Source of the DNA: Saccharopolyspora gloriosae
GTDB lineage: Bacteria > Actinomycetota > Actinomycetes > Mycobacteriales > Pseudonocardiaceae
Direction: 5' to 3'
NCBI RefSeq assembly: GCF_022828475.1
Contig: NZ_CP059557.1
Location: 5,317,470 to 5,381,469 of the forward strand
DNA length: 64,000 bases
Shown: piece after piece, positions 1 through 64,000 of the stretch
Position numbering within the stretch: position 1 is the stretch's first letter
Layout of the letters: each line of letters starts with the position of its first letter
Translations under genes and position numbers: made by a program
Notes under the pieces: generated by a model
What the model was told of the DNA's origin: nothing
The model's input: the letters and a program-made list of their open reading frames with translations, nothing else
Databases searched by the model: none

Positions 1-294
1 AAGGTGCTCGCCGACCACGGCTACCCCACCGAGCACGTGGCGGCGCAGCTCGGCGACGAGCATCTCGACGCCGACCTGCTGCTGGCGATGGACGCCGGGC
101 ACCTGCGCGTGGTGCGCGACGCGCTGGGCGAGCCGGAGCGGGTGCGGCTGCTGCGGTCCTTCGACCCGGCCTCCGAGGACGCGGCCGAGGTGCCCGACCC
201 GTACTTCGGCGGGGACCGCGGCTTCGAGGACGTGCTGGCGATGATCGAGGCCGCGGTGCCGGGCCTGCTGGACTGGACCCGCGAACGACTCTGA
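1..294 (+). CDS. Low-molecular-weight protein-tyrosine phosphatase, C-terminal part
   Basis: This is the last 97 residues of a gene that begins before the window. It matches the C-terminal half of the LMW protein-tyrosine phosphatase family. The run LLAMDAGHLRVV, the following VRLLRSFDP and especially VPDPYFGG carry the family's late signature, in which the DPYxG aspartate is the general acid of catalysis. The helix GFEDVLAMIEAAVPGLL ends the fold as usual. The N-terminal P-loop with the nucleophilic cysteine (CxxxxxR) lies outside the window, so activity cannot be judged. The family removes phosphate from tyrosine residues of cytoplasmic proteins. The downstream kinase-like gene follows on the same strand after 73 bp. 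Confidence 0.9.
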   Translation, partial: KVLADHGYPTEHVAAQLGDEHLDADLLLAMDAGHLRVVRDALGEPERVRLLRSFDPASEDAAEVPDPYFGGDRGFEDVLAMIEAAVPGLLDWTRERL

Positions 295-367
295 CCGGCC
301 GGTGCGCTCGGGCGCACTCGCGCCCGGCGGAGGGGACACTCGGCCGCGAGCGGAGCGGAGGCATGTG

Positions 368-1234
368 ATGGGCGAGATCGAAGACGTGGTGCTGCGGTTC
401 ACCGGCTCCGAAGCGGTCGGAGTCCGGGAGCTCGGCGGCGGCGACGCGGGAACCTCCCGATCGGTGCGGCTGGCCGACGGACGGCAGGTGTTCGTGAAGA
501 CGAACCCGCCCGGCATGCCCGGTGCGATCGCCGCGGAGGCCGCCTCGCTGGCGTGGCTCGCGGAACCCGGCGCGCTGCCCGTTCCGGCGGTGCTCGGCGA
601 CACCGATCGCCATCTCGTGACCGAACACCTCGACTCCGGCTCGCCCGCTCCGGCGGCCGCCGAGGAGCTCGGGCGCGGCCTGGCCCGGTTGCACTCCGCG
701 GGTGCGCCCGCGCACGGGAGCCCGCCACCGGGTGGCCCGGCCGACGCGTGGATCGGGCTCGCGCCGATGCGCAACGAGCCCATGCCGGACTGGCCGTCCT
801 TCTACGCCGAGTACCGGGTGCGGCCCTACCTGCGGCGTGCCGTCGACGCCGGGCTGCTCGGCGCCGACGAGTCCGCGCTCATCGAGCGGGTCTGCGGCCG
901 GCTGCCCGAGCTGACCGGCTCCGATGAGCCCGCCGCCCGGCTGCACGGCGACCTCTGGGCGGGCAACGTGCACTGGAGCGGCGGGGCGGCGTGGGTGATC
1001 GACCCCGCCGGGCACGGTGGGCATCGGGAGACGGACCTCGCGATGCTCGCGCTGTTCGGCTGCCCCCACCTGGAGCGGGTGCTGGCCGCCTACGAGGAGG
1101 TCCGGCCGCTCGCCGAGGGCTGGCGGGACCGGATCGGCGTGCACCAGCTGTTCCCGCTGCTCGTGCACACCGTGCTGTTCGGCGGCGCCTACGCCCGCCA
1201 AGCCGTCACGGCCGCCCGCAACGCCCCCTGCTGA
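368..1234 (+). CDS. Fructosamine kinase family protein
   Basis: The 288-residue product fits the fructosamine/ketosamine-3-kinase family (cytoplasmic aminoglycoside-phosphotransferase-like fold), which phosphorylates sugar adducts on lysines so that they can be removed. Visible motifs are the catalytic-loop HGDLWAGNVHW, the metal-binding segment VIDPAGHGGHRETDLAM that replaces the DFG of protein kinases, and the early VFVKTNPPG, which holds the ATP-binding lysine. I chose the ATG at 368 because the homologous region starts there (MGEIEDVVLRF) and a reading frame extending to 302 adds only low-quality arginine-rich sequence. The gene may be co-transcribed with the phosphatase before it. Substrate is not determinable from sequence. 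Confidence 0.88.
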   Translation: MGEIEDVVLRFTGSEAVGVRELGGGDAGTSRSVRLADGRQVFVKTNPPGMPGAIAAEAASLAWLAEPGALPVPAVLGDTDRHLVTEHLDSGSPAPAAAEELGRGLARLHSAGAPAHGSPPPGGPADAWIGLAPMRNEPMPDWPSFYAEYRVRPYLRRAVDAGLLGADESALIERVCGRLPELTGSDEPAARLHGDLWAGNVHWSGGAAWVIDPAGHGGHRETDLAMLALFGCPHLERVLAAYEEVRPLAEGWRDRIGVHQLFPLLVHTVLFGGAYARQAVTAARNAPC

Positions 1235-1306
1235 TCGCCGAGCTGCGTTCGAGCGGCCTTCCGTCGGGTCCCCGCCCCTCATCCGATCAGCGGCGAAGCC
1301 GTCGGA

Positions 1307-1353
1307 GTGAACGGACCGTTCGCCCAATCCCGTTGGACCAACGGTCCGTTCAC
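1307..1353 (+). repeat. Family A palindromic repeat, copy 1
   Basis: This is a 47-bp hairpin with perfect 14-bp arms, GTGAACGGACCGTT and AACGGTCCGTTCAC, around a 19-nt centre that itself contains CCAA/TTGG pairing. It lies 73 bp after the stop of the kinase-like gene. The same element occurs near 1402, 18244, 18338, 19547, 19630, 19724, 33277, 34505 and 34601. The rest of the 330-bp gap before the SURF1 gene holds a second degenerate copy and a 15-bp stretch (TCAGCGGCGAAGCCG, 1287-1301) that also begins the family B elements at 3792 and 15522. Confidence 0.9.
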
Positions 1354-1401
1354 CCACCCCGAATCGACGCGAGCACGCCGGATCGCCGAGACCCGTTCGG
1401 A

Positions 1402-1448
1402 GTGAACGGACCGTTCGCCCAATTCCGTTCGACGAAATGACCGTTTCA
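1402..1448 (+). repeat. Family A palindromic repeat, copy 2 (decayed)
   Basis: The left arm GTGAACGGACCGTT and the start of the centre (CGCCCAATTCCGTT) are intact. The right arm has decayed to GAAATGACCGTTTCAG, so the hairpin is only partly paired. It sits 48 bp after copy 1, in the same orientation, which suggests a tandem duplication with one copy degenerating. Confidence 0.75.
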
Positions 1449-1564
1449 GGTTCCGCTGCCCGATTCGCCGCACGGGGAGTTTTCCGGGAGGCCAGGCGTG
1501 GGCTGGGCCGCACTGCGGCGGGGGCGGGCGGGAGCGTCGCCGCGGGGCCGCCTACCGTGGAGCC

Positions 1565-2395
1565 GTGCGCCTGAAGTTCCTGCTTCGACCGGGGTGGATC
1601 GGACTGATCCTGCTGGTCGTGCTGTTCGCCACGCTCTGCTTCACCCTGCTCGCGCCGTGGCAGTTCGGCCGCAACGACCAGACGCAGGCCCGCAACGACG
1701 CCATCGAGCACTCGTTCACGGCCGAGCCGAAACCTCTCGGCGAGGCGCTGCCCGACGGCAGAGCGCCCGACGCGACCACCGAGTGGACCAAGATCGCCGT
1801 CACCGGCCGGTACCTGCCGGAAGCCGAGACGCTGGCCTGGCTGCGCTCCGTGCAGGGCGAGCCCGCGATCGAGGTGCTCACCCCGTTCCGCACCACCACC
1901 GGCGAGACGCTGCTGGTCGACCGCGGCTTCGTGCGGCCGGTCGGTACCAACGCTCCCCCGTTCGCCGCCGCGCCCACCGAGCAGGTCACGATCACCGCTC
2001 GGGTGCGGATGGACGAGAAGGACCAGGAGAAACGCCCGGTGTTCGAGCGCCAGGGGCACCGCTGGACCTACTCGGTGGACTCGCAGGTCATCACCGCGGG
2101 CAGCGGGGTTCCGCTGCGGCCCGGCTACTTCGCGCTGGTCGACGGGCAGCCGGGCGGTCTCGCGGCGTTGCCGCTGCCGCAGCTGTCGTCGGGGCCGTAC
2201 TTCTCGTACGCGTTGCAGTGGATCGCGTTCGGCGTGATGGCGCTGGCCTCGATCGGGTACCTCATCTACGCGGAGCTCCGGCCCCCGGAACAGACCGCGG
2301 GAACGGTGCAGAAGCCCCGGAAGATGTCGGTCGCCGAGGCCGTCGCCGAGGACGAGCGCCGGGAACGCGAAGAGGCTGCCTCCCGCGGGGAATGA
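1565..2395 (+). CDS. SURF1 family cytochrome c oxidase assembly protein
   Basis: The 276-residue product has the SURF1 layout. An N-terminal membrane helix (about residues 10-35, GWIGLILLVVLFATLCFTLL) is followed at once by the family's APWQFGRN segment. A soluble extracytoplasmic domain contains LVDRGFVRP, and a second helix near residues 212-235 precedes a charged cytoplasmic tail. SURF1 proteins help insert heme a into subunit I of the aa3 oxidase at the membrane. The start is GTG at 1565, followed by arginine- and lysine-rich residues before the first helix. Neither an oxidase gene nor ctaA is in the window, so the assignment rests on family resemblance alone. Confidence 0.9.
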   Translation: MRLKFLLRPGWIGLILLVVLFATLCFTLLAPWQFGRNDQTQARNDAIEHSFTAEPKPLGEALPDGRAPDATTEWTKIAVTGRYLPEAETLAWLRSVQGEPAIEVLTPFRTTTGETLLVDRGFVRPVGTNAPPFAAAPTEQVTITARVRMDEKDQEKRPVFERQGHRWTYSVDSQVITAGSGVPLRPGYFALVDGQPGGLAALPLPQLSSGPYFSYALQWIAFGVMALASIGYLIYAELRPPEQTAGTVQKPRKMSVAEAVAEDERREREEAASRGE

Positions 2396-2445
2396 GGACG
2401 GGACGCCGACCTCCCAAGCCTCCACAGGCAGAGCACAGACCCGCC

Positions 2446-2559
2446 TCAGCGGTGCTTGCCGCCTGGGGGCTGCCGGTAGACGAACGTGATCACGCCGACG
2501 ACGGCGATGATGGCGAGCGGGAGCAGCAAGCCCGAAAGCACGGTGGCCAGTTCGCTCAT
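2446..2559 (-). CDS. Small single-pass membrane protein (37 aa)
   Basis: A 37-residue frame starts with an ATG preceded by a strong ribosome-binding site (AAGGAGGT, 4 nt before the start on the minus strand). The protein is almost entirely one membrane helix (LLLPLAIIAVVGVITFVY, about residues 11-28) followed by a short basic tail ending GGKHR. The function is unknown. The excellent ribosome site and a helix with a positive C-terminal end argue that it is real despite its size. It lies convergent to the SURF1 gene and downstream of nothing obvious. A longer in-frame extension to 2655 lacks membrane or codon support. Confidence 0.6.
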   Translation of the reverse strand: MSELATVLSGLLLPLAIIAVVGVITFVYRQPPGGKHR

Positions 2560-2715
2560 GTGACCTCCTTCGGTCCCTTCCACCACTACCGGAACCACTG
2601 CCAGATCACCTGTTCCGGAGCCGCATACCCCACGATCGGTCGACCCACCGACCACGCCCTGTCAGCACAACAGCCGACCGAACGCACAGGGTCGGTGCGG
2701 CGGCCATCCGACCGG

Positions 2716-3660
2716 TCAGCGGCCGCGTGTGCTCAGAGCCACGACCGCCGCGGCGGCGAGCACGCCGGAGACCGAGCCGATGACCCGCGACAGTTCCACT
2801 CCGCGCGTCACGTCTCCCGCGTCGGCGGTGCGGCCCTCACCCATGATCGGCCGTTGCTCGGCGGTGTGGCCGTACACGGTCCGGCCGCCGAGGCGGATTT
2901 CGAGCGCCCCGGCGAACGCGGCCTCGATCTGCCCGGCGTTCGGACTCGGGTGGGCGGCGGCGTCGCGCCGCCACGTCCGCCACGCCCCGCCCGCGGAGCC
3001 GCCGACGACCGGGGCGCACGCGGCGGTGAGCATCGCCGCCAGCCGGGCCGGGGCCAGGTTCAGCGCATCATCGAGCCGGGCCGAGGCCCAGCCGAATCGC
3101 AGGTAGTGCGGGCTGCGGTGCCCGACCATCGCGTCGAGGGTGTTGGCCGCCCGGTAACCGACCAGCCCCGGAACTCCCGCGATCGCGCCCCACACCAGCG
3201 GCGCGACGACGGCGTCGGAGGTGTTCTCCGCGATGGACTCCACGGTGGCCCGCGCCAGTCCTTGCTCGTCGAGGTGCGCGGCGTCCCGGCCGCACAGGTG
3301 GGCGAGCCTGCCGCGAGCCCCGTCCAGGTCCCCCGCGTCGAGCAACCGGCCCATCGCGGTTCCTTCGTCGGCCAGTGACGCGCCGCCGAGCACGACCCAG
3401 GTGGTGAGCGCCGTGGTGGCCGCCTCCAGAACGGGACTGCGCCGGGCGGCGCGTTCAACAACGACGCCGACCGTGACGGTTCCGCCGACGAGCAGCCCGG
3501 TGTAGAGCACCCCTGCGCCCCTGCTGTCGCGGTGCAGCAGGCGTTCGACGGTCTGTGCGACGCGCCCGAAGACAGCGACGGGATGCCCCCGCCGCGGATC
3601 ACCGAGTGCAGCATCAGCCGCCACTCCGAGCATCAGCCCGACAGCTCGTCCCGCTCTCAC
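2716..3660 (-). CDS. cobD: Adenosylcobinamide-phosphate synthase (CobD/CbiB)
   Basis: CobD attaches the aminopropanol arm to adenosylcobyric acid in cobalamin synthesis and is a multi-pass membrane protein. The 314-residue product has the family opening LMLGVAADAALGDPRRGHPVAVFG (given here only as a description of residues about 8-31, with the GDP..HPV core diagnostic). It also has the inner ESIAENTSDAVVAPL and GYRAANTLDAMVGH motifs and YLRFGWASARLDD. I chose GTG at 3660 because GGAGG lies 8 nt before it. A frame start at 3699 has no such site. No other cob gene is nearby, so it is an isolated pathway gene. Confidence 0.93.
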   Translation of the reverse strand: MRAGRAVGLMLGVAADAALGDPRRGHPVAVFGRVAQTVERLLHRDSRGAGVLYTGLLVGGTVTVGVVVERAARRSPVLEAATTALTTWVVLGGASLADEGTAMGRLLDAGDLDGARGRLAHLCGRDAAHLDEQGLARATVESIAENTSDAVVAPLVWGAIAGVPGLVGYRAANTLDAMVGHRSPHYLRFGWASARLDDALNLAPARLAAMLTAACAPVVGGSAGGAWRTWRRDAAAHPSPNAGQIEAAFAGALEIRLGGRTVYGHTAEQRPIMGEGRTADAGDVTRGVELSRVIGSVSGVLAAAAVVALSTRGR

Positions 3661-3790
3661 CGGCGCTGCTCCTCCCAATTTCACCCAACCAGGCAGCACA
3701 GCACGCTACCGCCGCCACAACACCCCGCCACGAGCGCCCACCCGGCAAATGCGCCCGCCAACGGTCTTCCGGCCTTCCGATCGTTGTCTT

Positions 3791-3935
3791 CTCAGCGGCG
3801 AAGCCGATGACCAGTGACCAGCTTGAGCAAGATGACCACCGGCGGGTTCTCAGCGGCTCCCTCGCGAGGACAGCCATTTCGCTGTGTAGAGGGCTACATG
3901 AGAAATGGATCCCGCAGCGAGGGAGCCGCTGAGGT
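3791..3935. repeat. Family B hairpin element, copy B1
   Basis: A complex palindrome lies in the 371-bp gap before the Wadjet operon. A perfect 17-bp outer stem (3849-3865 with 3917-3933) is followed by a conserved asymmetric inner loop (GAGGACAGC on the left, GGATCCCGCA on the right). A 7-bp inner stem follows (CCATTTC 3874-3880 with GAAATGG 3902-3908), then a small apical hairpin TGTAG/CTACA (3885-3898). A 5' flank, 3791-3848, beginning TCAGCGGCGAAGCCG, is shared almost word for word with copy B3 at 15521. Copy B2 at 15712 has different stem sequence but the same pairing. Confidence 0.85.
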
Positions 3936-3990
3936 TCCGCTGAGTGACCCACTACGCAGGTCGCTCAGAAGCGAAGTCTTAGCTGGGCTC

Positions 3991-4020
3991 TTGACAGGGA
4001 GTGTTGGTGGCTCGGGTTAT
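3991..4020 (+). promoter_or_regulatory. Predicted promoter of the Wadjet operon
   Basis: TTGACA (3991-3996) is a consensus -35 box. An 18-nt spacer separates it from GGTTAT (4015-4020), a plausible -10 box. The jetA GTG follows 11 nt later and no ribosome-binding site precedes it, so the transcript would be leaderless or nearly so, which is common in actinomycetes. Inferred from sequence only. Confidence 0.6.
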
Positions 4021-4031
4021 CGTGGCCGACC

Positions 4032-5666
4032 GTGACGGCCCCGGATCACGAAGCTGACGTGCTGCGCGCGGGGGTGGCGGGCACCGAAGCCGAGTCCGCC
4101 TCCTCCGCGCAGGCACTGGATGACGTTCGGGCGGACCAGCAGCGGTTGCGGCTGTTCGCCTACTTGAGCGCGCGCGAGCACCGCACCTACCTGGCGATCA
4201 TGCGGTTGTTCACCTCGACGCTGCTCGCGGACCTGTCGATCGGCGAGGTGACCGCGGCGCTGGCGGCCGCCGAGCGGGAAGGCCGCATCGACCCCGGCGA
4301 GTCCGAGCTGGACACCGTGGTGGAGCGGCTGAAGCAGCTGCGGCTGTGGGGAAACCTGGTGCTGGGCAGGCGGGAGACGATCGCCGCCAGCATCGCCGAG
4401 TTCCAGCACGGCAGCGTGCGCTACCAGGTCAGCAAGCTCGCCGTCCGGGTGCAGCGCGATGTGGACGCGCTGCTGCGGGTGCCGGAAGGTGCCCGCGAGG
4501 TGTCCCGCGAACTGCTGCCCGCGATCGAACGCGGCCTCGGCGAGATCGGCTCGGCGTTGTCGTCCGCGGTCGCCGCGGAACGCGCCGAGCCGGGTTCGAA
4601 ACGGGCCAGGCGGACCCGCGAGCGGCTGGCGGAGCACGTCACGACGGTGTTCCTGCAGCACGCCGAACTCGCCGCGACGGTGCGGGACTTCTACGCCTAC
4701 CTGGGCGAGGTCGTCACCCGGCACCATTTGGCACCGGACGAGATCTCCGGGTTCCGGAACCTGCTGGTCGAGTACATCCAGATGGTCGTGGAGGACGTGC
4801 TGCGGCACACCGAGACGATCGCGGGCTCGCTGGCGGGCCTGGCCGGGGTGCGCGGTGAGCTGATCCGGCTGCTGGGTCCGGCGGATCAGCTGGGCACCGA
4901 GGTGGAGCGGGCGCGCGGGCGGACCGCGGCGGACTGGCAGGAGCTCACGGACTGGTTCGTGGACGCGCCGGGACGCCCCAGCCAGGTGGCGGCGCTGCGG
5001 GAGGCCACGGCGCGGGCGATCGGTTCGCTGCTGGCGAGCGTGAAGCGCGCGACCTCGGGCGGCGGCCTGCTGCCGGGTCGCCGGGGTGAGCTGCTGAAGC
5101 TGGCGCGCTGGTTCGACGAGGCCGAGCAGCCGGAGGCACACCGGATCTACGCGGCCGCGTTCGGGCTGTACTCGGCGCGGCACCTGCTGCCCGCGCCGGA
5201 CTACGACAGCGACAACCACGACGTGCCGTGGCGCGACGGGCCGGTGCAGGACGTGACGGTGAGCGTGCGCAGCCGCGGTGATCGCGGGGCGCGCGGGCGC
5301 ACCTCCCGGGTGCTGGACGACCCGATGACCGAGGAGTCCCTGCTGGCCGAGGCCCGCGAGGAGGACGCGCGGCGCGGCGCGGCCGTGGCGGAACTCGCCT
5401 CGGCGGGTGCGGCGCTGGCCGACACCCGGCTGTCCGGGGAGGCGCTGGGCGTGCTGTGCGAGCTGATGACGCTGGCGATGGCGCAGCGCGACAGCTCCGA
5501 GGATCCGGGTTCCGCGCTGGACCCGGTGCACCGGTTGCGGGTGACGATCCGTCCGGAGCCGGGCACCCACACGAAGATCAGCAGCGCCGCGGGCACGCTC
5601 ACGCTGACCGATGCGGTGCTGGACGTGCACGGCGACGGCGCGATTCCCGCGGAGGCGACCCGATGA
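4032..5666 (+). CDS. jetA: Wadjet type III subunit JetA (TIGR02677/DUF2397)
   Basis: The 544-residue product is the first gene of a four-gene operon and matches the TIGR02677 (DUF2397) family. The conserved N-terminal region RLRLFAYLSAREHRTYLAIMRLF is described here by its position (about residues 37-59), and the later WFDEAEQPEAHRIYAAAFGLY region is also typical. JetA is the kleisin-like (MukF-like) bridge of an SMC complex that recognises and linearises plasmid-sized circular DNA together with JetB, JetC and JetD. The start is GTG at 4032, directly after a predicted promoter and with no Shine-Dalgarno. The stop overlaps the jetB ATG (ATGA), so translation is coupled. Confidence 0.92.
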   Translation: MTAPDHEADVLRAGVAGTEAESASSAQALDDVRADQQRLRLFAYLSAREHRTYLAIMRLFTSTLLADLSIGEVTAALAAAEREGRIDPGESELDTVVERLKQLRLWGNLVLGRRETIAASIAEFQHGSVRYQVSKLAVRVQRDVDALLRVPEGAREVSRELLPAIERGLGEIGSALSSAVAAERAEPGSKRARRTRERLAEHVTTVFLQHAELAATVRDFYAYLGEVVTRHHLAPDEISGFRNLLVEYIQMVVEDVLRHTETIAGSLAGLAGVRGELIRLLGPADQLGTEVERARGRTAADWQELTDWFVDAPGRPSQVAALREATARAIGSLLASVKRATSGGGLLPGRRGELLKLARWFDEAEQPEAHRIYAAAFGLYSARHLLPAPDYDSDNHDVPWRDGPVQDVTVSVRSRGDRGARGRTSRVLDDPMTEESLLAEAREEDARRGAAVAELASAGAALADTRLSGEALGVLCELMTLAMAQRDSSEDPGSALDPVHRLRVTIRPEPGTHTKISSAAGTLTLTDAVLDVHGDGAIPAEATR

Positions 5667-6916
5667 CGGCGACCAAGGCCTTCGACGAGCTGTCCTCGAT
5701 CGACGCCTCGAACGTGGTGCGGTGCGCGCGGGCGCTGCTGCGCCGCCCGCTGCTGCGGGAGGGCGCCGCGGACGGGGATCTGCTGCCGATGATCTACCGG
5801 CAGCGGGCGGCGCTGCACGAGGTGTTCTCCTCGCTGCTCGGGTACCGGCTGGTGGTGGAGCGCCGGTTCGCGCGGCTGTACAAGTCGGGGCCGGGTGCGG
5901 ACGCCACGCGCGGCGAGCCGGGTTTGACGCCGCGCGGCTACGCGTACTTGGCGTTGACGCTGGCCACGCTGACCGGCATCGGCAGGCAGGTGCTGCTGTC
6001 CCGCCTGGTGATCGACGTGCGCGCCGCCGCCGTGGAGGCGGGCGTGGCGGTGGTGGACGATCCGGCGGATCGGCGGGCGCTGACCGCCGCGCTGCGGCAT
6101 CTGGTGGCGCTCGGGGTGATCAGCGAGACCGAGGGCACCGTGACCGCGACGGATTCCACGGCGGAGGCGCTGATCACCATCGACACCGATCTGCTCGGCC
6201 AGCTGCCGGCCGGCCCGATCGGCACCTCGGCCGGACCCGAAGAGCTGGTGGCGGCGGCGGCGCAGGCCGGTCCGCGCAGCGTGGAGCACGTGGTGCGGCG
6301 GCGGCTGGTGGAGGACCCGGTGGTGCTCTACGCGGACTTGCCCGCCGAGCAGCGGGAGTGGCTGCTGAAGAACTTCGGCGTGGAATCCCGGCTGCTGGAG
6401 CGGTTCTTCGGCCTGGTCACCGAGGTTCGTTCCGAAGGCGTCGTGGTGAGCGACCCGGAGGACTACCTGACCGACACCCTGTTCCCCGGCACCGGCACGG
6501 TGGCGCGCATCGCGCTGCTGGCGCTGCCGCGATTGCTGGAGTGCGCCGAACCCCGTGAGCCCGACGGCAGGCACCCGGTGACCTGGGACGATCTCACCGA
6601 AGTGTGCGGTGAGCTGATCGAGTCGTATCCGGCGGCGTGGTCGCGGCAGGCCACCGAGGAGCCCGCGGAGCTGGTGCGGTCCGTCGCGGACCTGCTGCGG
6701 CGGCTCGGTGTGCTGCGCGGCGAGGCCGCCGACGGCACCGCCACCACCGGGGAGGATCATGGCGAGCTCACCTGGTGGTTGAGCCCGGCGGCGCACCGGT
6801 GGCTGCCGGAACCGGACGCCACGCCCGCCCCCGGGCGGGAACCGGAGCCCGCACCGGCGCCGGCGCCGCCGGGCCTGTCCCTGTTCGACGATCTGGAAGA
6901 GGACGGTTCACGGTGA
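5663..6916 (+). CDS. jetB: Wadjet type III subunit JetB (TIGR02678/DUF2398)
   Basis: The 417-residue product fits TIGR02678 (DUF2398), the MukE-like winged-helix partner of JetA. Recognisable parts are the start region ALLRRPLLREG, the block VVERRFARLYK and the long helical middle with GYAYLALTLATL. The C-terminal tail is proline- and alanine-rich before ending LSLFDDLEEDGSR. The ATG at 5663 overlaps the jetA stop, which fixes the start. The frame is open further upstream, but that part lies inside jetA. The last codons overlap the jetC GTG (GTGA). In Wadjet complexes this subunit sits between the kleisin and the SMC heads. Confidence 0.92.
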   Translation: MTATKAFDELSSIDASNVVRCARALLRRPLLREGAADGDLLPMIYRQRAALHEVFSSLLGYRLVVERRFARLYKSGPGADATRGEPGLTPRGYAYLALTLATLTGIGRQVLLSRLVIDVRAAAVEAGVAVVDDPADRRALTAALRHLVALGVISETEGTVTATDSTAEALITIDTDLLGQLPAGPIGTSAGPEELVAAAAQAGPRSVEHVVRRRLVEDPVVLYADLPAEQREWLLKNFGVESRLLERFFGLVTEVRSEGVVVSDPEDYLTDTLFPGTGTVARIALLALPRLLECAEPREPDGRHPVTWDDLTEVCGELIESYPAAWSRQATEEPAELVRSVADLLRRLGVLRGEAADGTATTGEDHGELTWWLSPAAHRWLPEPDATPAPGREPEPAPAPAPPGLSLFDDLEEDGSR

Positions 6917-9900
6917 GCCCCGACGACGCGAACGCAGCGGTGCAGGCCGCGAACTCGGAGGCCCCGGCGAGCCCGGAGCAGCCGGGCGACGCGACGCTCT
7001 CCGCGGGACCGGTGCACCGCTGGCGGCTGCACCGCGGCGGGATCGTGAACATCTGGCAGTACGCGGAGAACACGTTCGACCTCTCCGGTGGGCGCGCGAT
7101 CTTCCAGGGCACCAACGGTTCCGGCAAGTCCCGGACGCTGGAGCTGCTGCTGCCGCTGTGCTTGGACGGCGATCTGCGCCAGCTGGGGTCGAAGGGTTTC
7201 GACACGGTCAGCATCCGGCGCCTGATGCTCGACGAGTACCCGGGCGGCCCGAACCGCATCGGCTACGCCTGGGTGGAGCTGCGCCGCGAATCCCCTGACG
7301 GCGGCGAGGAATTCCTGACCTGCGGGGTCGGCGTGAAGGCGTCGAAGACCTCGCAGGCGATCAGCGACTCGTGGCGGTTCATCACGGGCCGCCGGGTGGG
7401 ACACAACCTGCACCTGGTGGGTCCGGAGCGGGTGCCGCTGGGTCCGGCTCAGCTGCGGGAGCTGCTGGGCGCGGACTGCGTGCTCGACGATCAGGCGTTC
7501 CGCGCGAAGATCGCCGCGCAGGTCTACGGCGTGCCCTCGGCCCGCTACGGGGACCTGCTGCACCTGCAGCGGACGCTGCGCAACCCGGACGTCGGGTTGA
7601 AGGTGCTGGAGGGGCAGCTGGAGCAGATCCTCTCGGACGCGCTGCCGCCGCTGGAGCCCGCGCTGATCGAGCGGCTGGCCAGCTCGTTCGACGACCTGGA
7701 GTCGATCCGGGAGAACATCGTCCGGCTGACCGGCGCGGACAAGGCGCTGGGCGCGTTCCTGTCGACCTATTCGGGGTACGCGCTGGGGGCGTTGCGGGAG
7801 CGCGCGGAGTCGATGCGCGCGGCGCAGGACCGGCTCGGGGCGTTGCGCAAGGAACTGGCGAAGCTCGACAAGCAGGTCACCGGGCACCGCGAGGAGCGCG
7901 ATTCGGCACAGCGCACCGTCACCGAGCTGGAGCAGCGCGAGGGCACGCTGGAGTCGAGCATCGAGTCGCTGCGCTCGCACCCGGCGTACGCGGAGTTGCA
8001 GAACCTGCGCGACCGGGAGCGGGTCGTGGAGGGTTCGCGTTCGGCGGCGGTCGCGGCGCTGGAGACCGCGGCGCGGCATCGGGCGCAGGAGGAGCGTTCG
8101 GCGGAGTCGGTGCTGGGCACGTTGCGCAGGCTGGTGGGCGACGCGGAGTCCGCGGAGCAGGCGGCGCAGCGGGCGAACCGGCAGTTGGCCGCGGCGGGCC
8201 TGGACGGGGATCTGGTGCCGCGTCCGCCGGAGGTGCCGAAGGCGGAGCCGATCAGCACTCCGGACCGGGTGCGGACCGTCCCGGAGCCCGATGCCGAGCC
8301 GGTGGACGTGCACCGGCTCAGCGCCCCCGAGGTGGACACCGACGAGTTGGCGCAGCGGTTCCGCGCGGCGGCGGATCGGGCCGCGCAGGCGAGCACGGTG
8401 GCGCAGCGCCGTGGCGCGTTGACGTTGACGCTGCACCAGCAGGCCGTGGAACTGGACCGGCAGCGGGAGCAGGTCACGAAGCTCCAGCAGCAGTCCCGCC
8501 AGGCGCAGCTGATCTCCACGGAGGCCGTGGGGCGGCGCAACGTGGCGCAGCAGCGCCTCTCGGAGGCGGCCGCCGACTGGCGGCAGCGGGCGCAGCGCTG
8601 GGGCTCGGAGCATCCGGAGTCCGTTGTGGACGATCCGGTGCCGGAGGTGCCCGAGGTGGATCGGCTGCTGGCCGACCGTTCGGCGGCCCGCGAGGCGCTG
8701 GAGCTGGCGCGTCGCTGGGCGCGGCCGCGTTTGCAGGACGCCCGGCAGCGGATTTCGGCGGTGGAGCGGGAACTCGGCGAGTTCCGCGACCGCGTCCGCA
8801 CCGGTGAGCAGGAGCTGTCGGAGCTGCGCGCCGGTGTGGAGCGCACGCCGCAGCGCCCGGCGTGGGCGGCGGCCGAGCGGCCCGAGGCGACGGGGCGCGC
8901 GTTCTACCGGCTGGTGGACTTCCAGCCGTCGCTCGACGACGCGGAACGGGCCGGGCTGGAGGCCGCGTTGCAGGCCAGCGGGCTGCTCAACGCGTGGGTT
9001 TCGGAGAAGGGCACCGTCGCCGAGCTGGCGGACGTGCTGGCCGTTCCGGGCGCGGCGGGTTCGGCGGGGACGCTGGCGGAACTGCTGGTGCCCGCTCCGG
9101 AACCGGACGGCCCCGTTCCCGCCGAGCACATCGCTTCCCTGCTCACCTCGGTGTCCATCGTGGACGGTCCGGGGCTGGTGGTGTGCACCGACGGCCGGTG
9201 GCAGGCCGGGGTGCTGTCCGGCGCGTGGCAGAAGGAGTCCGCCGAGTACGTCGGCGCGGGCGCCCGCGAGGCGTCCCGCGCGCGGCGCATCGCGGAGCTG
9301 GAGGAAGAGCTCTCCGCGCTGCGCGAGCAGATCGGCGAGGTGGAACGGCGGCACCGGGACGCCACCGAGCACGGCGAATCCCTGGAACGGCACCTGGAAT
9401 CGTTCCCCGACGACTCCGGCCTCGTCACCGCGCACGCCCAGGTCGCCACCGCCACCGACGCCGCCGAGGACGCCGACCGGCACGCCAAGCAGGCCCGCGG
9501 CGAACTCGACCAGACCGATCAGCGCTGGCAGGCGACCCGTTCCGAACTGGTGCGCGCCGCCGGAGAAGCGGACCTGCCGCCGGAGACCCAGGCGCTGGAG
9601 CACGCGAACCGGGCCGCGACCGAGGCCCGGTCGGCGATCGACGCGCTGCACGAGGTGGTGGAGTCCCGCTGCCTGGCCACGCTGGCCGACCTGCGCGACA
9701 TCGCGCTGCACCACGACGCCGCGGTGGCCGACCGGATGGAGGCCGAGTCGCAGGCCGAGCAGCGCTGCGTCGAGCACACCGAACAGGCCACCGGGCTCGC
9801 CGAGCTCAGCGACGCCGTGGGCGGGGCGGCGCAGGAGATCTCCGGCAAGGTCGGCGAGCTGGAACGCGAACGCACCCAGCTGCGCAAGGACCTCCCCGCC

Positions 9901-11124
9901 GCGCGGGAACGGATCAGCACCGCCCGGGAACAGGTGGTGCGGCTGGAAACCCAGTGGGAGACGAAGCATTCGCAGCTCGCCGGGCGGGAATCCGACGCCG
10001 AGACCGCGGCTTCCGCGTTCACCGAAGCGCTGCGGGTGCCCGGTGTGTGGGCGGCCGCCGAAGTGGTCCCGGCCGAGGACGGCGCCGAGCCCGATCCGCG
10101 CAACGTGGAGCCGCCCGCCGACCCGGCGGAGGCCGCCGAGTTGCTGGCCGCCGTCGCCGATCGCAAAACGGCGGGCGAGACGGCGGTGCTCAACCGGTTC
10201 CAGGCGTTGCAGCAGTCGCTCAGCGGCGGCTACGACATCGCCGCCGGTGACCAGCAGGGCCTGCTGACCGTCACGGTCACCGGTGAAGAGGGGCCGCAGC
10301 CGGTGGCGGACGCGGCCCGCCGAGTCGCCGAACGTCTCGCCGAGCAGCGCGGATTCCTCAACGAGCGCTACCGGTCGATCTTCGCCGACTACCTGATCCG
10401 CGACCTCGCGGAACGGCTGCGCGGGCAGGTGACGGTGGCGGAAAACCTGTGCAAGCGGATGAACGAGGTGCTCGACGGCGCCCGCTCCAGCCAGGGCGTG
10501 CACGTGCAGCTGGAGTGGGAACCGTCGCCGTCGCTCGGCGACGACATCAAGCAGGCCATCGACCTGGTGCGCACTCCGTTCGCGGATCGCAGCGACGACC
10601 AGGATTCGTTGCTGCGCAAGGTGTTCACCGACCTCATCGAGGCCGAACGCGACAGCGCCTCCGGCGGCTACGCGGAGATCCTGTCGCGGGCGCTGGACTA
10701 CCGCTCGTGGTTCGCGTTCACGGTGCGGGTGCGCGACGTCGGCCCGGAGGGCAAGCCTCGGGTGCGCCGGTTGCGGCAGCTGTCCTCCGGTGAGACGCGG
10801 CTGATCTCCTACGTGACGTTGTTCGCGGCGGCCGCCGCGTTCTACGACGCGGTCAGCGTGTCCTCCGGCGGGCGCGGTCCGTTGCGGCTGGTGCTGCTGG
10901 ACGAGGCGTTCGAGCGGCTCGACGATCCGACGATCGCGCGGATGCTGGGGCTGCTGGTGGACCTGGACATGGACTGGCTGATCACCTGGCCCAGCGGGTG
11001 GGGCGTGTCGCCGAAGATCCCGAAGATGCACATCTACGACGTGCTGCGTCCGCGCAGCGGACACGGCATCGCCTGCACGCACACCACGTGGGACGGTCGG
11101 GGCATGGAGCGCTCCGATGGCTGA
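6913..11124 (+). CDS. jetC: Wadjet type III SMC-like ATPase JetC (TIGR02680)
   Basis: The 1403-residue protein has the SMC/MukB plan. The Walker A motif GTNGSGKS lies near residues 66-73. Two long alanine-, glutamate- and arginine-rich coiled coils lie on either side of a central hinge-like globular part around residues 650-800. The ABC signature LSSGET is near residue 1292 and the Walker B VLLDEAFERLDD near 1325-1336. It is the motor that pumps or loops DNA so that JetD can cut circular plasmids. The start is GTG at 6913, overlapping the jetB stop. The end overlaps jetD by 8 bp. All catalytic motifs look intact. Confidence 0.94.
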   Translation: MSPDDANAAVQAANSEAPASPEQPGDATLSAGPVHRWRLHRGGIVNIWQYAENTFDLSGGRAIFQGTNGSGKSRTLELLLPLCLDGDLRQLGSKGFDTVSIRRLMLDEYPGGPNRIGYAWVELRRESPDGGEEFLTCGVGVKASKTSQAISDSWRFITGRRVGHNLHLVGPERVPLGPAQLRELLGADCVLDDQAFRAKIAAQVYGVPSARYGDLLHLQRTLRNPDVGLKVLEGQLEQILSDALPPLEPALIERLASSFDDLESIRENIVRLTGADKALGAFLSTYSGYALGALRERAESMRAAQDRLGALRKELAKLDKQVTGHREERDSAQRTVTELEQREGTLESSIESLRSHPAYAELQNLRDRERVVEGSRSAAVAALETAARHRAQEERSAESVLGTLRRLVGDAESAEQAAQRANRQLAAAGLDGDLVPRPPEVPKAEPISTPDRVRTVPEPDAEPVDVHRLSAPEVDTDELAQRFRAAADRAAQASTVAQRRGALTLTLHQQAVELDRQREQVTKLQQQSRQAQLISTEAVGRRNVAQQRLSEAAADWRQRAQRWGSEHPESVVDDPVPEVPEVDRLLADRSAAREALELARRWARPRLQDARQRISAVERELGEFRDRVRTGEQELSELRAGVERTPQRPAWAAAERPEATGRAFYRLVDFQPSLDDAERAGLEAALQASGLLNAWVSEKGTVAELADVLAVPGAAGSAGTLAELLVPAPEPDGPVPAEHIASLLTSVSIVDGPGLVVCTDGRWQAGVLSGAWQKESAEYVGAGAREASRARRIAELEEELSALREQIGEVERRHRDATEHGESLERHLESFPDDSGLVTAHAQVATATDAAEDADRHAKQARGELDQTDQRWQATRSELVRAAGEADLPPETQALEHANRAATEARSAIDALHEVVESRCLATLADLRDIALHHDAAVADRMEAESQAEQRCVEHTEQATGLAELSDAVGGAAQEISGKVGELERERTQLRKDLPAARERISTAREQVVRLETQWETKHSQLAGRESDAETAASAFTEALRVPGVWAAAEVVPAEDGAEPDPRNVEPPADPAEAAELLAAVADRKTAGETAVLNRFQALQQSLSGGYDIAAGDQQGLLTVTVTGEEGPQPVADAARRVAERLAEQRGFLNERYRSIFADYLIRDLAERLRGQVTVAENLCKRMNEVLDGARSSQGVHVQLEWEPSPSLGDDIKQAIDLVRTPFADRSDDQDSLLRKVFTDLIEAERDSASGGYAEILSRALDYRSWFAFTVRVRDVGPEGKPRVRRLRQLSSGETRLISYVTLFAAAAAFYDAVSVSSGGRGPLRLVLLDEAFERLDDPTIARMLGLLVDLDMDWLITWPSGWGVSPKIPKMHIYDVLRPRSGHGIACTHTTWDGRGMERSDG

Positions 11125-12388
11125 CGTGTCCGAACAGGTCCGCGCGGATGTCCGCACCGCGTGGGGCGGCGAGCCGCTGCGCGGCTTCTGGGAGCGGGCG
11201 CGCGAGGCGCTGGAGTCCCCGAAGCGGCCGGACCGGTTCAGCGCCGAACTCCCCGACGAGCGCACCCGCGCCGCCGTGAGCGAGGTGTACGGCCGCGAGC
11301 TGTACCTGGGACATTCCCGGATCATGCTGGCGAAACTGGACCGGGTGCTGCGCTCCGATCCGCGGTTCGAGCTGGATCTGGCGCAGGTGCTGGAAATCTT
11401 GCACGGCAGGCCCGTCGCCTCCCCCGATGCCGATGCGCCGGAACCGGAATCGTCCGATCCGGCGCTGGCCGCGTTGTCGGCGCACGGACTGGACCGAGCA
11501 CGGTGGGCTCGGCCGTGGGCACGCTGGCTGCACCAGTACGGCCGGGTCTCCGAGACCGAACTCGCCGGGTTCACCGCGCGGGCCGCGGCGGTGCTCGCCG
11601 CGCTGGCCCTGGACCCGGCGACGACTCCGGTGCAGTGGGTGTCGCGTTCCGACCTCGCCGCACCGGACGCCCCGCACGAACTCGACGACGGCGGCACGCT
11701 GAGCCGGATCGTGCTGCGCGCGGCGGCGTTGGCGCACGACGTGGAACCGCCGGGCGGCGCGCGGGAACGGCAGGCGCTGTGGGAACGCTGCGGGGTGGCC
11801 GTGAACGACGTGGCCGGCACCGTGCTGAGCTGGGCGCTGCCGCTGACCGGCGACGACTCCTGGTCGCGGTCGATCACCGGGCGCACCGAGCTGGGACTGC
11901 CGACGCACCTCACGCACCGCGACCTGGTCGCCGCCCCGGAACGGCTCGTCGAGCGCGGCGTGGTGGTCGCGGTGTGCGAGAACCCGCGGGTCCTCGAAGC
12001 CGCGGTGCGAGCCGGAATCCGGCATCCGCTGGTGTGCCTGTCCGGGCATCCGTCGACGGTGGCGCTGGCGCTGCTGCGGCGACTGCACGCGAACGGCGCG
12101 CGCCTGCGCTACCACGGCGATTTCGACTGGACGGGCGTCACGATCGCCCGCTCGCTGTGGTCGGAGCACGAGGTGGGCCTGTGGCGGATGTCGGCGGCCG
12201 ACTACCGGGAAGCCGTCGACCTCGCCGCGCGGGACCGCTCGGACCTGCCGAACCTGGTGGGCACCCCGGTGGAGACCCCGTGGGATCCGCAGCTCGCCGA
12301 GCTGATGTCCACGGCTTCCCGTGCGGTCGAAGAGGAAACGGTGCTGCCGGCCCTGCTGGCAGATCTCCGCGACGCCGCGCTGAGCTGA
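11117..12388 (+). CDS. jetD: Wadjet type III nuclease JetD (TIGR02679/DUF2399, Toprim-like)
   Basis: The 423-residue product matches TIGR02679, with a DUF2399 C-terminal domain related to the Toprim fold of topoisomerase VI. Candidate metal ligands are the glutamate in VAVCENPRVLEAA (about residue 285) and the DxD of YHGDFDWTG (about residues 335-337), the expected E...DxD layout. JetD is the subunit that cleaves plasmid DNA. Its ATG at 11117 lies inside the end of jetC. A small TTTCCCGGGAAA palindrome in the 59-bp gap after the stop may help end transcription before the convergent aminotransferase gene. Confidence 0.92.
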   Translation: MADVSEQVRADVRTAWGGEPLRGFWERAREALESPKRPDRFSAELPDERTRAAVSEVYGRELYLGHSRIMLAKLDRVLRSDPRFELDLAQVLEILHGRPVASPDADAPEPESSDPALAALSAHGLDRARWARPWARWLHQYGRVSETELAGFTARAAAVLAALALDPATTPVQWVSRSDLAAPDAPHELDDGGTLSRIVLRAAALAHDVEPPGGARERQALWERCGVAVNDVAGTVLSWALPLTGDDSWSRSITGRTELGLPTHLTHRDLVAAPERLVERGVVVAVCENPRVLEAAVRAGIRHPLVCLSGHPSTVALALLRRLHANGARLRYHGDFDWTGVTIARSLWSEHEVGLWRMSAADYREAVDLAARDRSDLPNLVGTPVETPWDPQLAELMSTASRAVEEETVLPALLADLRDAALS

Positions 12389-12447
12389 CCGCGTGCCCTT
12401 TCCCGGGAAATCGCGGAAATCGCCACGGCGCGGAGCCGCCCGCAAGA

Positions 12448-13707
12448 TCACGGGTCAGGGCCGATGAGGGTGCGGTGGTGCGTGATCACCTTGCGGAACG
12501 CGCGCACATAGCCCTCCGCGAGATCCGGATCGTCGTGCGGGACGGTGACGGTGAGGGTGTTGCGGTGCCTGCGCTCCGAGCGCGGGTACTGACCGGCGCG
12601 GTAGCGCGGCCACCCCTCGGGGAGGTTCGGGAACAGGCGGTTCGGCGCGTCGAACAACGGGTGTTCGTTGAGCGGGCGCGGCGCCCGCGGGTGATCGACC
12701 TCGAGGCAGCCCTCCGCGCGCAGCGCCGCGACCAGCGCGTCCACCGGCAAACCGCCCAAGTCCTCCGGCCGGTGCAGCAACGCGAGCGCGTACCAGGCGG
12801 GCGCCGAACGCGCGGGCACCTCCGGCACGCTGATCCCGGGCAGCCCGCGCAGCTCCGCGATCATGTGCGCGGCGAGTTGCCGCCGCCCGCCCAGCCGCCG
12901 ATCGAGCTCGTTGAGCTGTCCGAGCGCCAGCGCCACCGCGAGCGGATGAATTCGGTGCGCCAACCCGGTTCCGGTGACCACGTACCGGCGCAGCGGGTGG
13001 TCGATCGGGATCTCGCTGCGGCACCGTCCGCCGTCCTGGCTGTGCAGCAGCACCCGGTAGTACAGATCGTCGTCATCGGTGAGCACAAAACCACCCTCCC
13101 CCGCCGACAACGGCTTCGAGCCGCCCATGCTGAACGCGGCGATGTGCCCGAAGGTGCCGACTCGGCGGCCGCCCACCGCGGCGCCGTGCGCGTGCGAGCC
13201 GTCCTCCACCAGGCGAATCCCGTGCCGCTCGGCGATGTCCGCGAGCGCCTCCACCCGAGCGGGGACGCCCCACAGGTGCGTGACGACGATGGCCTTGGTG
13301 AACGGCGTGATCGCCGCCTCCACCTGGAGCGGGTCGATGTTGCCGAGCTCGTCGCAATCCACCAGCACCGGTTTCGCCCGCCGGTGGAACAGCGGCGTCG
13401 CCGTCGGATGCGCCGTGTAGGCGGGCACGATCACCTCGTCCCCGTCGGTGAGTCCCAGCGCCGAGTACGCCGAGTGCAGCGCCGCGGTTCCCGAGGACGT
13501 GACCACCGCGCGGCGGACGCCGAAGAACTCCGCGAGCCGGCTCTCCAACTCGGCGACGATGCCGGTGCGGCCCGGCAAGGACACGGCGCTGTAGAGCTGG
13601 GCGGTGACCGCGACAGCGGTGTTGATGTCGACCGGCGGCCAAGGGATCTGCGGGCCGGCGGACCGCACCACGGGCGGGCCGCCGTGAATCGCCAAGGGGC
13701 TGCTCAC
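12448..13707 (-). CDS. DegT/DnrJ/EryC1/StrS family aminotransferase
   Basis: The 419-residue product is a PLP-dependent sugar aminotransferase-like enzyme. The landmarks are VVTSSGTAALHSAYSAL (phosphate-binding start, about residues 67-83), VEDGSHAHG (cofactor aspartate) and FSMGGSKPLSAGEGGF, whose lysine is the Schiff-base residue. The family usually aminates keto-sugars for antibiotics or surface glycans, or makes AHBA-type amino acids. GTG at 13707 is preferred over an ATG at 13791 because AAGGA lies 9 nt before it. No sugar nucleotide or natural-product genes are beside it, so the substrate cannot be inferred. It is divergent from the deformylase fusion gene. Confidence 0.88.
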   Translation of the reverse strand: MSSPLAIHGGPPVVRSAGPQIPWPPVDINTAVAVTAQLYSAVSLPGRTGIVAELESRLAEFFGVRRAVVTSSGTAALHSAYSALGLTDGDEVIVPAYTAHPTATPLFHRRAKPVLVDCDELGNIDPLQVEAAITPFTKAIVVTHLWGVPARVEALADIAERHGIRLVEDGSHAHGAAVGGRRVGTFGHIAAFSMGGSKPLSAGEGGFVLTDDDDLYYRVLLHSQDGGRCRSEIPIDHPLRRYVVTGTGLAHRIHPLAVALALGQLNELDRRLGGRRQLAAHMIAELRGLPGISVPEVPARSAPAWYALALLHRPEDLGGLPVDALVAALRAEGCLEVDHPRAPRPLNEHPLFDAPNRLFPNLPEGWPRYRAGQYPRSERRHRNTLTVTVPHDDPDLAEGYVRAFRKVITHHRTLIGPDP

Positions 13708-13948
13708 GTGATCAGATCCTTCGATTCCGAACCGCCCGAAAGCGGCCGGAGGACGCGAGATTGTTGTGCGTGCGAAGACTTCGGAGGACATTTTTCGCTC
13801 AGCTACCCGCCATCTGTGTGAATCGTGCTGTCGGCGTCCTGGAACCTCGGTTCAAGGAGACCGCGACAGGGGGGTGTGTGCGTAGGCTGAGCGCCTGCTC
13901 ACGGTGAGCTCACGCACACGCACGCCGGACGCGATGGGGATGGTGACC

Positions 13949-15478
13949 ATGACCGGCCAGGCGAAAACCGATCTGGACGCGACGCCGGAACAAGACGTGT
14001 TCGTCGCCGAATTCCGGCGGTGGCGCGACGTTCGGGGCCTGTCCAGATCAGCACTGGCTCGGGAGATGGGTTACAGCCGGTCGTACGTGTCGAAGGTCGA
14101 AAGCGGCGGTGAGCACGCGTCGCGCGAATTCGCGCAGGCAGCCGACGGCGCGCTCAACGCCGGTGGATCACTGCGCCGCGCTTGGCGGGAGCAGAACACC
14201 GTTCCCGCGCCGCGCAAACCCAGCGCGCCGCAGCACGCCGCGCCGGCCATCGAACCCGCGGGCGGGCTGGTGGTCGAGCACGATCACGCGGAACTGTTCT
14301 ACGTCAACGGTTCCTATCGCGCCACCATGCGGCGACATCTGGTCAACAACGGCACCGAGCCGATCACCCGTTACCTGATCCGCGTCTCGGTGGACCGGTT
14401 CCCCGGCGATCCCGAACGCTCCAACCGGCTCTACCGGGACAACCCGCTGACCTGGGAGGAAATCGACCTCCAGGCCTGGCACGGGGAGAAGCGCGAAGAG
14501 CCGATGCGCTGGAGCGTGCAACACGACCGGGACGCGTTCAAGGAAGTGTGGCTGCTGTTCGCCAACGACTCCGGCCGATTCCCGCTGTATCCGGGGGAAA
14601 GCGCCTGGATCGAATACACCTACACCGTCAGCGACGACAAGTGGGGCCATTGGTTCCGCCGCGCGGTGCGGCTGCCCACCCAGCGGTTATCGGTGACGTT
14701 GAACTTCCCGACGGCGCTGGACCCCGCGGTGTGGGGCCTGCACACCTCGATGACGGCGGAGTCGATGCCGTTCCACACCGCCATCGAGACCCGGCACGAG
14801 CAGGACCGCACGATCTACGCGTGGTCGACCGAGGATCCGCCGCTGCACGCGCGGTACCGGTTGGAATGGCACTTCCGCAACGACTCGCCCACCGCCCCGT
14901 CCGGGCCGCCGAAACCGAGCGAGACGATGACGGCGCTGGGCATCGTGCAGGACGGCGATCCGGTGCTGCGGCGATCCGCCCGGCAGTTCACGCTGCCCGA
15001 AGAGGCCGAGGACGCCCGGCGGGTGATCAACGAGCTGCACTCGGCGACACAACGCATCTCCAAGGCGCACACCTTCGGCAAAGGCATGGGCATCGCCGCC
15101 CCGCAGATCGGCATCGAGCGGGCGGCGGCGATCGTGCGCCCGCCCGGCAGCGACGACCTGATCACGTTGCTGAACCCGCGGATCATCGAGGCGGGCGAAC
15201 AGGGCGACGAGCAGTACGAGGGCTGCCTGAGCTTCTTCGACGTGCGCTGCCTGGTGCCGCGGCCGGTGGTGGTGCACGTGGAGCACCAGGACATCACCGG
15301 GGAACGGCGCATCACCATCTTCGAACGCGGCATCGCGCGGCTCGTGGCGCACGAAGTGGATCACCTCTACGGCGTGCTGTGCAGCGATCACCTAGCACCG
15401 GACGTGTCGCCGATTCCGGTGGACCAGTACCGCGGCACCGGCTCGAACTGGCACTACCCGGCGGATTCCGCGACCTGA
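13949..15478 (+). CDS. HTH-domain / peptide deformylase fusion protein
   Basis: The protein (about 509 residues) joins three parts. An XRE-type helix-turn-helix lies at about residues 18-60 (LSRSALAREMGYSRSYVSKV). A middle domain, about 110-310, is one I do not recognise. The C-terminal peptide deformylase (about 325-495) has all three active-site motifs: GMGIAAPQIG, EGCLS with the metal cysteine, and HEVDH with both histidines and the catalytic glutamate. Deformylases remove the formyl group from new proteins and are normally about 170-200 residues alone. I chose the ATG at 13949, which has GGGGA 8 nt upstream. GTG at 13904, ten to twenty nt after a TAGGCT box, is possible. Both would keep all domains. 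Confidence 0.88.
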   Translation: MTGQAKTDLDATPEQDVFVAEFRRWRDVRGLSRSALAREMGYSRSYVSKVESGGEHASREFAQAADGALNAGGSLRRAWREQNTVPAPRKPSAPQHAAPAIEPAGGLVVEHDHAELFYVNGSYRATMRRHLVNNGTEPITRYLIRVSVDRFPGDPERSNRLYRDNPLTWEEIDLQAWHGEKREEPMRWSVQHDRDAFKEVWLLFANDSGRFPLYPGESAWIEYTYTVSDDKWGHWFRRAVRLPTQRLSVTLNFPTALDPAVWGLHTSMTAESMPFHTAIETRHEQDRTIYAWSTEDPPLHARYRLEWHFRNDSPTAPSGPPKPSETMTALGIVQDGDPVLRRSARQFTLPEEAEDARRVINELHSATQRISKAHTFGKGMGIAAPQIGIERAAAIVRPPGSDDLITLLNPRIIEAGEQGDEQYEGCLSFFDVRCLVPRPVVVHVEHQDITGERRITIFERGIARLVAHEVDHLYGVLCSDHLAPDVSPIPVDQYRGTGSNWHYPADSAT

Positions 15479-15520
15479 TGGCTCAGGACGTGTTCGGGCT
15501 GATCTTGTGGTCGTCGTCCT

Positions 15521-15630
15521 GTCAGCGGCGAAGCCGGTGAGCGGTGACCGACTTGAGCAAGATGACCACCGGCGGGTTCTCAGCGGCTTCCTCGCGAGGG
15601 AGCCGGCGGCGGTTTCGCTGAGTGCCCCAC
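15521..15630. repeat. Family B hairpin element, copy B3 (internally deleted)
   Basis: The 5' flank (15522-15583) nearly duplicates that of B1, beginning TCAGCGGCGAAGCCG and ending GGCGGGTTCTCAGC. The hairpin interior is missing: CTCGCGAGG is joined directly to GAGCC, as if recombination between two GCGAGG stretches removed the loop. A short stem GGCTTCCTCG/CGAGGGAGCC remains at 15585-15604. It starts 43 bp after the deformylase fusion stop. Confidence 0.8.
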
Positions 15631-15711
15631 CACGGCTGTCGAGCCTTTCCGGTGTAGTCGTGGCGGCGCAGTGGTGATTCGAGCCGGTCGTTTTGCTTGG
15701 GTGGTCGGGTG

Positions 15712-15818
15712 GCGGAACCTCAGCTGTCTTCTCGCTGCGGGATCTTTTTCCCAAGTGGCTCCGCCACGAGGGAAAAAGCTGTCCTCGCGAGAAGACAGCT
15801 GAGAACCCGCGGGTGGTC
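15712..15818 (-). repeat. Family B hairpin element, copy B2 (inverted, with covarying stems)
   Basis: On the plus strand the outer stem is 15719-15735 paired with 15787-15803, a perfect 17 bp. The inner stem is CTTTTTCCC (15744-15752) with GGGAAAAAG (15770-15778), and the apex is GTGGC/GCCAC (15755-15767). Read on the minus strand, the invariant blocks of B1 recur: GCGGGTTCTCAGC, TCGCGAGGACAGC, ATCCCGCAGCGA and GCTGAGGTTCCGC. The 7-bp stem block has changed from GGCTCCC to TGTCTTC and its partner from GGGAGCC to GAAGACA, so pairing is kept. Confidence 0.85.
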
Positions 15819-15855
15819 GTTTTTTTGACGTGGGCTATGTGCTTCGCACATACAG

Positions 15856-16110
15856 GCACGGCCTTCGGCCGCAAGGCAAGCGGGGCTTCGCCCGCCCTTC
15901 GCGGACTCCGCCGCCCAAAGGCACGGCCTTCGGCCGCAAGGCAGGCTTGCTTCGCCGCCCTTCGCGGACTTCGCCGCCTAACTGCACGGCCTTCGGCCGC
16001 AAGGCAGGCTTGCTTCGCCGCCCTTCGCGGACTTCGCCGCTCAACTGCCCGGCCTTCGGCCGCAAGGCAGGCGTGCTTCGCCGCCCTTGGTGGACTTCGT
16101 CTTCGTGGAC
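15856..16110. repeat. 63-65-bp tandem repeat, four units
   Basis: Units begin at 15856, 15921, 15984 and 16047 with GCACGGCCTTCGGCCGCAAG or a one-base variant. Each carries a GGCC-TTC-GGCC hairpin, a CTTCGC-rich stretch and CGCCCTTCGCGGACTTCGCC. Periods of 63 (21 codons) keep several frames on both strands free of stops, so long spurious reading frames cross it. I see no ribosome site or gene-like composition for them and treat the region as non-coding. With B2 and B3 it makes up most of the 879-bp gap 15479-16357. The rest (16111-16357), which should hold the hydrolase promoter, shows nothing else I can name. Confidence 0.85.
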
Positions 16111-16357
16111 TTCGGGTCTGGAGGTGGAGTGCTGGGCAACGGCCTTGTCGCACCGGCACTTGACTACTCTGTGTAGCATTCTGTCGCTCGAATCGGGGCA
16201 CTATCAAGATCAACGCACGTTTCCGCACGTATATTCAGGTAGTGTGCGGCCAGGCCACTTGGTCCATCTCACCTGGCGCGAGACCATCAGGTCACAGGCT
16301 CAGGACCCCGATTTTCCCTCCCCCAGCCGGAAAGACCCTGAGTCGACGGAGGCGACC

Positions 16358-17551
16358 ATGTTCACCTTTCTCGTGGATCCCGCGGAACTGTTCACCGAAC
16401 GTGCCCGGCAGTTCCAGAGCTGGGGAGTGTCACCGACCGTGATCGCCCGCGCCCGTGACCGAATCGACGACATGTGGGGACACGGCCGCACCGGCTGGGT
16501 CCCGGTCTGGGCCGAGGAAGCCCGGCGCAAAGAGTCCGAACAGGACTGGGCGCAGGCCGCCGCGTGCTGGGGCGCGGCCCGATTCCCCTGCCTGGCCACC
16601 GCGGATCGCCGCGAGGCCTACGCGCGTCAACTGGAATGCTTCCGGCACGCTTCGGAGAACCTGCCCGTCACGTTCCGCCGGTACCTCCTCGACGTCCCGT
16701 ACCGGCGGCAGCACACCCGCGTCGCCGCGCACATCTACCGCAGGCCCCGAGCCGTCAGCGACCAGTTGCTGCTGCTGTGCGGCGGCGTCGACACGTGGAA
16801 GGTCGAACTGCACCGGATGGCGCTGCTGATCTCGCTGATCAGCGGGCTCACCGTCGCCGCGATCGACATGCCCGGCACCGGCGAATCACGAGTTCCGCTC
16901 GCGGCGGACTCGGATCTGCTGCTGGCGGCAACCGCCCGGCAACTCGCCGACCTGACCCGGTGCTCGAAGACCGCCTTGCTGGGCCTGAGCTTCGGCGGGC
17001 ACTGGGCCGCGAAGCTCGCGCTCACCGGCCGGGTCGACGCGGCGATCGACTTCGGCGGCCCCATCGGCGCGAACGGCACCGCCGTGGACGTGCTCGGGCT
17101 GCCGCACGGGATGGCCGGGGTCATCGGCAACGCGCTCGACCTGCCCGCGCTACCGGGCCGGGCCGACGCCGACCGGTTCTCCCTGGACTTCTCCCTGCGC
17201 AGGCAAGGACTGCTGAGCTCGACCTCGCCGTCCCCGCTGCTGGCGATCAACGGCACCGGCGACCCGTACGTCCCGCTGCGGGACACCATCGCGCTGGCCG
17301 ACCGGCCGGCGGCCGAGGTGTGGCTGGTGCCGGGCACCGGGCACTGCGCCCGGGAACGGCTGCCCCGGGTGCTGCCGCCCGCGATCGGCTGGCTGCTGGC
17401 GGAGCTCTCGCCCAGGTCCGTGCGCCGTCAGCTCGTCGCCCGCACGCTGCGCGCCGCACTCGGCGACACCGTCACCGGACCTCGGCACGTCGTCGGGGAC
17501 CACGGCGCCCCGGAAGCGGTCAGCACGCGGACGCTGACCGCGCGCGCTTGA
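16358..17551 (+). CDS. Alpha/beta hydrolase (FrsA-like esterase fold)
   Basis: The 397-residue protein has an all-helical N-terminal lid-like part (about 1-130) and an alpha/beta-hydrolase core. The nucleophile elbow is GLSFGGHW (serine near residue 210). The acid is in INGTGDPYVP and the histidine in VPGTGHCARE, so the Ser-Asp-His triad is complete. The oxyanion region LLLCGGVDTWK and AIDMPGTGES precede it. Size and layout resemble FrsA/DUF1100 esterases and polyketide-associated hydrolases. The substrate is unknown. The ATG at 16358 has GGAGG 6 nt upstream. A longer open frame upstream crosses the tandem repeats and is discarded. Confidence 0.85.
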   Translation: MFTFLVDPAELFTERARQFQSWGVSPTVIARARDRIDDMWGHGRTGWVPVWAEEARRKESEQDWAQAAACWGAARFPCLATADRREAYARQLECFRHASENLPVTFRRYLLDVPYRRQHTRVAAHIYRRPRAVSDQLLLLCGGVDTWKVELHRMALLISLISGLTVAAIDMPGTGESRVPLAADSDLLLAATARQLADLTRCSKTALLGLSFGGHWAAKLALTGRVDAAIDFGGPIGANGTAVDVLGLPHGMAGVIGNALDLPALPGRADADRFSLDFSLRRQGLLSSTSPSPLLAINGTGDPYVPLRDTIALADRPAAEVWLVPGTGHCARERLPRVLPPAIGWLLAELSPRSVRRQLVARTLRAALGDTVTGPRHVVGDHGAPEAVSTRTLTARA

Positions 17552-17659
17552 TCGGCTCTTGCGCTTTCCGGGGCGCCGAAGGGAATGTCGCGAGGTCGGT
17601 GCGTGGTGCGCGCGGGATGCGGATGCGGCCGGTCCGGCCGCGGCCTAACCTCCGGGCTC

Positions 17660-18247
17660 ATGAACGGCACCGGGTTCACCGTCGAATTCGCCACCGCACG
17701 ACCGATGCGGCTGGCGCGATGGTGGGCGCAGGTGCTCGACTGGACCGTCGACACCGGGTCGCCCGAGCCGGTGGTGCGGCCCGCGGGGCCGCCCGGGGTG
17801 CCGCTGCTGTTCACCGCCGCCTCGCGGGAGAAGACCGGGAAGAACGGCGTTCACCTGGACCTGCGCAGCGAGTCGCACGAGCACGAGCGGACCATGCTGC
17901 TGCGGCTGTTCAACGCGGGCGCGCGCTTCGCCGACGTCGGTCAGGGCGAGGACGTGCCGTGGGTCGTGATGACCGATCCCGACGGCAACGAACTGTGCCT
18001 GCTGGAACCGCGCAAGTCCGATGTGGACACCGGCGCGGTGCACTCCGTGGTGGTCGACTCCGCCGATCCGGCACTGGACGCGCAGCGGTGGACCGAGACC
18101 ACCCCGCTGATCGCCGTGCACCGCGAACCGCACCTGGTGGCGCTGCACGCCCCGGACCGCACCGGCCCGTACCTGGAGTTCCTCAACGCCCACGGCCCCG
18201 GCACCAAGCTCCGCGTCCGGCCCCAGGGCACCGAGCAGCCGGAGTGA
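17660..18247 (+). CDS. VOC (glyoxalase-like) family protein
   Basis: The 195-residue protein contains two vicinal-oxygen-chelate-like repeats. FTVEFATARPMRLARWWAQVLDW opens the first (described by residues about 6-28). NGVHLDLRS gives the internal beta strand with a metal-type histidine. VVMTDPDGNELCLLEP is the classic end of a glyoxalase/dioxygenase module. The second module is shorter and ends GPYLEFLN. Members bind metal and small substrates or antibiotics, but no specific reaction is evident. The start is the ATG at 17660. The upstream frame to 17585 is cysteine- and arginine-rich junk. The stop TGA (18245-18247) lies inside a family A repeat. Confidence 0.85.
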   Translation: MNGTGFTVEFATARPMRLARWWAQVLDWTVDTGSPEPVVRPAGPPGVPLLFTAASREKTGKNGVHLDLRSESHEHERTMLLRLFNAGARFADVGQGEDVPWVVMTDPDGNELCLLEPRKSDVDTGAVHSVVVDSADPALDAQRWTETTPLIAVHREPHLVALHAPDRTGPYLEFLNAHGPGTKLRVRPQGTEQPE

Positions 18248-18290
18248 ACGGACCGTTCGCCCAATCCCACGGGACGAACGGTCCGTTCAC
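18244..18290 (+). repeat. Family A palindromic repeat, copy 3
   Basis: A complete 47-bp element with 16-bp arms because the centre ends in ACG. The VOC gene's stop codon is the TGA of its opening GTGAAC, so the hairpin begins exactly at the end of translation. The loop is CCCAATCCCACGGGA, a variant of the common CCCAATCCCGTTGGA. Confidence 0.92.
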
Positions 18291-18337
18291 TCACTTCTCC
18301 CCCGCACCACGCGAGCAGCTCGCCAGGGCGGGATGGA

Positions 18338-18384
18338 GTCAACGGACCGTTCGCCCAATCTCGTTGGACGAACGGTCCGCTCAC
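18338..18384 (+). repeat. Family A palindromic repeat, copy 4
   Basis: Arms GTCAACGGACCGTT and AACGGTCCGCTCAC each differ by one base from consensus (the left third base is C, and the right arm has GCTCAC). It lies 8 bp before the stop of the minus-strand reductase gene, so copies 3 and 4 fill the 145-bp gap between two convergent genes. Confidence 0.9.
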
Positions 18385-18392
18385 TCACCTCC

Positions 18393-19445
18393 CTACCGGG
18401 CGGGCTCGATGACGCGGACTCCGTGCAGGCGGCGCACGAAGTCCGCGCCCAACGCGGTGGACGGAGTGTGCGCGCCCGGCCGGATTCCTCCCGCCAGCAG
18501 GCCGCCGACGGTGCGCAGCACCGCGTCCACCGTGAACTCGTAGGTGTCGGGGCCGATCAGCGCCGCCGACACCGAACGACCCGCGTCGTCGGTGGCCTCC
18601 GCGAAGACCTCCACCCAGCTCCGCGCCCGCTTCGCCGCCCGGGGACCGCCGACCACGGAACCGATCACGGCTTTGCCGAGGCGCTGCGCCATCGGCCGCC
18701 CCAGCACCACCTTGCCGAGTACCGTCGCCCCCGGCCCGAACCGGTGCAGCCCCGGTACCCGGGTGAACGTGGTGATGTTCGGGATTCCGGTGCTGCGGTA
18801 AGCGGTGCTGACATCTCCCCAGGGCAGTGAGGACACCGAGCGGTGCCCGGACGGGAACGGCACCTCCCGGCGCCGCCAACCCAGCGGAACCGTGCGCAGC
18901 GAACCCTCGATGCGAGCCCGGCCGCCGAGGGCGGCGCCTTCCAGCGCGCTCTTCACCGTGCCGCCGCTGAGCCCGCCGACGGCCTGGAACGCCAGATCCA
19001 GGTTCCTCGCCTCCGGCAGCGCGGCGGCGACCAGCGCGGCCAGGCAGTCCGTCGGCACCACGTCGAACCCGGCCCCGGGCAGCAGCACCACTCCGGCGCG
19101 GACGGCGTCCTCGTGCCGGGCGAACACGGACTCGAACACGTCGATCTCGCCGGTGATGTCCACGTAGTGCGCCCCCGCCGCCAAACAGGCCGCCACCATC
19201 GGCGCCGAAGTCGCCGAGAACGGTCCGGCGCACTGCGCCACCAGGTCGACGTCCGCCAGCGCCCCCGCGGTCGCGGCCTCATCGCGCAGATCGAACACGC
19301 GGTACGGCAAGCCCAGCGGGGTGGCGACGCGGGCGACCTTCGCGGTGTCCCGCCCGGCGAGCACCGGCCGCTGGCCCCGGTCGATGGCGCGTTCCGCGAT
19401 GAGCCGGCCCGTGTACCCGGTAGCGCCGTAGATCATCCAGCTCAC
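18393..19445 (-). CDS. Saccharopine-dehydrogenase-like NAD(P)-binding reductase
   Basis: The 350-residue product begins with a Rossmann fold, MIYGATGYTGRLIAERA, whose GATGYTG is the dinucleotide-binding loop, followed by PVLAGRDTAKV. AQCAGPFS, the DITGE motif and LPGAGFDVVPTDC are typical of the saccharopine dehydrogenase-like family that includes mycobacterial trans-acting enoyl reductase. Such proteins reduce or oxidise small or lipid substrates with NAD(P)H. GTG at 19445 has GGAGG 6 nt before it and fits the fold start. The frame is open to 19499, but without a site. There is no partner gene to tell the substrate. Confidence 0.87.
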   Translation of the reverse strand: MSWMIYGATGYTGRLIAERAIDRGQRPVLAGRDTAKVARVATPLGLPYRVFDLRDEAATAGALADVDLVAQCAGPFSATSAPMVAACLAAGAHYVDITGEIDVFESVFARHEDAVRAGVVLLPGAGFDVVPTDCLAALVAAALPEARNLDLAFQAVGGLSGGTVKSALEGAALGGRARIEGSLRTVPLGWRRREVPFPSGHRSVSSLPWGDVSTAYRSTGIPNITTFTRVPGLHRFGPGATVLGKVVLGRPMAQRLGKAVIGSVVGGPRAAKRARSWVEVFAEATDDAGRSVSAALIGPDTYEFTVDAVLRTVGGLLAGGIRPGAHTPSTALGADFVRRLHGVRVIEPAR

Positions 19446-19546
19446 GCGAACCTCCGAACCGTCGTCCCCCGTACAACGAGAACCCACCGACCCCGTCACG
19501 GGTTGCCTCCAGCCCCACCCGCCTCCCCGAGCACCGAGGCGGAGGA

Positions 19547-19593
19547 GTGAACGGACCCTTCGCCCAATCCCGTTGGACCAACGGTCCGTTCAC
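19547..19593 (+). repeat. Family A palindromic repeat, copy 5
   Basis: The left arm is GTGAACGGACCCTT (one mismatch), the centre is the common CGCCCAATCCCGTTGGACC, and the right arm is perfect. It is the first of three copies spaced 83 and 94 bp apart in the 404-bp gap between two minus-strand genes. Confidence 0.9.
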
Positions 19594-19629
19594 CCACACC
19601 GCCCCCACAGCTCGCCGAGGCGAGATGAA

Positions 19630-19676
19630 GTGAACGGACCGTTTACCCAATCCCGTTGGACGAACGGTCCGTTCAC
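19630..19676 (+). repeat. Family A palindromic repeat, copy 6
   Basis: Perfect 14-bp arms. The centre is TACCCAATCCCGTTGGACG, so the arms do not extend to 16 bp as in other copies ending in ACG. Same orientation as its neighbours. Confidence 0.92.
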
Positions 19677-19723
19677 TCCGACCAGGAACGGCCCGGCACG
19701 AAGCCGATCACGTGCCGGATGAA

Positions 19724-19770
19724 GTGAACGGACCGTTCGCCCAATCTCGTTGGACGAACGGTCCGTTCAC
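19724..19770 (+). repeat. Family A palindromic repeat, copy 7
   Basis: Perfect arms extended to 16 bp (…CCGTTCG with CGAACGG…). The centre is CCCAATCTCGTTGGA. It is the nearest of the three copies to the end of the GDT1 gene, with a separate terminator-like hairpin between them. Confidence 0.92.
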
Positions 19771-19797
19771 TCTGGACTCCGGCTCCGGAAACGGGTG

Positions 19798-19831
19798 CGG
19801 CCCGCTCGGGCCGGTGGGGCCGAGCGGGCCG
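19798..19831 (-). terminator. GC-rich hairpin after the GDT1 gene
   Basis: CGGCCCGCTCGG (19798-19809) pairs perfectly over 12 bp with CCGAGCGGGCCG (19820-19831) across a 10-nt loop, 19 bp past the stop of the minus-strand GDT1 gene. No U-tract follows, as is usual for actinomycete terminators. Confidence 0.7.
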
Positions 19832-19849
19832 TTCGCTTCGTGCGGGGGG

Positions 19850-20428
19850 TCAGATGATCCCGACGAGAGATTCGATGATCAGCCAGCCGCCGAAGACGGC
19901 GAACAGCGCGGCGGCGCCGTAGCGGATGAAGCGTTCCGGCAGGTGCTTGCCCAGCAGCAGGCCGACGCCGATGGCCAGCGCGTCCGCCAGCACCATGCCC
20001 AAGGTCGACCCGATCCAGGTGCCCAGCCAGTCGTGCTGCGAGGCGAGGGTGACCGTCGCCAGCATCGTCTTGTCCCCGAGCTCGGCGAGGAAGAACGCGA
20101 GGGTCACCGCGATCACCGCGGACCCACCGGTGCGCCTCGCCTTGCTCTTCTCCGCGTCGGTGAGGTGGTCGCCGCGCAGCGTCCATGCGGCGAAGCCGAG
20201 GAAGGCGATACCGGCGACCAGGCCAATCCATTCGGTGGGCAGCAGTGCGCCCATCCCGAATCCGAGGGCGACCGAGGCGGCGTGCACGACGGTGGTGGCG
20301 AGCGTGATGCCGAGCAGCACCTGCCAGGCGCGGTAACGGGTGGCGAAGGTCATCGCCATCAGCTGGGACTTGTCACCGAGCTCAGCCACGAAGATCGCCG
20401 CGGAGCTGACGGCGAAGCTGGTCAACAC
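19850..20428 (-). CDS. TMEM165/GDT1 (UPF0016) family cation transporter
   Basis: The 192-residue membrane protein has the family's two inverted halves, each with the signature ELGDK: AELGDKSQ near residue 20 and AELGDKTM near residue 115. About six helices alternate with short loops, and a hydrophilic segment (DHLTDAEKSKARR) separates the halves. Bacterial members export manganese (MneA-type) and eukaryotic ones exchange Ca/Mn for protons. I chose GTG at 20428 (VLTSFAVSS) because GGAAGAGG lies 10 nt upstream and this gives the usual length of about 190. The frame runs upstream to 20548 without support. I looked for a manganese riboswitch in the leader and did not find its conserved core. Confidence 0.9.
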   Translation of the reverse strand: MLTSFAVSSAAIFVAELGDKSQLMAMTFATRYRAWQVLLGITLATTVVHAASVALGFGMGALLPTEWIGLVAGIAFLGFAAWTLRGDHLTDAEKSKARRTGGSAVIAVTLAFFLAELGDKTMLATVTLASQHDWLGTWIGSTLGMVLADALAIGVGLLLGKHLPERFIRYGAAALFAVFGGWLIIESLVGII

Positions 20429-20817
20429 GGTACGAACACCTCTTCCCCGCTCGGACCAGGGCGCGACACGCCTCCGATACGACATGTTTCGGATCGAAGG
20501 TCTCGCCCGCCTGCGCATCGAGAGGCTTCGCGACCGGGCGCGCGTCATTGCCGCCAGTATGTCGATCGCGAATTGAGGGCTACTCCCCTTCTGCCGAATA
20601 CATTACCCGCCACCGCGAAACAATCAAGACATCAGCTGGAAATCGAGAGCGCGAATTCAACTCGACCACTCGGCCAAACAATTTTTTCGGCACGCCGCAA
20701 ATTATCGTTCCGAAATCCTTGAAAAACATTTCCAAGCGGGCCTGGAAGGCTTCCCACCAGGGGTTTCGACACCGGCAAACCCCGGAGGTCGAACATCCGG
20801 AGTTCCGCCGACTCGAC
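20429..20817. other. Intergenic region, partly AT-rich
   Basis: This 389-bp gap separates the GDT1 start from the end of the DUF574 gene; both are on the minus strand. It should carry the GDT1 promoter. The part 20580-20745 is clearly richer in A and T than anything around it (for example AAACAATTTTTTCGG near 20676), but no gene, hairpin or known motif stands out. Confidence 0.5.
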
Positions 20818-21690
20818 TCATCGGCCAACGAGGCGCAGCGCGGTCGGAACAGGGCGGGACACCAGCATCCCCACCGCCGAAAGGGTGTCCATCTCAAGCG
20901 CATCGTGCTGCCGGCCGGTCGGCTCACCCAGTTCCGGACGCCACAGCGCCGTCCGCAGCAGCCCTGGCTCGGCCAGTTCGTAGCCGTTGAACACGGTGCG
21001 GAAATCGTCCGGCGAACGCCAGATCGGCCTGCTCCCGATCTGCTCCGCCACGTCACCGAACCTGCGCACCTGATCCGCCGTCGCGGTGACCATCGACAGG
21101 TGCGAGCAGACCAGCGCGCTGCCCACCGAGCACGCGTCCCGGTAGGCGGCGACCACCCCGGCCAGCTCGTCGTCGTCGGTGATGAACGGCAGCGCGGCCA
21201 TCGCCAGCACCGCCACCGGGCGGGTGAAGTCCAGCAGCCCCGCCACTCCCGGCGCGGTCAGCACGCTGGCCGGTTCGCACAGGTCGGCTTCGGTCACCGT
21301 CACGCCGCGCACTCCGCGCAGCTGCGCCTCGGCGAGCCGCACCGTGAACGGGTCGGCGTCGACGTAGGCGATCCGCGCGGTCGGGTCGACGCGTTGCGCG
21401 GTGCCGTGCACATCGCCGACCGTGGGCAATCCGGTTCCCAGGTCGAGGAACTGGTCGATCCCGCATTCGGCCAGGTAGCGCACCGCGCGGCTCAGGAACG
21501 CATGAATGACCTGGATGTGCCCGGCGATGTTCGGCAACACCGGTTCGACGTCCTCGACGAATCTGCGATCGAGCTCGAAATGGCTCGTACCGCCCAGCAG
21601 GTAGTCGAAGACGCGCGTCATCGAAGGCTGCTCCGGCAGGCCCAAGCCCGCCAACCGCCGTCGCTCGTCCGCGTCGGACGGAGTTCCCAT
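20818..21690 (-). CDS. DUF574 S-adenosylmethionine-dependent methyltransferase
   Basis: The 290-residue protein belongs to the actinomycete DUF574 (Methyltransf_19) family. The opening block MTRVFDYLLGGTSHFELDR is the family hallmark. FLDLGTGLPTVGDVH is the glycine-rich SAM-binding loop, and AYVDADPF carries the acidic residue for the ribose. Family members are abundant in Streptomyces and Pseudonocardiaceae, and their substrates are unknown. The ATG at 21690 follows a GGGGG run and gives the normal N-terminus. The frame is open to 21783. A paralogue lies at 27240. Confidence 0.9.
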   Translation of the reverse strand: MGTPSDADERRRLAGLGLPEQPSMTRVFDYLLGGTSHFELDRRFVEDVEPVLPNIAGHIQVIHAFLSRAVRYLAECGIDQFLDLGTGLPTVGDVHGTAQRVDPTARIAYVDADPFTVRLAEAQLRGVRGVTVTEADLCEPASVLTAPGVAGLLDFTRPVAVLAMAALPFITDDDELAGVVAAYRDACSVGSALVCSHLSMVTATADQVRRFGDVAEQIGSRPIWRSPDDFRTVFNGYELAEPGLLRTALWRPELGEPTGRQHDALEMDTLSAVGMLVSRPVPTALRLVGR

Positions 21691-21855
21691 CGCACACCCC
21701 CAGGCTCGCGAATTCCCACAGCCTAGATCGTCGAGGCGTGCGTCGACAGGTGATCCGCACAGGTGGGGCGGGTCACTCGCCACGGTGGGAACAATCGGCG
21801 CGCCCGGCTGCGTTGGAGAGCCCGGTGTTCCCCCGCTCCTCTCCTCGGGCGGGGG

Positions 21856-22635
21856 TCACGGAACCAGGTAGTCGCCGTCGCGCACGTCGGTCACCGCCAT
21901 GTGCCCCGGAGCGTGCCCGATCGCGAGTGCCGGCTTGGAGCGCATCACGGCGGCCTGCGGGGTCACTCCGCAGGCCCAGAACACCGGGATCTCCCCCGGC
22001 CTGACCTGAACCGGTTCCCCGAAGTCCGGCGCGTCCAGGTCCCGGACGCCGAGTTCGGCCGGCGACCCGATGTGCACGGGTGCGCCGTGCACCGCGGGGT
22101 AGCGGGAGGTCACCCGCACCGCGGTGGCCACCTGGTCGGCGAGCATCGGGCGCATCGACACCACCAGCGGCCCGGCGAGCGCGCCCGCCGGGCGGCATTC
22201 GCGGTTCGTCCGGTACATCGGCACGTTGACGCCTTGTTCGAGGTGCCGGACCGGCACGCCCGCTTCGAGCAGCGCGGCCTCGAAGGTGAAGCTGCAACCG
22301 ATGAGGAACGACACCAGGTCGTCCCGCCACAGTCCGGTGACCTCCCCGGATTCCTCGGTGAGTTCGCCGTTCCGGTAGATCCGATAGGCGGGCAGGTCGG
22401 TGCGCAGGTCACCCGCGAAGATCGACGCCGCCGTCTCGCCCGGCTCGGTCACGTCAAGCACGGGGCAGGACCGCGGGTTGCGCTGTGCGAACAGCAGGAA
22501 GTCGTAGGCGTCCGCGCGCGGCAGCGTCAGCAGGTTCGCCTGCGTCCACCCCGAGCTGTAGCCCGCGGTCGGCGCGCGGAGCCCGGCGCGGAACGTGGCC
22601 CTGGCCTGCCCCGGTGTCATGGTCGCGGGTTGCAT
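21856..22635 (-). CDS. YcsI/DUF1445 family protein (putative hydro-lyase, D-glutamate cyclase-like)
   Basis: The 259-residue product matches the DUF1445 family, to which the D-glutamate cyclase domain of animal DGLUCY is related. Typical segments are [23 protein letters not shown] (about residues 28-50), the block [19 protein letters not shown] (about 109-127) and the end [13 protein letters not shown]. It is the last gene of the operon, 5 bp after pxpC. It may produce 5-oxoproline from D-glutamate for the PxpABC enzyme, which is inference from homology and context. The ATG at 22635 has GAGGTG 7 nt upstream. The frame remains open far upstream through pxpC, but that is a shadow. Confidence 0.88.
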
Positions 22636-22640
22636 CGCGC

Positions 22641-23513
22641 TCACCTCTTCGCTGGATCCGGTGTCACTTGACGAAATCGCACCCGCTGTCCGGGGCGGGC
22701 CTGAGCGGCGCGGTCGACGTCGGCGGCGGTCACGACCGCGATCACCGGGTAGCCGCCGGTGACGGGATGGTCGGCGAGGAACAGCGTCGGCCGTCCCGAT
22801 GGCGGCACCTGCAACGAACCGAGCGCCATTCCTTCGCTGGGCAGTTCCTCGGTGTGCGCCCGGGGCAGTTCGGGACCGTCGAGGCGCATGCCCACCCGGT
22901 TGATCTCGGCGCTCACCTCGAACGACTCCCCCAGCAGCGTGCTGATCGCCTGTTCGGTGAACCAGTCCTCGCGCGGCCCGAGCACGACCGCGAGCTCCAG
23001 GTCGCCGTCGCGCCCGCGACGGATCGGGGCGTGCTCGACGACGGGGAACTCGGCGGGCGCCGGACCGATCGGCAGCCGCGTCCCGGCGGTGAGCTGCGGC
23101 GGCCCGAGCCCGGAGAGCACGTCGGTGGCACGGGAACCGAGCACCGGTTCCACCGCGATCCCGCCGCGCACCGCCACGTACCCGCGCAGTCCCCGCGCGG
23201 GCGGGCCGACGCGCAGCGAGCCGCCCGCGCGGATCCGCAGCACGGTGTTCACCGGTTCCGCCCGGCCGTCCACGGTCAGTTGCGAGTCGGCGCCGGTCAC
23301 GGCCACCGTCACGTCCCGGTCCGGCCGCAGCAGCAGCCCGCCGAAGGTGCTCTCGATCGCCGCCGCTCCCTCCGCGTTTCCGACGAGGCGGTTCGCCAGC
23401 CGCATCGCTGCCCGATCGGCCGCGCCGGAAACGCCGACGCCGATGCCCGCGTGGCCGCTGCGGCCCAGGTCCTGCACGGTCGCCAGCGGGCCGGGCTCCA
23501 CGATCTCGATCAT
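22641..23513 (-). CDS. pxpC: 5-oxoprolinase subunit PxpC (KipA-like)
   Basis: The 290-residue protein is the carboxyltransferase-domain-like subunit C of the PxpABC 5-oxoprolinase. Hallmarks are the start [17 protein letters not shown], then [30 protein letters not shown] and, near the end, [15 protein letters not shown]. With PxpB and PxpA it opens 5-oxo-L-proline to glutamate using ATP in the cytoplasm. The same pair is KipI/KipA in Bacillus. The start ATG overlaps the pxpB stop (ATGA). Confidence 0.94.
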
Positions 23514-24130
23514 GAGACTTCCTCGAACCGGACGCGCACACCGGGTCGCAACAGCGCGGGCGGCTCCCGGTCGGTGCGCCAGATCTCCAGGTCGGTGCGG
23601 CCGATGAGCTGCCAGCCGCCCGGCGATTCCCGCGGGTAGATGCCGCTGAACTCGCCGGCGAGTCCCACTGCGCCCGGAGGCACCCGAGTTCGCGACTCGC
23701 CGCGCCGCGGCACGGCCAGTTTCGGCGAACCGCCGGTGAGGTAGCCGAATCCGGGGGCGAACCCGCCGAAGGCGACCGTCCACGGGACCTCGGTGTGCTC
23801 GTGCACGACTTCCCGCTCGGTGAGCCCCGTCAGCTTCGCGACCTCGGCGAGGTCCGCACCGTCGTAGACCACCGGAACCCGCAGCAGCCCGCCGTCGTGG
23901 CCGCGCCGCTGACCGACCCGGACGTCGCGGACCGCGCGTTCCACGGCCGCCGGATCGCAGCGTCCCGGATCGAGCCGCAGCAGCAGCGTGCGGGCCGCGG
24001 GCACCATGTCGAGCACTCCGTCCGGGGTGGATTCGCGCAGCTCACCGTGGAGCGCCTGCACCGCGGGCAGGTCGGCCAGCTCCACCAGCAGCGCCGAGTC
24101 GGCGCAGCGCAGCACCCGCAGCTCGCTCAC
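23510..24130 (-). CDS. pxpB: 5-oxoprolinase subunit PxpB (KipI-like)
   Basis: The 206-residue product is the second carboxyltransferase-like subunit. [17 protein letters not shown] is the family signature, followed by [17 protein letters not shown] and [11 protein letters not shown]. The start GTG at 24130 ([11 protein letters not shown]) overlaps the pxpA stop as GTGA, which fixes it. The frame extends upstream only as a shadow of pxpA. Residue patterns are normal, with no sign of truncation. Confidence 0.93.
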
Positions 24131-24897
24131 TTCGCCCGCCCCGGTGCGAAGGGCGCCAGTTCGACGCCGTCGGCGCGCAGCCGGTCCCGCACGGTCTCGG
24201 CGATCTTGACGGCTCCGGGGCTGTCGCCGTGCACGCAGATCGACTCGGCCGCCACGGTGATCTCGCGGCCGTCGACGGCTTCGATCGGTTCGCCGTGCGC
24301 GATGCGCAGGCACCGCCGCGCGATCAGCTCCGGGTCGTGCAGCACCGCGCCGGGCTCGCGGCGGGACACCAGGGTCGCCTCGGGTGTGTAGGCGCGGTCG
24401 GCGAACGCCTCCCGGAACACTCGCAGGCCCGCGTCCGCCGCCTGCGCCAGCCACGTCGAACCGGGAAGTCCGAGTACCGCGAGCTCCGGATCGAAGGAGG
24501 TGACCGCGTCGACGACCGCCGCCGCCTGCGCCTCGTCCCGCACGATCGCGTTGTAGAGCGCGCCGTGCGGTTTCACGTAGGTCACCGCGGTGCCCTCGAC
24601 GCGGGCGATGCCGTCGAGCGCCGCCAGCTGGTACAGCACCTCGTCGGTGAGTTCGCGAGGCGGCACGTCGATGAACCTGCGGCCGAAACCGGCGAGATCC
24701 CGGTAGCCGACCTGGGCGCCCACCGCGACCGACCGCGCCGCCGCCTCCGCACAGGCGCGGCGGATCACTCCGGGGTCGCCCGCGTGGAAGCCGCACGCCA
24801 CGTTCGCGCTGGTCACCACGCCCAGCAGCGCGGCATCGTCACCGAGTTCCCACCGTCCGAAGCCTTCGGCGAGATCCGAGTTCAGATCGATCCGCAT
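24127..24897 (-). CDS. pxpA: 5-oxoprolinase subunit PxpA (LamB/YcsF family)
   Basis: The 256-residue product starts [16 protein letters not shown], the unmistakable N-terminus of the LamB/YcsF family, followed by [22 protein letters not shown] and the late [11 protein letters not shown]. It is the TIM-barrel-like subunit that binds 5-oxoproline. It is the second gene of the operon, 34 bp after the NRAMP-like transporter, and is translationally coupled to pxpB. The order NRAMP, pxpA, pxpB, pxpC, ycsI has the same gene content as the Bacillus ycsFGI-kip cluster. Confidence 0.95.
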
Positions 24898-24931
24898 GTC
24901 CCCTCCGTTCGACGATTCCCGCCGTTCACCG

Positions 24932-26140
24932 TCACTGCCACAGCTGCGCGATGCCGCTCAGCGAGTTCACCCCGAAGTACAACGACAGCAGCCAAGCCAG
25001 CACGCCGATCACCAGCAGCCAGCGCGGATAGCGGTAGCCGCCCAGCAGATCACCGCGCCGCGCCGCCACCCACAGCAGCACGCCGAACCCGACGGGCAGG
25101 ATCAGCCCGTTGAGCGCGCCCGCCATCACCAGCAGCGTCGTCGGGGCCTGGTCCAGCAGCAGGAACACCGCGGTGGACAGCGCGATGAAGCCGACCACCA
25201 GCCAGGTCCGGGCGCGCTGCAAGCCCGCGGAGAAGGTCACCAGGAACGACACCGAGGTGTAGGCGGCGCCGACGACCGAGGTGATCGCGGCCGCCCACAT
25301 GATCAGCCCGAAGGCCCGGATGCCGATCTCCCCGGCGGCGTGCCCGAATGCCTCCGCGGTCGGGTTGGCCGAGCTGAGCGTGGCGCCGCCCGCCACCACG
25401 CCGAGCACCGCGAGGAACAGCACTGCTCGCATCACGCCGGTGACCAGCAGCGACAGCACCGAGCTACGGCTGACGTCGACGATGCGCTCCGGGCCGGTGA
25501 CGCCGGCGTCGACGAGCCGGTGCGCGCCCGCGTAGGTGATGTAGCCGCCGACGGTGCCGCCGATGAGCGTGGTGACGGCGAGGAAGTCGACCTGGTCGGG
25601 CAGCACGGCCTGCCGCATCGCCTCACCGACCGGCGGGTCGGACACGATGGCGACGTAGGAGGTGAGCCCGATCATGAGCACGCCCAGCACGACCACGATG
25701 CGGTCCATCGCCACTCCGGCGCGCTTGCTCAGGAAGATCCCGATGGCCAGCAGCGCCGACAGGGTGCCGCCGATCTTCGCGTCCAGCCCGAACATGGCGT
25801 CCAGGCCGAGCGAGGTGCCGGACACGTTGGCCACGTTGAACACGAGCCCGCCGAACACGACGAGCGCGGCCATCGCGTAGCCCAGGCCGGGAAGCACCTT
25901 GTTGCCGAGGTCCTGGGCGCGCATGCCGGAGACGCCGATGACACGCCACACGTTGAGCTGCACGGCGATGTCGATGAGCACGGACAGCACGATGGCGAAG
26001 GCGAACGCCGCGCCGAGCCGCATGGTGAAGTCGGTGGTCTGGGTGATGAAGCCGGGTCCGATGGCGCTGGTGGCCATCAGGAAGACGGCTCCGATCAGCG
26101 CGCCGCGGTTGGCGCTGGTCTTCGTGCTGGTGCCGCTCAT
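24932..26140 (-). CDS. NRAMP-family transporter (YcsG-like)
   Basis: The 402-residue protein has about 11 membrane helices and the NRAMP-type start [14 protein letters not shown] in helix 1. Ordinary MntH proteins have DPGN in helix 1 and a conserved histidine in helix 6 for metal binding. Here the helix-1 site reads GPGF/TT, so manganese transport is doubtful. Bacillus YcsG, found with PxpA, belongs to this atypical branch. A role in uptake of 5-oxoproline or a related acid is an inference from the operon. The ATG at 26140 has GGAAGGA 6 nt upstream. It is the first gene of the operon. Confidence 0.85.
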
Positions 26141-26269
26141 GCAGTGTCCTTCCGGCCGCCGGGTGGAGCCCGTCGCCACCCGTGGTCGTGCGCTGGGGTT
26201 TCCCAGTGATTCGGGCCGCCGCCTCGGCGGTGTGGTCACGATAGGGCTCGTTCAGCGAGGGTTCAATAG

Positions 26270-26283
26270 TATGTTCCGACATA
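26270..26283. promoter_or_regulatory. Small palindrome in the pxp/GntR divergent region
   Basis: TATGT-TCCG-ACATA is an inverted repeat with 5-bp arms in the 302-bp divergent intergenic region. A related core, TGTCGGACA, is found at 26370-26378 in front of the GntR gene. Possible second operator; inference only. Confidence 0.4.
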
Positions 26284-26295
26284 TCAACGATCCCC

Positions 26296-26321
26296 TTGTT
26301 GAACGTTCGATCGTTCAACAA
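26296..26321. promoter_or_regulatory. 26-bp palindrome, likely GntR operator
   Basis: TTGTTGAACG (26296-26305) and CGTTCAACAA (26312-26321) are perfect 10-bp arms around a 6-nt centre, itself TTCGAT. It lies between the divergent transporter operon and the GntR gene, where an autoregulating FadR-type repressor would be expected to bind. No other such perfect site was seen in the surrounding 10 kb. Confidence 0.65.
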
Positions 26322-26442
26322 TCACCGGAGGTGCTTCGCAAGCTCGCTAGCTGCGGAAACCGCCTGATTGTCGGACACGCCTACGATTCGGCACGGCTGG
26401 TTACACTTTGGTTTCCGATCAATCCATCCCCTTGGGAGACGC

Positions 26443-27165
26443 ATGACCAGCGCGCAGTGGGTCGACCGGCTGGCAGCGGACCGGTCCCTGCTCGAACGGA
26501 CCAGCACCGTCGAGCGAGTGACCGACCTGCTGCGGCAGCGCATCATCCAAGGCGAACTGCCGCCCGGAACCCAGCTCTCCGAGGTCAGCGTGAAGGACGC
26601 GCTCGGCGTCTCCCGCAACACGCTGCGCGAGGCGTTCCGGCTGCTCGGGCACGAACGCCTGCTGGTGCACGAGATGCACAAGGGCGTCTCGGTGCGCAAA
26701 CCCACCAGCTCCGACGTGATCGACCTGTACCGGCTGCGGCGGATCATCGAAGTGGGCGCCGTGCGCAACGCCGCCACCACCAAAACGGACCTGGTGCAGG
26801 CCGTGGCCCGTGCGGTGCGCGCCGGTGAGCGGGCCGCCGAGGACGGCGACTGGAGCGAGGTCGGCACCGCGAACATGCGCTTCCACGAGGCACTGGTCGG
26901 GCTCGCCGACAGCCCGCGCATCAACGATGCGATGGCCGGCCTGCTGGCGGAACTGCGCCTGGCGTTCCACGTGATGTCCACCGATGACCAGGGCGAACTC
27001 GATCCGCGACGCACCCGCGGCTTCTACGAATCCTATGTGGAGCGCAACCGCGCCATCGCCGACGAGGTCGCCGACGGCGAACTGGAATCGGCGGCCGCCG
27101 ACCTGGAGGGCTACCTCGCCGATGCGGAGTCCCACCTCATCGAGGCCTACACCGCACGCGGTTGA
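26443..27165 (+). CDS. GntR-family (FadR subfamily) transcriptional regulator
   Basis: The 240-residue protein has a winged helix at about residues 20-85 (ERVTDLLRQRIIQGELPPG, then LSEVSVKDALGVSRNTLREA). The C-terminal FCD ligand-binding domain has the metal-type residues spread over NMRFHEALV and the late ESYVERNRAI. The ATG at 26443 is preceded by GGGAG at 5 nt. It is divergent from the 5-oxoproline operon and very probably controls it, replacing the IclR-type KipR of Bacillus. The likely effector is 5-oxoproline, D-glutamate or a similar acid (inference). Confidence 0.9.
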   Translation: MTSAQWVDRLAADRSLLERTSTVERVTDLLRQRIIQGELPPGTQLSEVSVKDALGVSRNTLREAFRLLGHERLLVHEMHKGVSVRKPTSSDVIDLYRLRRIIEVGAVRNAATTKTDLVQAVARAVRAGERAAEDGDWSEVGTANMRFHEALVGLADSPRINDAMAGLLAELRLAFHVMSTDDQGELDPRRTRGFYESYVERNRAIADEVADGELESAAADLEGYLADAESHLIEAYTARG

Positions 27166-27239
27166 GTACCGACCGCGGGTCCCACAACTCCCCGTGCGCG
27201 GATAAGATCATCGCGCCGAGCCGCCATCCGGAGGTGTTG

Positions 27240-28079
27240 ATGTCCGATGAGCATTCCTGGGTGCCGCCCCAGGTGGACGTCAACGTGCCGAGCGTGGCCA
27301 GGTGCTACGACTTCGCGCTCGGCGGCAAGGACAACTTCGAGGTAGACCGGGCCGCGGTGGCGGCCGCCGACGCCGTCGCCCCGGAGGCGAGCGCGCTCGC
27401 CAAGGTCAACCGCTCCTGGCACATCCGGGCCACCCGGTTCCTCGCCGAACAGGCCGGGATCACCCAATACCTCGACCTGGGCGCGGGCCTGCCGACGGCG
27501 GAGAACACCCACGAAGTGGTGCGGCGGCTCAACGACGAGGCGCACGTGGTCTACGTCGACAACGATCCGGTCGCCGCGGCGCACGGCCGGGCACTGCTCG
27601 ACGACCACTACCTGACCCGCTACATCGAGGGCGACCTCACCAAGCCGGAGCAGATCCTCAACAACCCGGTCGTCCTGGGACACCTCGACTTCACCCGGCC
27701 GATCGCGCTGTACCAGAGCGCGACGCTGCACCACCAGCCCGATGATCTCGACCTGCCGGGCATCATGCGCCACTACGTGGACGCGCTGCCCTCCGGTTCT
27801 TACGTGGCGCTGAGCCACTTCTGGGATCCGGGCGGCGAGGCCGGCGCTCCGGTGCGGCGGATCCGGGAGTCGATGCTGGCCCACGGTCTCGACGCCGACC
27901 ACTTCCGGTCGCGGGAGCAGATCGAGCAGCTGTTACCCGGCCTGGAGCTCGTGCCCGCAGGCCCGGATTCCACCGAAGGTCTTGTGCCGCTGCTCGACTG
28001 GTGGCCGGACGGCCCCCGCGTCGGCGACCCCGGTCCGGTGCAGCGATGCGTCCTCGGTGCCGTGGGCCGCAAGCCCTGA
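27240..28079 (+). CDS. DUF574 S-adenosylmethionine-dependent methyltransferase (second copy)
   Basis: The 279-residue product is a second DUF574/Methyltransf_19 enzyme. CYDFALGGKDNFEVDR is the signature block, QYLDLGAGLPTAENTHE the SAM-binding loop and VYVDNDPVAAAHG the acidic strand. YQSATLHHQPDD and ALSHFWDP follow. Identity to the copy at 20818 is visible only in the motifs, so it is not a recent duplicate. The ATG at 27240 has GGAGG 6 nt upstream. Its stop is just 4 bp from the convergent ABC permease stop. Confidence 0.9.
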   Translation: MSDEHSWVPPQVDVNVPSVARCYDFALGGKDNFEVDRAAVAAADAVAPEASALAKVNRSWHIRATRFLAEQAGITQYLDLGAGLPTAENTHEVVRRLNDEAHVVYVDNDPVAAAHGRALLDDHYLTRYIEGDLTKPEQILNNPVVLGHLDFTRPIALYQSATLHHQPDDLDLPGIMRHYVDALPSGSYVALSHFWDPGGEAGAPVRRIRESMLAHGLDADHFRSREQIEQLLPGLELVPAGPDSTEGLVPLLDWWPDGPRVGDPGPVQRCVLGAVGRKP

Positions 28080-28083
28080 CACG

Positions 28084-28890
28084 TCAGTCGATCAACCGGC
28101 GCCGCATCGCGGTGTAGGCGAGCAGCCACATCAACCCGGCGAACAGCACCAGCGCACCCACGTGCAGCAGGTCGAGGCCGGGGCGCAGGCCGAAAGCGGC
28201 GTCCCGGACGAGCTCCACGCAGTGGTACAGCGGGTTGAACGCCGCCACCGTGCTCGCCCAGCCGGGCAGCTGGTCGACGGGGAAGAACGTGCCCGCCACC
28301 AGGAACAACGGCGTGATCACTGCGCTCACGATGTAGTTGAACGAGTCGATCGAGGGCACCACCGCCGAACACCAGATCCCGAACAGCGCGAACCCCAGTC
28401 CGGTGATCAGCCCGATCAGCGGCACCAGCAGCATGCCCGGCGCCGGGTCCAGCCCGAACGCCATCGCCACCAGCAGCGGAGCGCACCCGTACACGCCCGA
28501 CTTCGTCGCGATCCACAGCGCCTCGGCGGCGACGAGCTCGTGCACGTCGACGGGCGCGGCGAGCATCGCGTCGTAGGAGTGCTGGAACTTGCGCCGCACG
28601 AACGTCGTGAACATCCCGGCGAACGCGCTGGTGAACAGCACCGAAGTGGCCACCACGCCGGTGCCGAGGAACTCGATGTACGGCAGTCCTCGGATCGTGC
28701 TGATCAGCGATCCGAGCCCGAACCCGAACGCCAGCAGGTAGATCGTCGGCTCCACCACGGAGGAGAACGTGCTCGACAGCCAGTACCGCTGGAACAACGT
28801 CAGTTCCCGTTTCCACACCCCGCCGAACGCGGCCAGTTCGAATCGCCGCAGCCGCTCCGGCGCGGGGCCTGCGACCCGCGCGTTCGTCAT
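28084..28890 (-). CDS. ABC-2 type exporter permease (DrrB/NodJ-like)
   Basis: The 268-residue protein has six membrane helices and the ABC-2 pattern. SSTFSSVVEPTIYLLAFGFGLG lies in the first helix pair (about residues 38-59), followed by ATSVLFTSAFAGMFTTFVRR and a late GTFFPVDQLPGW extracellular segment that is typical of NodJ/DrrB permeases. It works with the ATPase encoded just before it, whose stop overlaps the permease ATG (ATGA). The substrate could be a lipid, polysaccharide or drug and cannot be told from sequence. Confidence 0.9.
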   Translation of the reverse strand: MTNARVAGPAPERLRRFELAAFGGVWKRELTLFQRYWLSSTFSSVVEPTIYLLAFGFGLGSLISTIRGLPYIEFLGTGVVATSVLFTSAFAGMFTTFVRRKFQHSYDAMLAAPVDVHELVAAEALWIATKSGVYGCAPLLVAMAFGLDPAPGMLLVPLIGLITGLGFALFGIWCSAVVPSIDSFNYIVSAVITPLFLVAGTFFPVDQLPGWASTVAAFNPLYHCVELVRDAAFGLRPGLDLLHVGALVLFAGLMWLLAYTAMRRRLID

Positions 28891-29822
28891 TCCACCGCCT
28901 CCCCGGTGAGCGAGACGAACACGTCCTCCAGGTTGCTGACCCGGCGGTGCCCGTCGCCGAGGCGCCGTGCCGTCGTCTCGGACATGAGTTCGGCGCGCAG
29001 CACCGACACGGCGGGACCGGTGCGGCGGGTCGTCAGGCCCTCTTCGACGGCGATCGCCTCGACTTCGGCGAGCCTGCCCGGCGGCCCGTAGTACTCGACG
29101 ACGTCCCGCCCGGCGTGCTCGCCGCGCAGGTCGTCGGGGATGCCGGTGGCGATGACGCGGCCACCGGACATCACCGCGACGGCGTCGGCGAGCCGTTCGG
29201 CCTCTTCGATGTAGTGCGTCGACATCAGCACGGTGACGCCGTCGGCGCGCAACGCGTCGATCAGCGCCCACAACTCCTGGCGGACCTGCGGATCAAGACC
29301 GACGGTGGGTTCGTCGAGCAGCACGATCCGCGGTGAGTGCACCAGCCCACGCGCGATCAGCAGCCTGCGCCGCATGCCGCCGGAGAGCTCATCGGTCTTC
29401 GTGTCCGCCCGTTTGCGCAGCTGAGCGAGGTCCAGTGCGCGTTCCACCGCCTCCGGCCGGTCCCCTCGCGGCACCCGGTACAGGCGGGCGAAGACCTCCA
29501 AGTTCTGCCGCGCGGTGAGTTCCTCGTCGAGGTTGTCCAGCTGCGGCACCACGCCCATCACGGTGCGCGCCCGCTTCGACTCGCGCGGCACGCGGAACCC
29601 GAGCACTTCGATCTCACCGGAATCGGACCTGGTCTGGGCAGTGATCAGCCGCATCGTGGTGGACTTGCCCGCACCGTTCGGGCCGAGCAGCCCCAGGCAG
29701 GTACCGGCTGTCACGGTGAGGTCGAGCTCGTCGACGGCGGTGATCTCGCCGTAGCGCTTCACCACGCCGCGCAGCGACAGCGCGGACGCCGTCACGGTCT
29801 CGACCTGCTCCCGTGTCGTCAT
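28887..29822 (-). CDS. ABC exporter ATP-binding protein (DrrA/NodI-like)
   Basis: The 311-residue ATPase has Walker A GPNGAGKST, Q-loop VVPQLDNLDEELTA, signature LSGGMRRR, Walker B IVLLDEPTVGLDP and the switch histidine in STHYIEEAERLAD. The C-terminal 80 residues form the regulatory extension seen in DrrA, ending with VSNLEDVFVSLTG. The ATG at 29822 has GGGGAAGG upstream. The downstream permease is translationally coupled. Only one permease gene is present, so the transporter is probably a dimer of each subunit. Confidence 0.93.
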   Translation of the reverse strand: MTTREQVETVTASALSLRGVVKRYGEITAVDELDLTVTAGTCLGLLGPNGAGKSTTMRLITAQTRSDSGEIEVLGFRVPRESKRARTVMGVVPQLDNLDEELTARQNLEVFARLYRVPRGDRPEAVERALDLAQLRKRADTKTDELSGGMRRRLLIARGLVHSPRIVLLDEPTVGLDPQVRQELWALIDALRADGVTVLMSTHYIEEAERLADAVAVMSGGRVIATGIPDDLRGEHAGRDVVEYYGPPGRLAEVEAIAVEEGLTTRRTGPAVSVLRAELMSETTARRLGDGHRRVSNLEDVFVSLTGEAVE

Positions 29823-30130
29823 GCACCTTCCCCCGAGGTGGTCCAACGGACTCCGCCAACCGTACTTGCTGACCGGCCTGATCAGGCCGAATCCGGCTCC
29901 CCCACTGGCCGCGCAGCAGAACCGAAGCCAACAAGGTGAACGTCCCTCCCACCAGCCGAAGCAGACACTCACTCCGGCGACCCCACCAGGCGATGCCTCA
30001 TTCGACCGGTCGGAACGGTCAAAGGGGACACGCACCTGAACCGGCAAGGCGGCGCCGAAGATCACGACGGAGGTCGGGCGCCCCTCCGCCGGACCGAACC
30101 GCCCTCCGCCGGACCGAACCGGGAGCGCCC
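29823..30130. other. Intergenic region with a 20-bp direct repeat
   Basis: The 308-bp gap separates the ABC ATPase start from the mshB stop, both on the minus strand. It must contain the ABC promoter. CCCTCCGCCGGACCGAACC occurs twice in tandem (30082-30100 and 30102-30120), just downstream of mshB. No gene is supported. Confidence 0.6.
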
Positions 30131-30973
30131 TTACGCGAGGCCCGCGAAGAGGTCTTCCTCCGCGCCGAACGGGCCGTTGCCGGGGCCGCGGTCGCCGCGC
30201 ACGAGGAAGTAGTGCTCGGTCGCGAACTCCGGACGCCGCACCAGCTGGGCGAAGAACCCGTCGTCGTCGACGTCGACCTGGCTGCGGTAGTGGCGCAGCG
30301 CAGCGATCTTCGTCTCGTGCTGGGCGGCGCCGTCGATCACCGCCGTGATGTCGGCGTCCGGGACGGTGTTCGGCTTGAAGTCGTCGATTCCCGCCTCCTG
30401 CATGCGCGTGATGAACGATTCGGGAAGCACCGACCAGTACACCTTCGGCACTTGCCAGGCCGCGCCGAGTTCCGGGAGGAACTCCGGGTCGGCTGCCGGG
30501 TCGAGCGCGTCCATCAGCGCGCGGTGCGCGGCGATGTGGTCCGGGTGGCCGTAGCCGCCGAAGTCGTCGTAGGTGATCGCGACGTGCGGCCGTTCGGCGC
30601 GCAGCAACGCCACCATCTCGCGGGTGACCTCGACGGGATCGGCGGCGGCGAACACGCCGGCCGAGGAGTTGCTCTCCAGCCCCGCCATGCCGCTGTCGCG
30701 CCACCGGCCGGGGCCGCCCAGCCAGTGGTGCCGGACGTCGCCGAACTCGGCGAGCGCCGAAGTGATCTCGCCCCGGCGGTGTTCGCCGAGCGCGTCCGGG
30801 GAGTCGCGCAGGTGCGCGAGGTCTTCGGCGATGACCTCGCCGAGTTCCCCGCTGGTGCACGTCACCAGGCTCACGGTGGCGCCTTCGGCGGCGTACCGGG
30901 CCATGGTGGTGCCGGTCGCGGTGGCTTCGTCGTCGGGATGGGCATGTACCAGTAACAAGCGGCGGTCGCTCAT
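30131..30973 (-). CDS. mshB: Mycothiol biosynthesis deacetylase MshB
   Basis: MshB removes acetate from GlcNAc-inositol in mycothiol synthesis. The 280-residue product has the zinc-binding start VHAHPDDEA (His12 and Asp15 by analogy with the Mycobacterium enzyme) and the second metal histidine in GGYGHPDHIAAH. It also has WLGGPGRWRDSGMAG, the MshB-specific segment that separates it from the amidase Mca, and the end EEDLFAGLA. The ATG at 30973 is chosen by alignment of the HAHPDD segment. Ten residues more are possible (31003). The gene lies 10 bp downstream of the helicase gene and may be read with it. Confidence 0.92.
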   Translation of the reverse strand: MSDRRLLLVHAHPDDEATATGTTMARYAAEGATVSLVTCTSGELGEVIAEDLAHLRDSPDALGEHRRGEITSALAEFGDVRHHWLGGPGRWRDSGMAGLESNSSAGVFAAADPVEVTREMVALLRAERPHVAITYDDFGGYGHPDHIAAHRALMDALDPAADPEFLPELGAAWQVPKVYWSVLPESFITRMQEAGIDDFKPNTVPDADITAVIDGAAQHETKIAALRHYRSQVDVDDDGFFAQLVRRPEFATEHYFLVRGDRGPGNGPFGAEEDLFAGLA

Positions 30974-30983
30974 GCTTTCGAGC

Positions 30984-33167
30984 CTAGCCAACGTCTCCGA
31001 CAACCCCGCCGGATTCCCGGATCGGGGCGGGCAATCGCGCCGTGTGCACGATGCCGAGCCGCTGGGTCGCCCTCGTCAGCGCGACGTAGAGCTCCGCGCC
31101 GCCGCGCGGTCCGTCGGCGATGCGGTGCGGTTCGGCCAGCACCACGGAATCGAACTCCAGGCCTTTCGCGGCCCCCGGCGTCAGCACGGTGTGCCCGGGC
31201 AGGTCCAGCGGCACCGGGCTGATCACCGCGAACGTGCCCGGCTGAGCGGCTTCGGACTCGGCGATCTCGTGCAGCGCGGCGCGCAGTCCGGCCGGTTCCA
31301 CCTTCCGCGACCAGGGCGGGTGTCCGCTGCGACGGATCGAGAGCGGCGGGCGGGCGTCCGGGTCCGCGGCGGCGAGCACGGCGGCTGCCACGTCCATGAT
31401 CTCGGCCGGGGTGCGGTAGTTCGTGGTCAGTTCGCGGTGGGTCCAGCGCTCCCGCACGTGCGGTTCGAACGCCTCCCGCCAGCTCCGGGCGCCCGCCGGT
31501 GAGCGGCGTTGCGCCAGGTCGCCCACCGCGGTGATCGCTTTGCCGGGGCAGCGCCGCATCAGCATCCGCCAGTCCATCGTGGACAGTTCCTGGGCTTCGT
31601 CGACGACGAGGTTCCCGTAGGTCCAGTCCCGGTCGGCGGCGGCGCGCTCGGCGAGCGGGCGGTGGTCGCGTTCTTCCTGCCGTTCGGCCAATTCCGCCGC
31701 GTCGATCACGTCGGCGGCCCGCAAGGTCTCGCCGTCCTCGTCGTCCCAGTCCTGCGCGGCGAGGACTTCGCGAGCATAGTCCGTTCGTTCCCGCCGAGCT
31801 CGTTCCTGTTGCGCCCCAACGGAAACCTGCGGTCCGAGGAATTCCACCGCCTCGTCCAGCAGCGCCACATCGGACACCGTCCAGGCGGCGCCGTCCGCGC
31901 GGAACAATTCCTCGCGGTCCTGCTCCGACAGCGAGGAGCACGCCGCCCGCAACCGCCGCCGGGAGCCGAACAGGTCCGCGAGCAGGCGTTGCGGTGTCAG
32001 CACCGGCCACAAGGAGTCGACGGCCCGGCGGAACTCCGCGTTGCCGGACAGCTCGAAGCGCACGTCCGCCAGCAGATCGGCGCGCAGCGCGACGTCCTCG
32101 TCCTCCAGCCAACCGTCCCCGATCAGGTCGACGGCGCGGTCGGCGATGCCGTGCAGCAGCGCCTCGCCGAACACCTCGTTTGCCGCGTTGTGCAGCGCCC
32201 CGCTCGCCCGCGCCCGCTCCCGCGCGGCGTCGGCCAGCTCGTGATCAAGTGGGACGGTGACGTCCGAGAGCCCGATCTCAATGGGCCGCGCAGGGGTTTC
32301 CTGCCGGTCTGCGACGGCCGCCGCGAGCACCTCGACCATCGCGCCGTCGCCCTTGATCCGTTGTGCCGCGGGCGAATCCTCGACGTCCGCGCGCACCCCG
32401 GGGAACAGCGCGCCGGCAGTGGCGAACACGACGTCGGTCTCCCCCAGCGACGGCAGCACGGTGCCGATGTAGCGCAGGAACGCCGGGTTCGGGCCGAGCA
32501 TCAGCACGCCGCGCCGGGACAGCCGTTCTCGCTGCGTGTAGAGCAGGTAGGCGATGCGGTGCAAGGCCACGGCGGTCTTGCCCGTGCCAGGACCGCCTTC
32601 GAGGACCACAACGCCCGCCCGGTCCAACCGGATGATCTCGTCCTGCTCGGCTTGGACGGTGGCGACGATGTCGCGCATCGCGGGTTCTCGCGGCGCGTTC
32701 ATCGCGGCGAGCAGGGCGGAACCGGGATCGTCGGTGCCGTCGAAGAACTCGTCGTGAAAATCCGTCACCTGTCGCCCCGAAAGACTCAGGTGCCGTCGGC
32801 GCACGAGCCCTTCCGGATTCGCGGCGGTCGCGCAGTAGAACGGGCGGGCCGCCGGAGCCCGCCAATCCAGTAGCAGCGGTTCGTGGCCGTGGTCCTCGTC
32901 GAACAGGCCGATTCGGCCGATGTGCATTCGGGAGTCCGCGCCGTCGATGCGTCCGAAGCACAATCCGCCCGCCGCCACGTTCGCTCGCGCGACCCGCGCC
33001 CGCCCGGCTGCGACGGAAACATCGCGCTGCCAGGCCGTTTCCGGGCTCACCGACTGCATGAGGGCGTCGGCGAGCGCCGCCGCGGCGGCCGCCCGCTCGG
33101 CGTCCAACCTGCCGTGCAGGAAGGCGACGCACTCCCGCTCCTCCGACAATTCCGCATTCTTTGACAC
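30984..33167 (-). CDS. HelD/HelR-like RNA-polymerase-associated helicase
   Basis: The 727-residue protein is a superfamily 1 ATPase of the HelD type. An N-terminal coiled-coil arm (about residues 1-80) comes before a split helicase core. Walker A is LEGGPGTGKTAVALHR (about residue 200), followed by NLVVDEAQEL (DEAQ), TTNYRTPAEI and the late YVALTRATQRLGIVH. HelD proteins release stalled or rifamycin-bound RNA polymerase, and HelR gives rifamycin resistance in actinomycetes. GTG at 33167 is preferred because GGCGGAG lies 4 nt before it. An ATG at 33197 is also in frame. The leader is AT-rich (33190-33235), as for a strong promoter. Confidence 0.88.
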   Translation of the reverse strand: MSKNAELSEERECVAFLHGRLDAERAAAAAALADALMQSVSPETAWQRDVSVAAGRARVARANVAAGGLCFGRIDGADSRMHIGRIGLFDEDHGHEPLLLDWRAPAARPFYCATAANPEGLVRRRHLSLSGRQVTDFHDEFFDGTDDPGSALLAAMNAPREPAMRDIVATVQAEQDEIIRLDRAGVVVLEGGPGTGKTAVALHRIAYLLYTQRERLSRRGVLMLGPNPAFLRYIGTVLPSLGETDVVFATAGALFPGVRADVEDSPAAQRIKGDGAMVEVLAAAVADRQETPARPIEIGLSDVTVPLDHELADAARERARASGALHNAANEVFGEALLHGIADRAVDLIGDGWLEDEDVALRADLLADVRFELSGNAEFRRAVDSLWPVLTPQRLLADLFGSRRRLRAACSSLSEQDREELFRADGAAWTVSDVALLDEAVEFLGPQVSVGAQQERARRERTDYAREVLAAQDWDDEDGETLRAADVIDAAELAERQEERDHRPLAERAAADRDWTYGNLVVDEAQELSTMDWRMLMRRCPGKAITAVGDLAQRRSPAGARSWREAFEPHVRERWTHRELTTNYRTPAEIMDVAAAVLAAADPDARPPLSIRRSGHPPWSRKVEPAGLRAALHEIAESEAAQPGTFAVISPVPLDLPGHTVLTPGAAKGLEFDSVVLAEPHRIADGPRGGAELYVALTRATQRLGIVHTARLPAPIRESGGVVGDVG

Positions 33168-33276
33168 TTCACTCCGCCTTTGATAAAATAGAGACATCAG
33201 CGCAGGTATTTATTTTTTAGCGCAATTCTCCATTTAAGCGGCAGTGTCAAGTCCGCGTTCTTCTTCCTGTTCGTCA

Positions 33277-33323
33277 CCGAACGGACCGTTCGCCCGAACG
33301 AATCGGACGAACGGCCCCGAGCC
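33277..33323 (+). repeat. Family A palindromic repeat, copy 8 (decayed)
   Basis: The left part CGAACGGACCGTTCG is intact, and the right part GGACGAACGGCCCC has lost the outer stem. The centre is CCCGAACGAATCGG. It lies 10 bp after the end of the DUF3048 gene on the minus strand. Confidence 0.65.
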
Positions 33324-33332
33324 CGGCGGCTC

Positions 33333-34325
33333 TCACAGCCGCTCGGTCAACGCCACCCACACCGGCCCCGGCGCGAACGGCAACGGCTCACCGGACGCCG
33401 TCGTGTACGTGGCACCCACGTCCGGACTCGGCCGGGACCATCGCGCGTCGAACGCCAGGCCGTCGCGCAGCACCACCGCGCGGCCCGAACCCACCGTCTC
33501 CGCGTGCGGCGAGACGCTCCCCTTGCTGTCGCTCAACGAGGAGTCGCGGACGTTGACCTCTTGCAGCACCACCGTCCCCGCACCGAGCCGCCCGCTGTCG
33601 GTGGCGGCGGCCGGTCGGCCGTCCATCGACACCAGCCACCGCCGCTGCTCCGGTGACCAGGTGAAACCGGTGGACGCGGCGAGGTAGTCGACCTGTGCGG
33701 ACTCCCGCGGAACCCCGCCCGCCGGGGCAGGCCCGAACACCAGCGGCGCCTCCGGCGACCAGGCCGCGCCTGCCGGGACCTCATCGGGACGGACGAACAG
33801 GTTGTGCGGAACCGGGCGGTCATCACCGCGGAAGAACCCGCCCGGCGACCGTTCCGGCTGCACCGGGTCCAGCGGCGCCCCGTCCAACATCGGCAGCAGT
33901 TCCGGGGCCGCGCCGGAGAACACCAGCGTCGGCCTGCCGAACTGGGCGAGCAGCTCCAGGTCGGTTTCCCGAGCGCTGCGCACCGGCCCCACCACCGGTG
34001 GGCGGTGTTCGCCGAAGACCGCGACGAGTCTGCTCAAACCTCCCTCCACCGGTTCCACGACGACCATGTCCGCCGCGCCGATACCGGTCGGTGGCCGCGC
34101 CTCCGGCACGTTGTCGATCTTCACGGCGAGCACCGGTGGCCCCTCGCTCGGCGGCTCCGCCGCGGGCGCCTCGGCCATCGGCTCGGGAGGCGGGGCGGCG
34201 CCCTGCGGTGGTTCCGGGGCGCGCTGGGTCCGGGCCGGCTGACAGGCGAGACCTCCCGCCAGCACGGTCGCCAACACCGCCAGCAGCACCGCTGTCCGCG
34301 CCAGAACTCCTCGGAATCGCACCAT
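33333..34325 (-). CDS. DUF3048 (YerB-like) lipoprotein
   Basis: The 330-residue product has an N-terminal export signal (VLLAVLATVLAGGLAC). The cysteine near residue 28 is the probable lipid site, although the lipobox GLAC is not ideal. A proline- and alanine-rich linker is followed by the DUF3048 domain. PVLAVKIDNVPEARPPTGIGAAD, at about residues 64-86, is its hallmark. GPVRSARETDLELLAQ and the C-terminal DUF3048_C part (VVLQEVNV…) follow. Members are exported and their function is not known. The ATG at 34325 has GGGGTGGGG just upstream. A 5-residue longer start is possible. Confidence 0.88.
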   Translation of the reverse strand: MVRFRGVLARTAVLLAVLATVLAGGLACQPARTQRAPEPPQGAAPPPEPMAEAPAAEPPSEGPPVLAVKIDNVPEARPPTGIGAADMVVVEPVEGGLSRLVAVFGEHRPPVVGPVRSARETDLELLAQFGRPTLVFSGAAPELLPMLDGAPLDPVQPERSPGGFFRGDDRPVPHNLFVRPDEVPAGAAWSPEAPLVFGPAPAGGVPRESAQVDYLAASTGFTWSPEQRRWLVSMDGRPAAATDSGRLGAGTVVLQEVNVRDSSLSDSKGSVSPHAETVGSGRAVVLRDGLAFDARWSRPSPDVGATYTTASGEPLPFAPGPVWVALTERL

Positions 34326-34504
34326 GGCCCCACCCCTCACTCGGAGCCCCAGAGTGCCCCCTCGTTCGGGTGACAGACAAGACCCGCAAGGCCCTGACCA
34401 GGTGTTGTTCTTGAGTTAGTTACACCCGAGCGTCACAACCCCCACCACAACCAGACCAGTAGCGAGACCAACACCCCCGCCCGCACCTCCCGACTCGGAA
34501 CAGA

Positions 34505-34551
34505 GTGAACGGACCGTTCGACCAACGACATTGGACGAACGGTCCGCTCAC
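34505..34551 (+). repeat. Family A palindromic repeat, copy 9
   Basis: The left arm is perfect and the right arm ends GCTCAC. The centre, CGACCAACGACATTGGACG, differs from the usual loop, yet CCAA/TTGG still pair. It lies in the 364-bp gap between the DUF3048 start and the oxidoreductase stop, both on the minus strand. Confidence 0.9.
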
Positions 34552-34600
34552 TCCGAAACCCGAGCTCGCCGCGCCCTCCTCCGGCGCCAAGCCGAAATGA

Positions 34601-34647
34601 GTGAACGGACCGTTCGTCCAATCTGCTTGGACGAACGGTCCGTTCAC
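34601..34647 (+). repeat. Family A palindromic repeat, copy 10
   Basis: Perfect 16-bp arms plus a perfect second stem, GTCCAA with TTGGAC, around TCTGC, so almost the whole element pairs. It lies 43 bp past the stop of the minus-strand oxidoreductase gene. Confidence 0.92.
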
Positions 34648-34689
34648 TCACATCCGAAGCCCCCGGCGTCGCGTCTCAGGGGCGCCTCC

Positions 34690-36753
34690 TCACCTGAGCA
34701 GCTTGTCCGGGGTGATCGGCAGGTCGCGTATCCGGATGCCGGTGGCGTGGTAGGCGGCGTTCGCGATCGCTGCGGGCGAGCCGACGATCCCGATCTCTCC
34801 GACGCCACGGCTGCCCATCGGGTTCGAATGCGGATCGTGCTCGTCGAGCCAGATCGCGTCGATGTCGGCGACGTCCGCGTGCGCGGCGATGTGGTACTGC
34901 CCGAAGTCGTGGTTGATGACGTGCCCGAACTGCGGGTCGAGCACGCTGTGCTCGTGCAGCGCCATCGACAGGCCCATCGTCATGCCTCCGATCAGCTGCG
35001 ACCGCGCGAGCAGCGGGTTGACGACCCGGCCCACGGAGAACACTCCGAGCATCCGCGGCACCCGCACCTCACCGGTGTCGGCGTTGACTCGGACTTCGGC
35101 GAAGTGAGCGCCGAAGGAGTGCATCGAGTACCGCTGCGCGTCCGGGTTGTCGGGCATCGCCCCGTCCGCTTCATCGCCGTCGTCGGGGTCGGTGCCGAAC
35201 TTCTCCCGGAATCGCCGCGCCGCGTCGACGACGGTCGAGCCCCACGACCCCAGCCCGGAGGAGCCGCCGGCGACGGTGGCGGCGGGCAGGTCGGTGTCGC
35301 CGATCTCCAACCGCACGTCCTCGAAGTGGCAGCCCAAGGCGTCGGCCGCGATCTGGCTCAACGCCGTCCAGGTCCCGGTGCCGAGGTCGGCCGCGCCGAT
35401 GAGCACTTCGTACCGCCCGGCGTGGTGCCGGATGGTGGCGGTGGAGCCGGGCATGGCGTAGCGCGGATAGGTGGCGCTGGCGACACCGGTGCCGACGAGC
35501 CAGTCCCCGTCCCGATGGGGTTCGCGCCCGGCCCACCCGAACCGTTCGGCGCCTTCCCGGAGGCATTCCGCGAGGTGCCGGGCCGAGAACGGACGGCCGG
35601 TGCCCGGGTCGACGGCGGGTTCGTTGTGGGAGCGCAGTTCGATGGGATCCAGTCCGCACGCTTCGGCGAGTTCGTCCATGGCGACTTCGGTGGCGAACAT
35701 GCCCGGCGCCTCGCCCGGTGCGCGCATCCAGAACGGCACCGGCACGTCCAGCGCGGCGAGCCGGTGGGTGGTGCGCCGGTTCGGCGCCGCGTACATGGTC
35801 CGGGTGCCGACCGCGGTCTGTTCGGCGAATTCCTGCACCGTCGCGGTCTGTTCGATCACGTCGTGGGCGACCACCGACAGCGTTCCGTCGCGGTCCGCTC
35901 CGAGCCGCACCCGCTGGATGGTGGGTGTGCGGTAGCCGACGAGCGCGAACATCTGCTGCCGAGTCAACGCCAGCTTCACCGGCCGTCCGCCCGCCATTCG
36001 CGCGGCGAGCGCGGCGAGGATGTTGTGCGCGTGCGCGGTGCCCTTCGATCCGAATCCGCCGCCGACGTGTGGTGCGATCACCCGAATCCGTTCCGGTTCC
36101 AGCCCGAGAACCGGCGCGATCCGGGACCGCATCACGTGCACGCCTTGCGTGGAGTCGTGCAATGTGAGGGTGCCGTTGCTCCAGCTCGCGATGGTGGCGT
36201 GCGGTTCCATCGGACTGTTGTGCTCCATCGGAGTCGTGTAGGTCTGCTCGATCACGACTTCCGGCCGGGCTGCCTCCACGTCGCCTTCGTGGCTCTCCGC
36301 GGGAAAAGCGGGATTCACGACCTCCGGTGTGTAGAGCGCCTCGTGGTTGGCCCGCAGCACCACGTCGTGCTGTTCCTGCCGGTACTCGACCCGAACCAGA
36401 CCGGCGGCCTGCCTGGCGATCTCCGGTGTCTCCGCCAGCACCGCCCCGATCAGCTGGCCGCGGAACGCGACTTCCGGTGTCTGCAACACCCACAGCTCGG
36501 CGTCGGAGTCGGTGGCCAGCCGCGGCGCGTTCTCGTGCGTGAGCACCACCGCGACCCCGTCGAGGTCCTCCGCCGCGTGCGAATCGATGTACCTCACCTC
36601 GCCACGCGCGATCTCCGCTTGCAGCGGATGCACGTACAGCGGCGCGCTCGTCGGATGCTCGAACGCGTAAGGCGCGGTACCGGTGACCTTCGCCCATCCG
36701 TCGACCCGTTCCATCGGCGTCCCGATGGCCCGCGGCCGCAGCAAGTCCGTCAT
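34690..36753 (-). CDS. Molybdenum-binding subunit of a xanthine-oxidase-family (PaoC-like) aldehyde oxidoreductase
   Basis: The 687-residue protein has the molybdopterin subunit pattern: RVDGWAKVTGTAPYAFE at the start, VGGGFGSKG, WMRAPGEAPGMFA (cofactor contacts) and the late GSRGVGEIGIVGSPAAIANA, whose glutamate in GVGEI is the catalytic base. Substrates of the family are aldehydes or purines. The FAD subunit beside it is PaoB-like, which suggests aldehydes. The ATG at 36753 overlaps the FAD-subunit stop (ATGA). No Tat signal is on this subunit. The length is normal for the short (about 700 aa) class. Confidence 0.92.
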   Translation of the reverse strand: MTDLLRPRAIGTPMERVDGWAKVTGTAPYAFEHPTSAPLYVHPLQAEIARGEVRYIDSHAAEDLDGVAVVLTHENAPRLATDSDAELWVLQTPEVAFRGQLIGAVLAETPEIARQAAGLVRVEYRQEQHDVVLRANHEALYTPEVVNPAFPAESHEGDVEAARPEVVIEQTYTTPMEHNSPMEPHATIASWSNGTLTLHDSTQGVHVMRSRIAPVLGLEPERIRVIAPHVGGGFGSKGTAHAHNILAALAARMAGGRPVKLALTRQQMFALVGYRTPTIQRVRLGADRDGTLSVVAHDVIEQTATVQEFAEQTAVGTRTMYAAPNRRTTHRLAALDVPVPFWMRAPGEAPGMFATEVAMDELAEACGLDPIELRSHNEPAVDPGTGRPFSARHLAECLREGAERFGWAGREPHRDGDWLVGTGVASATYPRYAMPGSTATIRHHAGRYEVLIGAADLGTGTWTALSQIAADALGCHFEDVRLEIGDTDLPAATVAGGSSGLGSWGSTVVDAARRFREKFGTDPDDGDEADGAMPDNPDAQRYSMHSFGAHFAEVRVNADTGEVRVPRMLGVFSVGRVVNPLLARSQLIGGMTMGLSMALHEHSVLDPQFGHVINHDFGQYHIAAHADVADIDAIWLDEHDPHSNPMGSRGVGEIGIVGSPAAIANAAYHATGIRIRDLPITPDKLLR

Positions 36754-37730
36754 CGCTGCCCTCCCGTCAACTGCCGCAGCGCCGCGACCAGCGTGTTCCG
36801 CGCCATCGGAACTTTGAAAGCGTTGCCCGCCAACGGAGCGGCGGCCGCCAACTCCGCTTCCGCCGCGTCCCGGAACACCTGTTCGCCCACCACCGCACCA
36901 CGCAGCGCGTCCTCGGCCTGCGTGGCCCGCCACGGCTTGTGCGCGACACCGCCGAGCGCGATCCGCGCTTCCCGCACCACGCCGTCCTCGACCTCGACGA
37001 CGGCGGCCACCGACACCAGTGCGAACGCGTACGAGGCTCGCTCCCGCACCTTCCGGTAAACCGACCTCGAAGCCGTCCCCGGCAGATCCACCGCCGTGAT
37101 CAACTCACCGTGCCGCAGCACGGTGTCCCGCTGCGGTTCGTCGCCCGGAAGCCGGTGGAACTCCGCGACCGGGATGCCGCGCTCACCACCGTCGCCCTGA
37201 ACCCGCACGACCCCGTCCAGCGCGGCCATCGCCACGGCCATGTCGGAAGGATGCGTGGCCACACAGTGCTGCGAGGTTCCGAGGATCGCCGCGTCCCGGT
37301 GATGCCCGCCGATCGCCGAACATCCCGCTCCCGGCCGGCGCTTGTTGCACGGAGTCGTCACGTCCTGGAAGTACGGGCACCGGGTGCGCTGCATCAGATT
37401 CCCACCGGTGGTGGCCAGATTCCGCAACTGCCCCGAGGCACCCGCGAGCAACGCCTGCGCCAGCACCGGAAACCGCCGCCGGATCAGCGGATGCGCCGCC
37501 AGGTCGCTGTTGCGCACCGCGGCGCCCACCCGAACCCCGTCCGGCAGTTCCCGCACCTCGTCCAGCGGTAACCGCGACACGTCCACCAGCAACTCCGGAT
37601 CGCTGACCCCCAACTTGAGGTGGTCGACAAGGTTCGTACCGCCCGCGAGGAACACCGCGCCCGGATTCCGCGTCACCGCCCCCACCGCGTGCGCGACGTC
37701 GGTGGCCTGCTCGTAGTCGAAGGGATTCAT
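36750..37730 (-). CDS. FAD-binding subunit (PaoB/YagS-like) of the aldehyde oxidoreductase
   Basis: The 326-residue product has FAD-binding LAGGTNLVDHLKLGV and TTGGNLMQRTRCPYF. Four cysteines at about residues 118, 128, 137 and 156 (RCPYF, PCNKR, GCSAI, QHCVA) correspond to the segment that holds an extra 4Fe-4S cluster in E. coli PaoB, which ordinary xanthine dehydrogenase FAD subunits lack. ATHPSDMAVAMAALD follows. It passes electrons from the iron-sulfur subunit. The ATG at 37730 overlaps the small subunit's stop. Confidence 0.92.
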   Translation of the reverse strand: MNPFDYEQATDVAHAVGAVTRNPGAVFLAGGTNLVDHLKLGVSDPELLVDVSRLPLDEVRELPDGVRVGAAVRNSDLAAHPLIRRRFPVLAQALLAGASGQLRNLATTGGNLMQRTRCPYFQDVTTPCNKRRPGAGCSAIGGHHRDAAILGTSQHCVATHPSDMAVAMAALDGVVRVQGDGGERGIPVAEFHRLPGDEPQRDTVLRHGELITAVDLPGTASRSVYRKVRERASYAFALVSVAAVVEVEDGVVREARIALGGVAHKPWRATQAEDALRGAVVGEQVFRDAAEAELAAAAPLAGNAFKVPMARNTLVAALRQLTGGQR

Positions 37731-38245
37731 CGCGCGCCCTCCCCGGCCCGGCTTGCTCGCTCGGCCACCTCGCGGATGGCGGCCACGATGTTCACGTAGG
37801 CCCCGCAACGGCACAGGTTCCCGCTCATCCGTTCTCGGATCTCGTCGTCGCTGAGCCCGTCCACGTCCGCGGCGACGTCCTCGGTCACGTGACTCGGCCA
37901 CCCCCGAGCGGCCTCGTCCAGCATCCCGACCGCCGAACACACCTGCCCCGGCGTGCAATAACCGCACTGGAACCCGTCGTGCTCCACGAACGCCCGAGCC
38001 ACCGGCCGCTCCCCCAACCCGGCCGCCGTCGTGATCTCCGCACCGTCGCACTGCACCGCCAACGACAAGCACGTGAGCACCCGCCGCCCATCGACCAACG
38101 CGGTGCACGCCCCGCACTGCCCGTGATCGCACCCCTTCTTCACGGAGTTGACCCCGAGGTACTCCCGCAGCGCGTCCAACACCGTCACCCGAGGCTCCAC
38201 CGCGAGCACGAACAACTCCCCGTCCACGGTCCACGTGATCTCCAT
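37727..38245 (-). CDS. 2Fe-2S subunit of the aldehyde oxidoreductase (PaoA-like)
   Basis: The 172-residue protein has the plant-ferredoxin cluster cysteines at residues 39, 44, 47 and 59 (GCDHGQCGAC then LTC). The second cluster motif is QCGYCTPGQ and LCRCGAY, both complete. It is the first gene of a three-gene operon joined by ATGA overlaps. E. coli PaoA has a Tat signal in front of this domain. Here the protein starts directly with the domain (MEITWTVDGE), so the enzyme should stay in the cytoplasm. No chaperone (XdhC/PaoD) gene is adjacent. Confidence 0.93.
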   Translation of the reverse strand: MEITWTVDGELFVLAVEPRVTVLDALREYLGVNSVKKGCDHGQCGACTALVDGRRVLTCLSLAVQCDGAEITTAAGLGERPVARAFVEHDGFQCGYCTPGQVCSAVGMLDEAARGWPSHVTEDVAADVDGLSDDEIRERMSGNLCRCGAYVNIVAAIREVAERASRAGEGAR

Positions 38246-38414
38246 GCCTGGCGCTCCCCTCCTCGACCAGTACTCGACAGGGTGAGCGCCAACCGAGTGG
38301 CCCGCTCGCCGCAGCGGTGACGGGTGGCGGTATCCGTGGGTCCACGGGTCGATAAAGGATCGACTATCGACACCCTCGGATAGCAGACACGTACGCAGCG
38401 TTATCTTGTACCTC

Positions 38415-39377
38415 GTGCCTGAAGACCTGTCGCTGTTCGACGCAGCATCGACCGAATCACCAGCAGAACCATCTGGCGAAACCGCGCTCGACGACGATGC
38501 TGGGCTCCGTGAGGTCGTGGACTGGTTCCGCGCCCAGGGCGACCTCGAAGATCTCTTCGGCTCGGTGTTCCGCCAATCCATCGACGAGGTTCTGGACGGG
38601 CAGCGGACCGGACGCTACGACATCGACGGCGTGACCAAGACGGAGAAGACTTACCTGGGCACGAAGGTGGAGATCGTCACCAAAGCGACCTTCGAGCTTG
38701 AACCGGGCACGAAGATGGACTACCGAATCGAGGGACACGAGGTCGATGCGAAGTTCTCACTGACCTCCCAGTGGCAAATTCCTAGCGAAGCCATGGGCCA
38801 TCTTTGCTTGCTGATGGCCGCCAGCGAGCGACAGCGAACCTTCGAAGCCGGCGTCTTGCGCATAACCGAGGACCTGCTTAACAGTGGGCGCAACAAGGAC
38901 CAGAAAGCGACGATCTCGAGTGCCGCCAGGAAGAAGATCATTTGGCTGTGCCACCGCAGTCCGATGCCTCCCAACATCCTCCTGACGCTGCCGACCGACC
39001 TGGCAGAACGGATCACCAAGCAGACGTCGGGACAGCGGCGGATCAACGAGCTCTTCCGGATCGAACAAGGGCGCGTGATCGACCGGAACACGGCGCTCAC
39101 GGTCTCGATGCAGGCCGACGGCCTCAAACGCTGCCGGGACGCTCGTTCCCAGCTGCGAGATGAAGGGATCGTGGTGCTCGGGCACCAGAAGGACTCCCCC
39201 AGGATCGCTCGAGACCTCGAACTCCCGGTGCCGGAGAAGGGAACTTTCGTTTCCACACGCCTGGTCCCTGTACCTGCCGACACTACCGATCGGAACATCA
39301 CCAGAATCAACGGCGGGTACTACGCGCGCGCGGAGCCTGACGAGCCCGCATCACCGGCGCCGACCATCGACTACTGA
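38415..39377 (+). CDS. NaeI-family type II restriction endonuclease
   Basis: The 320-residue protein lines up with R.NaeI (317 aa) with a constant offset of 16 in the catalytic domain. LDGQRTGRYDIDG and KTEKTYLGTKVEI match strongly. The metal and catalytic residues E70, D86, D95 and K97 of NaeI correspond to E86, D102, D111 and K113 here. The C-terminal topoisomerase-like domain is clear (RINELFRIEQGRVIDR, EGIVVLGHQKDSP). NaeI cuts GCCGGC after binding a second site. Identical specificity here is probable but not proven. GTG at 38415 fits a leaderless transcript from a TATCTT box at 38402-38407. TTG at 38406 is the alternative. Confidence 0.93.
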   Translation: MPEDLSLFDAASTESPAEPSGETALDDDAGLREVVDWFRAQGDLEDLFGSVFRQSIDEVLDGQRTGRYDIDGVTKTEKTYLGTKVEIVTKATFELEPGTKMDYRIEGHEVDAKFSLTSQWQIPSEAMGHLCLLMAASERQRTFEAGVLRITEDLLNSGRNKDQKATISSAARKKIIWLCHRSPMPPNILLTLPTDLAERITKQTSGQRRINELFRIEQGRVIDRNTALTVSMQADGLKRCRDARSQLRDEGIVVLGHQKDSPRIARDLELPVPEKGTFVSTRLVPVPADTTDRNITRINGGYYARAEPDEPASPAPTIDY

Positions 39378-39430
39378 ACTACCCGATCAACCAGCCTCAG
39401 CCCGCACGGCGCAGTTCCTCGCCGGCGGAG

Positions 39431-40216
39431 TCAACCGACCGAAGCGCGCATCGCGGCGCCGGCATCTGAGATGCGCCCGGACTCCTGCAACTGCAGTGCC
39501 AGTCGTATGACTTGGCGTTCGGGCTGCTCCCTGCCGTAGAGCTGGAGGAGTGTCTCGGCGAGGCTATGCTCCTCCCTGCCCCTGAACGCCGTCACGCAGG
39601 TCGCGACCGCCGGGGCGTCCAGCCGCTCCGGGATTTCCGCGATCAGCGCGAGCGCGTCCTCTTGCCTGCCGTCCGCGAGCGCTCCAGCGGCCTTCTCCGT
39701 TAGCTCGTCAACGGCGGCGGCGAGTTCACTCCGCTGCCGGTCCCCCTCGAACAAGGGGACCGGCAACTGTGCAGGCGTTGCGCTTGCCGACAGCGGAAAC
39801 CGAACATCAATGTGGAATTTGTGACACGACTTTGCCTGTTTCTCCAGTTCACGGACACGGCGCACATGACCGGCGCATGCGGGGCAGCGCGCGTCCTTCG
39901 CCTTCCAGTACAAGCTCTCAAGCTCCTCGGCTGTGATGCCGACGGCATCGGCACCCGCGTCCTCGCAAGCAAGGTCACGCAAGGCTGAGACCAGGCGATA
40001 TTCCGGGAATATGTCGCCACTCAGGACCTTGGAGAGCGTGCTGCCACCCATGCTGTAGCCATAGCCCCTTTTCAGGCGGTCGACGATTACGACCAGCGTC
40101 TGCCGCCTCCCCGACCCCAGGTGGCTACAGAAAAGTTTGAGCTGGTCAACCAGCTCGCGTCGCTCCTTCGAAAGACCTTCTCTGATGCGCCGCCCCACAT
40201 CACCTGCTGCTGGCAT
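39431..40216 (-). CDS. Putative HTH regulator with a CxxC motif, defence-locus associated
   Basis: The 261-residue product starts with a helical domain. The segment STLSKVLSGDIFPEYRLVSA looks like the recognition part of an XRE-type helix-turn-helix, of the kind found in many actinomycete regulators. RCPACAGHV follows near residue 115 and could be half of a zinc site. A heptad-like helix comes next, then a C-terminal helical repeat region (about 150-260). The function is not known. It is convergent with the endonuclease gene and divergent from the three-gene module, so it could act as a controller of either. The ATG at 40216 has AAGGG 7 nt upstream. A start at 40243 is possible. Confidence 0.7.
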   Translation of the reverse strand: MPAAGDVGRRIREGLSKERRELVDQLKLFCSHLGSGRRQTLVVIVDRLKRGYGYSMGGSTLSKVLSGDIFPEYRLVSALRDLACEDAGADAVGITAEELESLYWKAKDARCPACAGHVRRVRELEKQAKSCHKFHIDVRFPLSASATPAQLPVPLFEGDRQRSELAAAVDELTEKAAGALADGRQEDALALIAEIPERLDAPAVATCVTAFRGREEHSLAETLLQLYGREQPERQVIRLALQLQESGRISDAGAAMRASVG

Positions 40217-40418
40217 ATTCCAACCCTTTTCAGTGTCGCCCATCCTTCGCCGGTCATTCGCCCCGCGGAGTCATCTTGCCACTTTGAGAGAAAGATGATC
40301 AGGGCTTTGAAAACCTTCGACGCACGGTGTAGACCTGATTCAGCAAAGCGATCCCTGCGGCGACGTATTCCTGTCGTCGCGGACCAGTCCTTGATACCCA
40401 TGCAAAGAGGAGCGACCA

Positions 40419-41117
40419 ATGGATCGTCCATTGTGGACCGACAGGACGTACGGCAGCATGGTTCGCGCAGCGCTTTGGCTCGAGTCCGAGGTCGGAGAAG
40501 GGAACATCTTCAGCAAGAAGCAGCTGCGAGACGCCTTTCCCGAAGTGGCGCAGATCGACCGGCGTGTGCGGGATTTGCGCGATCGCGGCTGGCGGATCGA
40601 CACGAGCCGCGAGGACCCATCCTTGCGCCAGGAAGAACAGCGCTACGCCAGAAAAGGCGAAGACGTCTGGCTTCGCAACCGCGGAAAGTCCGCGGCCACG
40701 GGAAGCCTGACGGCATCCCAGCGGACCAAGATCATGGCTGCCGACAACCACCTGTGCCGATCCTGCGGAATGGCAGCCGGTGACTTCTACGACGGCGGAG
40801 TCATGAGCGCGCAACTCGACGTGGCCCGGCGCCGCATCACGCTTGCTGATGGGTCGACCGAGATCCAGCTGATCACCGAATGCAACCGCTGCCGAGTAGG
40901 AGGCCGAGGCAAGGACGCCGACCCGGCCAAGGTGCTCGACGCCTTGGACTTCCTCGCTCCCCTCGAACGTCAGATCTTCGCCGGCTGGGTGAAGGCAGAT
41001 AATCGCAAGCTCAACGGGATTGAGAAGCTCTGGGGCCTGTACCGGGCTCTCCCGGAGGAGTCGCGCACGACTGTGAAACGCGCGGTTGCCCCCTACGACC
41101 AAGCTGCTGGGAAGTGA
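40419..41117 (+). CDS. HNH-like zinc-finger protein of the defence module
   Basis: The 232-residue protein has an N-terminal helical domain, about 1-90 (winged-helix-like pattern FSKKQLRDAFPEVAQIDRRVRDLRDRGW). A zinc-knuckle region follows, built from CRSC (about residues 113-116) and CNRCR (about 154-157). This spacing and NHLCRSC...LITECNRC resemble an HNH endonuclease fold, but no histidine stands in the usual catalytic places, where AQLDVARRR is found instead. It may bind DNA without cutting it or use other residues. The ATG at 40419 has AGAGGAG upstream. The stop overlaps the ParB-domain gene start (GTGA). No exact family is recognised. Confidence 0.75.
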   Translation: MDRPLWTDRTYGSMVRAALWLESEVGEGNIFSKKQLRDAFPEVAQIDRRVRDLRDRGWRIDTSREDPSLRQEEQRYARKGEDVWLRNRGKSAATGSLTASQRTKIMAADNHLCRSCGMAAGDFYDGGVMSAQLDVARRRITLADGSTEIQLITECNRCRVGGRGKDADPAKVLDALDFLAPLERQIFAGWVKADNRKLNGIEKLWGLYRALPEESRTTVKRAVAPYDQAAGK

Positions 41118-42547
41118 CGATGCTGCGCGAATTCCCTCCGCCGCCCCGTGCGGACGAGATCAGCAACCTGATCAAGAAACGCCTGGCCGAAGCACGTGAA
41201 TCCGGCGGCGTGCGCGAAACCGTCACCGTCGACTGGAACCAGCAACCGCTGCACGTCGAGGTCCTCGAGCTACCGCTGAGCGAGCTGTTCTTCAACCCCG
41301 CCACGCACCGCATTCGCGCCCAGCGCAGCCATGACCCGGAACGCGACAAGGCCCTCGACAACGATCCCTACAGCGAGAGCAGCCAGGAGTACTTGAAGTT
41401 CCTGCTCCAGGCCGAGCCGGCGAATCCCGCCGTTCGCGATCCGAACTTCGACCACCTCAAGGAAAGCCTGCACGAGTTCGGGCAGAACGATCCGGGCTTG
41501 ATCACCTACCACGGCATCGTCGTCAACGGCAACACACGTGCGGCCGCGCTGCGCGAGATCGGTGCGCAATCCATGCGCGTCGGCATTCTCCCGGAGTCGT
41601 TCACCTGGGCGGACATCAACGCAGTCGAGTTGTCGCTCCAGCTGCGCAAAGATCACCGGCGCGAGTACTCATACATCAACCGGTTGCTCGCGATGGAGGA
41701 ACAAGCCGCTCTGGGCAGAACTCCGGAAACCATCGCCAAGGAGTTCCGCATCCGCGTGAACACTCTCCAGCAGGAGAGGTGGATTCTCGGCGTCATCCGA
41801 GATCTGATCGAGCGCAGCAAGACCGAGTATGGCGCATCGCTCGAGCTCATCGACTTCGAGGACCACCAGGAAAAGTTCAAAGAGCTGCACCGCGCTCACG
41901 AGAAGCTGGCGGCCTCCGACCCGGATCGGGCCGAGGTTTTCAAGGAGACTCGACTTTCCTCGATCATGCTTGGCTTCGCCAAGACCGACGTGCGCCACAT
42001 CGAGGATGGCAGCTTTCCAGATACGTACCTCCAAGACGCGCTGCCATCGCAGTTGAATCCGCACGGTTCGGCCGAGGACGCCGTTTCGATCCCAGGCTTG
42101 GGCATGGCTATTCCTGGCGCGTCGTCAGCGGTTTCGTCAGCTCGCGCCCTCAGTGATCGGGTGCTCAGGGCCAAGGCCACGGCTAAAGCCGTCTCCGCCG
42201 AAGTCGGGGAGGACGAGAAGAAGGATGCGCAAGCCACTTTTGACCAGTTGAAGGTCTCCTTCGACAGCGCTATCGACAAGGCTGGCCGGGACATGCGAGT
42301 TCGGAAGCGCAAACAGCTGGCACCCGCCCGACTCGTGGACGCCTGCGCGGATATCGACCAATGCGTCGTGGAGCTGGTGCAGGCGCGGGCCGCACGCGCG
42401 CTGGACGAAGAGGCCTTCGACGACGCGGTGGTGAAGCTGCGGGACAGCGTGCGCAAACTGGCCCAGCAGGCCGGCCGGGGCATTTCCAATCCGGGCGATG
42501 GCGTCTCGTGGCTGCTCGACGCTGCAGCCAGCAGGGGCGTTTCATGA
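41114..42547 (+). CDS. ParB-domain protein of the defence module
   Basis: The 477-residue protein carries a ParB/sulfiredoxin-type domain at about residues 45-160. LPLSELFFNPATHRIRAQRS is the entry and VVNGNTRAAALREIG is the nucleotide-binding GNxR-type motif (G-x-x-R in ParB). The middle has a helix-turn-helix-like segment, TPETIAKEFRIRVNTLQQ. The C-terminal half is helical and charged with coiled-coil character. It is coupled to both neighbours by GTGA and ATGA overlaps. A nucleotide- or DNA-sensing role is inferred. In other defence systems (for example SspE, DndB-like proteins) such domains read modified DNA, but I cannot assign that here. Confidence 0.82.
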   Translation: MTMLREFPPPPRADEISNLIKKRLAEARESGGVRETVTVDWNQQPLHVEVLELPLSELFFNPATHRIRAQRSHDPERDKALDNDPYSESSQEYLKFLLQAEPANPAVRDPNFDHLKESLHEFGQNDPGLITYHGIVVNGNTRAAALREIGAQSMRVGILPESFTWADINAVELSLQLRKDHRREYSYINRLLAMEEQAALGRTPETIAKEFRIRVNTLQQERWILGVIRDLIERSKTEYGASLELIDFEDHQEKFKELHRAHEKLAASDPDRAEVFKETRLSSIMLGFAKTDVRHIEDGSFPDTYLQDALPSQLNPHGSAEDAVSIPGLGMAIPGASSAVSSARALSDRVLRAKATAKAVSAEVGEDEKKDAQATFDQLKVSFDSAIDKAGRDMRVRKRKQLAPARLVDACADIDQCVVELVQARAARALDEEAFDDAVVKLRDSVRKLAQQAGRGISNPGDGVSWLLDAAASRGVS

Positions 42548-44379
42548 CAGAAGTCGTCGGCGAAACATCCCTCCAACTCGGGTTCGATGAGACGCGGACC
42601 AAAGTGGTGCTCGCGACGGTCGAGAACCACCGGGGCGACCTCGCACAGCTCTCCGCCCGGTTCCGGACCGGCGCCCAGATCGGTCCGCACACCGTTTCGG
42701 TCGATCTGGACGATTTCCTCACCAGGCTCGGCACGATCAGTGCCTGGCCGCATCCGGCAGGCGTGGCATGGGCTGCGGACCTCCGGGAGCTGGTCCGCAG
42801 CAACATCCAGGACTCAGCCACAGTGCAAGCCAGGCTCAAAGCACCGGACGCACCTGAAGACATCACCGCAGACGACGTGCCAGCACTCCTCGGGACAGAT
42901 TGGACCGCTGACCTGACGGAGTTCCAGAGCAGGGACATCGCGAAACTGCTGGCACTCCAGCACGGAGCGAACTTCAGCGTGCCCGGGGCAGGAAAGACGC
43001 GCGTGGCGCTAGGCGTCTACGCAGCGGAAAAAGCCCGTGGAAATGCGAAGCGGTTGCTCGTGGTCTGCCCGAAATCAGCTTACGAGTCCTGGCAGTTCGA
43101 GACGGGGGCGTGCTTCCAGAACCCACTGCGGACGTACGTCTTCGAGCGCTCACTCGACCAGTGGGCCGAGGTTCTGATCATCAACTACGAGCGGCTGGAA
43201 CGTTCGCTCGGCACGCTTGCAAGCTGGCTCAAGGCCGCCCCTTCGATGGTCGTCCTCGACGAAGCACACCGGATGAAACTGGGCAGCCGTGGAGCTTACG
43301 GGCTGGCCTGCATGACACTCGGTCCGCTTGCGCGCCGTCGGCTGATCCTCACTGGAACACCGGCGCCCAATGGCGCGAAAGACCTCGAAAACCTCATGGG
43401 GTTCGTGTGGCCGGGACACGGCCACCGGACAGTGTCCTCCGCGGTGTCCGATGGAGATCTCACCTACGCGAGCAGCGTCCTGCGGCCACTGTTCACCAGG
43501 ACGACCAAGCCCGAATTGGGACTTCCTCCGATGACCTCCGTCGTCCGATACCTAGACATGCCACCCCTGCACGAGGAGATCTACAAATCTCTGCTCGGCG
43601 ACGTTGCCGGCAACACTGCGCGCGATGACCTGAGCGCGCTGGGCAAGACTGCGTTGCGCCTTCTGATGGCAGCGACAAGTCCTGCGCTCCTGCTGGAAGG
43701 GGCGAGCAAGCACGAGCCACTGGCGTACCGGCTTCCGCCGCTGGAGATCCCGCAGGGTGACTCGCTGCACACCCTCGTGCGCGACCTGCCCAGCTACGAG
43801 ATGTCACCGAAGTACAAAGAAGCTGCCGCGATCGTCTCCGCGAACGCGGCCGAAGGGCGCAAAACCCTGGTCTGGACGACATTCGTACGGAGCCTGACGA
43901 CCTTGGAGCAGCTCCTGGAGCAATACCAGCCTGCGGTTGTGCACGGAGGGACGTTGGATCGCGAAGAACAGCTCAGGCGGTTCCGGGAGGACCCGGACTG
44001 CCACGTCCTCGTTTCCAACCCGGCGACCCTCGGCGAGGGAATCAGCCTTCACCAGGTGTGCCACGACGCTGTCTACGTGGATCGGGACTTCATGGCAGGC
44101 CGTTTCCTGCAAAGTCTCGACCGCATCCACCGCCTCGGGCTCGCGCCAGGGACTGCAACCCGCGTCACCGTCCTCGCCGCGCGTGACACTGTCGACGAAG
44201 TGGTGCACGCGCGCTTGGATCAGAAGCTCGAGTTCATGGGCAAGGTCCTTGACGACCCGTCAGTCCAGCAGCTCTCCGATCTGCAAGAAGAACCCTCGGT
44301 CGCGGGCGGCCTGGACTCCAGCGATGTCCAGGCTCTGCTGCGGCACCTGGACGCGACGCGCTCGAGCGCTAATCGTTGA
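42544..44379 (+). CDS. SNF2-family DEAD/DEAH helicase of the defence module
   Basis: The 611-residue protein is a two-lobed superfamily 2 ATPase. Walker A is SVPGAGKTR (lysine about residue 151), with PGAGKT in place of the usual DMGLGKT. Motif Ia is LLVVCPKSA, motif II VVLDEAHRMK (DEAH, about 236), motif III LILTGTPAPNG, motif V SNPATLGEGISLH and motif VI QSLDRIHRLG. About 120 N-terminal residues form a separate domain of unknown type. SNF2 enzymes translocate along double-stranded DNA. It is the last gene of the coupled trio and is followed by a strong hairpin terminator. No nuclease motif is visible in this protein itself. Confidence 0.88.
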   Translation: MTEVVGETSLQLGFDETRTKVVLATVENHRGDLAQLSARFRTGAQIGPHTVSVDLDDFLTRLGTISAWPHPAGVAWAADLRELVRSNIQDSATVQARLKAPDAPEDITADDVPALLGTDWTADLTEFQSRDIAKLLALQHGANFSVPGAGKTRVALGVYAAEKARGNAKRLLVVCPKSAYESWQFETGACFQNPLRTYVFERSLDQWAEVLIINYERLERSLGTLASWLKAAPSMVVLDEAHRMKLGSRGAYGLACMTLGPLARRRLILTGTPAPNGAKDLENLMGFVWPGHGHRTVSSAVSDGDLTYASSVLRPLFTRTTKPELGLPPMTSVVRYLDMPPLHEEIYKSLLGDVAGNTARDDLSALGKTALRLLMAATSPALLLEGASKHEPLAYRLPPLEIPQGDSLHTLVRDLPSYEMSPKYKEAAAIVSANAAEGRKTLVWTTFVRSLTTLEQLLEQYQPAVVHGGTLDREEQLRRFREDPDCHVLVSNPATLGEGISLHQVCHDAVYVDRDFMAGRFLQSLDRIHRLGLAPGTATRVTVLAARDTVDEVVHARLDQKLEFMGKVLDDPSVQQLSDLQEEPSVAGGLDSSDVQALLRHLDATRSSANR

Positions 44380-44430
44380 CGCCACGATGAGCCGCGGCTC
44401 GTGGGCCGGGAGGCGCGCTCGAGGCAAGTA

Positions 44431-44462
44431 AACGCCGGACTGACTTGTGTCAGTCCGGCGTT
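44431..44462 (+). terminator. Strong hairpin terminator after the helicase gene
   Basis: AACGCCGGACTGAC (44431-44444) and GTCAGTCCGGCGTT (44449-44462) make a perfect 14-bp stem around a 4-nt loop. It lies 52 bp past the helicase stop and 69 bp before the end of the convergent vsr gene, so it may serve both. Confidence 0.85.
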
Positions 44463-44530
44463 CGGCTAGTCGCCTGTGCCGATCAGTCCGCCGAATCACC
44501 ACATAGTGGCAGCCAAGCTGCGAGACGTCG

Positions 44531-45019
44531 TCAGCCCTTACGGCTACTATCGCTTTCATGTTCGATAGCCGTGATCGCAAGCTCAACCGCGGTTGCCAGC
44601 TGTTCGTGCTCCCAGATCCGAAGCACCTGCCAGCCAGCACGTTCCAGGGCGGCCGTCACTGTCCGGTCGCGCTCCACGTTCCGTGCGAGTTTGGGCGTCC
44701 AGTACCAGGCGTTGGACGCGGGCTGGCGTCCGTGTTCCGGGCAGGCGTGCCAGAAGCAGCCGTCGATGAAGATGGCTACCTTGCGCGCGGTGAAGACGAT
44801 GTCCGGCTTGACCCGGACTCCTTCATCCAGCGACAGCCGATAATCCTTGCGATAGCGGTAGCCCCGCTTATGGAGCTCGCTTCGGAGCGCGACTTCCGGC
44901 TTGGTATCGCTGCGCCGGTTCGCCCTCATGTTGCGAGAGCGGCCTTCGCTGGCCGGCGCGGGGTACAAGCCCCTCTCATGGGCTGTCTCCCGCGCCCTTC
45001 GACGATCACTCGCAGACAT
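44531..45019 (-). CDS. vsr: Very short patch repair (Vsr) endonuclease
   Basis: The 162-residue protein is a clear Vsr nickase, which starts repair of T:G mismatches made when 5-methylcytosine deaminates. NRRSDTKPEVALRSEL opens the fold. VKPDIVFTARKVAIFIDG contains the catalytic aspartate. GCFWHACPEHG has the active-site and zinc residues. NVERDRTV, GWQVLRIWEHE complete it. The presence of Vsr implies that the local methyltransferase makes 5-methylcytosine. It is divergent from that gene across a 101-bp promoter region. I chose the ATG at 45019. An upstream ATG at 45070 lies in the intergenic region without support. Confidence 0.94.
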   Translation of the reverse strand: MSASDRRRARETAHERGLYPAPASEGRSRNMRANRRSDTKPEVALRSELHKRGYRYRKDYRLSLDEGVRVKPDIVFTARKVAIFIDGCFWHACPEHGRQPASNAWYWTPKLARNVERDRTVTAALERAGWQVLRIWEHEQLATAVELAITAIEHESDSSRKG

Positions 45020-45120
45020 GCTCACCAGACCAGTAATGCCGTCCAACGGGGCCAAGTGGCCATGGGGCAAGATACCCGCTTAGCCAGTCGCGTCGCGCGC
45101 ACCCAGAAGGAGGAGACACC

Positions 45121-46362
45121 GTGAACGAGAGCTTCACCGCGGTGGAGATCTGCGCCGGCGCAGGTGGCCAGGTCCTTGGCCTGCACCAGGCCGGGTTCAA
45201 GCACGAGGTCGCAGTCGAGTTCGACAGCAATGCCTGCACCACATTGCGCCACAACGACATCACCCCCGTAGCCGAGGGTGACGTCGCTGATAGCTCTGTC
45301 TGGGATCCGCGCGACTACGAAGGCGTGTCGTTGCTGGCCGGAGGAGTCCCGTGCCCTCCGTTCACCATCGCTGGCAAGCAGCTCGGCGCGAACGACGAGC
45401 GGGACTTGTTTGCCTGGTCAGTTGAGCAGGTGGACAAGGTCCGGCCGCGAGCGCTCCTGCTGGAGAACGTCCGAGGCCTGAGCATGCCCCGCTTCGCCGG
45501 CTATCGGCAGCACGTCCTGGACCGGTTGGCCGACTCCGGTTACGTCGGCGAATGGCAGCTCTTGCAAGCTTCGGACTTCGCCGTACCCCAGCTGCGACCA
45601 AGGTTCGTGCTAGTGGCGCTGAAACCTGAGGACGCAGAATTCTTCCACTGGCCAAAGCCGGACAAGTTCGACCCCGCGCCTACCGTTGGCCAAGCGCTCT
45701 TCGATCTCATGGGCGATTGGAAAGGCGCCGATGACTGGAAGGGACACGCCGACAAGATCGCTCCAACGATTGTCGGCGGTTCCAAGAAGCACGGCGGTGC
45801 AGACCTGGGGCCGACCCGGGCGAAACGTGCCTGGGCTCAAATGCACGTGGATGCGATGGGCGTCGCAGACGCCCCTCCTGCTCGTGACGACGAATTTGCG
45901 ATCGGCCCCAAACTCACCTGTGACATGGTGCAGGTTCTACAAGGCTTCGAAGGCCGATATGACTGGTCCTTTACCGGCAGGAAGACCTCGCGCTACCGGC
46001 AAATCGGGAACGCGTTCCCGCCACCTGTCGCTCATGCGGTTGGCAACGCCATTCTGAAGGCCTTCCGCAGGGAAGGGCCGCGGCGGGAAATCAGGCCCAG
46101 CGCTCAGGATCCGGTGTACCGCGCACTCGCCGAGGCGAACGACTTCTTGTCAGCAGCCAAACTGACCCGCCTCGCCGGAACCACGATGGGCACGTCGCAG
46201 CTCGAGCGTCACATCAGCATGCTCAGCAAGGACTTCGACATCGAGGTGGCAACCCGCGGCCAGACCACGAAGTACAAGCTAGGAAGCTTCAACGCCTTCG
46301 TCGGCCAAGAAGCCCACAGCCGACACGAAGCGTTCCTGAAGAACCGAGCCAAGATCAGCTAG
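45121..46362 (+). CDS. DNA (cytosine-5) methyltransferase, partner of the NaeI-like enzyme
   Basis: The 413-residue enzyme has the ordered C5-methyltransferase motifs: I, AVEICAGAGGQVLGLHQAGF; IV, GGVPCPPF with catalytic Cys78 (PCP rather than the usual PCQ); VI, LLENVRG; VIII, QLRPRFVLVA; X, YRQIGNAFPPPVAHAVG. The target-recognition region between VIII and X is short. An extra C-terminal helical domain of about 100 residues follows motif X (from about 315), with a winged-helix look. It should protect the host genome from the NaeI-like endonuclease 6 kb away. The GTG start follows GGAGGAG. It is divergent from vsr. Confidence 0.93.
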   Translation: MNESFTAVEICAGAGGQVLGLHQAGFKHEVAVEFDSNACTTLRHNDITPVAEGDVADSSVWDPRDYEGVSLLAGGVPCPPFTIAGKQLGANDERDLFAWSVEQVDKVRPRALLLENVRGLSMPRFAGYRQHVLDRLADSGYVGEWQLLQASDFAVPQLRPRFVLVALKPEDAEFFHWPKPDKFDPAPTVGQALFDLMGDWKGADDWKGHADKIAPTIVGGSKKHGGADLGPTRAKRAWAQMHVDAMGVADAPPARDDEFAIGPKLTCDMVQVLQGFEGRYDWSFTGRKTSRYRQIGNAFPPPVAHAVGNAILKAFRREGPRREIRPSAQDPVYRALAEANDFLSAAKLTRLAGTTMGTSQLERHISMLSKDFDIEVATRGQTTKYKLGSFNAFVGQEAHSRHEAFLKNRAKIS

Positions 46363-46411
46363 TTCTTGCTTGTGCAGCACGCCATCATCCCGGAACTGGG
46401 TCCCCACCTCG

Positions 46412-48670
46412 TCACCACCGTGGGTATCGGTGGATCCAGCCTTCCTGGGTGTAGGCGTTGTTGTAGGGATTTCGGGTGCTGAAGTGCCAGAAGGCGTCGT
46501 CGGCGATCTCTTGGACGAGGTCGCCGATGTCGAGAGCTTCGAGCCAGTCGTTCGGCAAACCGACCACTCCGGCTCTGGCACCGATCAGTGCGCCGGTGAG
46601 CGCAGTAGCCATGGCACTGCCCGTGTAGTTGGCCGCGATCAGCAGAGCGCGGCGCGGGTTCGCTCCGTGCCGGGACGCGATCAGCAGTGCCTGTGCCAGC
46701 ACGGACGAGGTGCTTACGCCGTCGCCGAGTTCCTTGATGTCTTGAAGATCGTCGCCGAAGATCCTCTTCCAACGCGTGGACACGTGTTTGAGGAGCCCGG
46801 CGATGTTCCGTGACTCCGGGGAGTCCAATCGTTCGTACTGCTCAAGGAGCTTCTCCAGTTGAGACCAGACCGGGTGCACAAAGGCTTTGCGCAGGAACAG
46901 ATTCCGGAACAGGTCGGACACTGCGCCGGCCGCTGCGGCATCGGCCGGGGAGCGTTTCCAGCCCGTGGCGAGCGCCCCCGCCCCCCAGGTCGACACTGCA
47001 CCGGGCAGCCCCCACATCGCCATGATCGGGCCGTTGAGTGAGTTTTCCTTGCCCGGGTCCGATACCAGGTTCTGCACCTCTGCCAGCAACCCGCCCTGCA
47101 GGCCACGCCGGAAGTGCATTTCAGGAACTTTGAGCAAGAATCCGCCGGGGTCGGGGTGCGTCGTGGCTAGTGGCCCCGCGGCCTGCTGCCATGGGACTCC
47201 TTGGGCGGTCAGCCAACGAGCGTGCGCGGACCTGGTTGCCAGCGGCAGGTTCTCGAAACGTTCATCGCCTGCGTAGCGCAAGCCTCGCACTGCCCCTTCA
47301 GTGAGGAACAGCAGCAGCTGAGTCCGCCAGCTCACCTGTCCGGGGCGCTCGAACGCGGTTTCCAAACCGGTGATGCCGTTCGCACCGAACCGTTGGCGAA
47401 CCTCATCCCAGTTCAAACCGTGCACCGCGGACCCCAGCGCGTCACCGATCGCGAAACCGGCGAAGGCGCCGGTCACTGCGTGCCAGGAGAAGTCCGCGCC
47501 GGAATCACTCGCACGCGGCTGGGTACCGAAAGTGGAGATCGTGGGGCGCAGCCGGCCGCCGTCATCATGGACTGCGACCAAGCCGTTGGCGTGCAGGTCC
47601 GCCGGCCAGCGGTCCCGCGAGAGGTCGGCGTCGGAGGTCGGCCGTCCACCTGGCCGGCTTCGCGGGCTTGTCACGGGCGGGTTCGATGTCGCCCACGCCA
47701 ATCCGAGCAGCATCCGCTGACGCTGCTCGCCGGAGAGGTCACTGCCACTTGCTCGCGCGCCGACGATCCACGAGGTCGGGACCGATGGCGGCTTCTCAAG
47801 ACCGAAGTGCTGCTGGAGCTGCCGGGCGTACTCGTCGAGGGATCCGTCCGGGCCGATCTCGCTGACGACCCGCGGTTCGCCTGGCTCACGTCCAGGATTG
47901 GCGGCGATCAACTCAGCGATCTCAAGTGCTGTGACGTGCGCACTCGGAAAGTGATCGGAGTTGATCGACATACCGGACCCGGGAAATCGTTCGATGAAAC
48001 CGGGAACCGTTATCCGCAGCCACTTGCAGGACTCCGGAATCTTCCGAGGCGAGCTGTACACGTGCATGACCGCACCACTGGCCACGGGTTGCTCGCTGTT
48101 CCAGTCCAACGGCACTAGGACCACGGTATCCAGTAGGGAAATCAGGAATTCGTCTCGGCCGATGTAGTTCATGCTCAGGAAGTTGAGGAGCGCTTCGAGC
48201 GGGTTCTGCGATTTCGGCATCCCAGCTCGTTCCGGACCGATCTTGTAGCCCGGATTCACCTTTTCCTGGACACTTCCATCCGGCAGCGTGATCTTCCAAC
48301 CCGCCACGAATCGATTCGGAACGCCGAGGCTGTAGAAGCCCATCGAGCGGTACTCCGGGTCGATGATCTCCGTGTACTGCGGTTCACCGGGCCAGGCGAC
48401 GGGCGTGGAGAAACCGGGCTGCGGCGTCGTGTTCGCTTGCCGCAATGCGCCGTCCGGGTCAGTCACGATGAACACCGGCGGCGGGAAGATCGATTTGCTG
48501 AGGTCGCCGCCGTCGAGGAACTCCGCGGTATTCCACGGAACCGCCCAGCCCTCCGGAACCCGGCTGACGTGCTCGTGATCGACCCGGACGTCGAGCGGTT
48601 CGCCGTTCGCTTCCGCATTGGAGCGCAGCCACCGTTCGACGAGCTCGGTTGCGTCCGCCTGCTCCACCAT
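46412..48670 (-). CDS. Immunity protein: Imm35/YrhB, SseB-like and degenerate ADP-ribosylglycohydrolase domains
   Basis: The 752-residue protein has three parts. A YrhB/Imm35-like domain occupies about 1-85 (RVPEGWAVPWNTAEFLDGG). An SseB-like domain follows at about 155-255 (DEFLISLLDTVVLVPLDW to HVTALEIAELIA). The C-terminal part is an ADP-ribosylglycohydrolase fold, about 390-752 (GAFAGFAIGDALGSAVHG). The two magnesium motifs are lost. Where the family has WTDDT, this protein has SWRTQ (about 446). Where it has NxxGDSDTxG, it has NYTGSAMATA (about 680). It should therefore bind rather than hydrolyse. The start overlaps the toxin stop (TAATG), the normal place for an immunity gene. Confidence 0.85.
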   Translation of the reverse strand: MVEQADATELVERWLRSNAEANGEPLDVRVDHEHVSRVPEGWAVPWNTAEFLDGGDLSKSIFPPPVFIVTDPDGALRQANTTPQPGFSTPVAWPGEPQYTEIIDPEYRSMGFYSLGVPNRFVAGWKITLPDGSVQEKVNPGYKIGPERAGMPKSQNPLEALLNFLSMNYIGRDEFLISLLDTVVLVPLDWNSEQPVASGAVMHVYSSPRKIPESCKWLRITVPGFIERFPGSGMSINSDHFPSAHVTALEIAELIAANPGREPGEPRVVSEIGPDGSLDEYARQLQQHFGLEKPPSVPTSWIVGARASGSDLSGEQRQRMLLGLAWATSNPPVTSPRSRPGGRPTSDADLSRDRWPADLHANGLVAVHDDGGRLRPTISTFGTQPRASDSGADFSWHAVTGAFAGFAIGDALGSAVHGLNWDEVRQRFGANGITGLETAFERPGQVSWRTQLLLFLTEGAVRGLRYAGDERFENLPLATRSAHARWLTAQGVPWQQAAGPLATTHPDPGGFLLKVPEMHFRRGLQGGLLAEVQNLVSDPGKENSLNGPIMAMWGLPGAVSTWGAGALATGWKRSPADAAAAGAVSDLFRNLFLRKAFVHPVWSQLEKLLEQYERLDSPESRNIAGLLKHVSTRWKRIFGDDLQDIKELGDGVSTSSVLAQALLIASRHGANPRRALLIAANYTGSAMATALTGALIGARAGVVGLPNDWLEALDIGDLVQEIADDAFWHFSTRNPYNNAYTQEGWIHRYPRW

Positions 48671-51600
48671 TACGGCTTCCTCCGCTGCTCGTGCCCGGAC
48701 ATGTTCCCGCCCGGGGTGTTCAGCCACGACCTTCCAGCGGGAGTTGGTGTCCAGCTCTGGGTGTTGCTGTCGTATGTACCGAGCACCCGCTCGGTTCCGC
48801 CGAGGTCTTCGATCACGATTTCCGCGCTTCCGATGAATTCTCCCCCGCTGAGGTCGCCCTGTTCGGAGAGGCCCCCGGGGTTCGCTGCGGAAGGCACTTC
48901 GCAGCGGAGTTTCATCCGTTGCTCAACGCCGGAGAATTCGTCGAAGCTGACCGGCCCAAGATCGGGCAAGCTGGTGCTGCGGAACAATGACTGCCGTCCG
49001 TCTCCGGTCAGCAACTCGGTAGGTTCGTGGTTTCCGAGGTACTTCACCGCGAGGTCCGCGGGGATGGCCTGCTCCCGTTCATAGATGATCCCACTCGTTG
49101 CCCCGGCAAGCCACGGCCGACGATCGGAATCCGACCTGGATCTCGCACCGCCCGCGCCAGGTCCGACTCCGGGGAGACCGCCGGAAGCCTCCGATCCGCT
49201 CGATCCCGCGCTGCCTCCGCTGGTCGCGCTACCGCCAGCCGAGCCGGGTTGGGCGCCGGTCTCCCCCGGGACCGCACTGCCTGCTGGGGCATCCCGCAGC
49301 GGCGGCATCGAGGCGGGCGCACCCTGCCCCGCGGCGGGGGAAGAACTGCTCGGCGTGCTCCCCGCTGGGTTTCGCGGCAGGTCCGCAGTGGTAGCCGGAC
49401 CGGCCGAGTTCGTGGGCGACGACGGATCGAGCGTGCCGTTGAACGATCGGTTCAACGCTCCGGCGCCGTCCGTTGCAGGCAAGCTCGGCAGTTCCGAGAT
49501 CTCCGGCGCCTCGATCGAGCCCCGCGCGGCCGGCGCGGCCGGGGGAACCTGACCGACGGGCATCGGCTCTGGACCAGCGTTAGGCGCTGGGTTGTCGTGC
49601 TGCCCCGCCGGAGAGATTCCAGGCGGACGAGTTCCAGCAGAAGGCATGAAACCCGGCTGAGCAGGCGGAAGTGGCCTTTCCTCCTCTTCATCCTCACCCG
49701 GGAACGACGGCCGGAAAGGGTTCGTGTGCTGCCCGAACCACGGCCCGTCAGGGCGACGAGCCCGGGAATCCCCGTCATCCACCTCAGCAAGTTCTGGTCG
49801 TGCCTCCGGCTCGCGGGAGTCCGAACGGAGATCGGCTTCGGTCTCGAGGCGGTTGTCGGAGTCCGGTCGCTGCCCATCCGGCTCGGCGCGCGAGGTTCCT
49901 ACGCCCTCCCCTGCCTGCGGGAGCGAACCGAACGGCAGCAGGGTGAGGCTCCGCGGCGGGTGCGGCAATGTCATCAGCCGTCCGGTCTGCGGATCGATGA
50001 ACGCCACCCCGTCCGGGGTGTTCGTGACCATTGCGACGTGACCGAGGGGCACCGGCCCGTTCATGTACTGCACACCGATCACTGCGTGCGAACCGACGGG
50101 TTCCTTGCTCATCCGCTCGATGATGCTGTCGTAGCTGCGGTGACTCTCCCAATCTCCGCCGAGACGCCGGTCGATGTAATCGAGCCGCCCCTTGGTCGCC
50201 AGCTCGCTCGGCAACACCGGTTCTGCCTGTGCGTCGATGCCGCCCAGCCGCTGTGCATAGCTGACGACGCACCTGGTGCAGTTGGTCAGGAATCCGCGGT
50301 CGTAGGCATCCGGCTGACCGGCGTTCGGGTTGACCTCGCCGAGTTCGGGATGCCGGTCGGCGACGTAAGCTGCCTGATGGTCCGGATGTGCCGTACCCGC
50401 GTGGAGCGAAGGCAGTTCGGTGACGGGCGGCGTGCTGGACGCGAGCTGCTTCCAGTCCGGCAAACCGTTGGCGTCGCTGGGAAGCTGTGGTGCTCCGTAA
50501 GGATCTCCCGAATCGGGGTCCGGCAAGGCTGGCGCTCCCGCGTGCGGGGCATCTGCGGACAGCGCGTTTTCGATCTTGCTCGGCTCGCTGGGTCGTTCCG
50601 CATCTTCCTTCTGGTCCTGCGCACTCCCGGTACCGGACGATTCTTCCGCCCGGGTGCGCTCGCAGCGGTCCTCCATGCGCCGGTCAACCTCAGCGCGGTC
50701 CAGGTAACGCGGATCCCCCGGGGCGATCTCTTCAGCGTGGATGATCCACTTCTCGACGACCTGGCCGCTTTTGGTCGTCTCGGATACCAATTCCTTGCTG
50801 TGCACAAGCAGCTGCGAGCCCGGCAGCAGAACTGCTTCCCGTTCACCGGGGTTCATGGCGAGTTCCTGCAACCGCCGCGCCGTCTTCGACTCGATCCGCA
50901 GGTCGATGTCGCCCGGAATCGCGGCGTCTGGCGCGTCCGGATCCGTCATCGAGCAACTGGTCAAAGCGGTCTCGACGGTGATCTGCCCGGGTTCGTAGTG
51001 CCCGGCGATCAAGTCGCGGCGAGCTAAGTCCCCGTGCGAGTTGATGCCGCGGGCCAGCGGTCCCTCGACCCGCGGCAACTCGTTCATCCCGGACACGATC
51101 GCCTGCAACTGCTTGCGCTTCGCAGTGTTGAGCTCGCCGGAACGGCTGGCAGCGTTGATCGGCCCGAACACCTCGTGGGTCGAGTAAGAATGCGCCGCTA
51201 TCGCGCCGCGCAAGGAGATCCCGCCCAGTTCGGGAAGCTTCTTCGCCAGCTGCCGTTCCATGAGATCGAGCCGGGTGGTTTCGACTCGGCGCTCATCGTC
51301 GAAAACTTCCACCCTCGCCAAGCGCGCTTCCAACGCCGCGAACGACTGTGCGGGAGCCCGGTATTCCGGATCGAAGCAGAAGTCCAGGTTCCCTGGCTGC
51401 GACAGCGCTGCGGGCTCCGCCGCCTCGCCCGGCACGTCCTGATGATCGGCTTTTGCAGCCGATTCCGGCTCCGGCTGAGGATCGGTGGGGGTGGACTGAT
51501 CTGCGTCCATCCACTCCGAATCCGGGCTTCGCCCATCGTCAGCGATCCCTTGATCTTCTGGGATCTCGGTGCCGGAGGTATCCGGAGACTCAGCACGTGC

Positions 51601-54258
51601 GGGTTCAGGCTGAGCCACCTCGGCCCGGGCAGGCTCGGGATGCGGCGATCGTTGCGGTCCCGGTGACGGCTGGGCACCCTGCGGCGCCTGATTCGCGTCG
51701 TAGTCGGAGCTCTGCGGATCACCGATGCTGCCCTGCTGCTCCGGCACGGCGCGAGGCGTCTCCCGAGCGGGTCGGGCAGCCGGCGCTTCGGGCATTCCAC
51801 CCGAAGTCCGCGGGCCAAGCTGTGCGGGCTGGTGCACCGGGCCGTGTCCTGGCATGGCTGTGGGGCCGCCCGGTCGGCGACCGTCAGGGAAAGGTGGTTG
51901 CGTCGATCGTGCGGGGTGCTGCGGCGGCTGGTTCTGCGGGAATGCAGGCGGTGCGGGCCGGGCCTGCTGCGGAGGCCGATTCGGCGGGACTGCTCCCGGC
52001 TGACGCGGGGCGCCTTGCCCCGGTCCTGGAGCGGCGTTCGGGTTGGCCTGCGGCATGCCCTGTTGCGGCCGTCGCCCAGCGGACGGGGCTCCTTGCGGTG
52101 GTGCCGGATGCCCGCCGTGCTGCGAGAACCCGCTAGGAGGACGGAAATCGCCGTGCTGGTTCGGCTGCACTGGCGGGCCACCGCGATGTGCCGGGGCAGG
52201 CCCACCGGGAGTCCCCGGCTGCGGCTGGGTGGCGAACGGCGTCGGAGCCGAATTCTGCGCGGCTGTCTGCTGCGGCCCGGGGCTCCAGCCGTTGCCCGTG
52301 CTCGCCTGGTGCGTCGACCGGCCGAGATTCTCGGGTACCTGCCCGGCCATACCTGGCTGCAGACCGTGGTTCGGCCCGGCAGGTGGGGCGATGTTCGGAG
52401 TGACCGGGCCGCCATGCATCGGCCCGTGCGGACCGCTCGGGCGCGGCTGGCCGTGGCTCGGATTCGGCGGGCCGCCGGGCATCGCGGCTGGCGGGAACTG
52501 GTGTGGTGCTGCGCCGGTGTTCGGCCTGCTGTGCCCGGGGGCCATGTTCGGCGCGCCTGCCTGCTGCGCACCTTGCTGTGCGGGGAATCCGCCGCGCGGT
52601 CCCCGGCCGTCCGGCTGCCCGCCCGGTTGCTGCGGACCTCGCTGGTCCAGTGCGGCGAACGGAGGATGTGCACCCTGGTTCGGCGGGAAACCACCTCGGC
52701 CCGCCGCACCACCGAGGTCACCACGTGCCGCAACAGGGCCGCCGGGTGCACCGCCTGGCGCACTTGCGCCGCCTGGCATGGGGCCGGCTCCCATTCCAGG
52801 CGTGCCCGGCGGAGCTCCCGACCCTGGCCCGCCCGGATGCGAATTTCCTTGCGCTCCAGGGTGTTGTCCGACACCGGGTGCACCGCCGAGTCCTCCTCCG
52901 GGCGCACCCGCCCCGTACGCCGCGTCGGAACGTTCTGCAGTGACCGCGGCGGATGCGGCGGTCGCGGAAGGCCCGTCAGGTGCTTCGCCAACACCCGAAC
53001 CGGCCTGGTCGCTCGCACTCCTTCCGAAGGGGCTTCCACCCGGATCAGCATCGGATGCGTTCGAGCCGCCGCCAGCGGCTGTGGACGGACCAGAACCGCC
53101 ACTGCTCTGCGTGGGTGCGTCTGCAGTGGACCCAGTTCCAGGTTCCTGGTCGCGGGCTGAACTTTCCTGCCCGTCGCTGGGCGGAACCGAATTCCCGGTC
53201 TCACCGCGCTCGCCGCTCACTTCCGCTGAACGAGCGCTTCCCGATTCACCTTCCGCGGCCGAGGCATCCACTCCGAGCTCCGGTACCGGGCCGACGGTCG
53301 GCTGCCCCGAGTTCGCCGCCGCGCTGAACCCGTCCTTCGCGCCTCCGATACCGCCGTCAACGGCCCCACCAGATGCGCCCATGAGCACGTCTTTGGCCGA
53401 GAGCTCCCCGAGATCGCCGGTGGCAGCTGCGCCCGCGACCGTCCCCAGCGCGCCTTCCGCCGCACCTTTCGCGGCGTGTCCCATGACGCTGCCGGGGCCG
53501 TGTCCCGGCCCGTTGACGAGGTGTCCGGCAAGCCCTTCCGCCGCACCGCCGACTCCTGCGTCAGTGGTCTTGTCCCAGTCCCAGGACTTGCGGTCCCCGG
53601 ATGCCATTTGCAGACCTTGAATGCCGCCGTCCAGCGCGAGCTGCGCACCGGAGTTCTTCGCGGCCATCCACCCGAGGTTCTTCAGCCCGTCCTTGCTGAC
53701 CTTCTGCACGAGCTCCTTGGCTGCTTTTTCCAGGGCTTCCTTCGCGACCTGCTTGACGCCCTGTTGCATCAGCTTCTGCACCAGCTGCCGGAAGATCATC
53801 TGCACGGCGGCGCGGGTGGCGAGCTGCGCGGGGACGATCCCTGCTGTTGTCGCGCCGAAGCTGGCGAAAGCGGCGGCGATCATCGCCGCAACCTGGATCG
53901 CGAGCAGGATCAGCGAAGCGATGATCAGGTATTTCGTGTACTCGACGTCGAGCGCGGTTCGATCGCACGACTCCGCGAGCTGCTCGCATGCCTGCTCGAT
54001 CTGGCGGAACTGGGCCTTGTCCCCGTCGGTGAGCTGTGCCCAGAACTGGGCGAACGCGTCCGCGGACTCACCTTGCCACCCGGCGAGCACGTCCCGGGTT
54101 GCGGCATCACCGGTCGCAGCAGCCCCCGGCATGGCTTGCCCTGCCGCTGTCCATGCGTCCCGCAGTGCGCGGAGCTTGTCCTCGTCGCCTTCCGGCCAAC
54201 TCTCACCGACGACGATGGGCAACAACCACTTGACCTCGTCGGGAATGTCCATGCCCAT
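48670..54258 (-). CDS. Type VII-secreted polymorphic toxin with ADP-ribosyltransferase and papain-fold domains
   Basis: The 1862-residue protein starts with a WXG100-like/CpnT-type domain (about 1-105) and hydrophobic helices (LIIASLILLAIQVAAMIAAA, about 110-130). A glycine- and proline-rich linker of some 600 residues follows. An ADP-ribosyltransferase domain lies at about 965-1170, with ARGINSHGD (R), TALTSCSMTD (STS-like) and NPGEREAVLLPGS (ExE, about 1140). A papain-fold domain resembling toxin glutamine deamidases spans about 1310-1430, with NCTRCVVSYA, PLGHVAMVT and FIDPQTG as the Cys-His-Asp set. A second proline-rich linker leads to a C-terminal domain (about 1725-1862) that I do not recognise. 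Genes for a WXG partner precede it and the immunity gene follows. Confidence 0.88.
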   Translation of the reverse strand: MGMDIPDEVKWLLPIVVGESWPEGDEDKLRALRDAWTAAGQAMPGAAATGDAATRDVLAGWQGESADAFAQFWAQLTDGDKAQFRQIEQACEQLAESCDRTALDVEYTKYLIIASLILLAIQVAAMIAAAFASFGATTAGIVPAQLATRAAVQMIFRQLVQKLMQQGVKQVAKEALEKAAKELVQKVSKDGLKNLGWMAAKNSGAQLALDGGIQGLQMASGDRKSWDWDKTTDAGVGGAAEGLAGHLVNGPGHGPGSVMGHAAKGAAEGALGTVAGAAATGDLGELSAKDVLMGASGGAVDGGIGGAKDGFSAAANSGQPTVGPVPELGVDASAAEGESGSARSAEVSGERGETGNSVPPSDGQESSARDQEPGTGSTADAPTQSSGGSGPSTAAGGGSNASDADPGGSPFGRSASDQAGSGVGEAPDGPSATAASAAVTAERSDAAYGAGAPGGGLGGAPGVGQHPGAQGNSHPGGPGSGAPPGTPGMGAGPMPGGASAPGGAPGGPVAARGDLGGAAGRGGFPPNQGAHPPFAALDQRGPQQPGGQPDGRGPRGGFPAQQGAQQAGAPNMAPGHSRPNTGAAPHQFPPAAMPGGPPNPSHGQPRPSGPHGPMHGGPVTPNIAPPAGPNHGLQPGMAGQVPENLGRSTHQASTGNGWSPGPQQTAAQNSAPTPFATQPQPGTPGGPAPAHRGGPPVQPNQHGDFRPPSGFSQHGGHPAPPQGAPSAGRRPQQGMPQANPNAAPGPGQGAPRQPGAVPPNRPPQQARPAPPAFPQNQPPQHPARSTQPPFPDGRRPGGPTAMPGHGPVHQPAQLGPRTSGGMPEAPAARPARETPRAVPEQQGSIGDPQSSDYDANQAPQGAQPSPGPQRSPHPEPARAEVAQPEPARAESPDTSGTEIPEDQGIADDGRSPDSEWMDADQSTPTDPQPEPESAAKADHQDVPGEAAEPAALSQPGNLDFCFDPEYRAPAQSFAALEARLARVEVFDDERRVETTRLDLMERQLAKKLPELGGISLRGAIAAHSYSTHEVFGPINAASRSGELNTAKRKQLQAIVSGMNELPRVEGPLARGINSHGDLARRDLIAGHYEPGQITVETALTSCSMTDPDAPDAAIPGDIDLRIESKTARRLQELAMNPGEREAVLLPGSQLLVHSKELVSETTKSGQVVEKWIIHAEEIAPGDPRYLDRAEVDRRMEDRCERTRAEESSGTGSAQDQKEDAERPSEPSKIENALSADAPHAGAPALPDPDSGDPYGAPQLPSDANGLPDWKQLASSTPPVTELPSLHAGTAHPDHQAAYVADRHPELGEVNPNAGQPDAYDRGFLTNCTRCVVSYAQRLGGIDAQAEPVLPSELATKGRLDYIDRRLGGDWESHRSYDSIIERMSKEPVGSHAVIGVQYMNGPVPLGHVAMVTNTPDGVAFIDPQTGRLMTLPHPPRSLTLLPFGSLPQAGEGVGTSRAEPDGQRPDSDNRLETEADLRSDSREPEARPELAEVDDGDSRARRPDGPWFGQHTNPFRPSFPGEDEEEERPLPPAQPGFMPSAGTRPPGISPAGQHDNPAPNAGPEPMPVGQVPPAAPAARGSIEAPEISELPSLPATDGAGALNRSFNGTLDPSSPTNSAGPATTADLPRNPAGSTPSSSSPAAGQGAPASMPPLRDAPAGSAVPGETGAQPGSAGGSATSGGSAGSSGSEASGGLPGVGPGAGGARSRSDSDRRPWLAGATSGIIYEREQAIPADLAVKYLGNHEPTELLTGDGRQSLFRSTSLPDLGPVSFDEFSGVEQRMKLRCEVPSAANPGGLSEQGDLSGGEFIGSAEIVIEDLGGTERVLGTYDSNTQSWTPTPAGRSWLNTPGGNMSGHEQRRKP

Positions 54259-54261
54259 GCG

Positions 54262-54588
54262 TCAGATCCTTATGCCGCCGATGTCATCGGCGTTGCCTTG
54301 ATCGGTGGCCTGCGCGTCGTTGGCGGCCTCCTGCACCTGCTGCCGGAGTGACCGCAGCGTCTCGGTCAACGCCTTCATCGACTCGTTCATCAGGTCCGCT
54401 GTGGGCATGTAGTCCTTCGCGAAACCCTGGCCTGCTTCGTCCTCACCCCAGCAGGCACCCTGGGCTTGCAACTGCCGTTCCAGTTCCTGGTGGGCATCGT
54501 CGAGCTGGTCAGCCGCCACGTCGAACTTCGCAGCACCGGATCGGACCTGGTCCGGGTCCATCCGGGCACCGCCGCCGGGCGCACTCAT
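54262..54588 (-). CDS. WXG100-like type VII secretion partner protein
   Basis: The 108-residue all-helical protein has the WXG-type turn CWGEDEAGQGFAKDYMP near its middle, between two long amphipathic helices. These correspond to AAKFDVAADQLDDAHQELERQ (about 20-40) and LMNESMKALTETLRSLRQQ. Such proteins form dimers with, or next to, large T7SS effectors and guide them to the secretion channel. It lies 3 bp before the toxin gene and its ATG at 54588 overlaps the upstream gene's stop. No EccC/EccD core gene is in the window. Confidence 0.85.
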   Translation of the reverse strand: MSAPGGGARMDPDQVRSGAAKFDVAADQLDDAHQELERQLQAQGACWGEDEAGQGFAKDYMPTADLMNESMKALTETLRSLRQQVQEAANDAQATDQGNADDIGGIRI

Positions 54589-55154
54589 CAACGGCCTCCG
54601 GGCAGGAGCCAGCTCCGCTGGCCGTCGTCATCGTCATCATCAACGACAGGCCGCCGGGGCTTTGCTCGTTGCTGCGCGGGCGGGGTGGCAGGGCTCCGCT
54701 CGCCGGGTGACGTTCCTTGCTCAGGCGCAGCAGGTTCGGGGGGTTCCGGCAGAGTCGGGACGAGTCCCTTCAGCGAAGGGGCGCCTTCAACCAGATCAGC
54801 CAGGTCCGGCATTCCTTCGGTGATCGGTGACATCAGCTCGGTGAGACGCTGCTGCACTTGCGCGGAAGCGCGGCGAACCGTGTCCGCCGCAGTGCGGGCG
54901 AGCCGTTTCGGGTCGCTGCGCTGGAAGGAAGCCGCCGCGAATTCCAAGTCCACCAAGGACCCAGCGGAATCGACGGTGGCGGTAACCAAACCGTCTGCTG
55001 AAGTGACCGTCGCGGTCGCCGACGCGGCGGCCTCCTGGGCTTCTTGGAGCTGCCGGGTCTGCTGGTTGAACTTGTCCAGCAGGCCGTCCACTTGCTCTCG
55101 CATCGCTGCATTGCGTGCTCGCAGCGCGTCCCGGTCTTCGCCCGGCTCGGTCAC
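54588..55154 (-). CDS. YbaB/EbfC-family protein in the toxin operon
   Basis: The 188-residue product has an N-terminal coiled coil (about 5-45: LRARNAAMREQVDGLLDKFN) and a YbaB-like core, VTSADGLVTATVDSAGSLVDLEF, at about residues 50-72. A helix with RLARTAADTVRRASAQVQ follows. The rest is a proline-rich tail with a run of aspartates. YbaB proteins bind nucleoid DNA, and variants with such tails commonly start T7SS effector operons in actinomycetes with an unknown role. GTG at 55154 follows GGGGAAGAA. The frame extends upstream without support. It is the first gene of the toxin operon. Confidence 0.82.
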   Translation of the reverse strand: MTEPGEDRDALRARNAAMREQVDGLLDKFNQQTRQLQEAQEAAASATATVTSADGLVTATVDSAGSLVDLEFAAASFQRSDPKRLARTAADTVRRASAQVQQRLTELMSPITEGMPDLADLVEGAPSLKGLVPTLPEPPEPAAPEQGTSPGERSPATPPAQQRAKPRRPVVDDDDDDGQRSWLLPGGR

Positions 55155-55280
55155 TTCTTCCCCCGCCGAAGGTCTCTCGGCCCCCGGCCTCCGCCGAGCG
55201 CGGAGCGACCTTACCCCGGCACCACTGTCACGAAGGCCGGTTCGCACGAACTCCTGACCACATCCACAAAGGACACCACG

Positions 55281-55550
55281 TCACGCCGCTCGTGTGCGGG
55301 AGGTCGTGCGGAGTTCTCGGCGTCCGGATTCGTTGAGGCCGCCCCAGATTCCGGCCGGTTCGGCTCGTTCGAGGGCGTAGCGCAGGCATTCCTCGCGGAC
55401 CTCGCAGGCGGCGCAGATGAGTTTCGCCAGACGGGCCGACTGTCCTTTTTCGGGGAAGAAGGCGTCGGGGTCCGTCTGGGCGCACAGCGCCGATCGACGC
55501 CAGTCGGGTTCGTCCACCGGGCTCAAGGCGGTTTCGTTGATGAGCCGCAT
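55281..55550 (-). CDS. WhiB-family regulator (WhiB2/WhmD type)
   Basis: The 89-residue protein has the four iron-sulfur cysteines at 23, 46, 49 and 55 (ALCAQ; CAACEVREEC), the G[I/V]WGG turn (GIWGG) and a basic C-terminal end. ALCAQTDPDAFFPEKG is closest to WhiB2/WhmD, a controller of cell division and septation that acts with the principal sigma factor. I chose the ATG at 55550 because GGAGG lies 8 nt upstream. An ATG 7 codons earlier is possible. It is a single gene on the minus strand after the toxin operon's start region. Confidence 0.9.
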   Translation of the reverse strand: MRLINETALSPVDEPDWRRSALCAQTDPDAFFPEKGQSARLAKLICAACEVREECLRYALERAEPAGIWGGLNESGRRELRTTSRTRAA

Positions 55551-56681
55551 GTGCCGGCCCTCCACTCTCATTTGATCTTCACATTCGGGTGTCCTCGCGC
55601 TCGGCGAGGGTGCGGGACGTGCGTCTCGGCCAATCGGCGAGTCGGTCGCCGAAAGCGCGCCGCCGGGAAGTCGTATATCGCGGCACTCCGTCGACATCGC
55701 CGAACGGACTCGCGGGCGTCGGCGTCCACGCGGTGCAGCACTTTCCGCTCGGCGCATCTCGAGGGAAATGCCATCGGCGTTTCACGCGGCAACGATCGCC
55801 AGATCGGTCGGGAGAATCGGTGGCGGTTCGGGACAGTCGCCGGTCAGCGGCCATCAGGGTGGCCGGAGCTCGCCGGGCCACCAGGTTCACGGCCCCGTGA
55901 CGATCAGCGGATGCCGCGTCTACCTGTCAGAAAGCTCTTAGCCCGTCGTCGGCGTCGCGTCTCGCACCTCGACGGGATGAGCCCTTTTCTTCCTCCGATG
56001 TTTGACATGCGCCGGGCGGGGGAACATTGATGCGATGGATCAACATCTCTCCTGTTCGGCAGGTCTTCTCTCGTCCCAGGCGATCCCCCGCTGCCGGGAA
56101 CGAGCAAAGAAAGAGCTCACGTGACGTTGCCACCACTCATCACGGAGCAGAATGAAATATCAGGCGCCCGGATCCAGACCAGGCAGCCGACGGACGGGCC
56201 AATGCCACACCGACCGATGCCACTACTTTAACCACCATAACGATCATTGTCCACCGGTTCATCCGAGCCACTCGTAATACCATCGAACCGATCCCGCCTC
56301 CTCCACAGCGGACACCTGATGAACGGGCGGAATTCCGGCGCTTTCCTTCATCCGAATCCATTCGGGAAGATCTCGCCGACCGAATCCCGGAGCCGGCAAC
56401 ACGCGTCCCTTCCAGCACACCACGCGCACGGTTCAGCCCCGCCACGGCAGCAACCGCTTGCGCAGCGTTTTCGTTGGCACACCAGGCAAATCGCCGGTAC
56501 CGTGGCCGGATCCGACCGGGTTGCGCCCACGGCCTGGGCCGGCGAGGAGGCAGGTTTCCCGCGACGCCCGCCGCCGAATCGACGCGTGTTGTCCACCAGC
56601 CGCGATGCCGCCTGTGGCCGCCCCTCCGCCATTGATCCGCACACCGTGCTCTTCAATCGCAGAAACGGAGATGTGGTGCTC
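55551..56681. other. Long intergenic region between divergent genes
   Basis: About 1.1 kb separates the WhiB2 start from the likely start of the PAS-GGDEF-EAL gene. Several open frames cross it on both strands, but they are rich in arginine, cysteine and proline, lack ribosome sites and resemble no family. Part of it (56140-56300) is less GC-rich. It must carry the whiB promoter and the promoter of the signalling gene. I see no RNA gene or repeat in it. Confidence 0.5.
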
Positions 56682-58754
56682 ATGCGCGGTACGCCGAACA
56701 CTCCGGACGCGCCGTTCCCGCGCTCCGGGGCGCAAGTGGAGACCGAGCGGCTGCTCGGCGCCCTGGCGGCCGACATGCGCGAGTACGCGATCTTCGCGCT
56801 GGACGCCGACGGCCGGGTCACCAGCTGGAACGCGGGCGCACAGCTGATCAAGCAGTACACCAGCCAGGAGATCATCGGGAAGCACTTCTCCGTCTTCTAC
56901 CCCGCCGGACTCATCGCGTCCGACTACCCGGCGTGGGAGTTGCGGCAGGCCGCCGCGCAAGGCTTCTTCATCGACCGCGGCTGGCGGCTGCGCAAGGACG
57001 GCTCGGCCTTCTGGGCGCATGTCGTGATCACCGCTCAGCGCGCCGACGACGGCAGGCTGGACGGTTTCATCAAGATCACTCGCGATGAGTCCGAGGCTTA
57101 CGCCCAGCGGGAACGTTCGGATCGCCGCTTCACCGACCTGTTCCAACTCGCCCCGGCGGGCATCGCGTTGCTGGACCGGCACGACCGGGTTCTCGACGCC
57201 AACGGCGCGCTGTGCGACCTGCTCGGTTACTGGCCGCACGGCCGAACCGCACCGCAGTTGATGCACGCCGACGACCCGCGCACCGGCTTGGTTCCGCAGG
57301 CGGTCGCGGGCGACCCCGGCAGTGAACCCATCTCGCACCGCAGGCTCGCCCGCTCCACCGGCGAGCCGGTCTACTGCGAGGTGCGCTGCTCGGCCTCGGT
57401 CGACTACGACGGGAACCGCTTCTGGCTGGCCGTGTTCCAGGACCTCACCGAACAGCAGCGCCGCACCGAGACCTTGCACTTCCAAGCCACCCACGACCAC
57501 CCGACGGGCCTGCTGAACCGGCGAGGCGTGAACGAGCTGCTGGTACCGCTGCTGTCGTCTGCCGGTCGCGACGTCGGCGTGCTGTTCTGCGATCTGGACA
57601 ACTTCAAGCGGTTCAACGATTCGCTCGGGCACGACGCGGGCGACGAACTGATCAACCTCCTCGCCGAGCGCCTCCGCAACGAGTTGCCGAGCAGCTGCAC
57701 CCCGGCACGCCTCTACGGCGACGAGTTCCTGGTCATCTGCTCGGATCTGACGGCGTGCGACGGGCTCGACACCCTCATCGAGCTCGTCTCCGATCTGTTG
57801 TGCACGGCGATTCCGCTGCGGGACAGGCTCATCAACATCACCGCGTCGATCGGCGCGGCGACCGCTCCGGAGGAGGGCACCACGGCCGACGAACTGATCC
57901 GCACGGCCGACGCGGCCATGTTCGCCGCCAAGGAGCCGGGTCGAGACCGTGCCGCACCGCCCGCTCCCGCCGGCGGGCTCGCACTGGAGGAGGACCTCCG
58001 CGACGCGCTGCTGCACGACGGCCTCCAGATGCACTACCAGCCGATCCTGGATCGCGACGGGAAGATCCTCCTAGCCGAGGCCCTGGTGCGGTGGCCGCAC
58101 CCGAGGCACGGGCTGCTCTCCCCGGACGTGATCCTGCCGGTCGCAGGGCAGGCCAAGCTGCTCGCCGAACTGGACCGGTGGGTGCTGCGGACCGCCCTGC
58201 GCGAGGCGAGCGAATGGAGCTCCCCGCACGGCGAGGCCCCCGGCGTCACGGTGAACCTCGCCGGTCTGCGCCCGGAATCGGCGCACTTCCACTCCGAAAT
58301 CAGTTCGGCCATCGACGACAGCGGCATCGATCCGGGCCGGGTCGTGCTGGAAGTCGTCGAGACGGTGCTGGTCGACCTGCCCGAACAGCCCCGGAAGATG
58401 ATGCGCCGCCTCAACGAGCGGGGAGTGCGCTTCGCGATGGACGACTTCGGCACCGGCTATTCCTCGTTGGCACGTCTCAAAGACCTGCCGACGCAACTGG
58501 TGAAGCTGGATCGCAGGTTCGTGGTCGGCATGGAGTCGGACCCCACCGACCTCGGCATCGTCCGGGCCGTGATCGAACTGGCCAGGGGCATGGGGCGGAC
58601 GTGCATCGCCGAAGGTGTGGAGAACCGGGCGCAATGCGACCTGCTCAACGAGCTCGGAGTCGACGCGCAGCAGGGATTCCTGTACTCCCGGCCCGTCCCG
58701 GACGCGGCACTCCGCGCCCTGCTGGCCGCGCCGCGGTTGATGCCCGTCGAGTGA
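56682..58754 (+). CDS. PAS-PAS-GGDEF-EAL cyclic-di-GMP signalling protein
   Basis: The 690-residue protein has two PAS domains (about 22-145, with FALDADGRVTSWNAGA, and about 148-265, with GIALLDRHDRVLDANGALCDLLG). A GGDEF domain (about 280-435) and an EAL domain (about 445-690) follow. The GGDEF motif reads YGDEF, so the synthase site may be weak or dead. The EAL motifs EALVRW, NLAGL, DDFGTGYSSL, KLDRRFV and EGVEN look intact, which suggests a phosphodiesterase controlled by PAS and perhaps by GTP. No membrane helices are seen. The start is uncertain: ATG 56682 is used, and GTG 56673 with GGAG upstream is equally possible. The open frame extends to 56247. Confidence 0.88.
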   Translation: MRGTPNTPDAPFPRSGAQVETERLLGALAADMREYAIFALDADGRVTSWNAGAQLIKQYTSQEIIGKHFSVFYPAGLIASDYPAWELRQAAAQGFFIDRGWRLRKDGSAFWAHVVITAQRADDGRLDGFIKITRDESEAYAQRERSDRRFTDLFQLAPAGIALLDRHDRVLDANGALCDLLGYWPHGRTAPQLMHADDPRTGLVPQAVAGDPGSEPISHRRLARSTGEPVYCEVRCSASVDYDGNRFWLAVFQDLTEQQRRTETLHFQATHDHPTGLLNRRGVNELLVPLLSSAGRDVGVLFCDLDNFKRFNDSLGHDAGDELINLLAERLRNELPSSCTPARLYGDEFLVICSDLTACDGLDTLIELVSDLLCTAIPLRDRLINITASIGAATAPEEGTTADELIRTADAAMFAAKEPGRDRAAPPAPAGGLALEEDLRDALLHDGLQMHYQPILDRDGKILLAEALVRWPHPRHGLLSPDVILPVAGQAKLLAELDRWVLRTALREASEWSSPHGEAPGVTVNLAGLRPESAHFHSEISSAIDDSGIDPGRVVLEVVETVLVDLPEQPRKMMRRLNERGVRFAMDDFGTGYSSLARLKDLPTQLVKLDRRFVVGMESDPTDLGIVRAVIELARGMGRTCIAEGVENRAQCDLLNELGVDAQQGFLYSRPVPDAALRALLAAPRLMPVE

Positions 58755-58763
58755 GCCGCCGCT

Positions 58764-58958
58764 TCAGCGGTCTAAGCTGCCGGTCTTCAACGCGGTGACG
58801 AAGGAACGCCAAGCACGAGCGGGCACCTCGACGTGACCCGCCGCCCGATCCTTCGAGTCCCGCACCGCCGCACCGAACTCGACCCGCCCCACCTCGACGC
58901 ACGCCGTCTGCTGGTGTGAACGGCTGGACTTCCTCCACCGACTGGGCTGAGTGTTCAT
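58764..58958 (-). CDS. DUF397 domain protein
   Basis: The 64-residue protein is a DUF397 member: WRKSSRSHQQTACVEV, then VRDSKDRAAGHVEVPARAWRSFV. The family is almost confined to actinomycetes and typically follows an XRE/DUF5753 regulator gene, as here, where its ATG overlaps the regulator's stop (ATGA). BldB-like and other pairs act in development, and some behave as toxin-antitoxin-like pairs. The specific role is unknown. Confidence 0.92.
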   Translation of the reverse strand: MNTQPSRWRKSSRSHQQTACVEVGRVEFGAAVRDSKDRAAGHVEVPARAWRSFVTALKTGSLDR

Positions 58959-59806
58959 TCCCGACTCTCCGTCTCCTCGGCGACACGAGCGATGAACTCC
59001 GCCGACTCGTCCGGGTTCATCGCCAGCGAACGCAGCGTAGCCGTCGCCGAGCGGTAGGCGTCAGTGTCGGATCCCTCGTGCAGGAACACGGCGGAGCTGT
59101 AGTGCTCCAGGTGGACGATCGGGGCGCCTTTCGGGAACTCGAACAGGATGTACCCGCCCATGTGCGCGGCGTGCCACACGTCCAGGGCCGTCGGGATGAC
59201 CTGAATCGTCACGTTCGATCGTTCCGACAGCTTGAGCACGTGACGCAGTTGATCAGCGAGCACCAGCCTGCCCCCGATAGGAGTGCGCAGCGCCTGCTCC
59301 AAAACCAGCGCTGTGAACTGAGGGCCGTGCCTGCTCTCCAGGACATCGCGTCGCCCCACCCGCAGAGTCAGCAGGGTCTCCAGCTCCGCCCCGGACACGT
59401 CCGCCATGACCGCGCGTGCGTAGTCGGAAGTCTGGAGCAGTCCCGGGAAAACGGAGTTCGAAACCTCGACGATCTCACTGGCGCTGCGTTCGAATTCGAT
59501 CAACGTGGTCAGCTCGTGGTGCGCACCGGGCACTCCTGGAGCGAGCCAGTTCGTACGCTCGGTTCCTCGCGCCAGCTGGACCACTCGATCACGCTCCGCC
59601 TCTGGCACCCCCAAGGCGGTGAGCACACTCGCCACGTGTTCGGGGGTCGGAACGGTGTAGCCGCTTTCGCAGCGTGACAGCTTGGAATGGTCCGTGCCGA
59701 GCCTGCGAGCGAGTTCACGAACACCCACTCCCTGTTCCGTTCGAGCTTTGCGCAGTTCCGCACCGATCACCCGAGCACGCGGACTTCCATTTGTGTTGTA
59801 AGCCAT
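58955..59806 (-). CDS. XRE-family regulator with DUF5753 domain
   Basis: The 283-residue protein begins with an XRE helix-turn-helix (about 12-70; VRELARRLGTDHSKLSRCESG). A DUF5753 domain follows (about 90-275), with FPGLLQTSDYARAVM and the block HVLKLSERSNVTIQVIPTAL as landmarks. It forms an operon with the DUF397 gene. The ATG at 59806 is the natural fold start. In the 140-bp divergent region, TTGGTG occurs at 59877 and 59887, and its complement at 59808, so these may be operator half-sites. The two small genes beyond are transcribed away from it. Confidence 0.9.
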   Translation of the reverse strand: MAYNTNGSPRARVIGAELRKARTEQGVGVRELARRLGTDHSKLSRCESGYTVPTPEHVASVLTALGVPEAERDRVVQLARGTERTNWLAPGVPGAHHELTTLIEFERSASEIVEVSNSVFPGLLQTSDYARAVMADVSGAELETLLTLRVGRRDVLESRHGPQFTALVLEQALRTPIGGRLVLADQLRHVLKLSERSNVTIQVIPTALDVWHAAHMGGYILFEFPKGAPIVHLEHYSSAVFLHEGSDTDAYRSATATLRSLAMNPDESAEFIARVAEETESRE

Positions 59807-59946
59807 GCACCAAATCTTAGGAATCACACCACCTGAAAACGATCGATCGATTGGGTAGTTGTGCGCTGCGGTTTTCTTGGTGCATCTTGGTGTACACGAC
59901 GCCTCGTCGAGACATTCCAACCAAGAACAGAGAGGATATTTCCACT

Positions 59947-60213
59947 GTGAAATGGGGACTGGCGAAGTCACCGGTCATCGCGACCGAACGACCACCACCG
60001 CCGGAACGCCTGTGGGTGCTGCGCTGGCACAACCGGGTCTCACTGCGGCAAGCGCACGCCGTGGTCCGGGTGGACTGGCTCGATCGGGTGGCGCGTACCG
60101 CGTGCGGACTCGCGCTCTCACCCGAGGAGATCGCGGACATTCCCGCTCTCGGCTGCGCGCCTTGCGAAATGTGCGTCGCGGCGACCCCGAGGCCGATTTC
60201 GGCAGTGCCATGA
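59947..60213 (+). CDS. Small actinomycete protein with C-terminal cysteines, first of a pair
   Basis: The 88-residue frame starts with GTG at 59947 after GAGAGGA. The N-terminal half is basic and proline-rich. The middle, WLDRVARTACGLALSPEEIADI, at about residues 47-68, is helical. The end has CAPCEMC, a possible metal-binding knot. I do not recognise the family. It is divergent from the XRE/DUF397 pair, a place where small accessory proteins often lie. Its stop overlaps the ATG of the next gene (ATGA), which supports translation. Confidence 0.65.
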   Translation: MKWGLAKSPVIATERPPPPERLWVLRWHNRVSLRQAHAVVRVDWLDRVARTACGLALSPEEIADIPALGCAPCEMCVAATPRPISAVP

Positions 60214-60473
60214 CCGCCCGGCGCCCGCGCAGATTCCTGCCCATGGTGTGGCATTTCGCGCGGGTCTCGGAACGGGAGTCCTACACCTTTCGCTGGGGGC
60301 GAGGTTCGGGTGTGATCACCGTTCATCGCGGCGATGTTCGCGGCTCCCACGGCGAGGAAACCTTGCTGTGCACGATTCCGGTGGGCATCGATTGGACCGA
60401 GGAGAACGACCTGCGCCGCCAAGCCCGCCAGTGGCTCCGGGCGCGCGAACAGCACCAGCGCGCCCGCCCTTAG
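60210..60473 (+). CDS. Small hypothetical protein, second of a coupled pair
   Basis: The 87-residue product is basic and tryptophan-containing (FLPMVWHFARVSERESYTFRW, about residues 11-31) and ends in a charged helix (ENDLRRQARQWLRAREQHQRAR, about 62-83). The function is unknown. Coupling to the upstream gene by ATGA and the location beside an XRE/DUF397 pair are the only context. It is followed by a strong bidirectional terminator. Confidence 0.6.
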   Translation: MTARRPRRFLPMVWHFARVSERESYTFRWGRGSGVITVHRGDVRGSHGEETLLCTIPVGIDWTEENDLRRQARQWLRAREQHQRARP

Positions 60474-60574
60474 ACCCGGTCCGGCGACACCTCCCCGACT
60501 CGTCGCCGGACCGTTGAGCCGGTCGGTGCGCTCCACCTCCCCCGGCGCACCGGCCGGCGCCCCCGCAACAGCAC

Positions 60575-60607
60575 GAGGGCCGCACCGGGATTCCCGATGC
60601 GGCCCTC
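60575..60607. terminator. Bidirectional hairpin terminator
   Basis: GAGGGCCGCA (60575-60584) pairs perfectly with TGCGGCCCTC (60598-60607), and the loop contains CGGGA/TCCCG pairing as well. It lies between the convergent small-protein gene and actP, 14 bp from the actP stop. Confidence 0.85.
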
Positions 60608-60621
60608 GTCGTGCGGTCAGG

Positions 60622-62238
60622 TCAGTCTCGACGCGACTCCACCGCCAGGCCCGAACCGACACCGGTCAGGGAGCGGACCTCCATCTCGGCCTGCTTGACC
60701 GGGTCCTGGTCCTTCTTGCCGACCAGCGTGCCGATGAATCCGGCGAGGAAACCCAGCGGGATCGACACGATTCCCGGGTTGGTGAGCGGGAAGATGTCGA
60801 AATCGGCGCTCGGGAACATCGCCGACGAACGGCCCGACACCGCGGGCGAGAACGTGATCAGCACGATGCACGAGATCAGGCCCGCGTACATCGACCACAA
60901 CGTTCCCGTGGTGTTGAACCGCCGCCAGAACAGCGAGTACAGCATCGTCGGCAGGTTCGCCGACGCCGCCAGCGCGAGCGCGAGCGAGACCATGAACGCC
61001 GCGTTCTGCCCGATGGCCGCGATGCCGCCGACCGTGGAGAGCACGCCGACCACCAGCGCGGTGATCCGGGCGACCTTGATCTCCGATCCGGTGTCGGCCT
61101 CGCCGCGCTTGATGATGTTCGCGTACACGTCGTGGGCGAACGACGCCGACGCGGTCAGGGTGAGACCGGCGACGACCGCGAGGATCGTGGCGAACGCGAT
61201 CGCGGCGACCACGCCCAGCAGCGGCGAACCACCGATGCGATAGGCCAGCAGCAGTGCCGCCGAGTTCTCACCGCCCGGGGCGTTGGTGATGGCCTCGGAA
61301 CCGACCAGCGCCGTCGCGCCGAAACCGAGCAGCATCGTGGCCAGGTAGAACACGATCATCGTCCAGGTGATCCAGACGACGGAACGGCGCGCTTCTCGGG
61401 CATTCGGCACCGTGTAGAACCGCATCATGATGTGCGGCAGGCAGGAAATGCCCAGCACGATCGCCATCGCCAGCGAAATGAAGTCGATCCGGGACAGCGA
61501 AGTCTGCCCGTACTGCGCGCCGGGCTCCAGCAGCGCCTGCCCGATCGGGCTGTTGTTCGTGGCCTCCTCCAGCAGCAGGGAGAAGTCGTAGGAGAACCGG
61601 CCGAGCAGGAACACGGCCATCAAGGTCACGCAGATCAGCAGCAACGTCGCCTTGATGATCTGAACCCAGGTGGTTCCCTTCATGCCGCCGACCAGCACGT
61701 AGAAGATCATGATGAGGCCGACGGCCACGACGACCAGCGCCTGACCGAATTTGCTCTGCACGTCGAGCAGCAATGCGACGAGACCACCGGCGCTCGCCAT
61801 CTGCGCGACCATGTAGAAGAACGAGATGACCAGCGTGGTATTCGCCGCGGCCGCCCGCACCGGGCGCTGGCGCATTCTGTAGCCGATCACGTCACCCATG
61901 GTGAACCGGCCGGTGTTCCGGACGAGTTCGGCGATGAGCATCAATTCGATGAGCCACGCGACGAGGAATCCGACCGAATAAAGGAATCCGTCATACCCGT
62001 GCACCGCGATGGCGCCGGCCACGCCGAGGAACGAGGCCGCCGAAAGCCAGTCACCGGCGAGCGCGATGCCATTCTGCGCGCCGGTGATGTTCCCGCCCGC
62101 GACGTAATAGTCGGAGGCGGTGGCGTTCCGGGTCGAAACCCGGTACACCACGAACAGCGTCAGCAGCACGAATCCCGCGAAAACGCTCACGGTGATCGCC
62201 GGGTCACCGACGGCTCCCGCCGCGAAGTTGATCGCCAT
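60622..62238 (-). CDS. actP: Cation/acetate symporter ActP
   Basis: The 538-residue membrane protein belongs to the sodium:solute symporter family. About 13 helices are predicted. DYYVAGGNITGAQNGIALAGDW (about 43-64) and AASFLGVAGAIAVHGYDG are the hallmark of ActP-type acetate permeases. RFYTVPNAREARRS and the late LTASASFAHDVYANII are typical. It imports acetate and similar short acids. Its ATG overlaps the stop of the upstream DUF485 gene (TGATG), the standard actP partner arrangement. Confidence 0.93.
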   Translation of the reverse strand: MAINFAAGAVGDPAITVSVFAGFVLLTLFVVYRVSTRNATASDYYVAGGNITGAQNGIALAGDWLSAASFLGVAGAIAVHGYDGFLYSVGFLVAWLIELMLIAELVRNTGRFTMGDVIGYRMRQRPVRAAAANTTLVISFFYMVAQMASAGGLVALLLDVQSKFGQALVVVAVGLIMIFYVLVGGMKGTTWVQIIKATLLLICVTLMAVFLLGRFSYDFSLLLEEATNNSPIGQALLEPGAQYGQTSLSRIDFISLAMAIVLGISCLPHIMMRFYTVPNAREARRSVVWITWTMIVFYLATMLLGFGATALVGSEAITNAPGGENSAALLLAYRIGGSPLLGVVAAIAFATILAVVAGLTLTASASFAHDVYANIIKRGEADTGSEIKVARITALVVGVLSTVGGIAAIGQNAAFMVSLALALAASANLPTMLYSLFWRRFNTTGTLWSMYAGLISCIVLITFSPAVSGRSSAMFPSADFDIFPLTNPGIVSIPLGFLAGFIGTLVGKKDQDPVKQAEMEVRSLTGVGSGLAVESRRD

Positions 62239-62654
62239 CAGCGCGTGGTCCCTTCCTGCTCCCGAAGGCGGTCGACGAGCGGGTCAATGCGCTTGCGCAC
62301 GTATCGTCCGTACGCCACGGTGACGATCGCCGTGGTCACGAACTGCGCCAGTCCCAGCACGATTCCCATGTTCACCACGCCGAACACCGGCTGGCTCATG
62401 AAGTCCTGGGCGTAGGCGCCCAGCCCCACGTAGGTGAAGTACCAGGCGAGAACGATCAGCGTCACGGGAAACACGAACCACCGGAAACGACGTCGGAGCG
62501 AGACGAAATCGTCACTCTCCTGAATTTCGACGAAGTCGGTTCCATTCGAGTTGGTGGGGCGCCGAAGGCTATGCTTCGAGATGTTGCCGAATCTCGGCTC
62601 TGGAGGCTGACCGTCAAGCCGACCTCGGCTTCGGTTTTCCGACGTTCGGGTCAT
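62238..62654 (-). CDS. DUF485 membrane protein (YjcH-like)
   Basis: The 138-residue protein has a hydrophilic N-terminus of about 50 residues and the DUF485 core: FVSLRRRFRWFVFPVTLI, WYFTYVGLGAYAQDFMS and the second helix GIVLGLAQFVTTAIVTVAY (about 94-112). It is the small partner encoded before ActP in many bacteria (yjcH in E. coli). I chose the ATG at 62654 with AAGGAT upstream. The frame starts at 62687. The 441-bp divergent region beyond it holds promoters for this operon and for the MFS gene. Confidence 0.9.
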   Translation of the reverse strand: MTRTSENRSRGRLDGQPPEPRFGNISKHSLRRPTNSNGTDFVEIQESDDFVSLRRRFRWFVFPVTLIVLAWYFTYVGLGAYAQDFMSQPVFGVVNMGIVLGLAQFVTTAIVTVAYGRYVRKRIDPLVDRLREQEGTTR

Positions 62655-62712
62655 GCTGTGGATCCTTCGGGCTTGCTCACGCGTCAAGGAATCAGAAGTC
62701 TAGTCACACGGA

Positions 62713-62727
62713 TGTGCGGGAAGCACA
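62713..62727. promoter_or_regulatory. TGTGC-GCACA inverted repeat
   Basis: TGTGC (62713-62717) and GCACA (62723-62727) flank a 5-nt centre. A second pair, TCACA-ACAA-TGTGA, lies at 62785-62798. Both resemble half-sites of Crp-type regulators, which commonly control acetate uptake, but the spacing (5 and 4 nt) does not match the usual 6 nt. Possible operators only. Confidence 0.35.
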
Positions 62728-63025
62728 CGCGGGCACTATCCGGAGGATTAGCTACACAACTGCAAACTATTGGTCTCGATATGGTCACAACAATGTGAGC
62801 GTGAACAGCGACTCGGATCACTGCGTGTAACCCCGACGGAGCCGCTTTCACATTGTTCAGCACGTTTTGCCCGGGCCGTCGAGCCACTTTCCGGTGCGCA
62901 CTAAGGGCCTTCCGCCTCACCTGCGATGATCACTTTTGGTGACACCTCGCCAGGACCACCGACACCCAGATGTCGTTTCTTCGCCTATTTCCCGTTTGAC
63001 CAGGCAGGTAGCATCTCGAATTCGT

Positions 63026-63047
63026 GCGCCCCGACGTGCCGGGGCGC
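63026..63047 (+). promoter_or_regulatory. Leader hairpin before the MFS gene
   Basis: GCGCCCCG (63026-63033) and CGGGGCGC (63040-63047) form a perfect 8-bp stem followed by GTTT, 48 bp before the MFS start. It could be an attenuator or a processing/stability structure in the 5' leader. Confidence 0.5.
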
Positions 63048-63095
63048 GTTTCCGGTACCAGACGCCGGAACCCCTTGCACCAAGGAGGTTTACTT

Positions 63096-64000
63096 GTGAC
63101 AGTGCGTGACGGATTCTCGGTCGTTGCGCCGCCGACCTGGAACCGTTGGCTAGTTCCTCCGGCCGCGCTGGCCATCCATCTTTCCATCGGCCAGGCGTAC
63201 GCGTGGAGTGTTTTCAAAAGCCCGCTGGAATCCAGCCTCCAGATCTCCGGCACCGGCAGTGCGCTGCCGTTCCAGGTAGCGATCTTCTTCCTCGGGCTGT
63301 CCGCGGCGTTCGGTGGCAAGTTCGTGGAGTCCCGCGGCCCGCGCTGGGCCATGCTGGTCTCCACCATCAGCTTCGCCGCGGGGTTCCTGATCTCCGCGCT
63401 GGGCATGTACCTGGGTCAGTACTGGCTCGTCGTCGTCGGGTACGGCGTGGTCGGTGGCATCGGCCTCGGTATCGGGTACATCGCTCCCGTATCAACGCTG
63501 ATGAAGTGGTTCCCGGACCGTCCCGGTCTCGCCACCGGCATCGCCATCATGGGCTTCGGCGGCGGTGCGATCATCGCCTCGCCGTGGTCGACCGCGATGC
63601 TCAGTGCCTTCGGCAAGACCGCTGAAGGAATCGGCACCACGTTCCTGGTGCACGGCATCGTCTACGCCGTGTTCATGACGCTCGGCATCCTGCTGGTCCG
63701 GGTTCCCCCGCCCGGCTGGACGCCGCCCGGCTGGACCCCGGCCGCCGCGGCCAAGAGCATCAGCACCGTTCGCGTCTCGGCGAACAACGCGATCAAGACG
63801 CCGCAGTTCTGGCTGCTCTGGATCGTGCTCTGCCTGAACGTCACTGCGGGTATCGGGATCCTGCAGAAGGCGTCGCCGATGATTCAGGACTTCTTCGCCG
63901 GTACCAGCACTCCGGTGGCCGTGGCCGCCGCGACCGGTTTCGTGTCGCTGCTGTCGCTGGCGAACATGGGCGGCCGCTTCGTGTGGTCGGCGCTGTCGGA
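63096..64000 (+). CDS. OFA-family MFS transporter (truncated by the window end)
   Basis: The visible 301 residues start MTVRDGFSVV and show about eight membrane helices. HLSIGQAYAWSVFKSPLE in helix 1 and the loop GKFVESRGPRWAM with GYIAPVSTLMKWFPDRPGLATG after helix 4 (about residues 124-145) are the signature of oxalate/formate-antiporter-like (OFA) major facilitators. Substrates in the family are small carboxylates such as oxalate, lactate or formate. A proline-rich loop with PPGWT twice lies between the halves. The GTG start has AAGGAGG 7 nt upstream. The gene has no stop in the window and continues past 64000. It is divergent from the acetate symporter operon. Confidence 0.9.
   Translation, partial: MTVRDGFSVVAPPTWNRWLVPPAALAIHLSIGQAYAWSVFKSPLESSLQISGTGSALPFQVAIFFLGLSAAFGGKFVESRGPRWAMLVSTISFAAGFLISALGMYLGQYWLVVVGYGVVGGIGLGIGYIAPVSTLMKWFPDRPGLATGIAIMGFGGGAIIASPWSTAMLSAFGKTAEGIGTTFLVHGIVYAVFMTLGILLVRVPPPGWTPPGWTPAAAAKSISTVRVSANNAIKTPQFWLLWIVLCLNVTAGIGILQKASPMIQDFFAGTSTPVAVAAATGFVSLLSLANMGGRFVWSALS

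Follow-up and report, generated by a model that had tools for sequence, protein, structure and literature searches.

The stretch of DNA analysed here (the window) comprises 64,000 nt of Saccharopolyspora gloriosae contig NZ_CP059557.1, and all coordinates are positions within it. The locus of interest contains a NaeI-like endonuclease gene, a regulator-like gene, three consecutive genes designated A, B and C (the trio), a hairpin, vsr and a C5 methyltransferase gene (MT), as listed in Table 1. Open reading frames and strands agree with those given in an earlier note on this DNA, as do the 5.7 kb separating NaeI from MT (39377 to 45121) and the overlaps GTGA between A and B and ATGA between B and C, each of 4 nt.

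Table 1. Positions of the genes and the hairpin at the S. gloriosae locus.
Feature	Position	Strand	Remarks
NaeI-like type II restriction endonuclease	38406..39377	+	PF09126 1.6e-84; 1ev7 199.5 bits; GTG start at 38415 possible
Regulator-like gene	39431..40243	-	divergent, fast-evolving; helix-turn-helix by appearance only
Gene A, winged-helix and zinc-binding, catalytically degenerate HNH protein	40419..41117	+	232 aa
Gene B, ParB/Spo0J-like domain followed by HTH-like part	41114..42547	+	477 aa
Gene C, SWI2/SNF2 ATPase	42544..44379	+	611 aa; signature ANFSVPGAGKT
Hairpin	44431..44462		perfect 14-bp stem; between convergent C and vsr
vsr mismatch endonuclease	44531..45070	-	TIGR00632 161 bits; 1cw0 E 1.6e-15
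C5-cytosine DNA methyltransferase (MT)	45121..46362	+	PF00145 2.5e-52

The alignment of the NaeI-like protein with the solved NaeI structure covers the VDxK stretch, and MT is the sole PF00145 match in the S. gloriosae genome. With a NaeI-family endonuclease and a neighbouring C5 methyltransferase, the NaeI/MT pair can be assigned to type IIE, an assignment that applies to this pair only and not to the trio. The regulator-like gene gave no family match over the cut-off. The hairpin had been described as a 14-bp terminator; the perfect stem, closed by a 4-nt loop, is present, but no T-run follows it. Since the surrounding 54 nt (44422-44475) fold at -34 kcal/mol (z -6.67) and none of 200 shuffled sequences was equally stable, it is probably a terminator lacking a T-run.

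Among the three proteins, C is the most readily classified. It matches PF00176 (2.5e-16) and Helicase_C (5.3e-07) in Pfam, and the helicase motifs are conserved in all 11 aligned members, so that its previous description as an SNF2 helicase holds and its sequence identifies it as an SNF2 motor with intact motifs. B has no match in Pfam; its family profile matches Spo0J (1vz0) over positions 99-276 with an E-value of 1.9e-5, and the best of the PHROGs ParB models reaches 5.4e-8, which confirms the proposed ParB domain. The PHROGs matches are all partial and are of general ParB type, apart from one methyltransferase and one nuclease match. GxRR and ENxQR are the CTP-binding motifs of the ParB family. 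In B, GNxR is kept (N140 and R142 are invariant in 45), while ENxQR is not, E172 and Q176 being invariant instead.

A had been called zinc-finger/HNH-like, and this is correct for its ancestry and incorrect for its catalytic residues. Pfam gives no HNH match for A, solely HTH_39 below the cut-off (E 0.002), and weak matches to HTH_39, HNH_5 and HNH are found in 20, 6 and 4, respectively, of the 49 aligned family members. The catalytic His is replaced by Arg in all 83 readable A sequences, and the HNH Asn after the last CxxC is present in none of the 83. A group of relatives designated A' (six aligned, 30-36% identical to A) bears an HNH-type motif, and His is kept in 8 of 10 A', the exceptions being L072, which has Arg as in A, and L035, which has Leu. 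Since A' relatives carry this motif, A shares ancestry with HNH proteins. The idea of A as an active HNH nuclease was rejected on the uniform His-to-Arg change, although A may possess an unusual active site, and A is probably a reader and not a cutter.

The earlier note had treated the three genes as a single unit and proposed a search for their co-occurrence, which we have carried out. Relatives were sampled by C alone. C-family genes are common, with at least 573 relatives among the 84,980 species of the collection scanned, and the best 80 loci, all actinobacterial, were used. B lies directly 5' of C in all 80 and A is present in all 80, so that the trio does recur as a unit beside restriction genes, and, because B adjoins C in every relative sampled by C, their pairing is not due to chance. 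B and C are always tightly arranged, and the gap between A and B has a median of 19 nt with the exact 4-nt overlap in 3 of 77 loci, counts that depend on the start codons we chose; the tight junction of A and B by overlap characterises the S. gloriosae copy. In 53 of the 80 loci, phmmer detected a homologue of the regulator upstream of A and divergent from it, and the regulator cluster is present in 69.

Outside this sample, B-C pairs are found on alphaproteobacterial and Bacillota plasmids and on viral contigs. The viral pairs were obtained by scanning with C; scanning the viral sequences with B confirmed no relative. Separately, a match to B in genome G100 (E 4e-4, 77 aa), which has no adjoining C, looks spurious. 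Relatives of A occur without B-C in 3 of the 5 other genomes with a full-length match in the phylum sample, and all of these are of the HNH-bearing A' type.

The near-constant partner of the trio is a C5 MT with vsr: of the 80 loci, 75 have an MT and 76 a vsr gene within 9 kb. NaeI is near only 17, a DUF3883-like cluster is near B-C in 15, and NgoMIV in two; in 44 loci, A, B, C, MT and vsr are accompanied by no other recognised nuclease type, with a second HNH-type (A-like) gene in two of the 44, L032 (a fragment) and L035. Moreover, the order sample contains six other genomes with NaeI over the cut-off, and in five of them the matches listed include no B. The suggestion that the trio belongs to NaeI or extends its action is not supported. 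Because NaeI accompanies so few trios and 44 loci have no other recognised nuclease, the trio is no mere appendage of NaeI, and NaeI, NgoMIV and NOV_C-like proteins are optional extras.

Nucleases that might have been missed were searched for at 46 loci of the trio at which no extra nuclease had been recognised, using gene calls from a GC-frame heuristic and 148 of the 172 flanking genes (the 24 dropped are second-nearest neighbours). NgoMIV, found twice (L026 and L069), was the sole restriction enzyme among the families listed, namely 25 of 86 in Pfam and 25 of 78 in PADLOC, beyond which nucleases seen once may lie. Three members matched PADLOC mad2 and one a second methyltransferase. Among seven non-actinobacterial B-C loci opened, six carry a gene of nuclease type that adjoins the pair or is fused to it, recognised by Pfam in three (NOV_C, BanI/DpnII-like, PLD and MutH) and by the record annotation DUF3883 in the other three. 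The PLD domain is fused to C (L011), and the BanI/DpnII-like gene, in phage Javan191, takes the place of A at the 5' side of B-C.

The distances of C and MT correlate across loci, with organism kinship uncontrolled. The partial distance correlation between A and MT is 0.01 given C (389/999) and 0.11 given B (17/999) for 69 loci; support for A tracking MT is thus mixed, and we have not adopted the idea of A as an MT-tracking specificity subunit. NaeI and NgoMIV recognise GCCGGC, and as partners they would predict this target for the MT clade of the window, one other MT clade being present among the trio strains. The site is depleted in the window (47 vs 95 expected) and elsewhere in the genome (121 vs 239 expected), but four genomes of the same family without NaeI or B matches are also depleted (0.17 to 0.70), so avoidance is uninformative here as a functional trace of the locus.

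On balance, we consider it moderately probable that A, B and C form the effector half of a restriction-modification system that depends on ATP and responds to methylation, of which MT is the protective half and vsr the repair function for deaminated 5mC. The winged helix and zinc fold of A would serve to read the unmethylated target, which A itself would leave uncut; B, resembling ParB and binding either DNA or a nucleotide, would couple A to C, and C would translocate on double-stranded DNA. As for the outcome, DNA may be cleaved by B, or by a nuclease that is recruited (NaeI, NgoMIV or a NOV_C-type protein at loci that have one), or it may be blocked and remain uncleaved. MT would protect self DNA while vsr repairs deaminated 5mC, and in S. 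gloriosae one MT would be common to NaeI and the trio. A weakness of this reading is that no nuclease active site can be recognised in A, B or C, so that any cutting is hypothetical. An anti-phage function of the trio is likewise putative. More tentatively, it is possible that the trio is a restriction machine of a new and widespread kind, with a dead HNH reader to mark unmethylated sites, B as either a nucleotide-switched DNA clamp of the ParB family or a nuclease that escapes recognition, and the SNF2 translocase to power the response. Restriction would then need no classical nuclease, or would rely on a nuclease with the ParB fold, and NaeI and NgoMIV would be later plug-ins on the same MT.

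Alternatively, B and C (with A) may be a motor subsidiary to ordinary nucleases such as NaeI, assisting them in finding, processing or degrading DNA and restricting nothing alone. The nuclease-type genes near many B-C pairs (NaeI, DUF3883-like and NgoMIV) and at six of the seven non-actinobacterial loci fit such a helper, but the 44 loci without a recognised extra nuclease and the NaeI genomes without a listed B match do not, and to our knowledge NaeI-type enzymes need no ATP; we regard this explanation as rather doubtful. Improbable, in our judgement, is a role in protection or regulation, whereby the SNF2 remodeller, ParB-like protein and dead HNH reader clear or read MT sites, aid maintenance methylation or prevent self-cleavage. 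A degenerate HNH relative could indeed occupy sites and the MT correlation fits either role, but the same 44 loci offer no recognised nuclease to protect from, a large ATP motor would be an odd cost, and Javan191 has a BanI/DpnII-like gene where A should be. That the trio is an anti-phage unit unrelated to MT, merely sharing a defence island, is very improbable and its independence from methylation unlikely: four of the 80 loci (L087, L091, L097 and L105) have no MT in the DNA examined, and no MT was detected in 19 kb around the S. albidoflavus plasmid copy, in which no A was detected, but the DNA examined ends within 2 kb downstream of C in L087 and L105, and the MT neighbourhood and correlated distances described above argue for a connection.

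If the proposed restriction-modification system is real, transformation and phage resistance in many Streptomyces are subject to a restriction barrier that is unnamed in the defence library tested (PADLOC). The loci also provide a natural series, from HNH-bearing A' with MT, through degenerate A with ParB, SNF2 and MT, to the latter plus NaeI or NgoMIV, which is suited to testing the route from a simple type II system to an ATP-driven one.

The statement that the trio matches no named defence system stands, as neither A nor B corresponds to a defence component named in PADLOC, Pfam or NCBIfam. No description of the combination of A, B and C was found in the portions of the open-licence literature covered, a scope outside which REBASE and subscription journals lie. 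C matches the SNF2 helicase models of DISARM (DrmD), Dpd (DpdE), Zorya (ZorD) and BREX (BrxH), but far below the NCBIfam cut-offs (41.7 of 610 bits for DrmD and 26.1 of 500 for DpdE), and A and B match no other component of these systems, including any Drm model and, for B, DpdB. GmrSD, SspE and BrxU likewise combine a ParB fold with an HNH fold (DUF262 ParB-fold NTPase and DUF1524 HNH), whereas A and B have no DUF262 or DUF1524 match and the HNH catalytic residues are lost in A. MORC/paraMORC restriction operons contain an SWI2/SNF2 helicase, an HNH or EcoRII-like nuclease, a cytosine methylase and Vsr (PMC2292703), and so resemble the present neighbourhood of SNF2 ATPase, HNH-family protein, cytosine MT and Vsr. 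Their GHKL ATPase has no counterpart among the seven window genes scanned, and a GHKL-like gene, named by eye, occurs in 10 of the 80 relatives. One published table includes an operon described as "a ParB nuclease and DNA methylase genes", as well as SNF2 helicase-DUF3883 fusions in restriction-modification operons, and the relevant sections of that paper describe no ParB and SNF2 pair and no degenerate HNH partner (PMC3710099). The type IIE NaeI system shares the NaeI-like enzyme and C5 MT and differs in that trio and vsr lie between them here and that the trio is mostly found without NaeI. The methyltransferase of CglI/NgoAVII is of the C5 type. CglI/NgoAVII (and BceSIV) have a methyltransferase gene and a separate helicase-family ATPase, and the nuclease cuts only with ATP hydrolysis (PMC4267653; PMC5737866). 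The trio locus likewise has a separate helicase-family ATPase (C) and an MT gene. While the CglI/NgoAVII nuclease is a PLD-superfamily R protein, a Pfam scan of A, B and C revealed no PLD domain, A being a degenerate HNH protein, B ParB-like and C an SNF2-type motor. By this analogy, the trio system would most likely be comparable to CglI/NgoAVII and built from different parts.

The trio in the window, which consists of A (HNH-related protein), B (ParB-like protein) and C (SWI2/SNF2 ATPase), is arranged as listed in the following table. Inspection bore out the GTGA and ATGA overlaps (A-B and B-C, respectively) and the perfect 14-bp hairpin downstream of C that had been described in the earlier note. 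The C5-methyltransferase, MT, is the single PF00145 match in the whole genome and is therefore common to NaeI and the trio. Positions 46412-54591 of the window (minus strand), which directly adjoin the restriction locus, contain a 1862-aa proline/glycine-rich protein, small neighbours and a 771-aa gene downstream; judged by eye, this looks like a polymorphic-toxin type locus.

Features of the window and of fetched loci (L-numbers, each with its own coordinates); A' denotes relatives of A with an HNH-type motif
Feature	Location	Strand	Remark
NaeI-like endonuclease	38406-39377	+	
Regulator-like gene	39431-40243	-	divergent
A	40419-41117	+	
B	41114-42547	+	
C	42544-44379	+	
Hairpin	44431-44462		after C
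vsr (mismatch endonuclease)	44531-45070	-	
MT	45121-46362	+	
A' in trio loci	L070:12994-13701, L072:13644-14426, L074:13563-14396, L077:13614-14423, L081:6525-7415		winged helix, HNH-type motif
A' elsewhere	L208:6414-7694, L209:6422-7219, L210:8637-9461		winged helix, HNH-type motif
~280-aa protein before B-C (alignment A7)	L007:8057, L008:599, L009:8114, L010:8114, L106:7462		L106 viral
NgoMIV-family enzyme	L026:3821-4591, L069:11837-12625		

A scan of the genomes of 84,980 species with a C alignment gave at least 573 relatives, and the best 80 were kept; all 80 are from Actinomycetota (59 from Streptomyces) and, being the best-scoring ones, say little on remote relatives. The proposal that the trio is one unit held across these best 80 of at least 573: in every locus the end of B and the start of C are no more than 6 nt apart (4-nt overlap in 55, 1-nt in 15), and none of the 80 lacks A, which lies upstream and codirectional in 77 and divergent in three. 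Spacing between A and B is looser than between B and C (median 19 nt, up to 148, with start codons picked in this analysis). As a viral collection control, B adjoins C in 26 of the 29 members with C-profile scores of at least 165 bits and in 0 of 50 others, this line having been drawn after the scores were seen; the three that break the pattern are L126, where the contig ends, L124, with a cut C frame and B further off, and L133, which has no B. When sampling started from B, 12 plasmid or phage records matched and C adjoins B in all eight opened. The same holds for two of three other genomes in the order sample, the third being a weak partial match, and for both other genomes in the phylum sample, where B is rare (3/396 genomes, that of the window included).

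Pfam matches among 49 aligned A-family members are all weak (HTH_39 in 20, HNH_5 in six, HNH in four). Several A' relatives show GHxxPH...CxxCN. The catalytic His position holds His in 8/10 aligned A' (Arg and Leu once each) and Arg in 83/84 A, the remaining one being a gap in a truncated copy (L054); Asn after the last CxxC is found in 9/10 A' and no A, and the four zinc cysteines are retained in every A covering that stretch. Because of these replacements and retentions A is, judged from its sequence, a degenerate HNH protein that appears to have kept its fold and DNA-binding parts and lost its cutting site; the earlier label "zinc-finger/HNH-like" stands for HNH kinship and zinc cysteines, and fails for the catalytic His and Asn. 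MT-A'-MT cassettes adjoin five trio loci (L070, L072, L074, L077 and L081), and A' also occurs with no B-C in the fetched DNA, beside MT (L208), MT and vsr (L209) or vsr (L210). The A' proteins seem to form an as yet uncharacterised family of type II restriction enzymes of the HNH kind.

Helicase motifs of C are present in 11/11 members first aligned, with an unusual Walker A, FSVPGAGKT (FSVPGSGKT in two distant members), which recurs in 80/80 later loci partly by construction, since the scan itself used the motif. For 45 B members, no Pfam family was matched by more than one. The B profile matches Spo0J/ParB 1vz0 (E 1.9e-5) over the ParB domain and the part that follows it, PHROGs ParB models match B, and a weak PADLOC methyltransferase model matches 22/45 (best 5.3e-5). 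Nuclease or NTPase activity has been noted for members of the ParB family (PMC12839542, PMC10853773), and on these precedents B is a candidate for the cutting protein.

NgoMIV-family enzymes replace NaeI beside the trio and a window-like methyltransferase at two loci; the NgoMIV site is GCCGGC, the same as that of NaeI. Eight 20-kb stretches of the window's genome (L213-L220) contain GGGCCC only 2 times where 45 were expected, a near absence that may point to a further restriction pressure; CTCGAG is likewise scarce there (20 against 70 expected). In the 55 trio loci that do not belong to the window-like methyltransferase clade, CTCGAG is strongly depleted (120, 439 expected); across 20 loci or stretches that have such a methyltransferase it stands at 161 against 280, and in same-genus genomes without a B match the ratio is 0.14 to 0.64.

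Other partners adjoin B-C outside Actinomycetota. In Streptococcus phage Javan191 a BanI/DpnII-like enzyme stands before B-C and a NOV_C protein after; NOV_C is also downstream in Rhizobium, and three further alphaproteobacterial plasmids have proteins annotated as DUF3883 in that position. An unassigned 860-aa protein precedes B-C in Enterococcus, and in Lactiplantibacillus C carries a fused PLD domain and is followed by a MutH-like gene. Four alphaproteobacterial plasmids carry before B-C a ~280-aa protein without Pfam match; across five loci it is highly conserved and has cysteines that never vary, and the two copies scanned gave no Pfam match. Such adjoining nuclease genes are the best argument that B-C, with A, is an accessory motor helping ordinary nucleases instead of a restriction system. 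We regard this as unlikely, and gave it more weight, and the restriction reading slightly less, because six of the seven non-actinobacterial loci opened have a nuclease-type gene.

The loci combine a coupled B-C core and A, intact motor motifs, a degenerate HNH, a ParB-like partner and nearly constant MT and vsr. It is moderately probable that the trio is the effector half of an ATP-dependent C5 restriction-modification system, with MT as the protective half: A would read sites, B would link A and C, C would translocate, and restriction at unmethylated DNA would follow. In the simplest history, a C5 system may once have relied on a restriction enzyme of winged-helix HNH type, which would have become a non-cutting part when the ParB/SNF2 pair took over.

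The nearest tested precedent for this mechanism among the sources consulted is CglI/NgoAVII, in which a separate ATPase must hydrolyse ATP before its nuclease partner cuts (PMC4267653, PMC5737866). C scores far under the NCBIfam cut-offs of both DISARM DrmD and Dpd DpdE, neither A nor B matched a Pfam or NCBIfam model above cut-off, and PADLOC defence models gave them no convincing match. SWI2/SNF2 helicases share operons with HNH or EcoRII-like nucleases, cytosine methylases and Vsr in PMC2292703, whose main text differs in naming neither ParB nor NaeI; an operon that joins a ParB nuclease to DNA methylase genes is listed in PMC3710099, without the remaining parts of the trio locus. With family models falling short and published operons only partly alike, the trio would therefore be a variant within ATP-dependent C5 restriction-modification.
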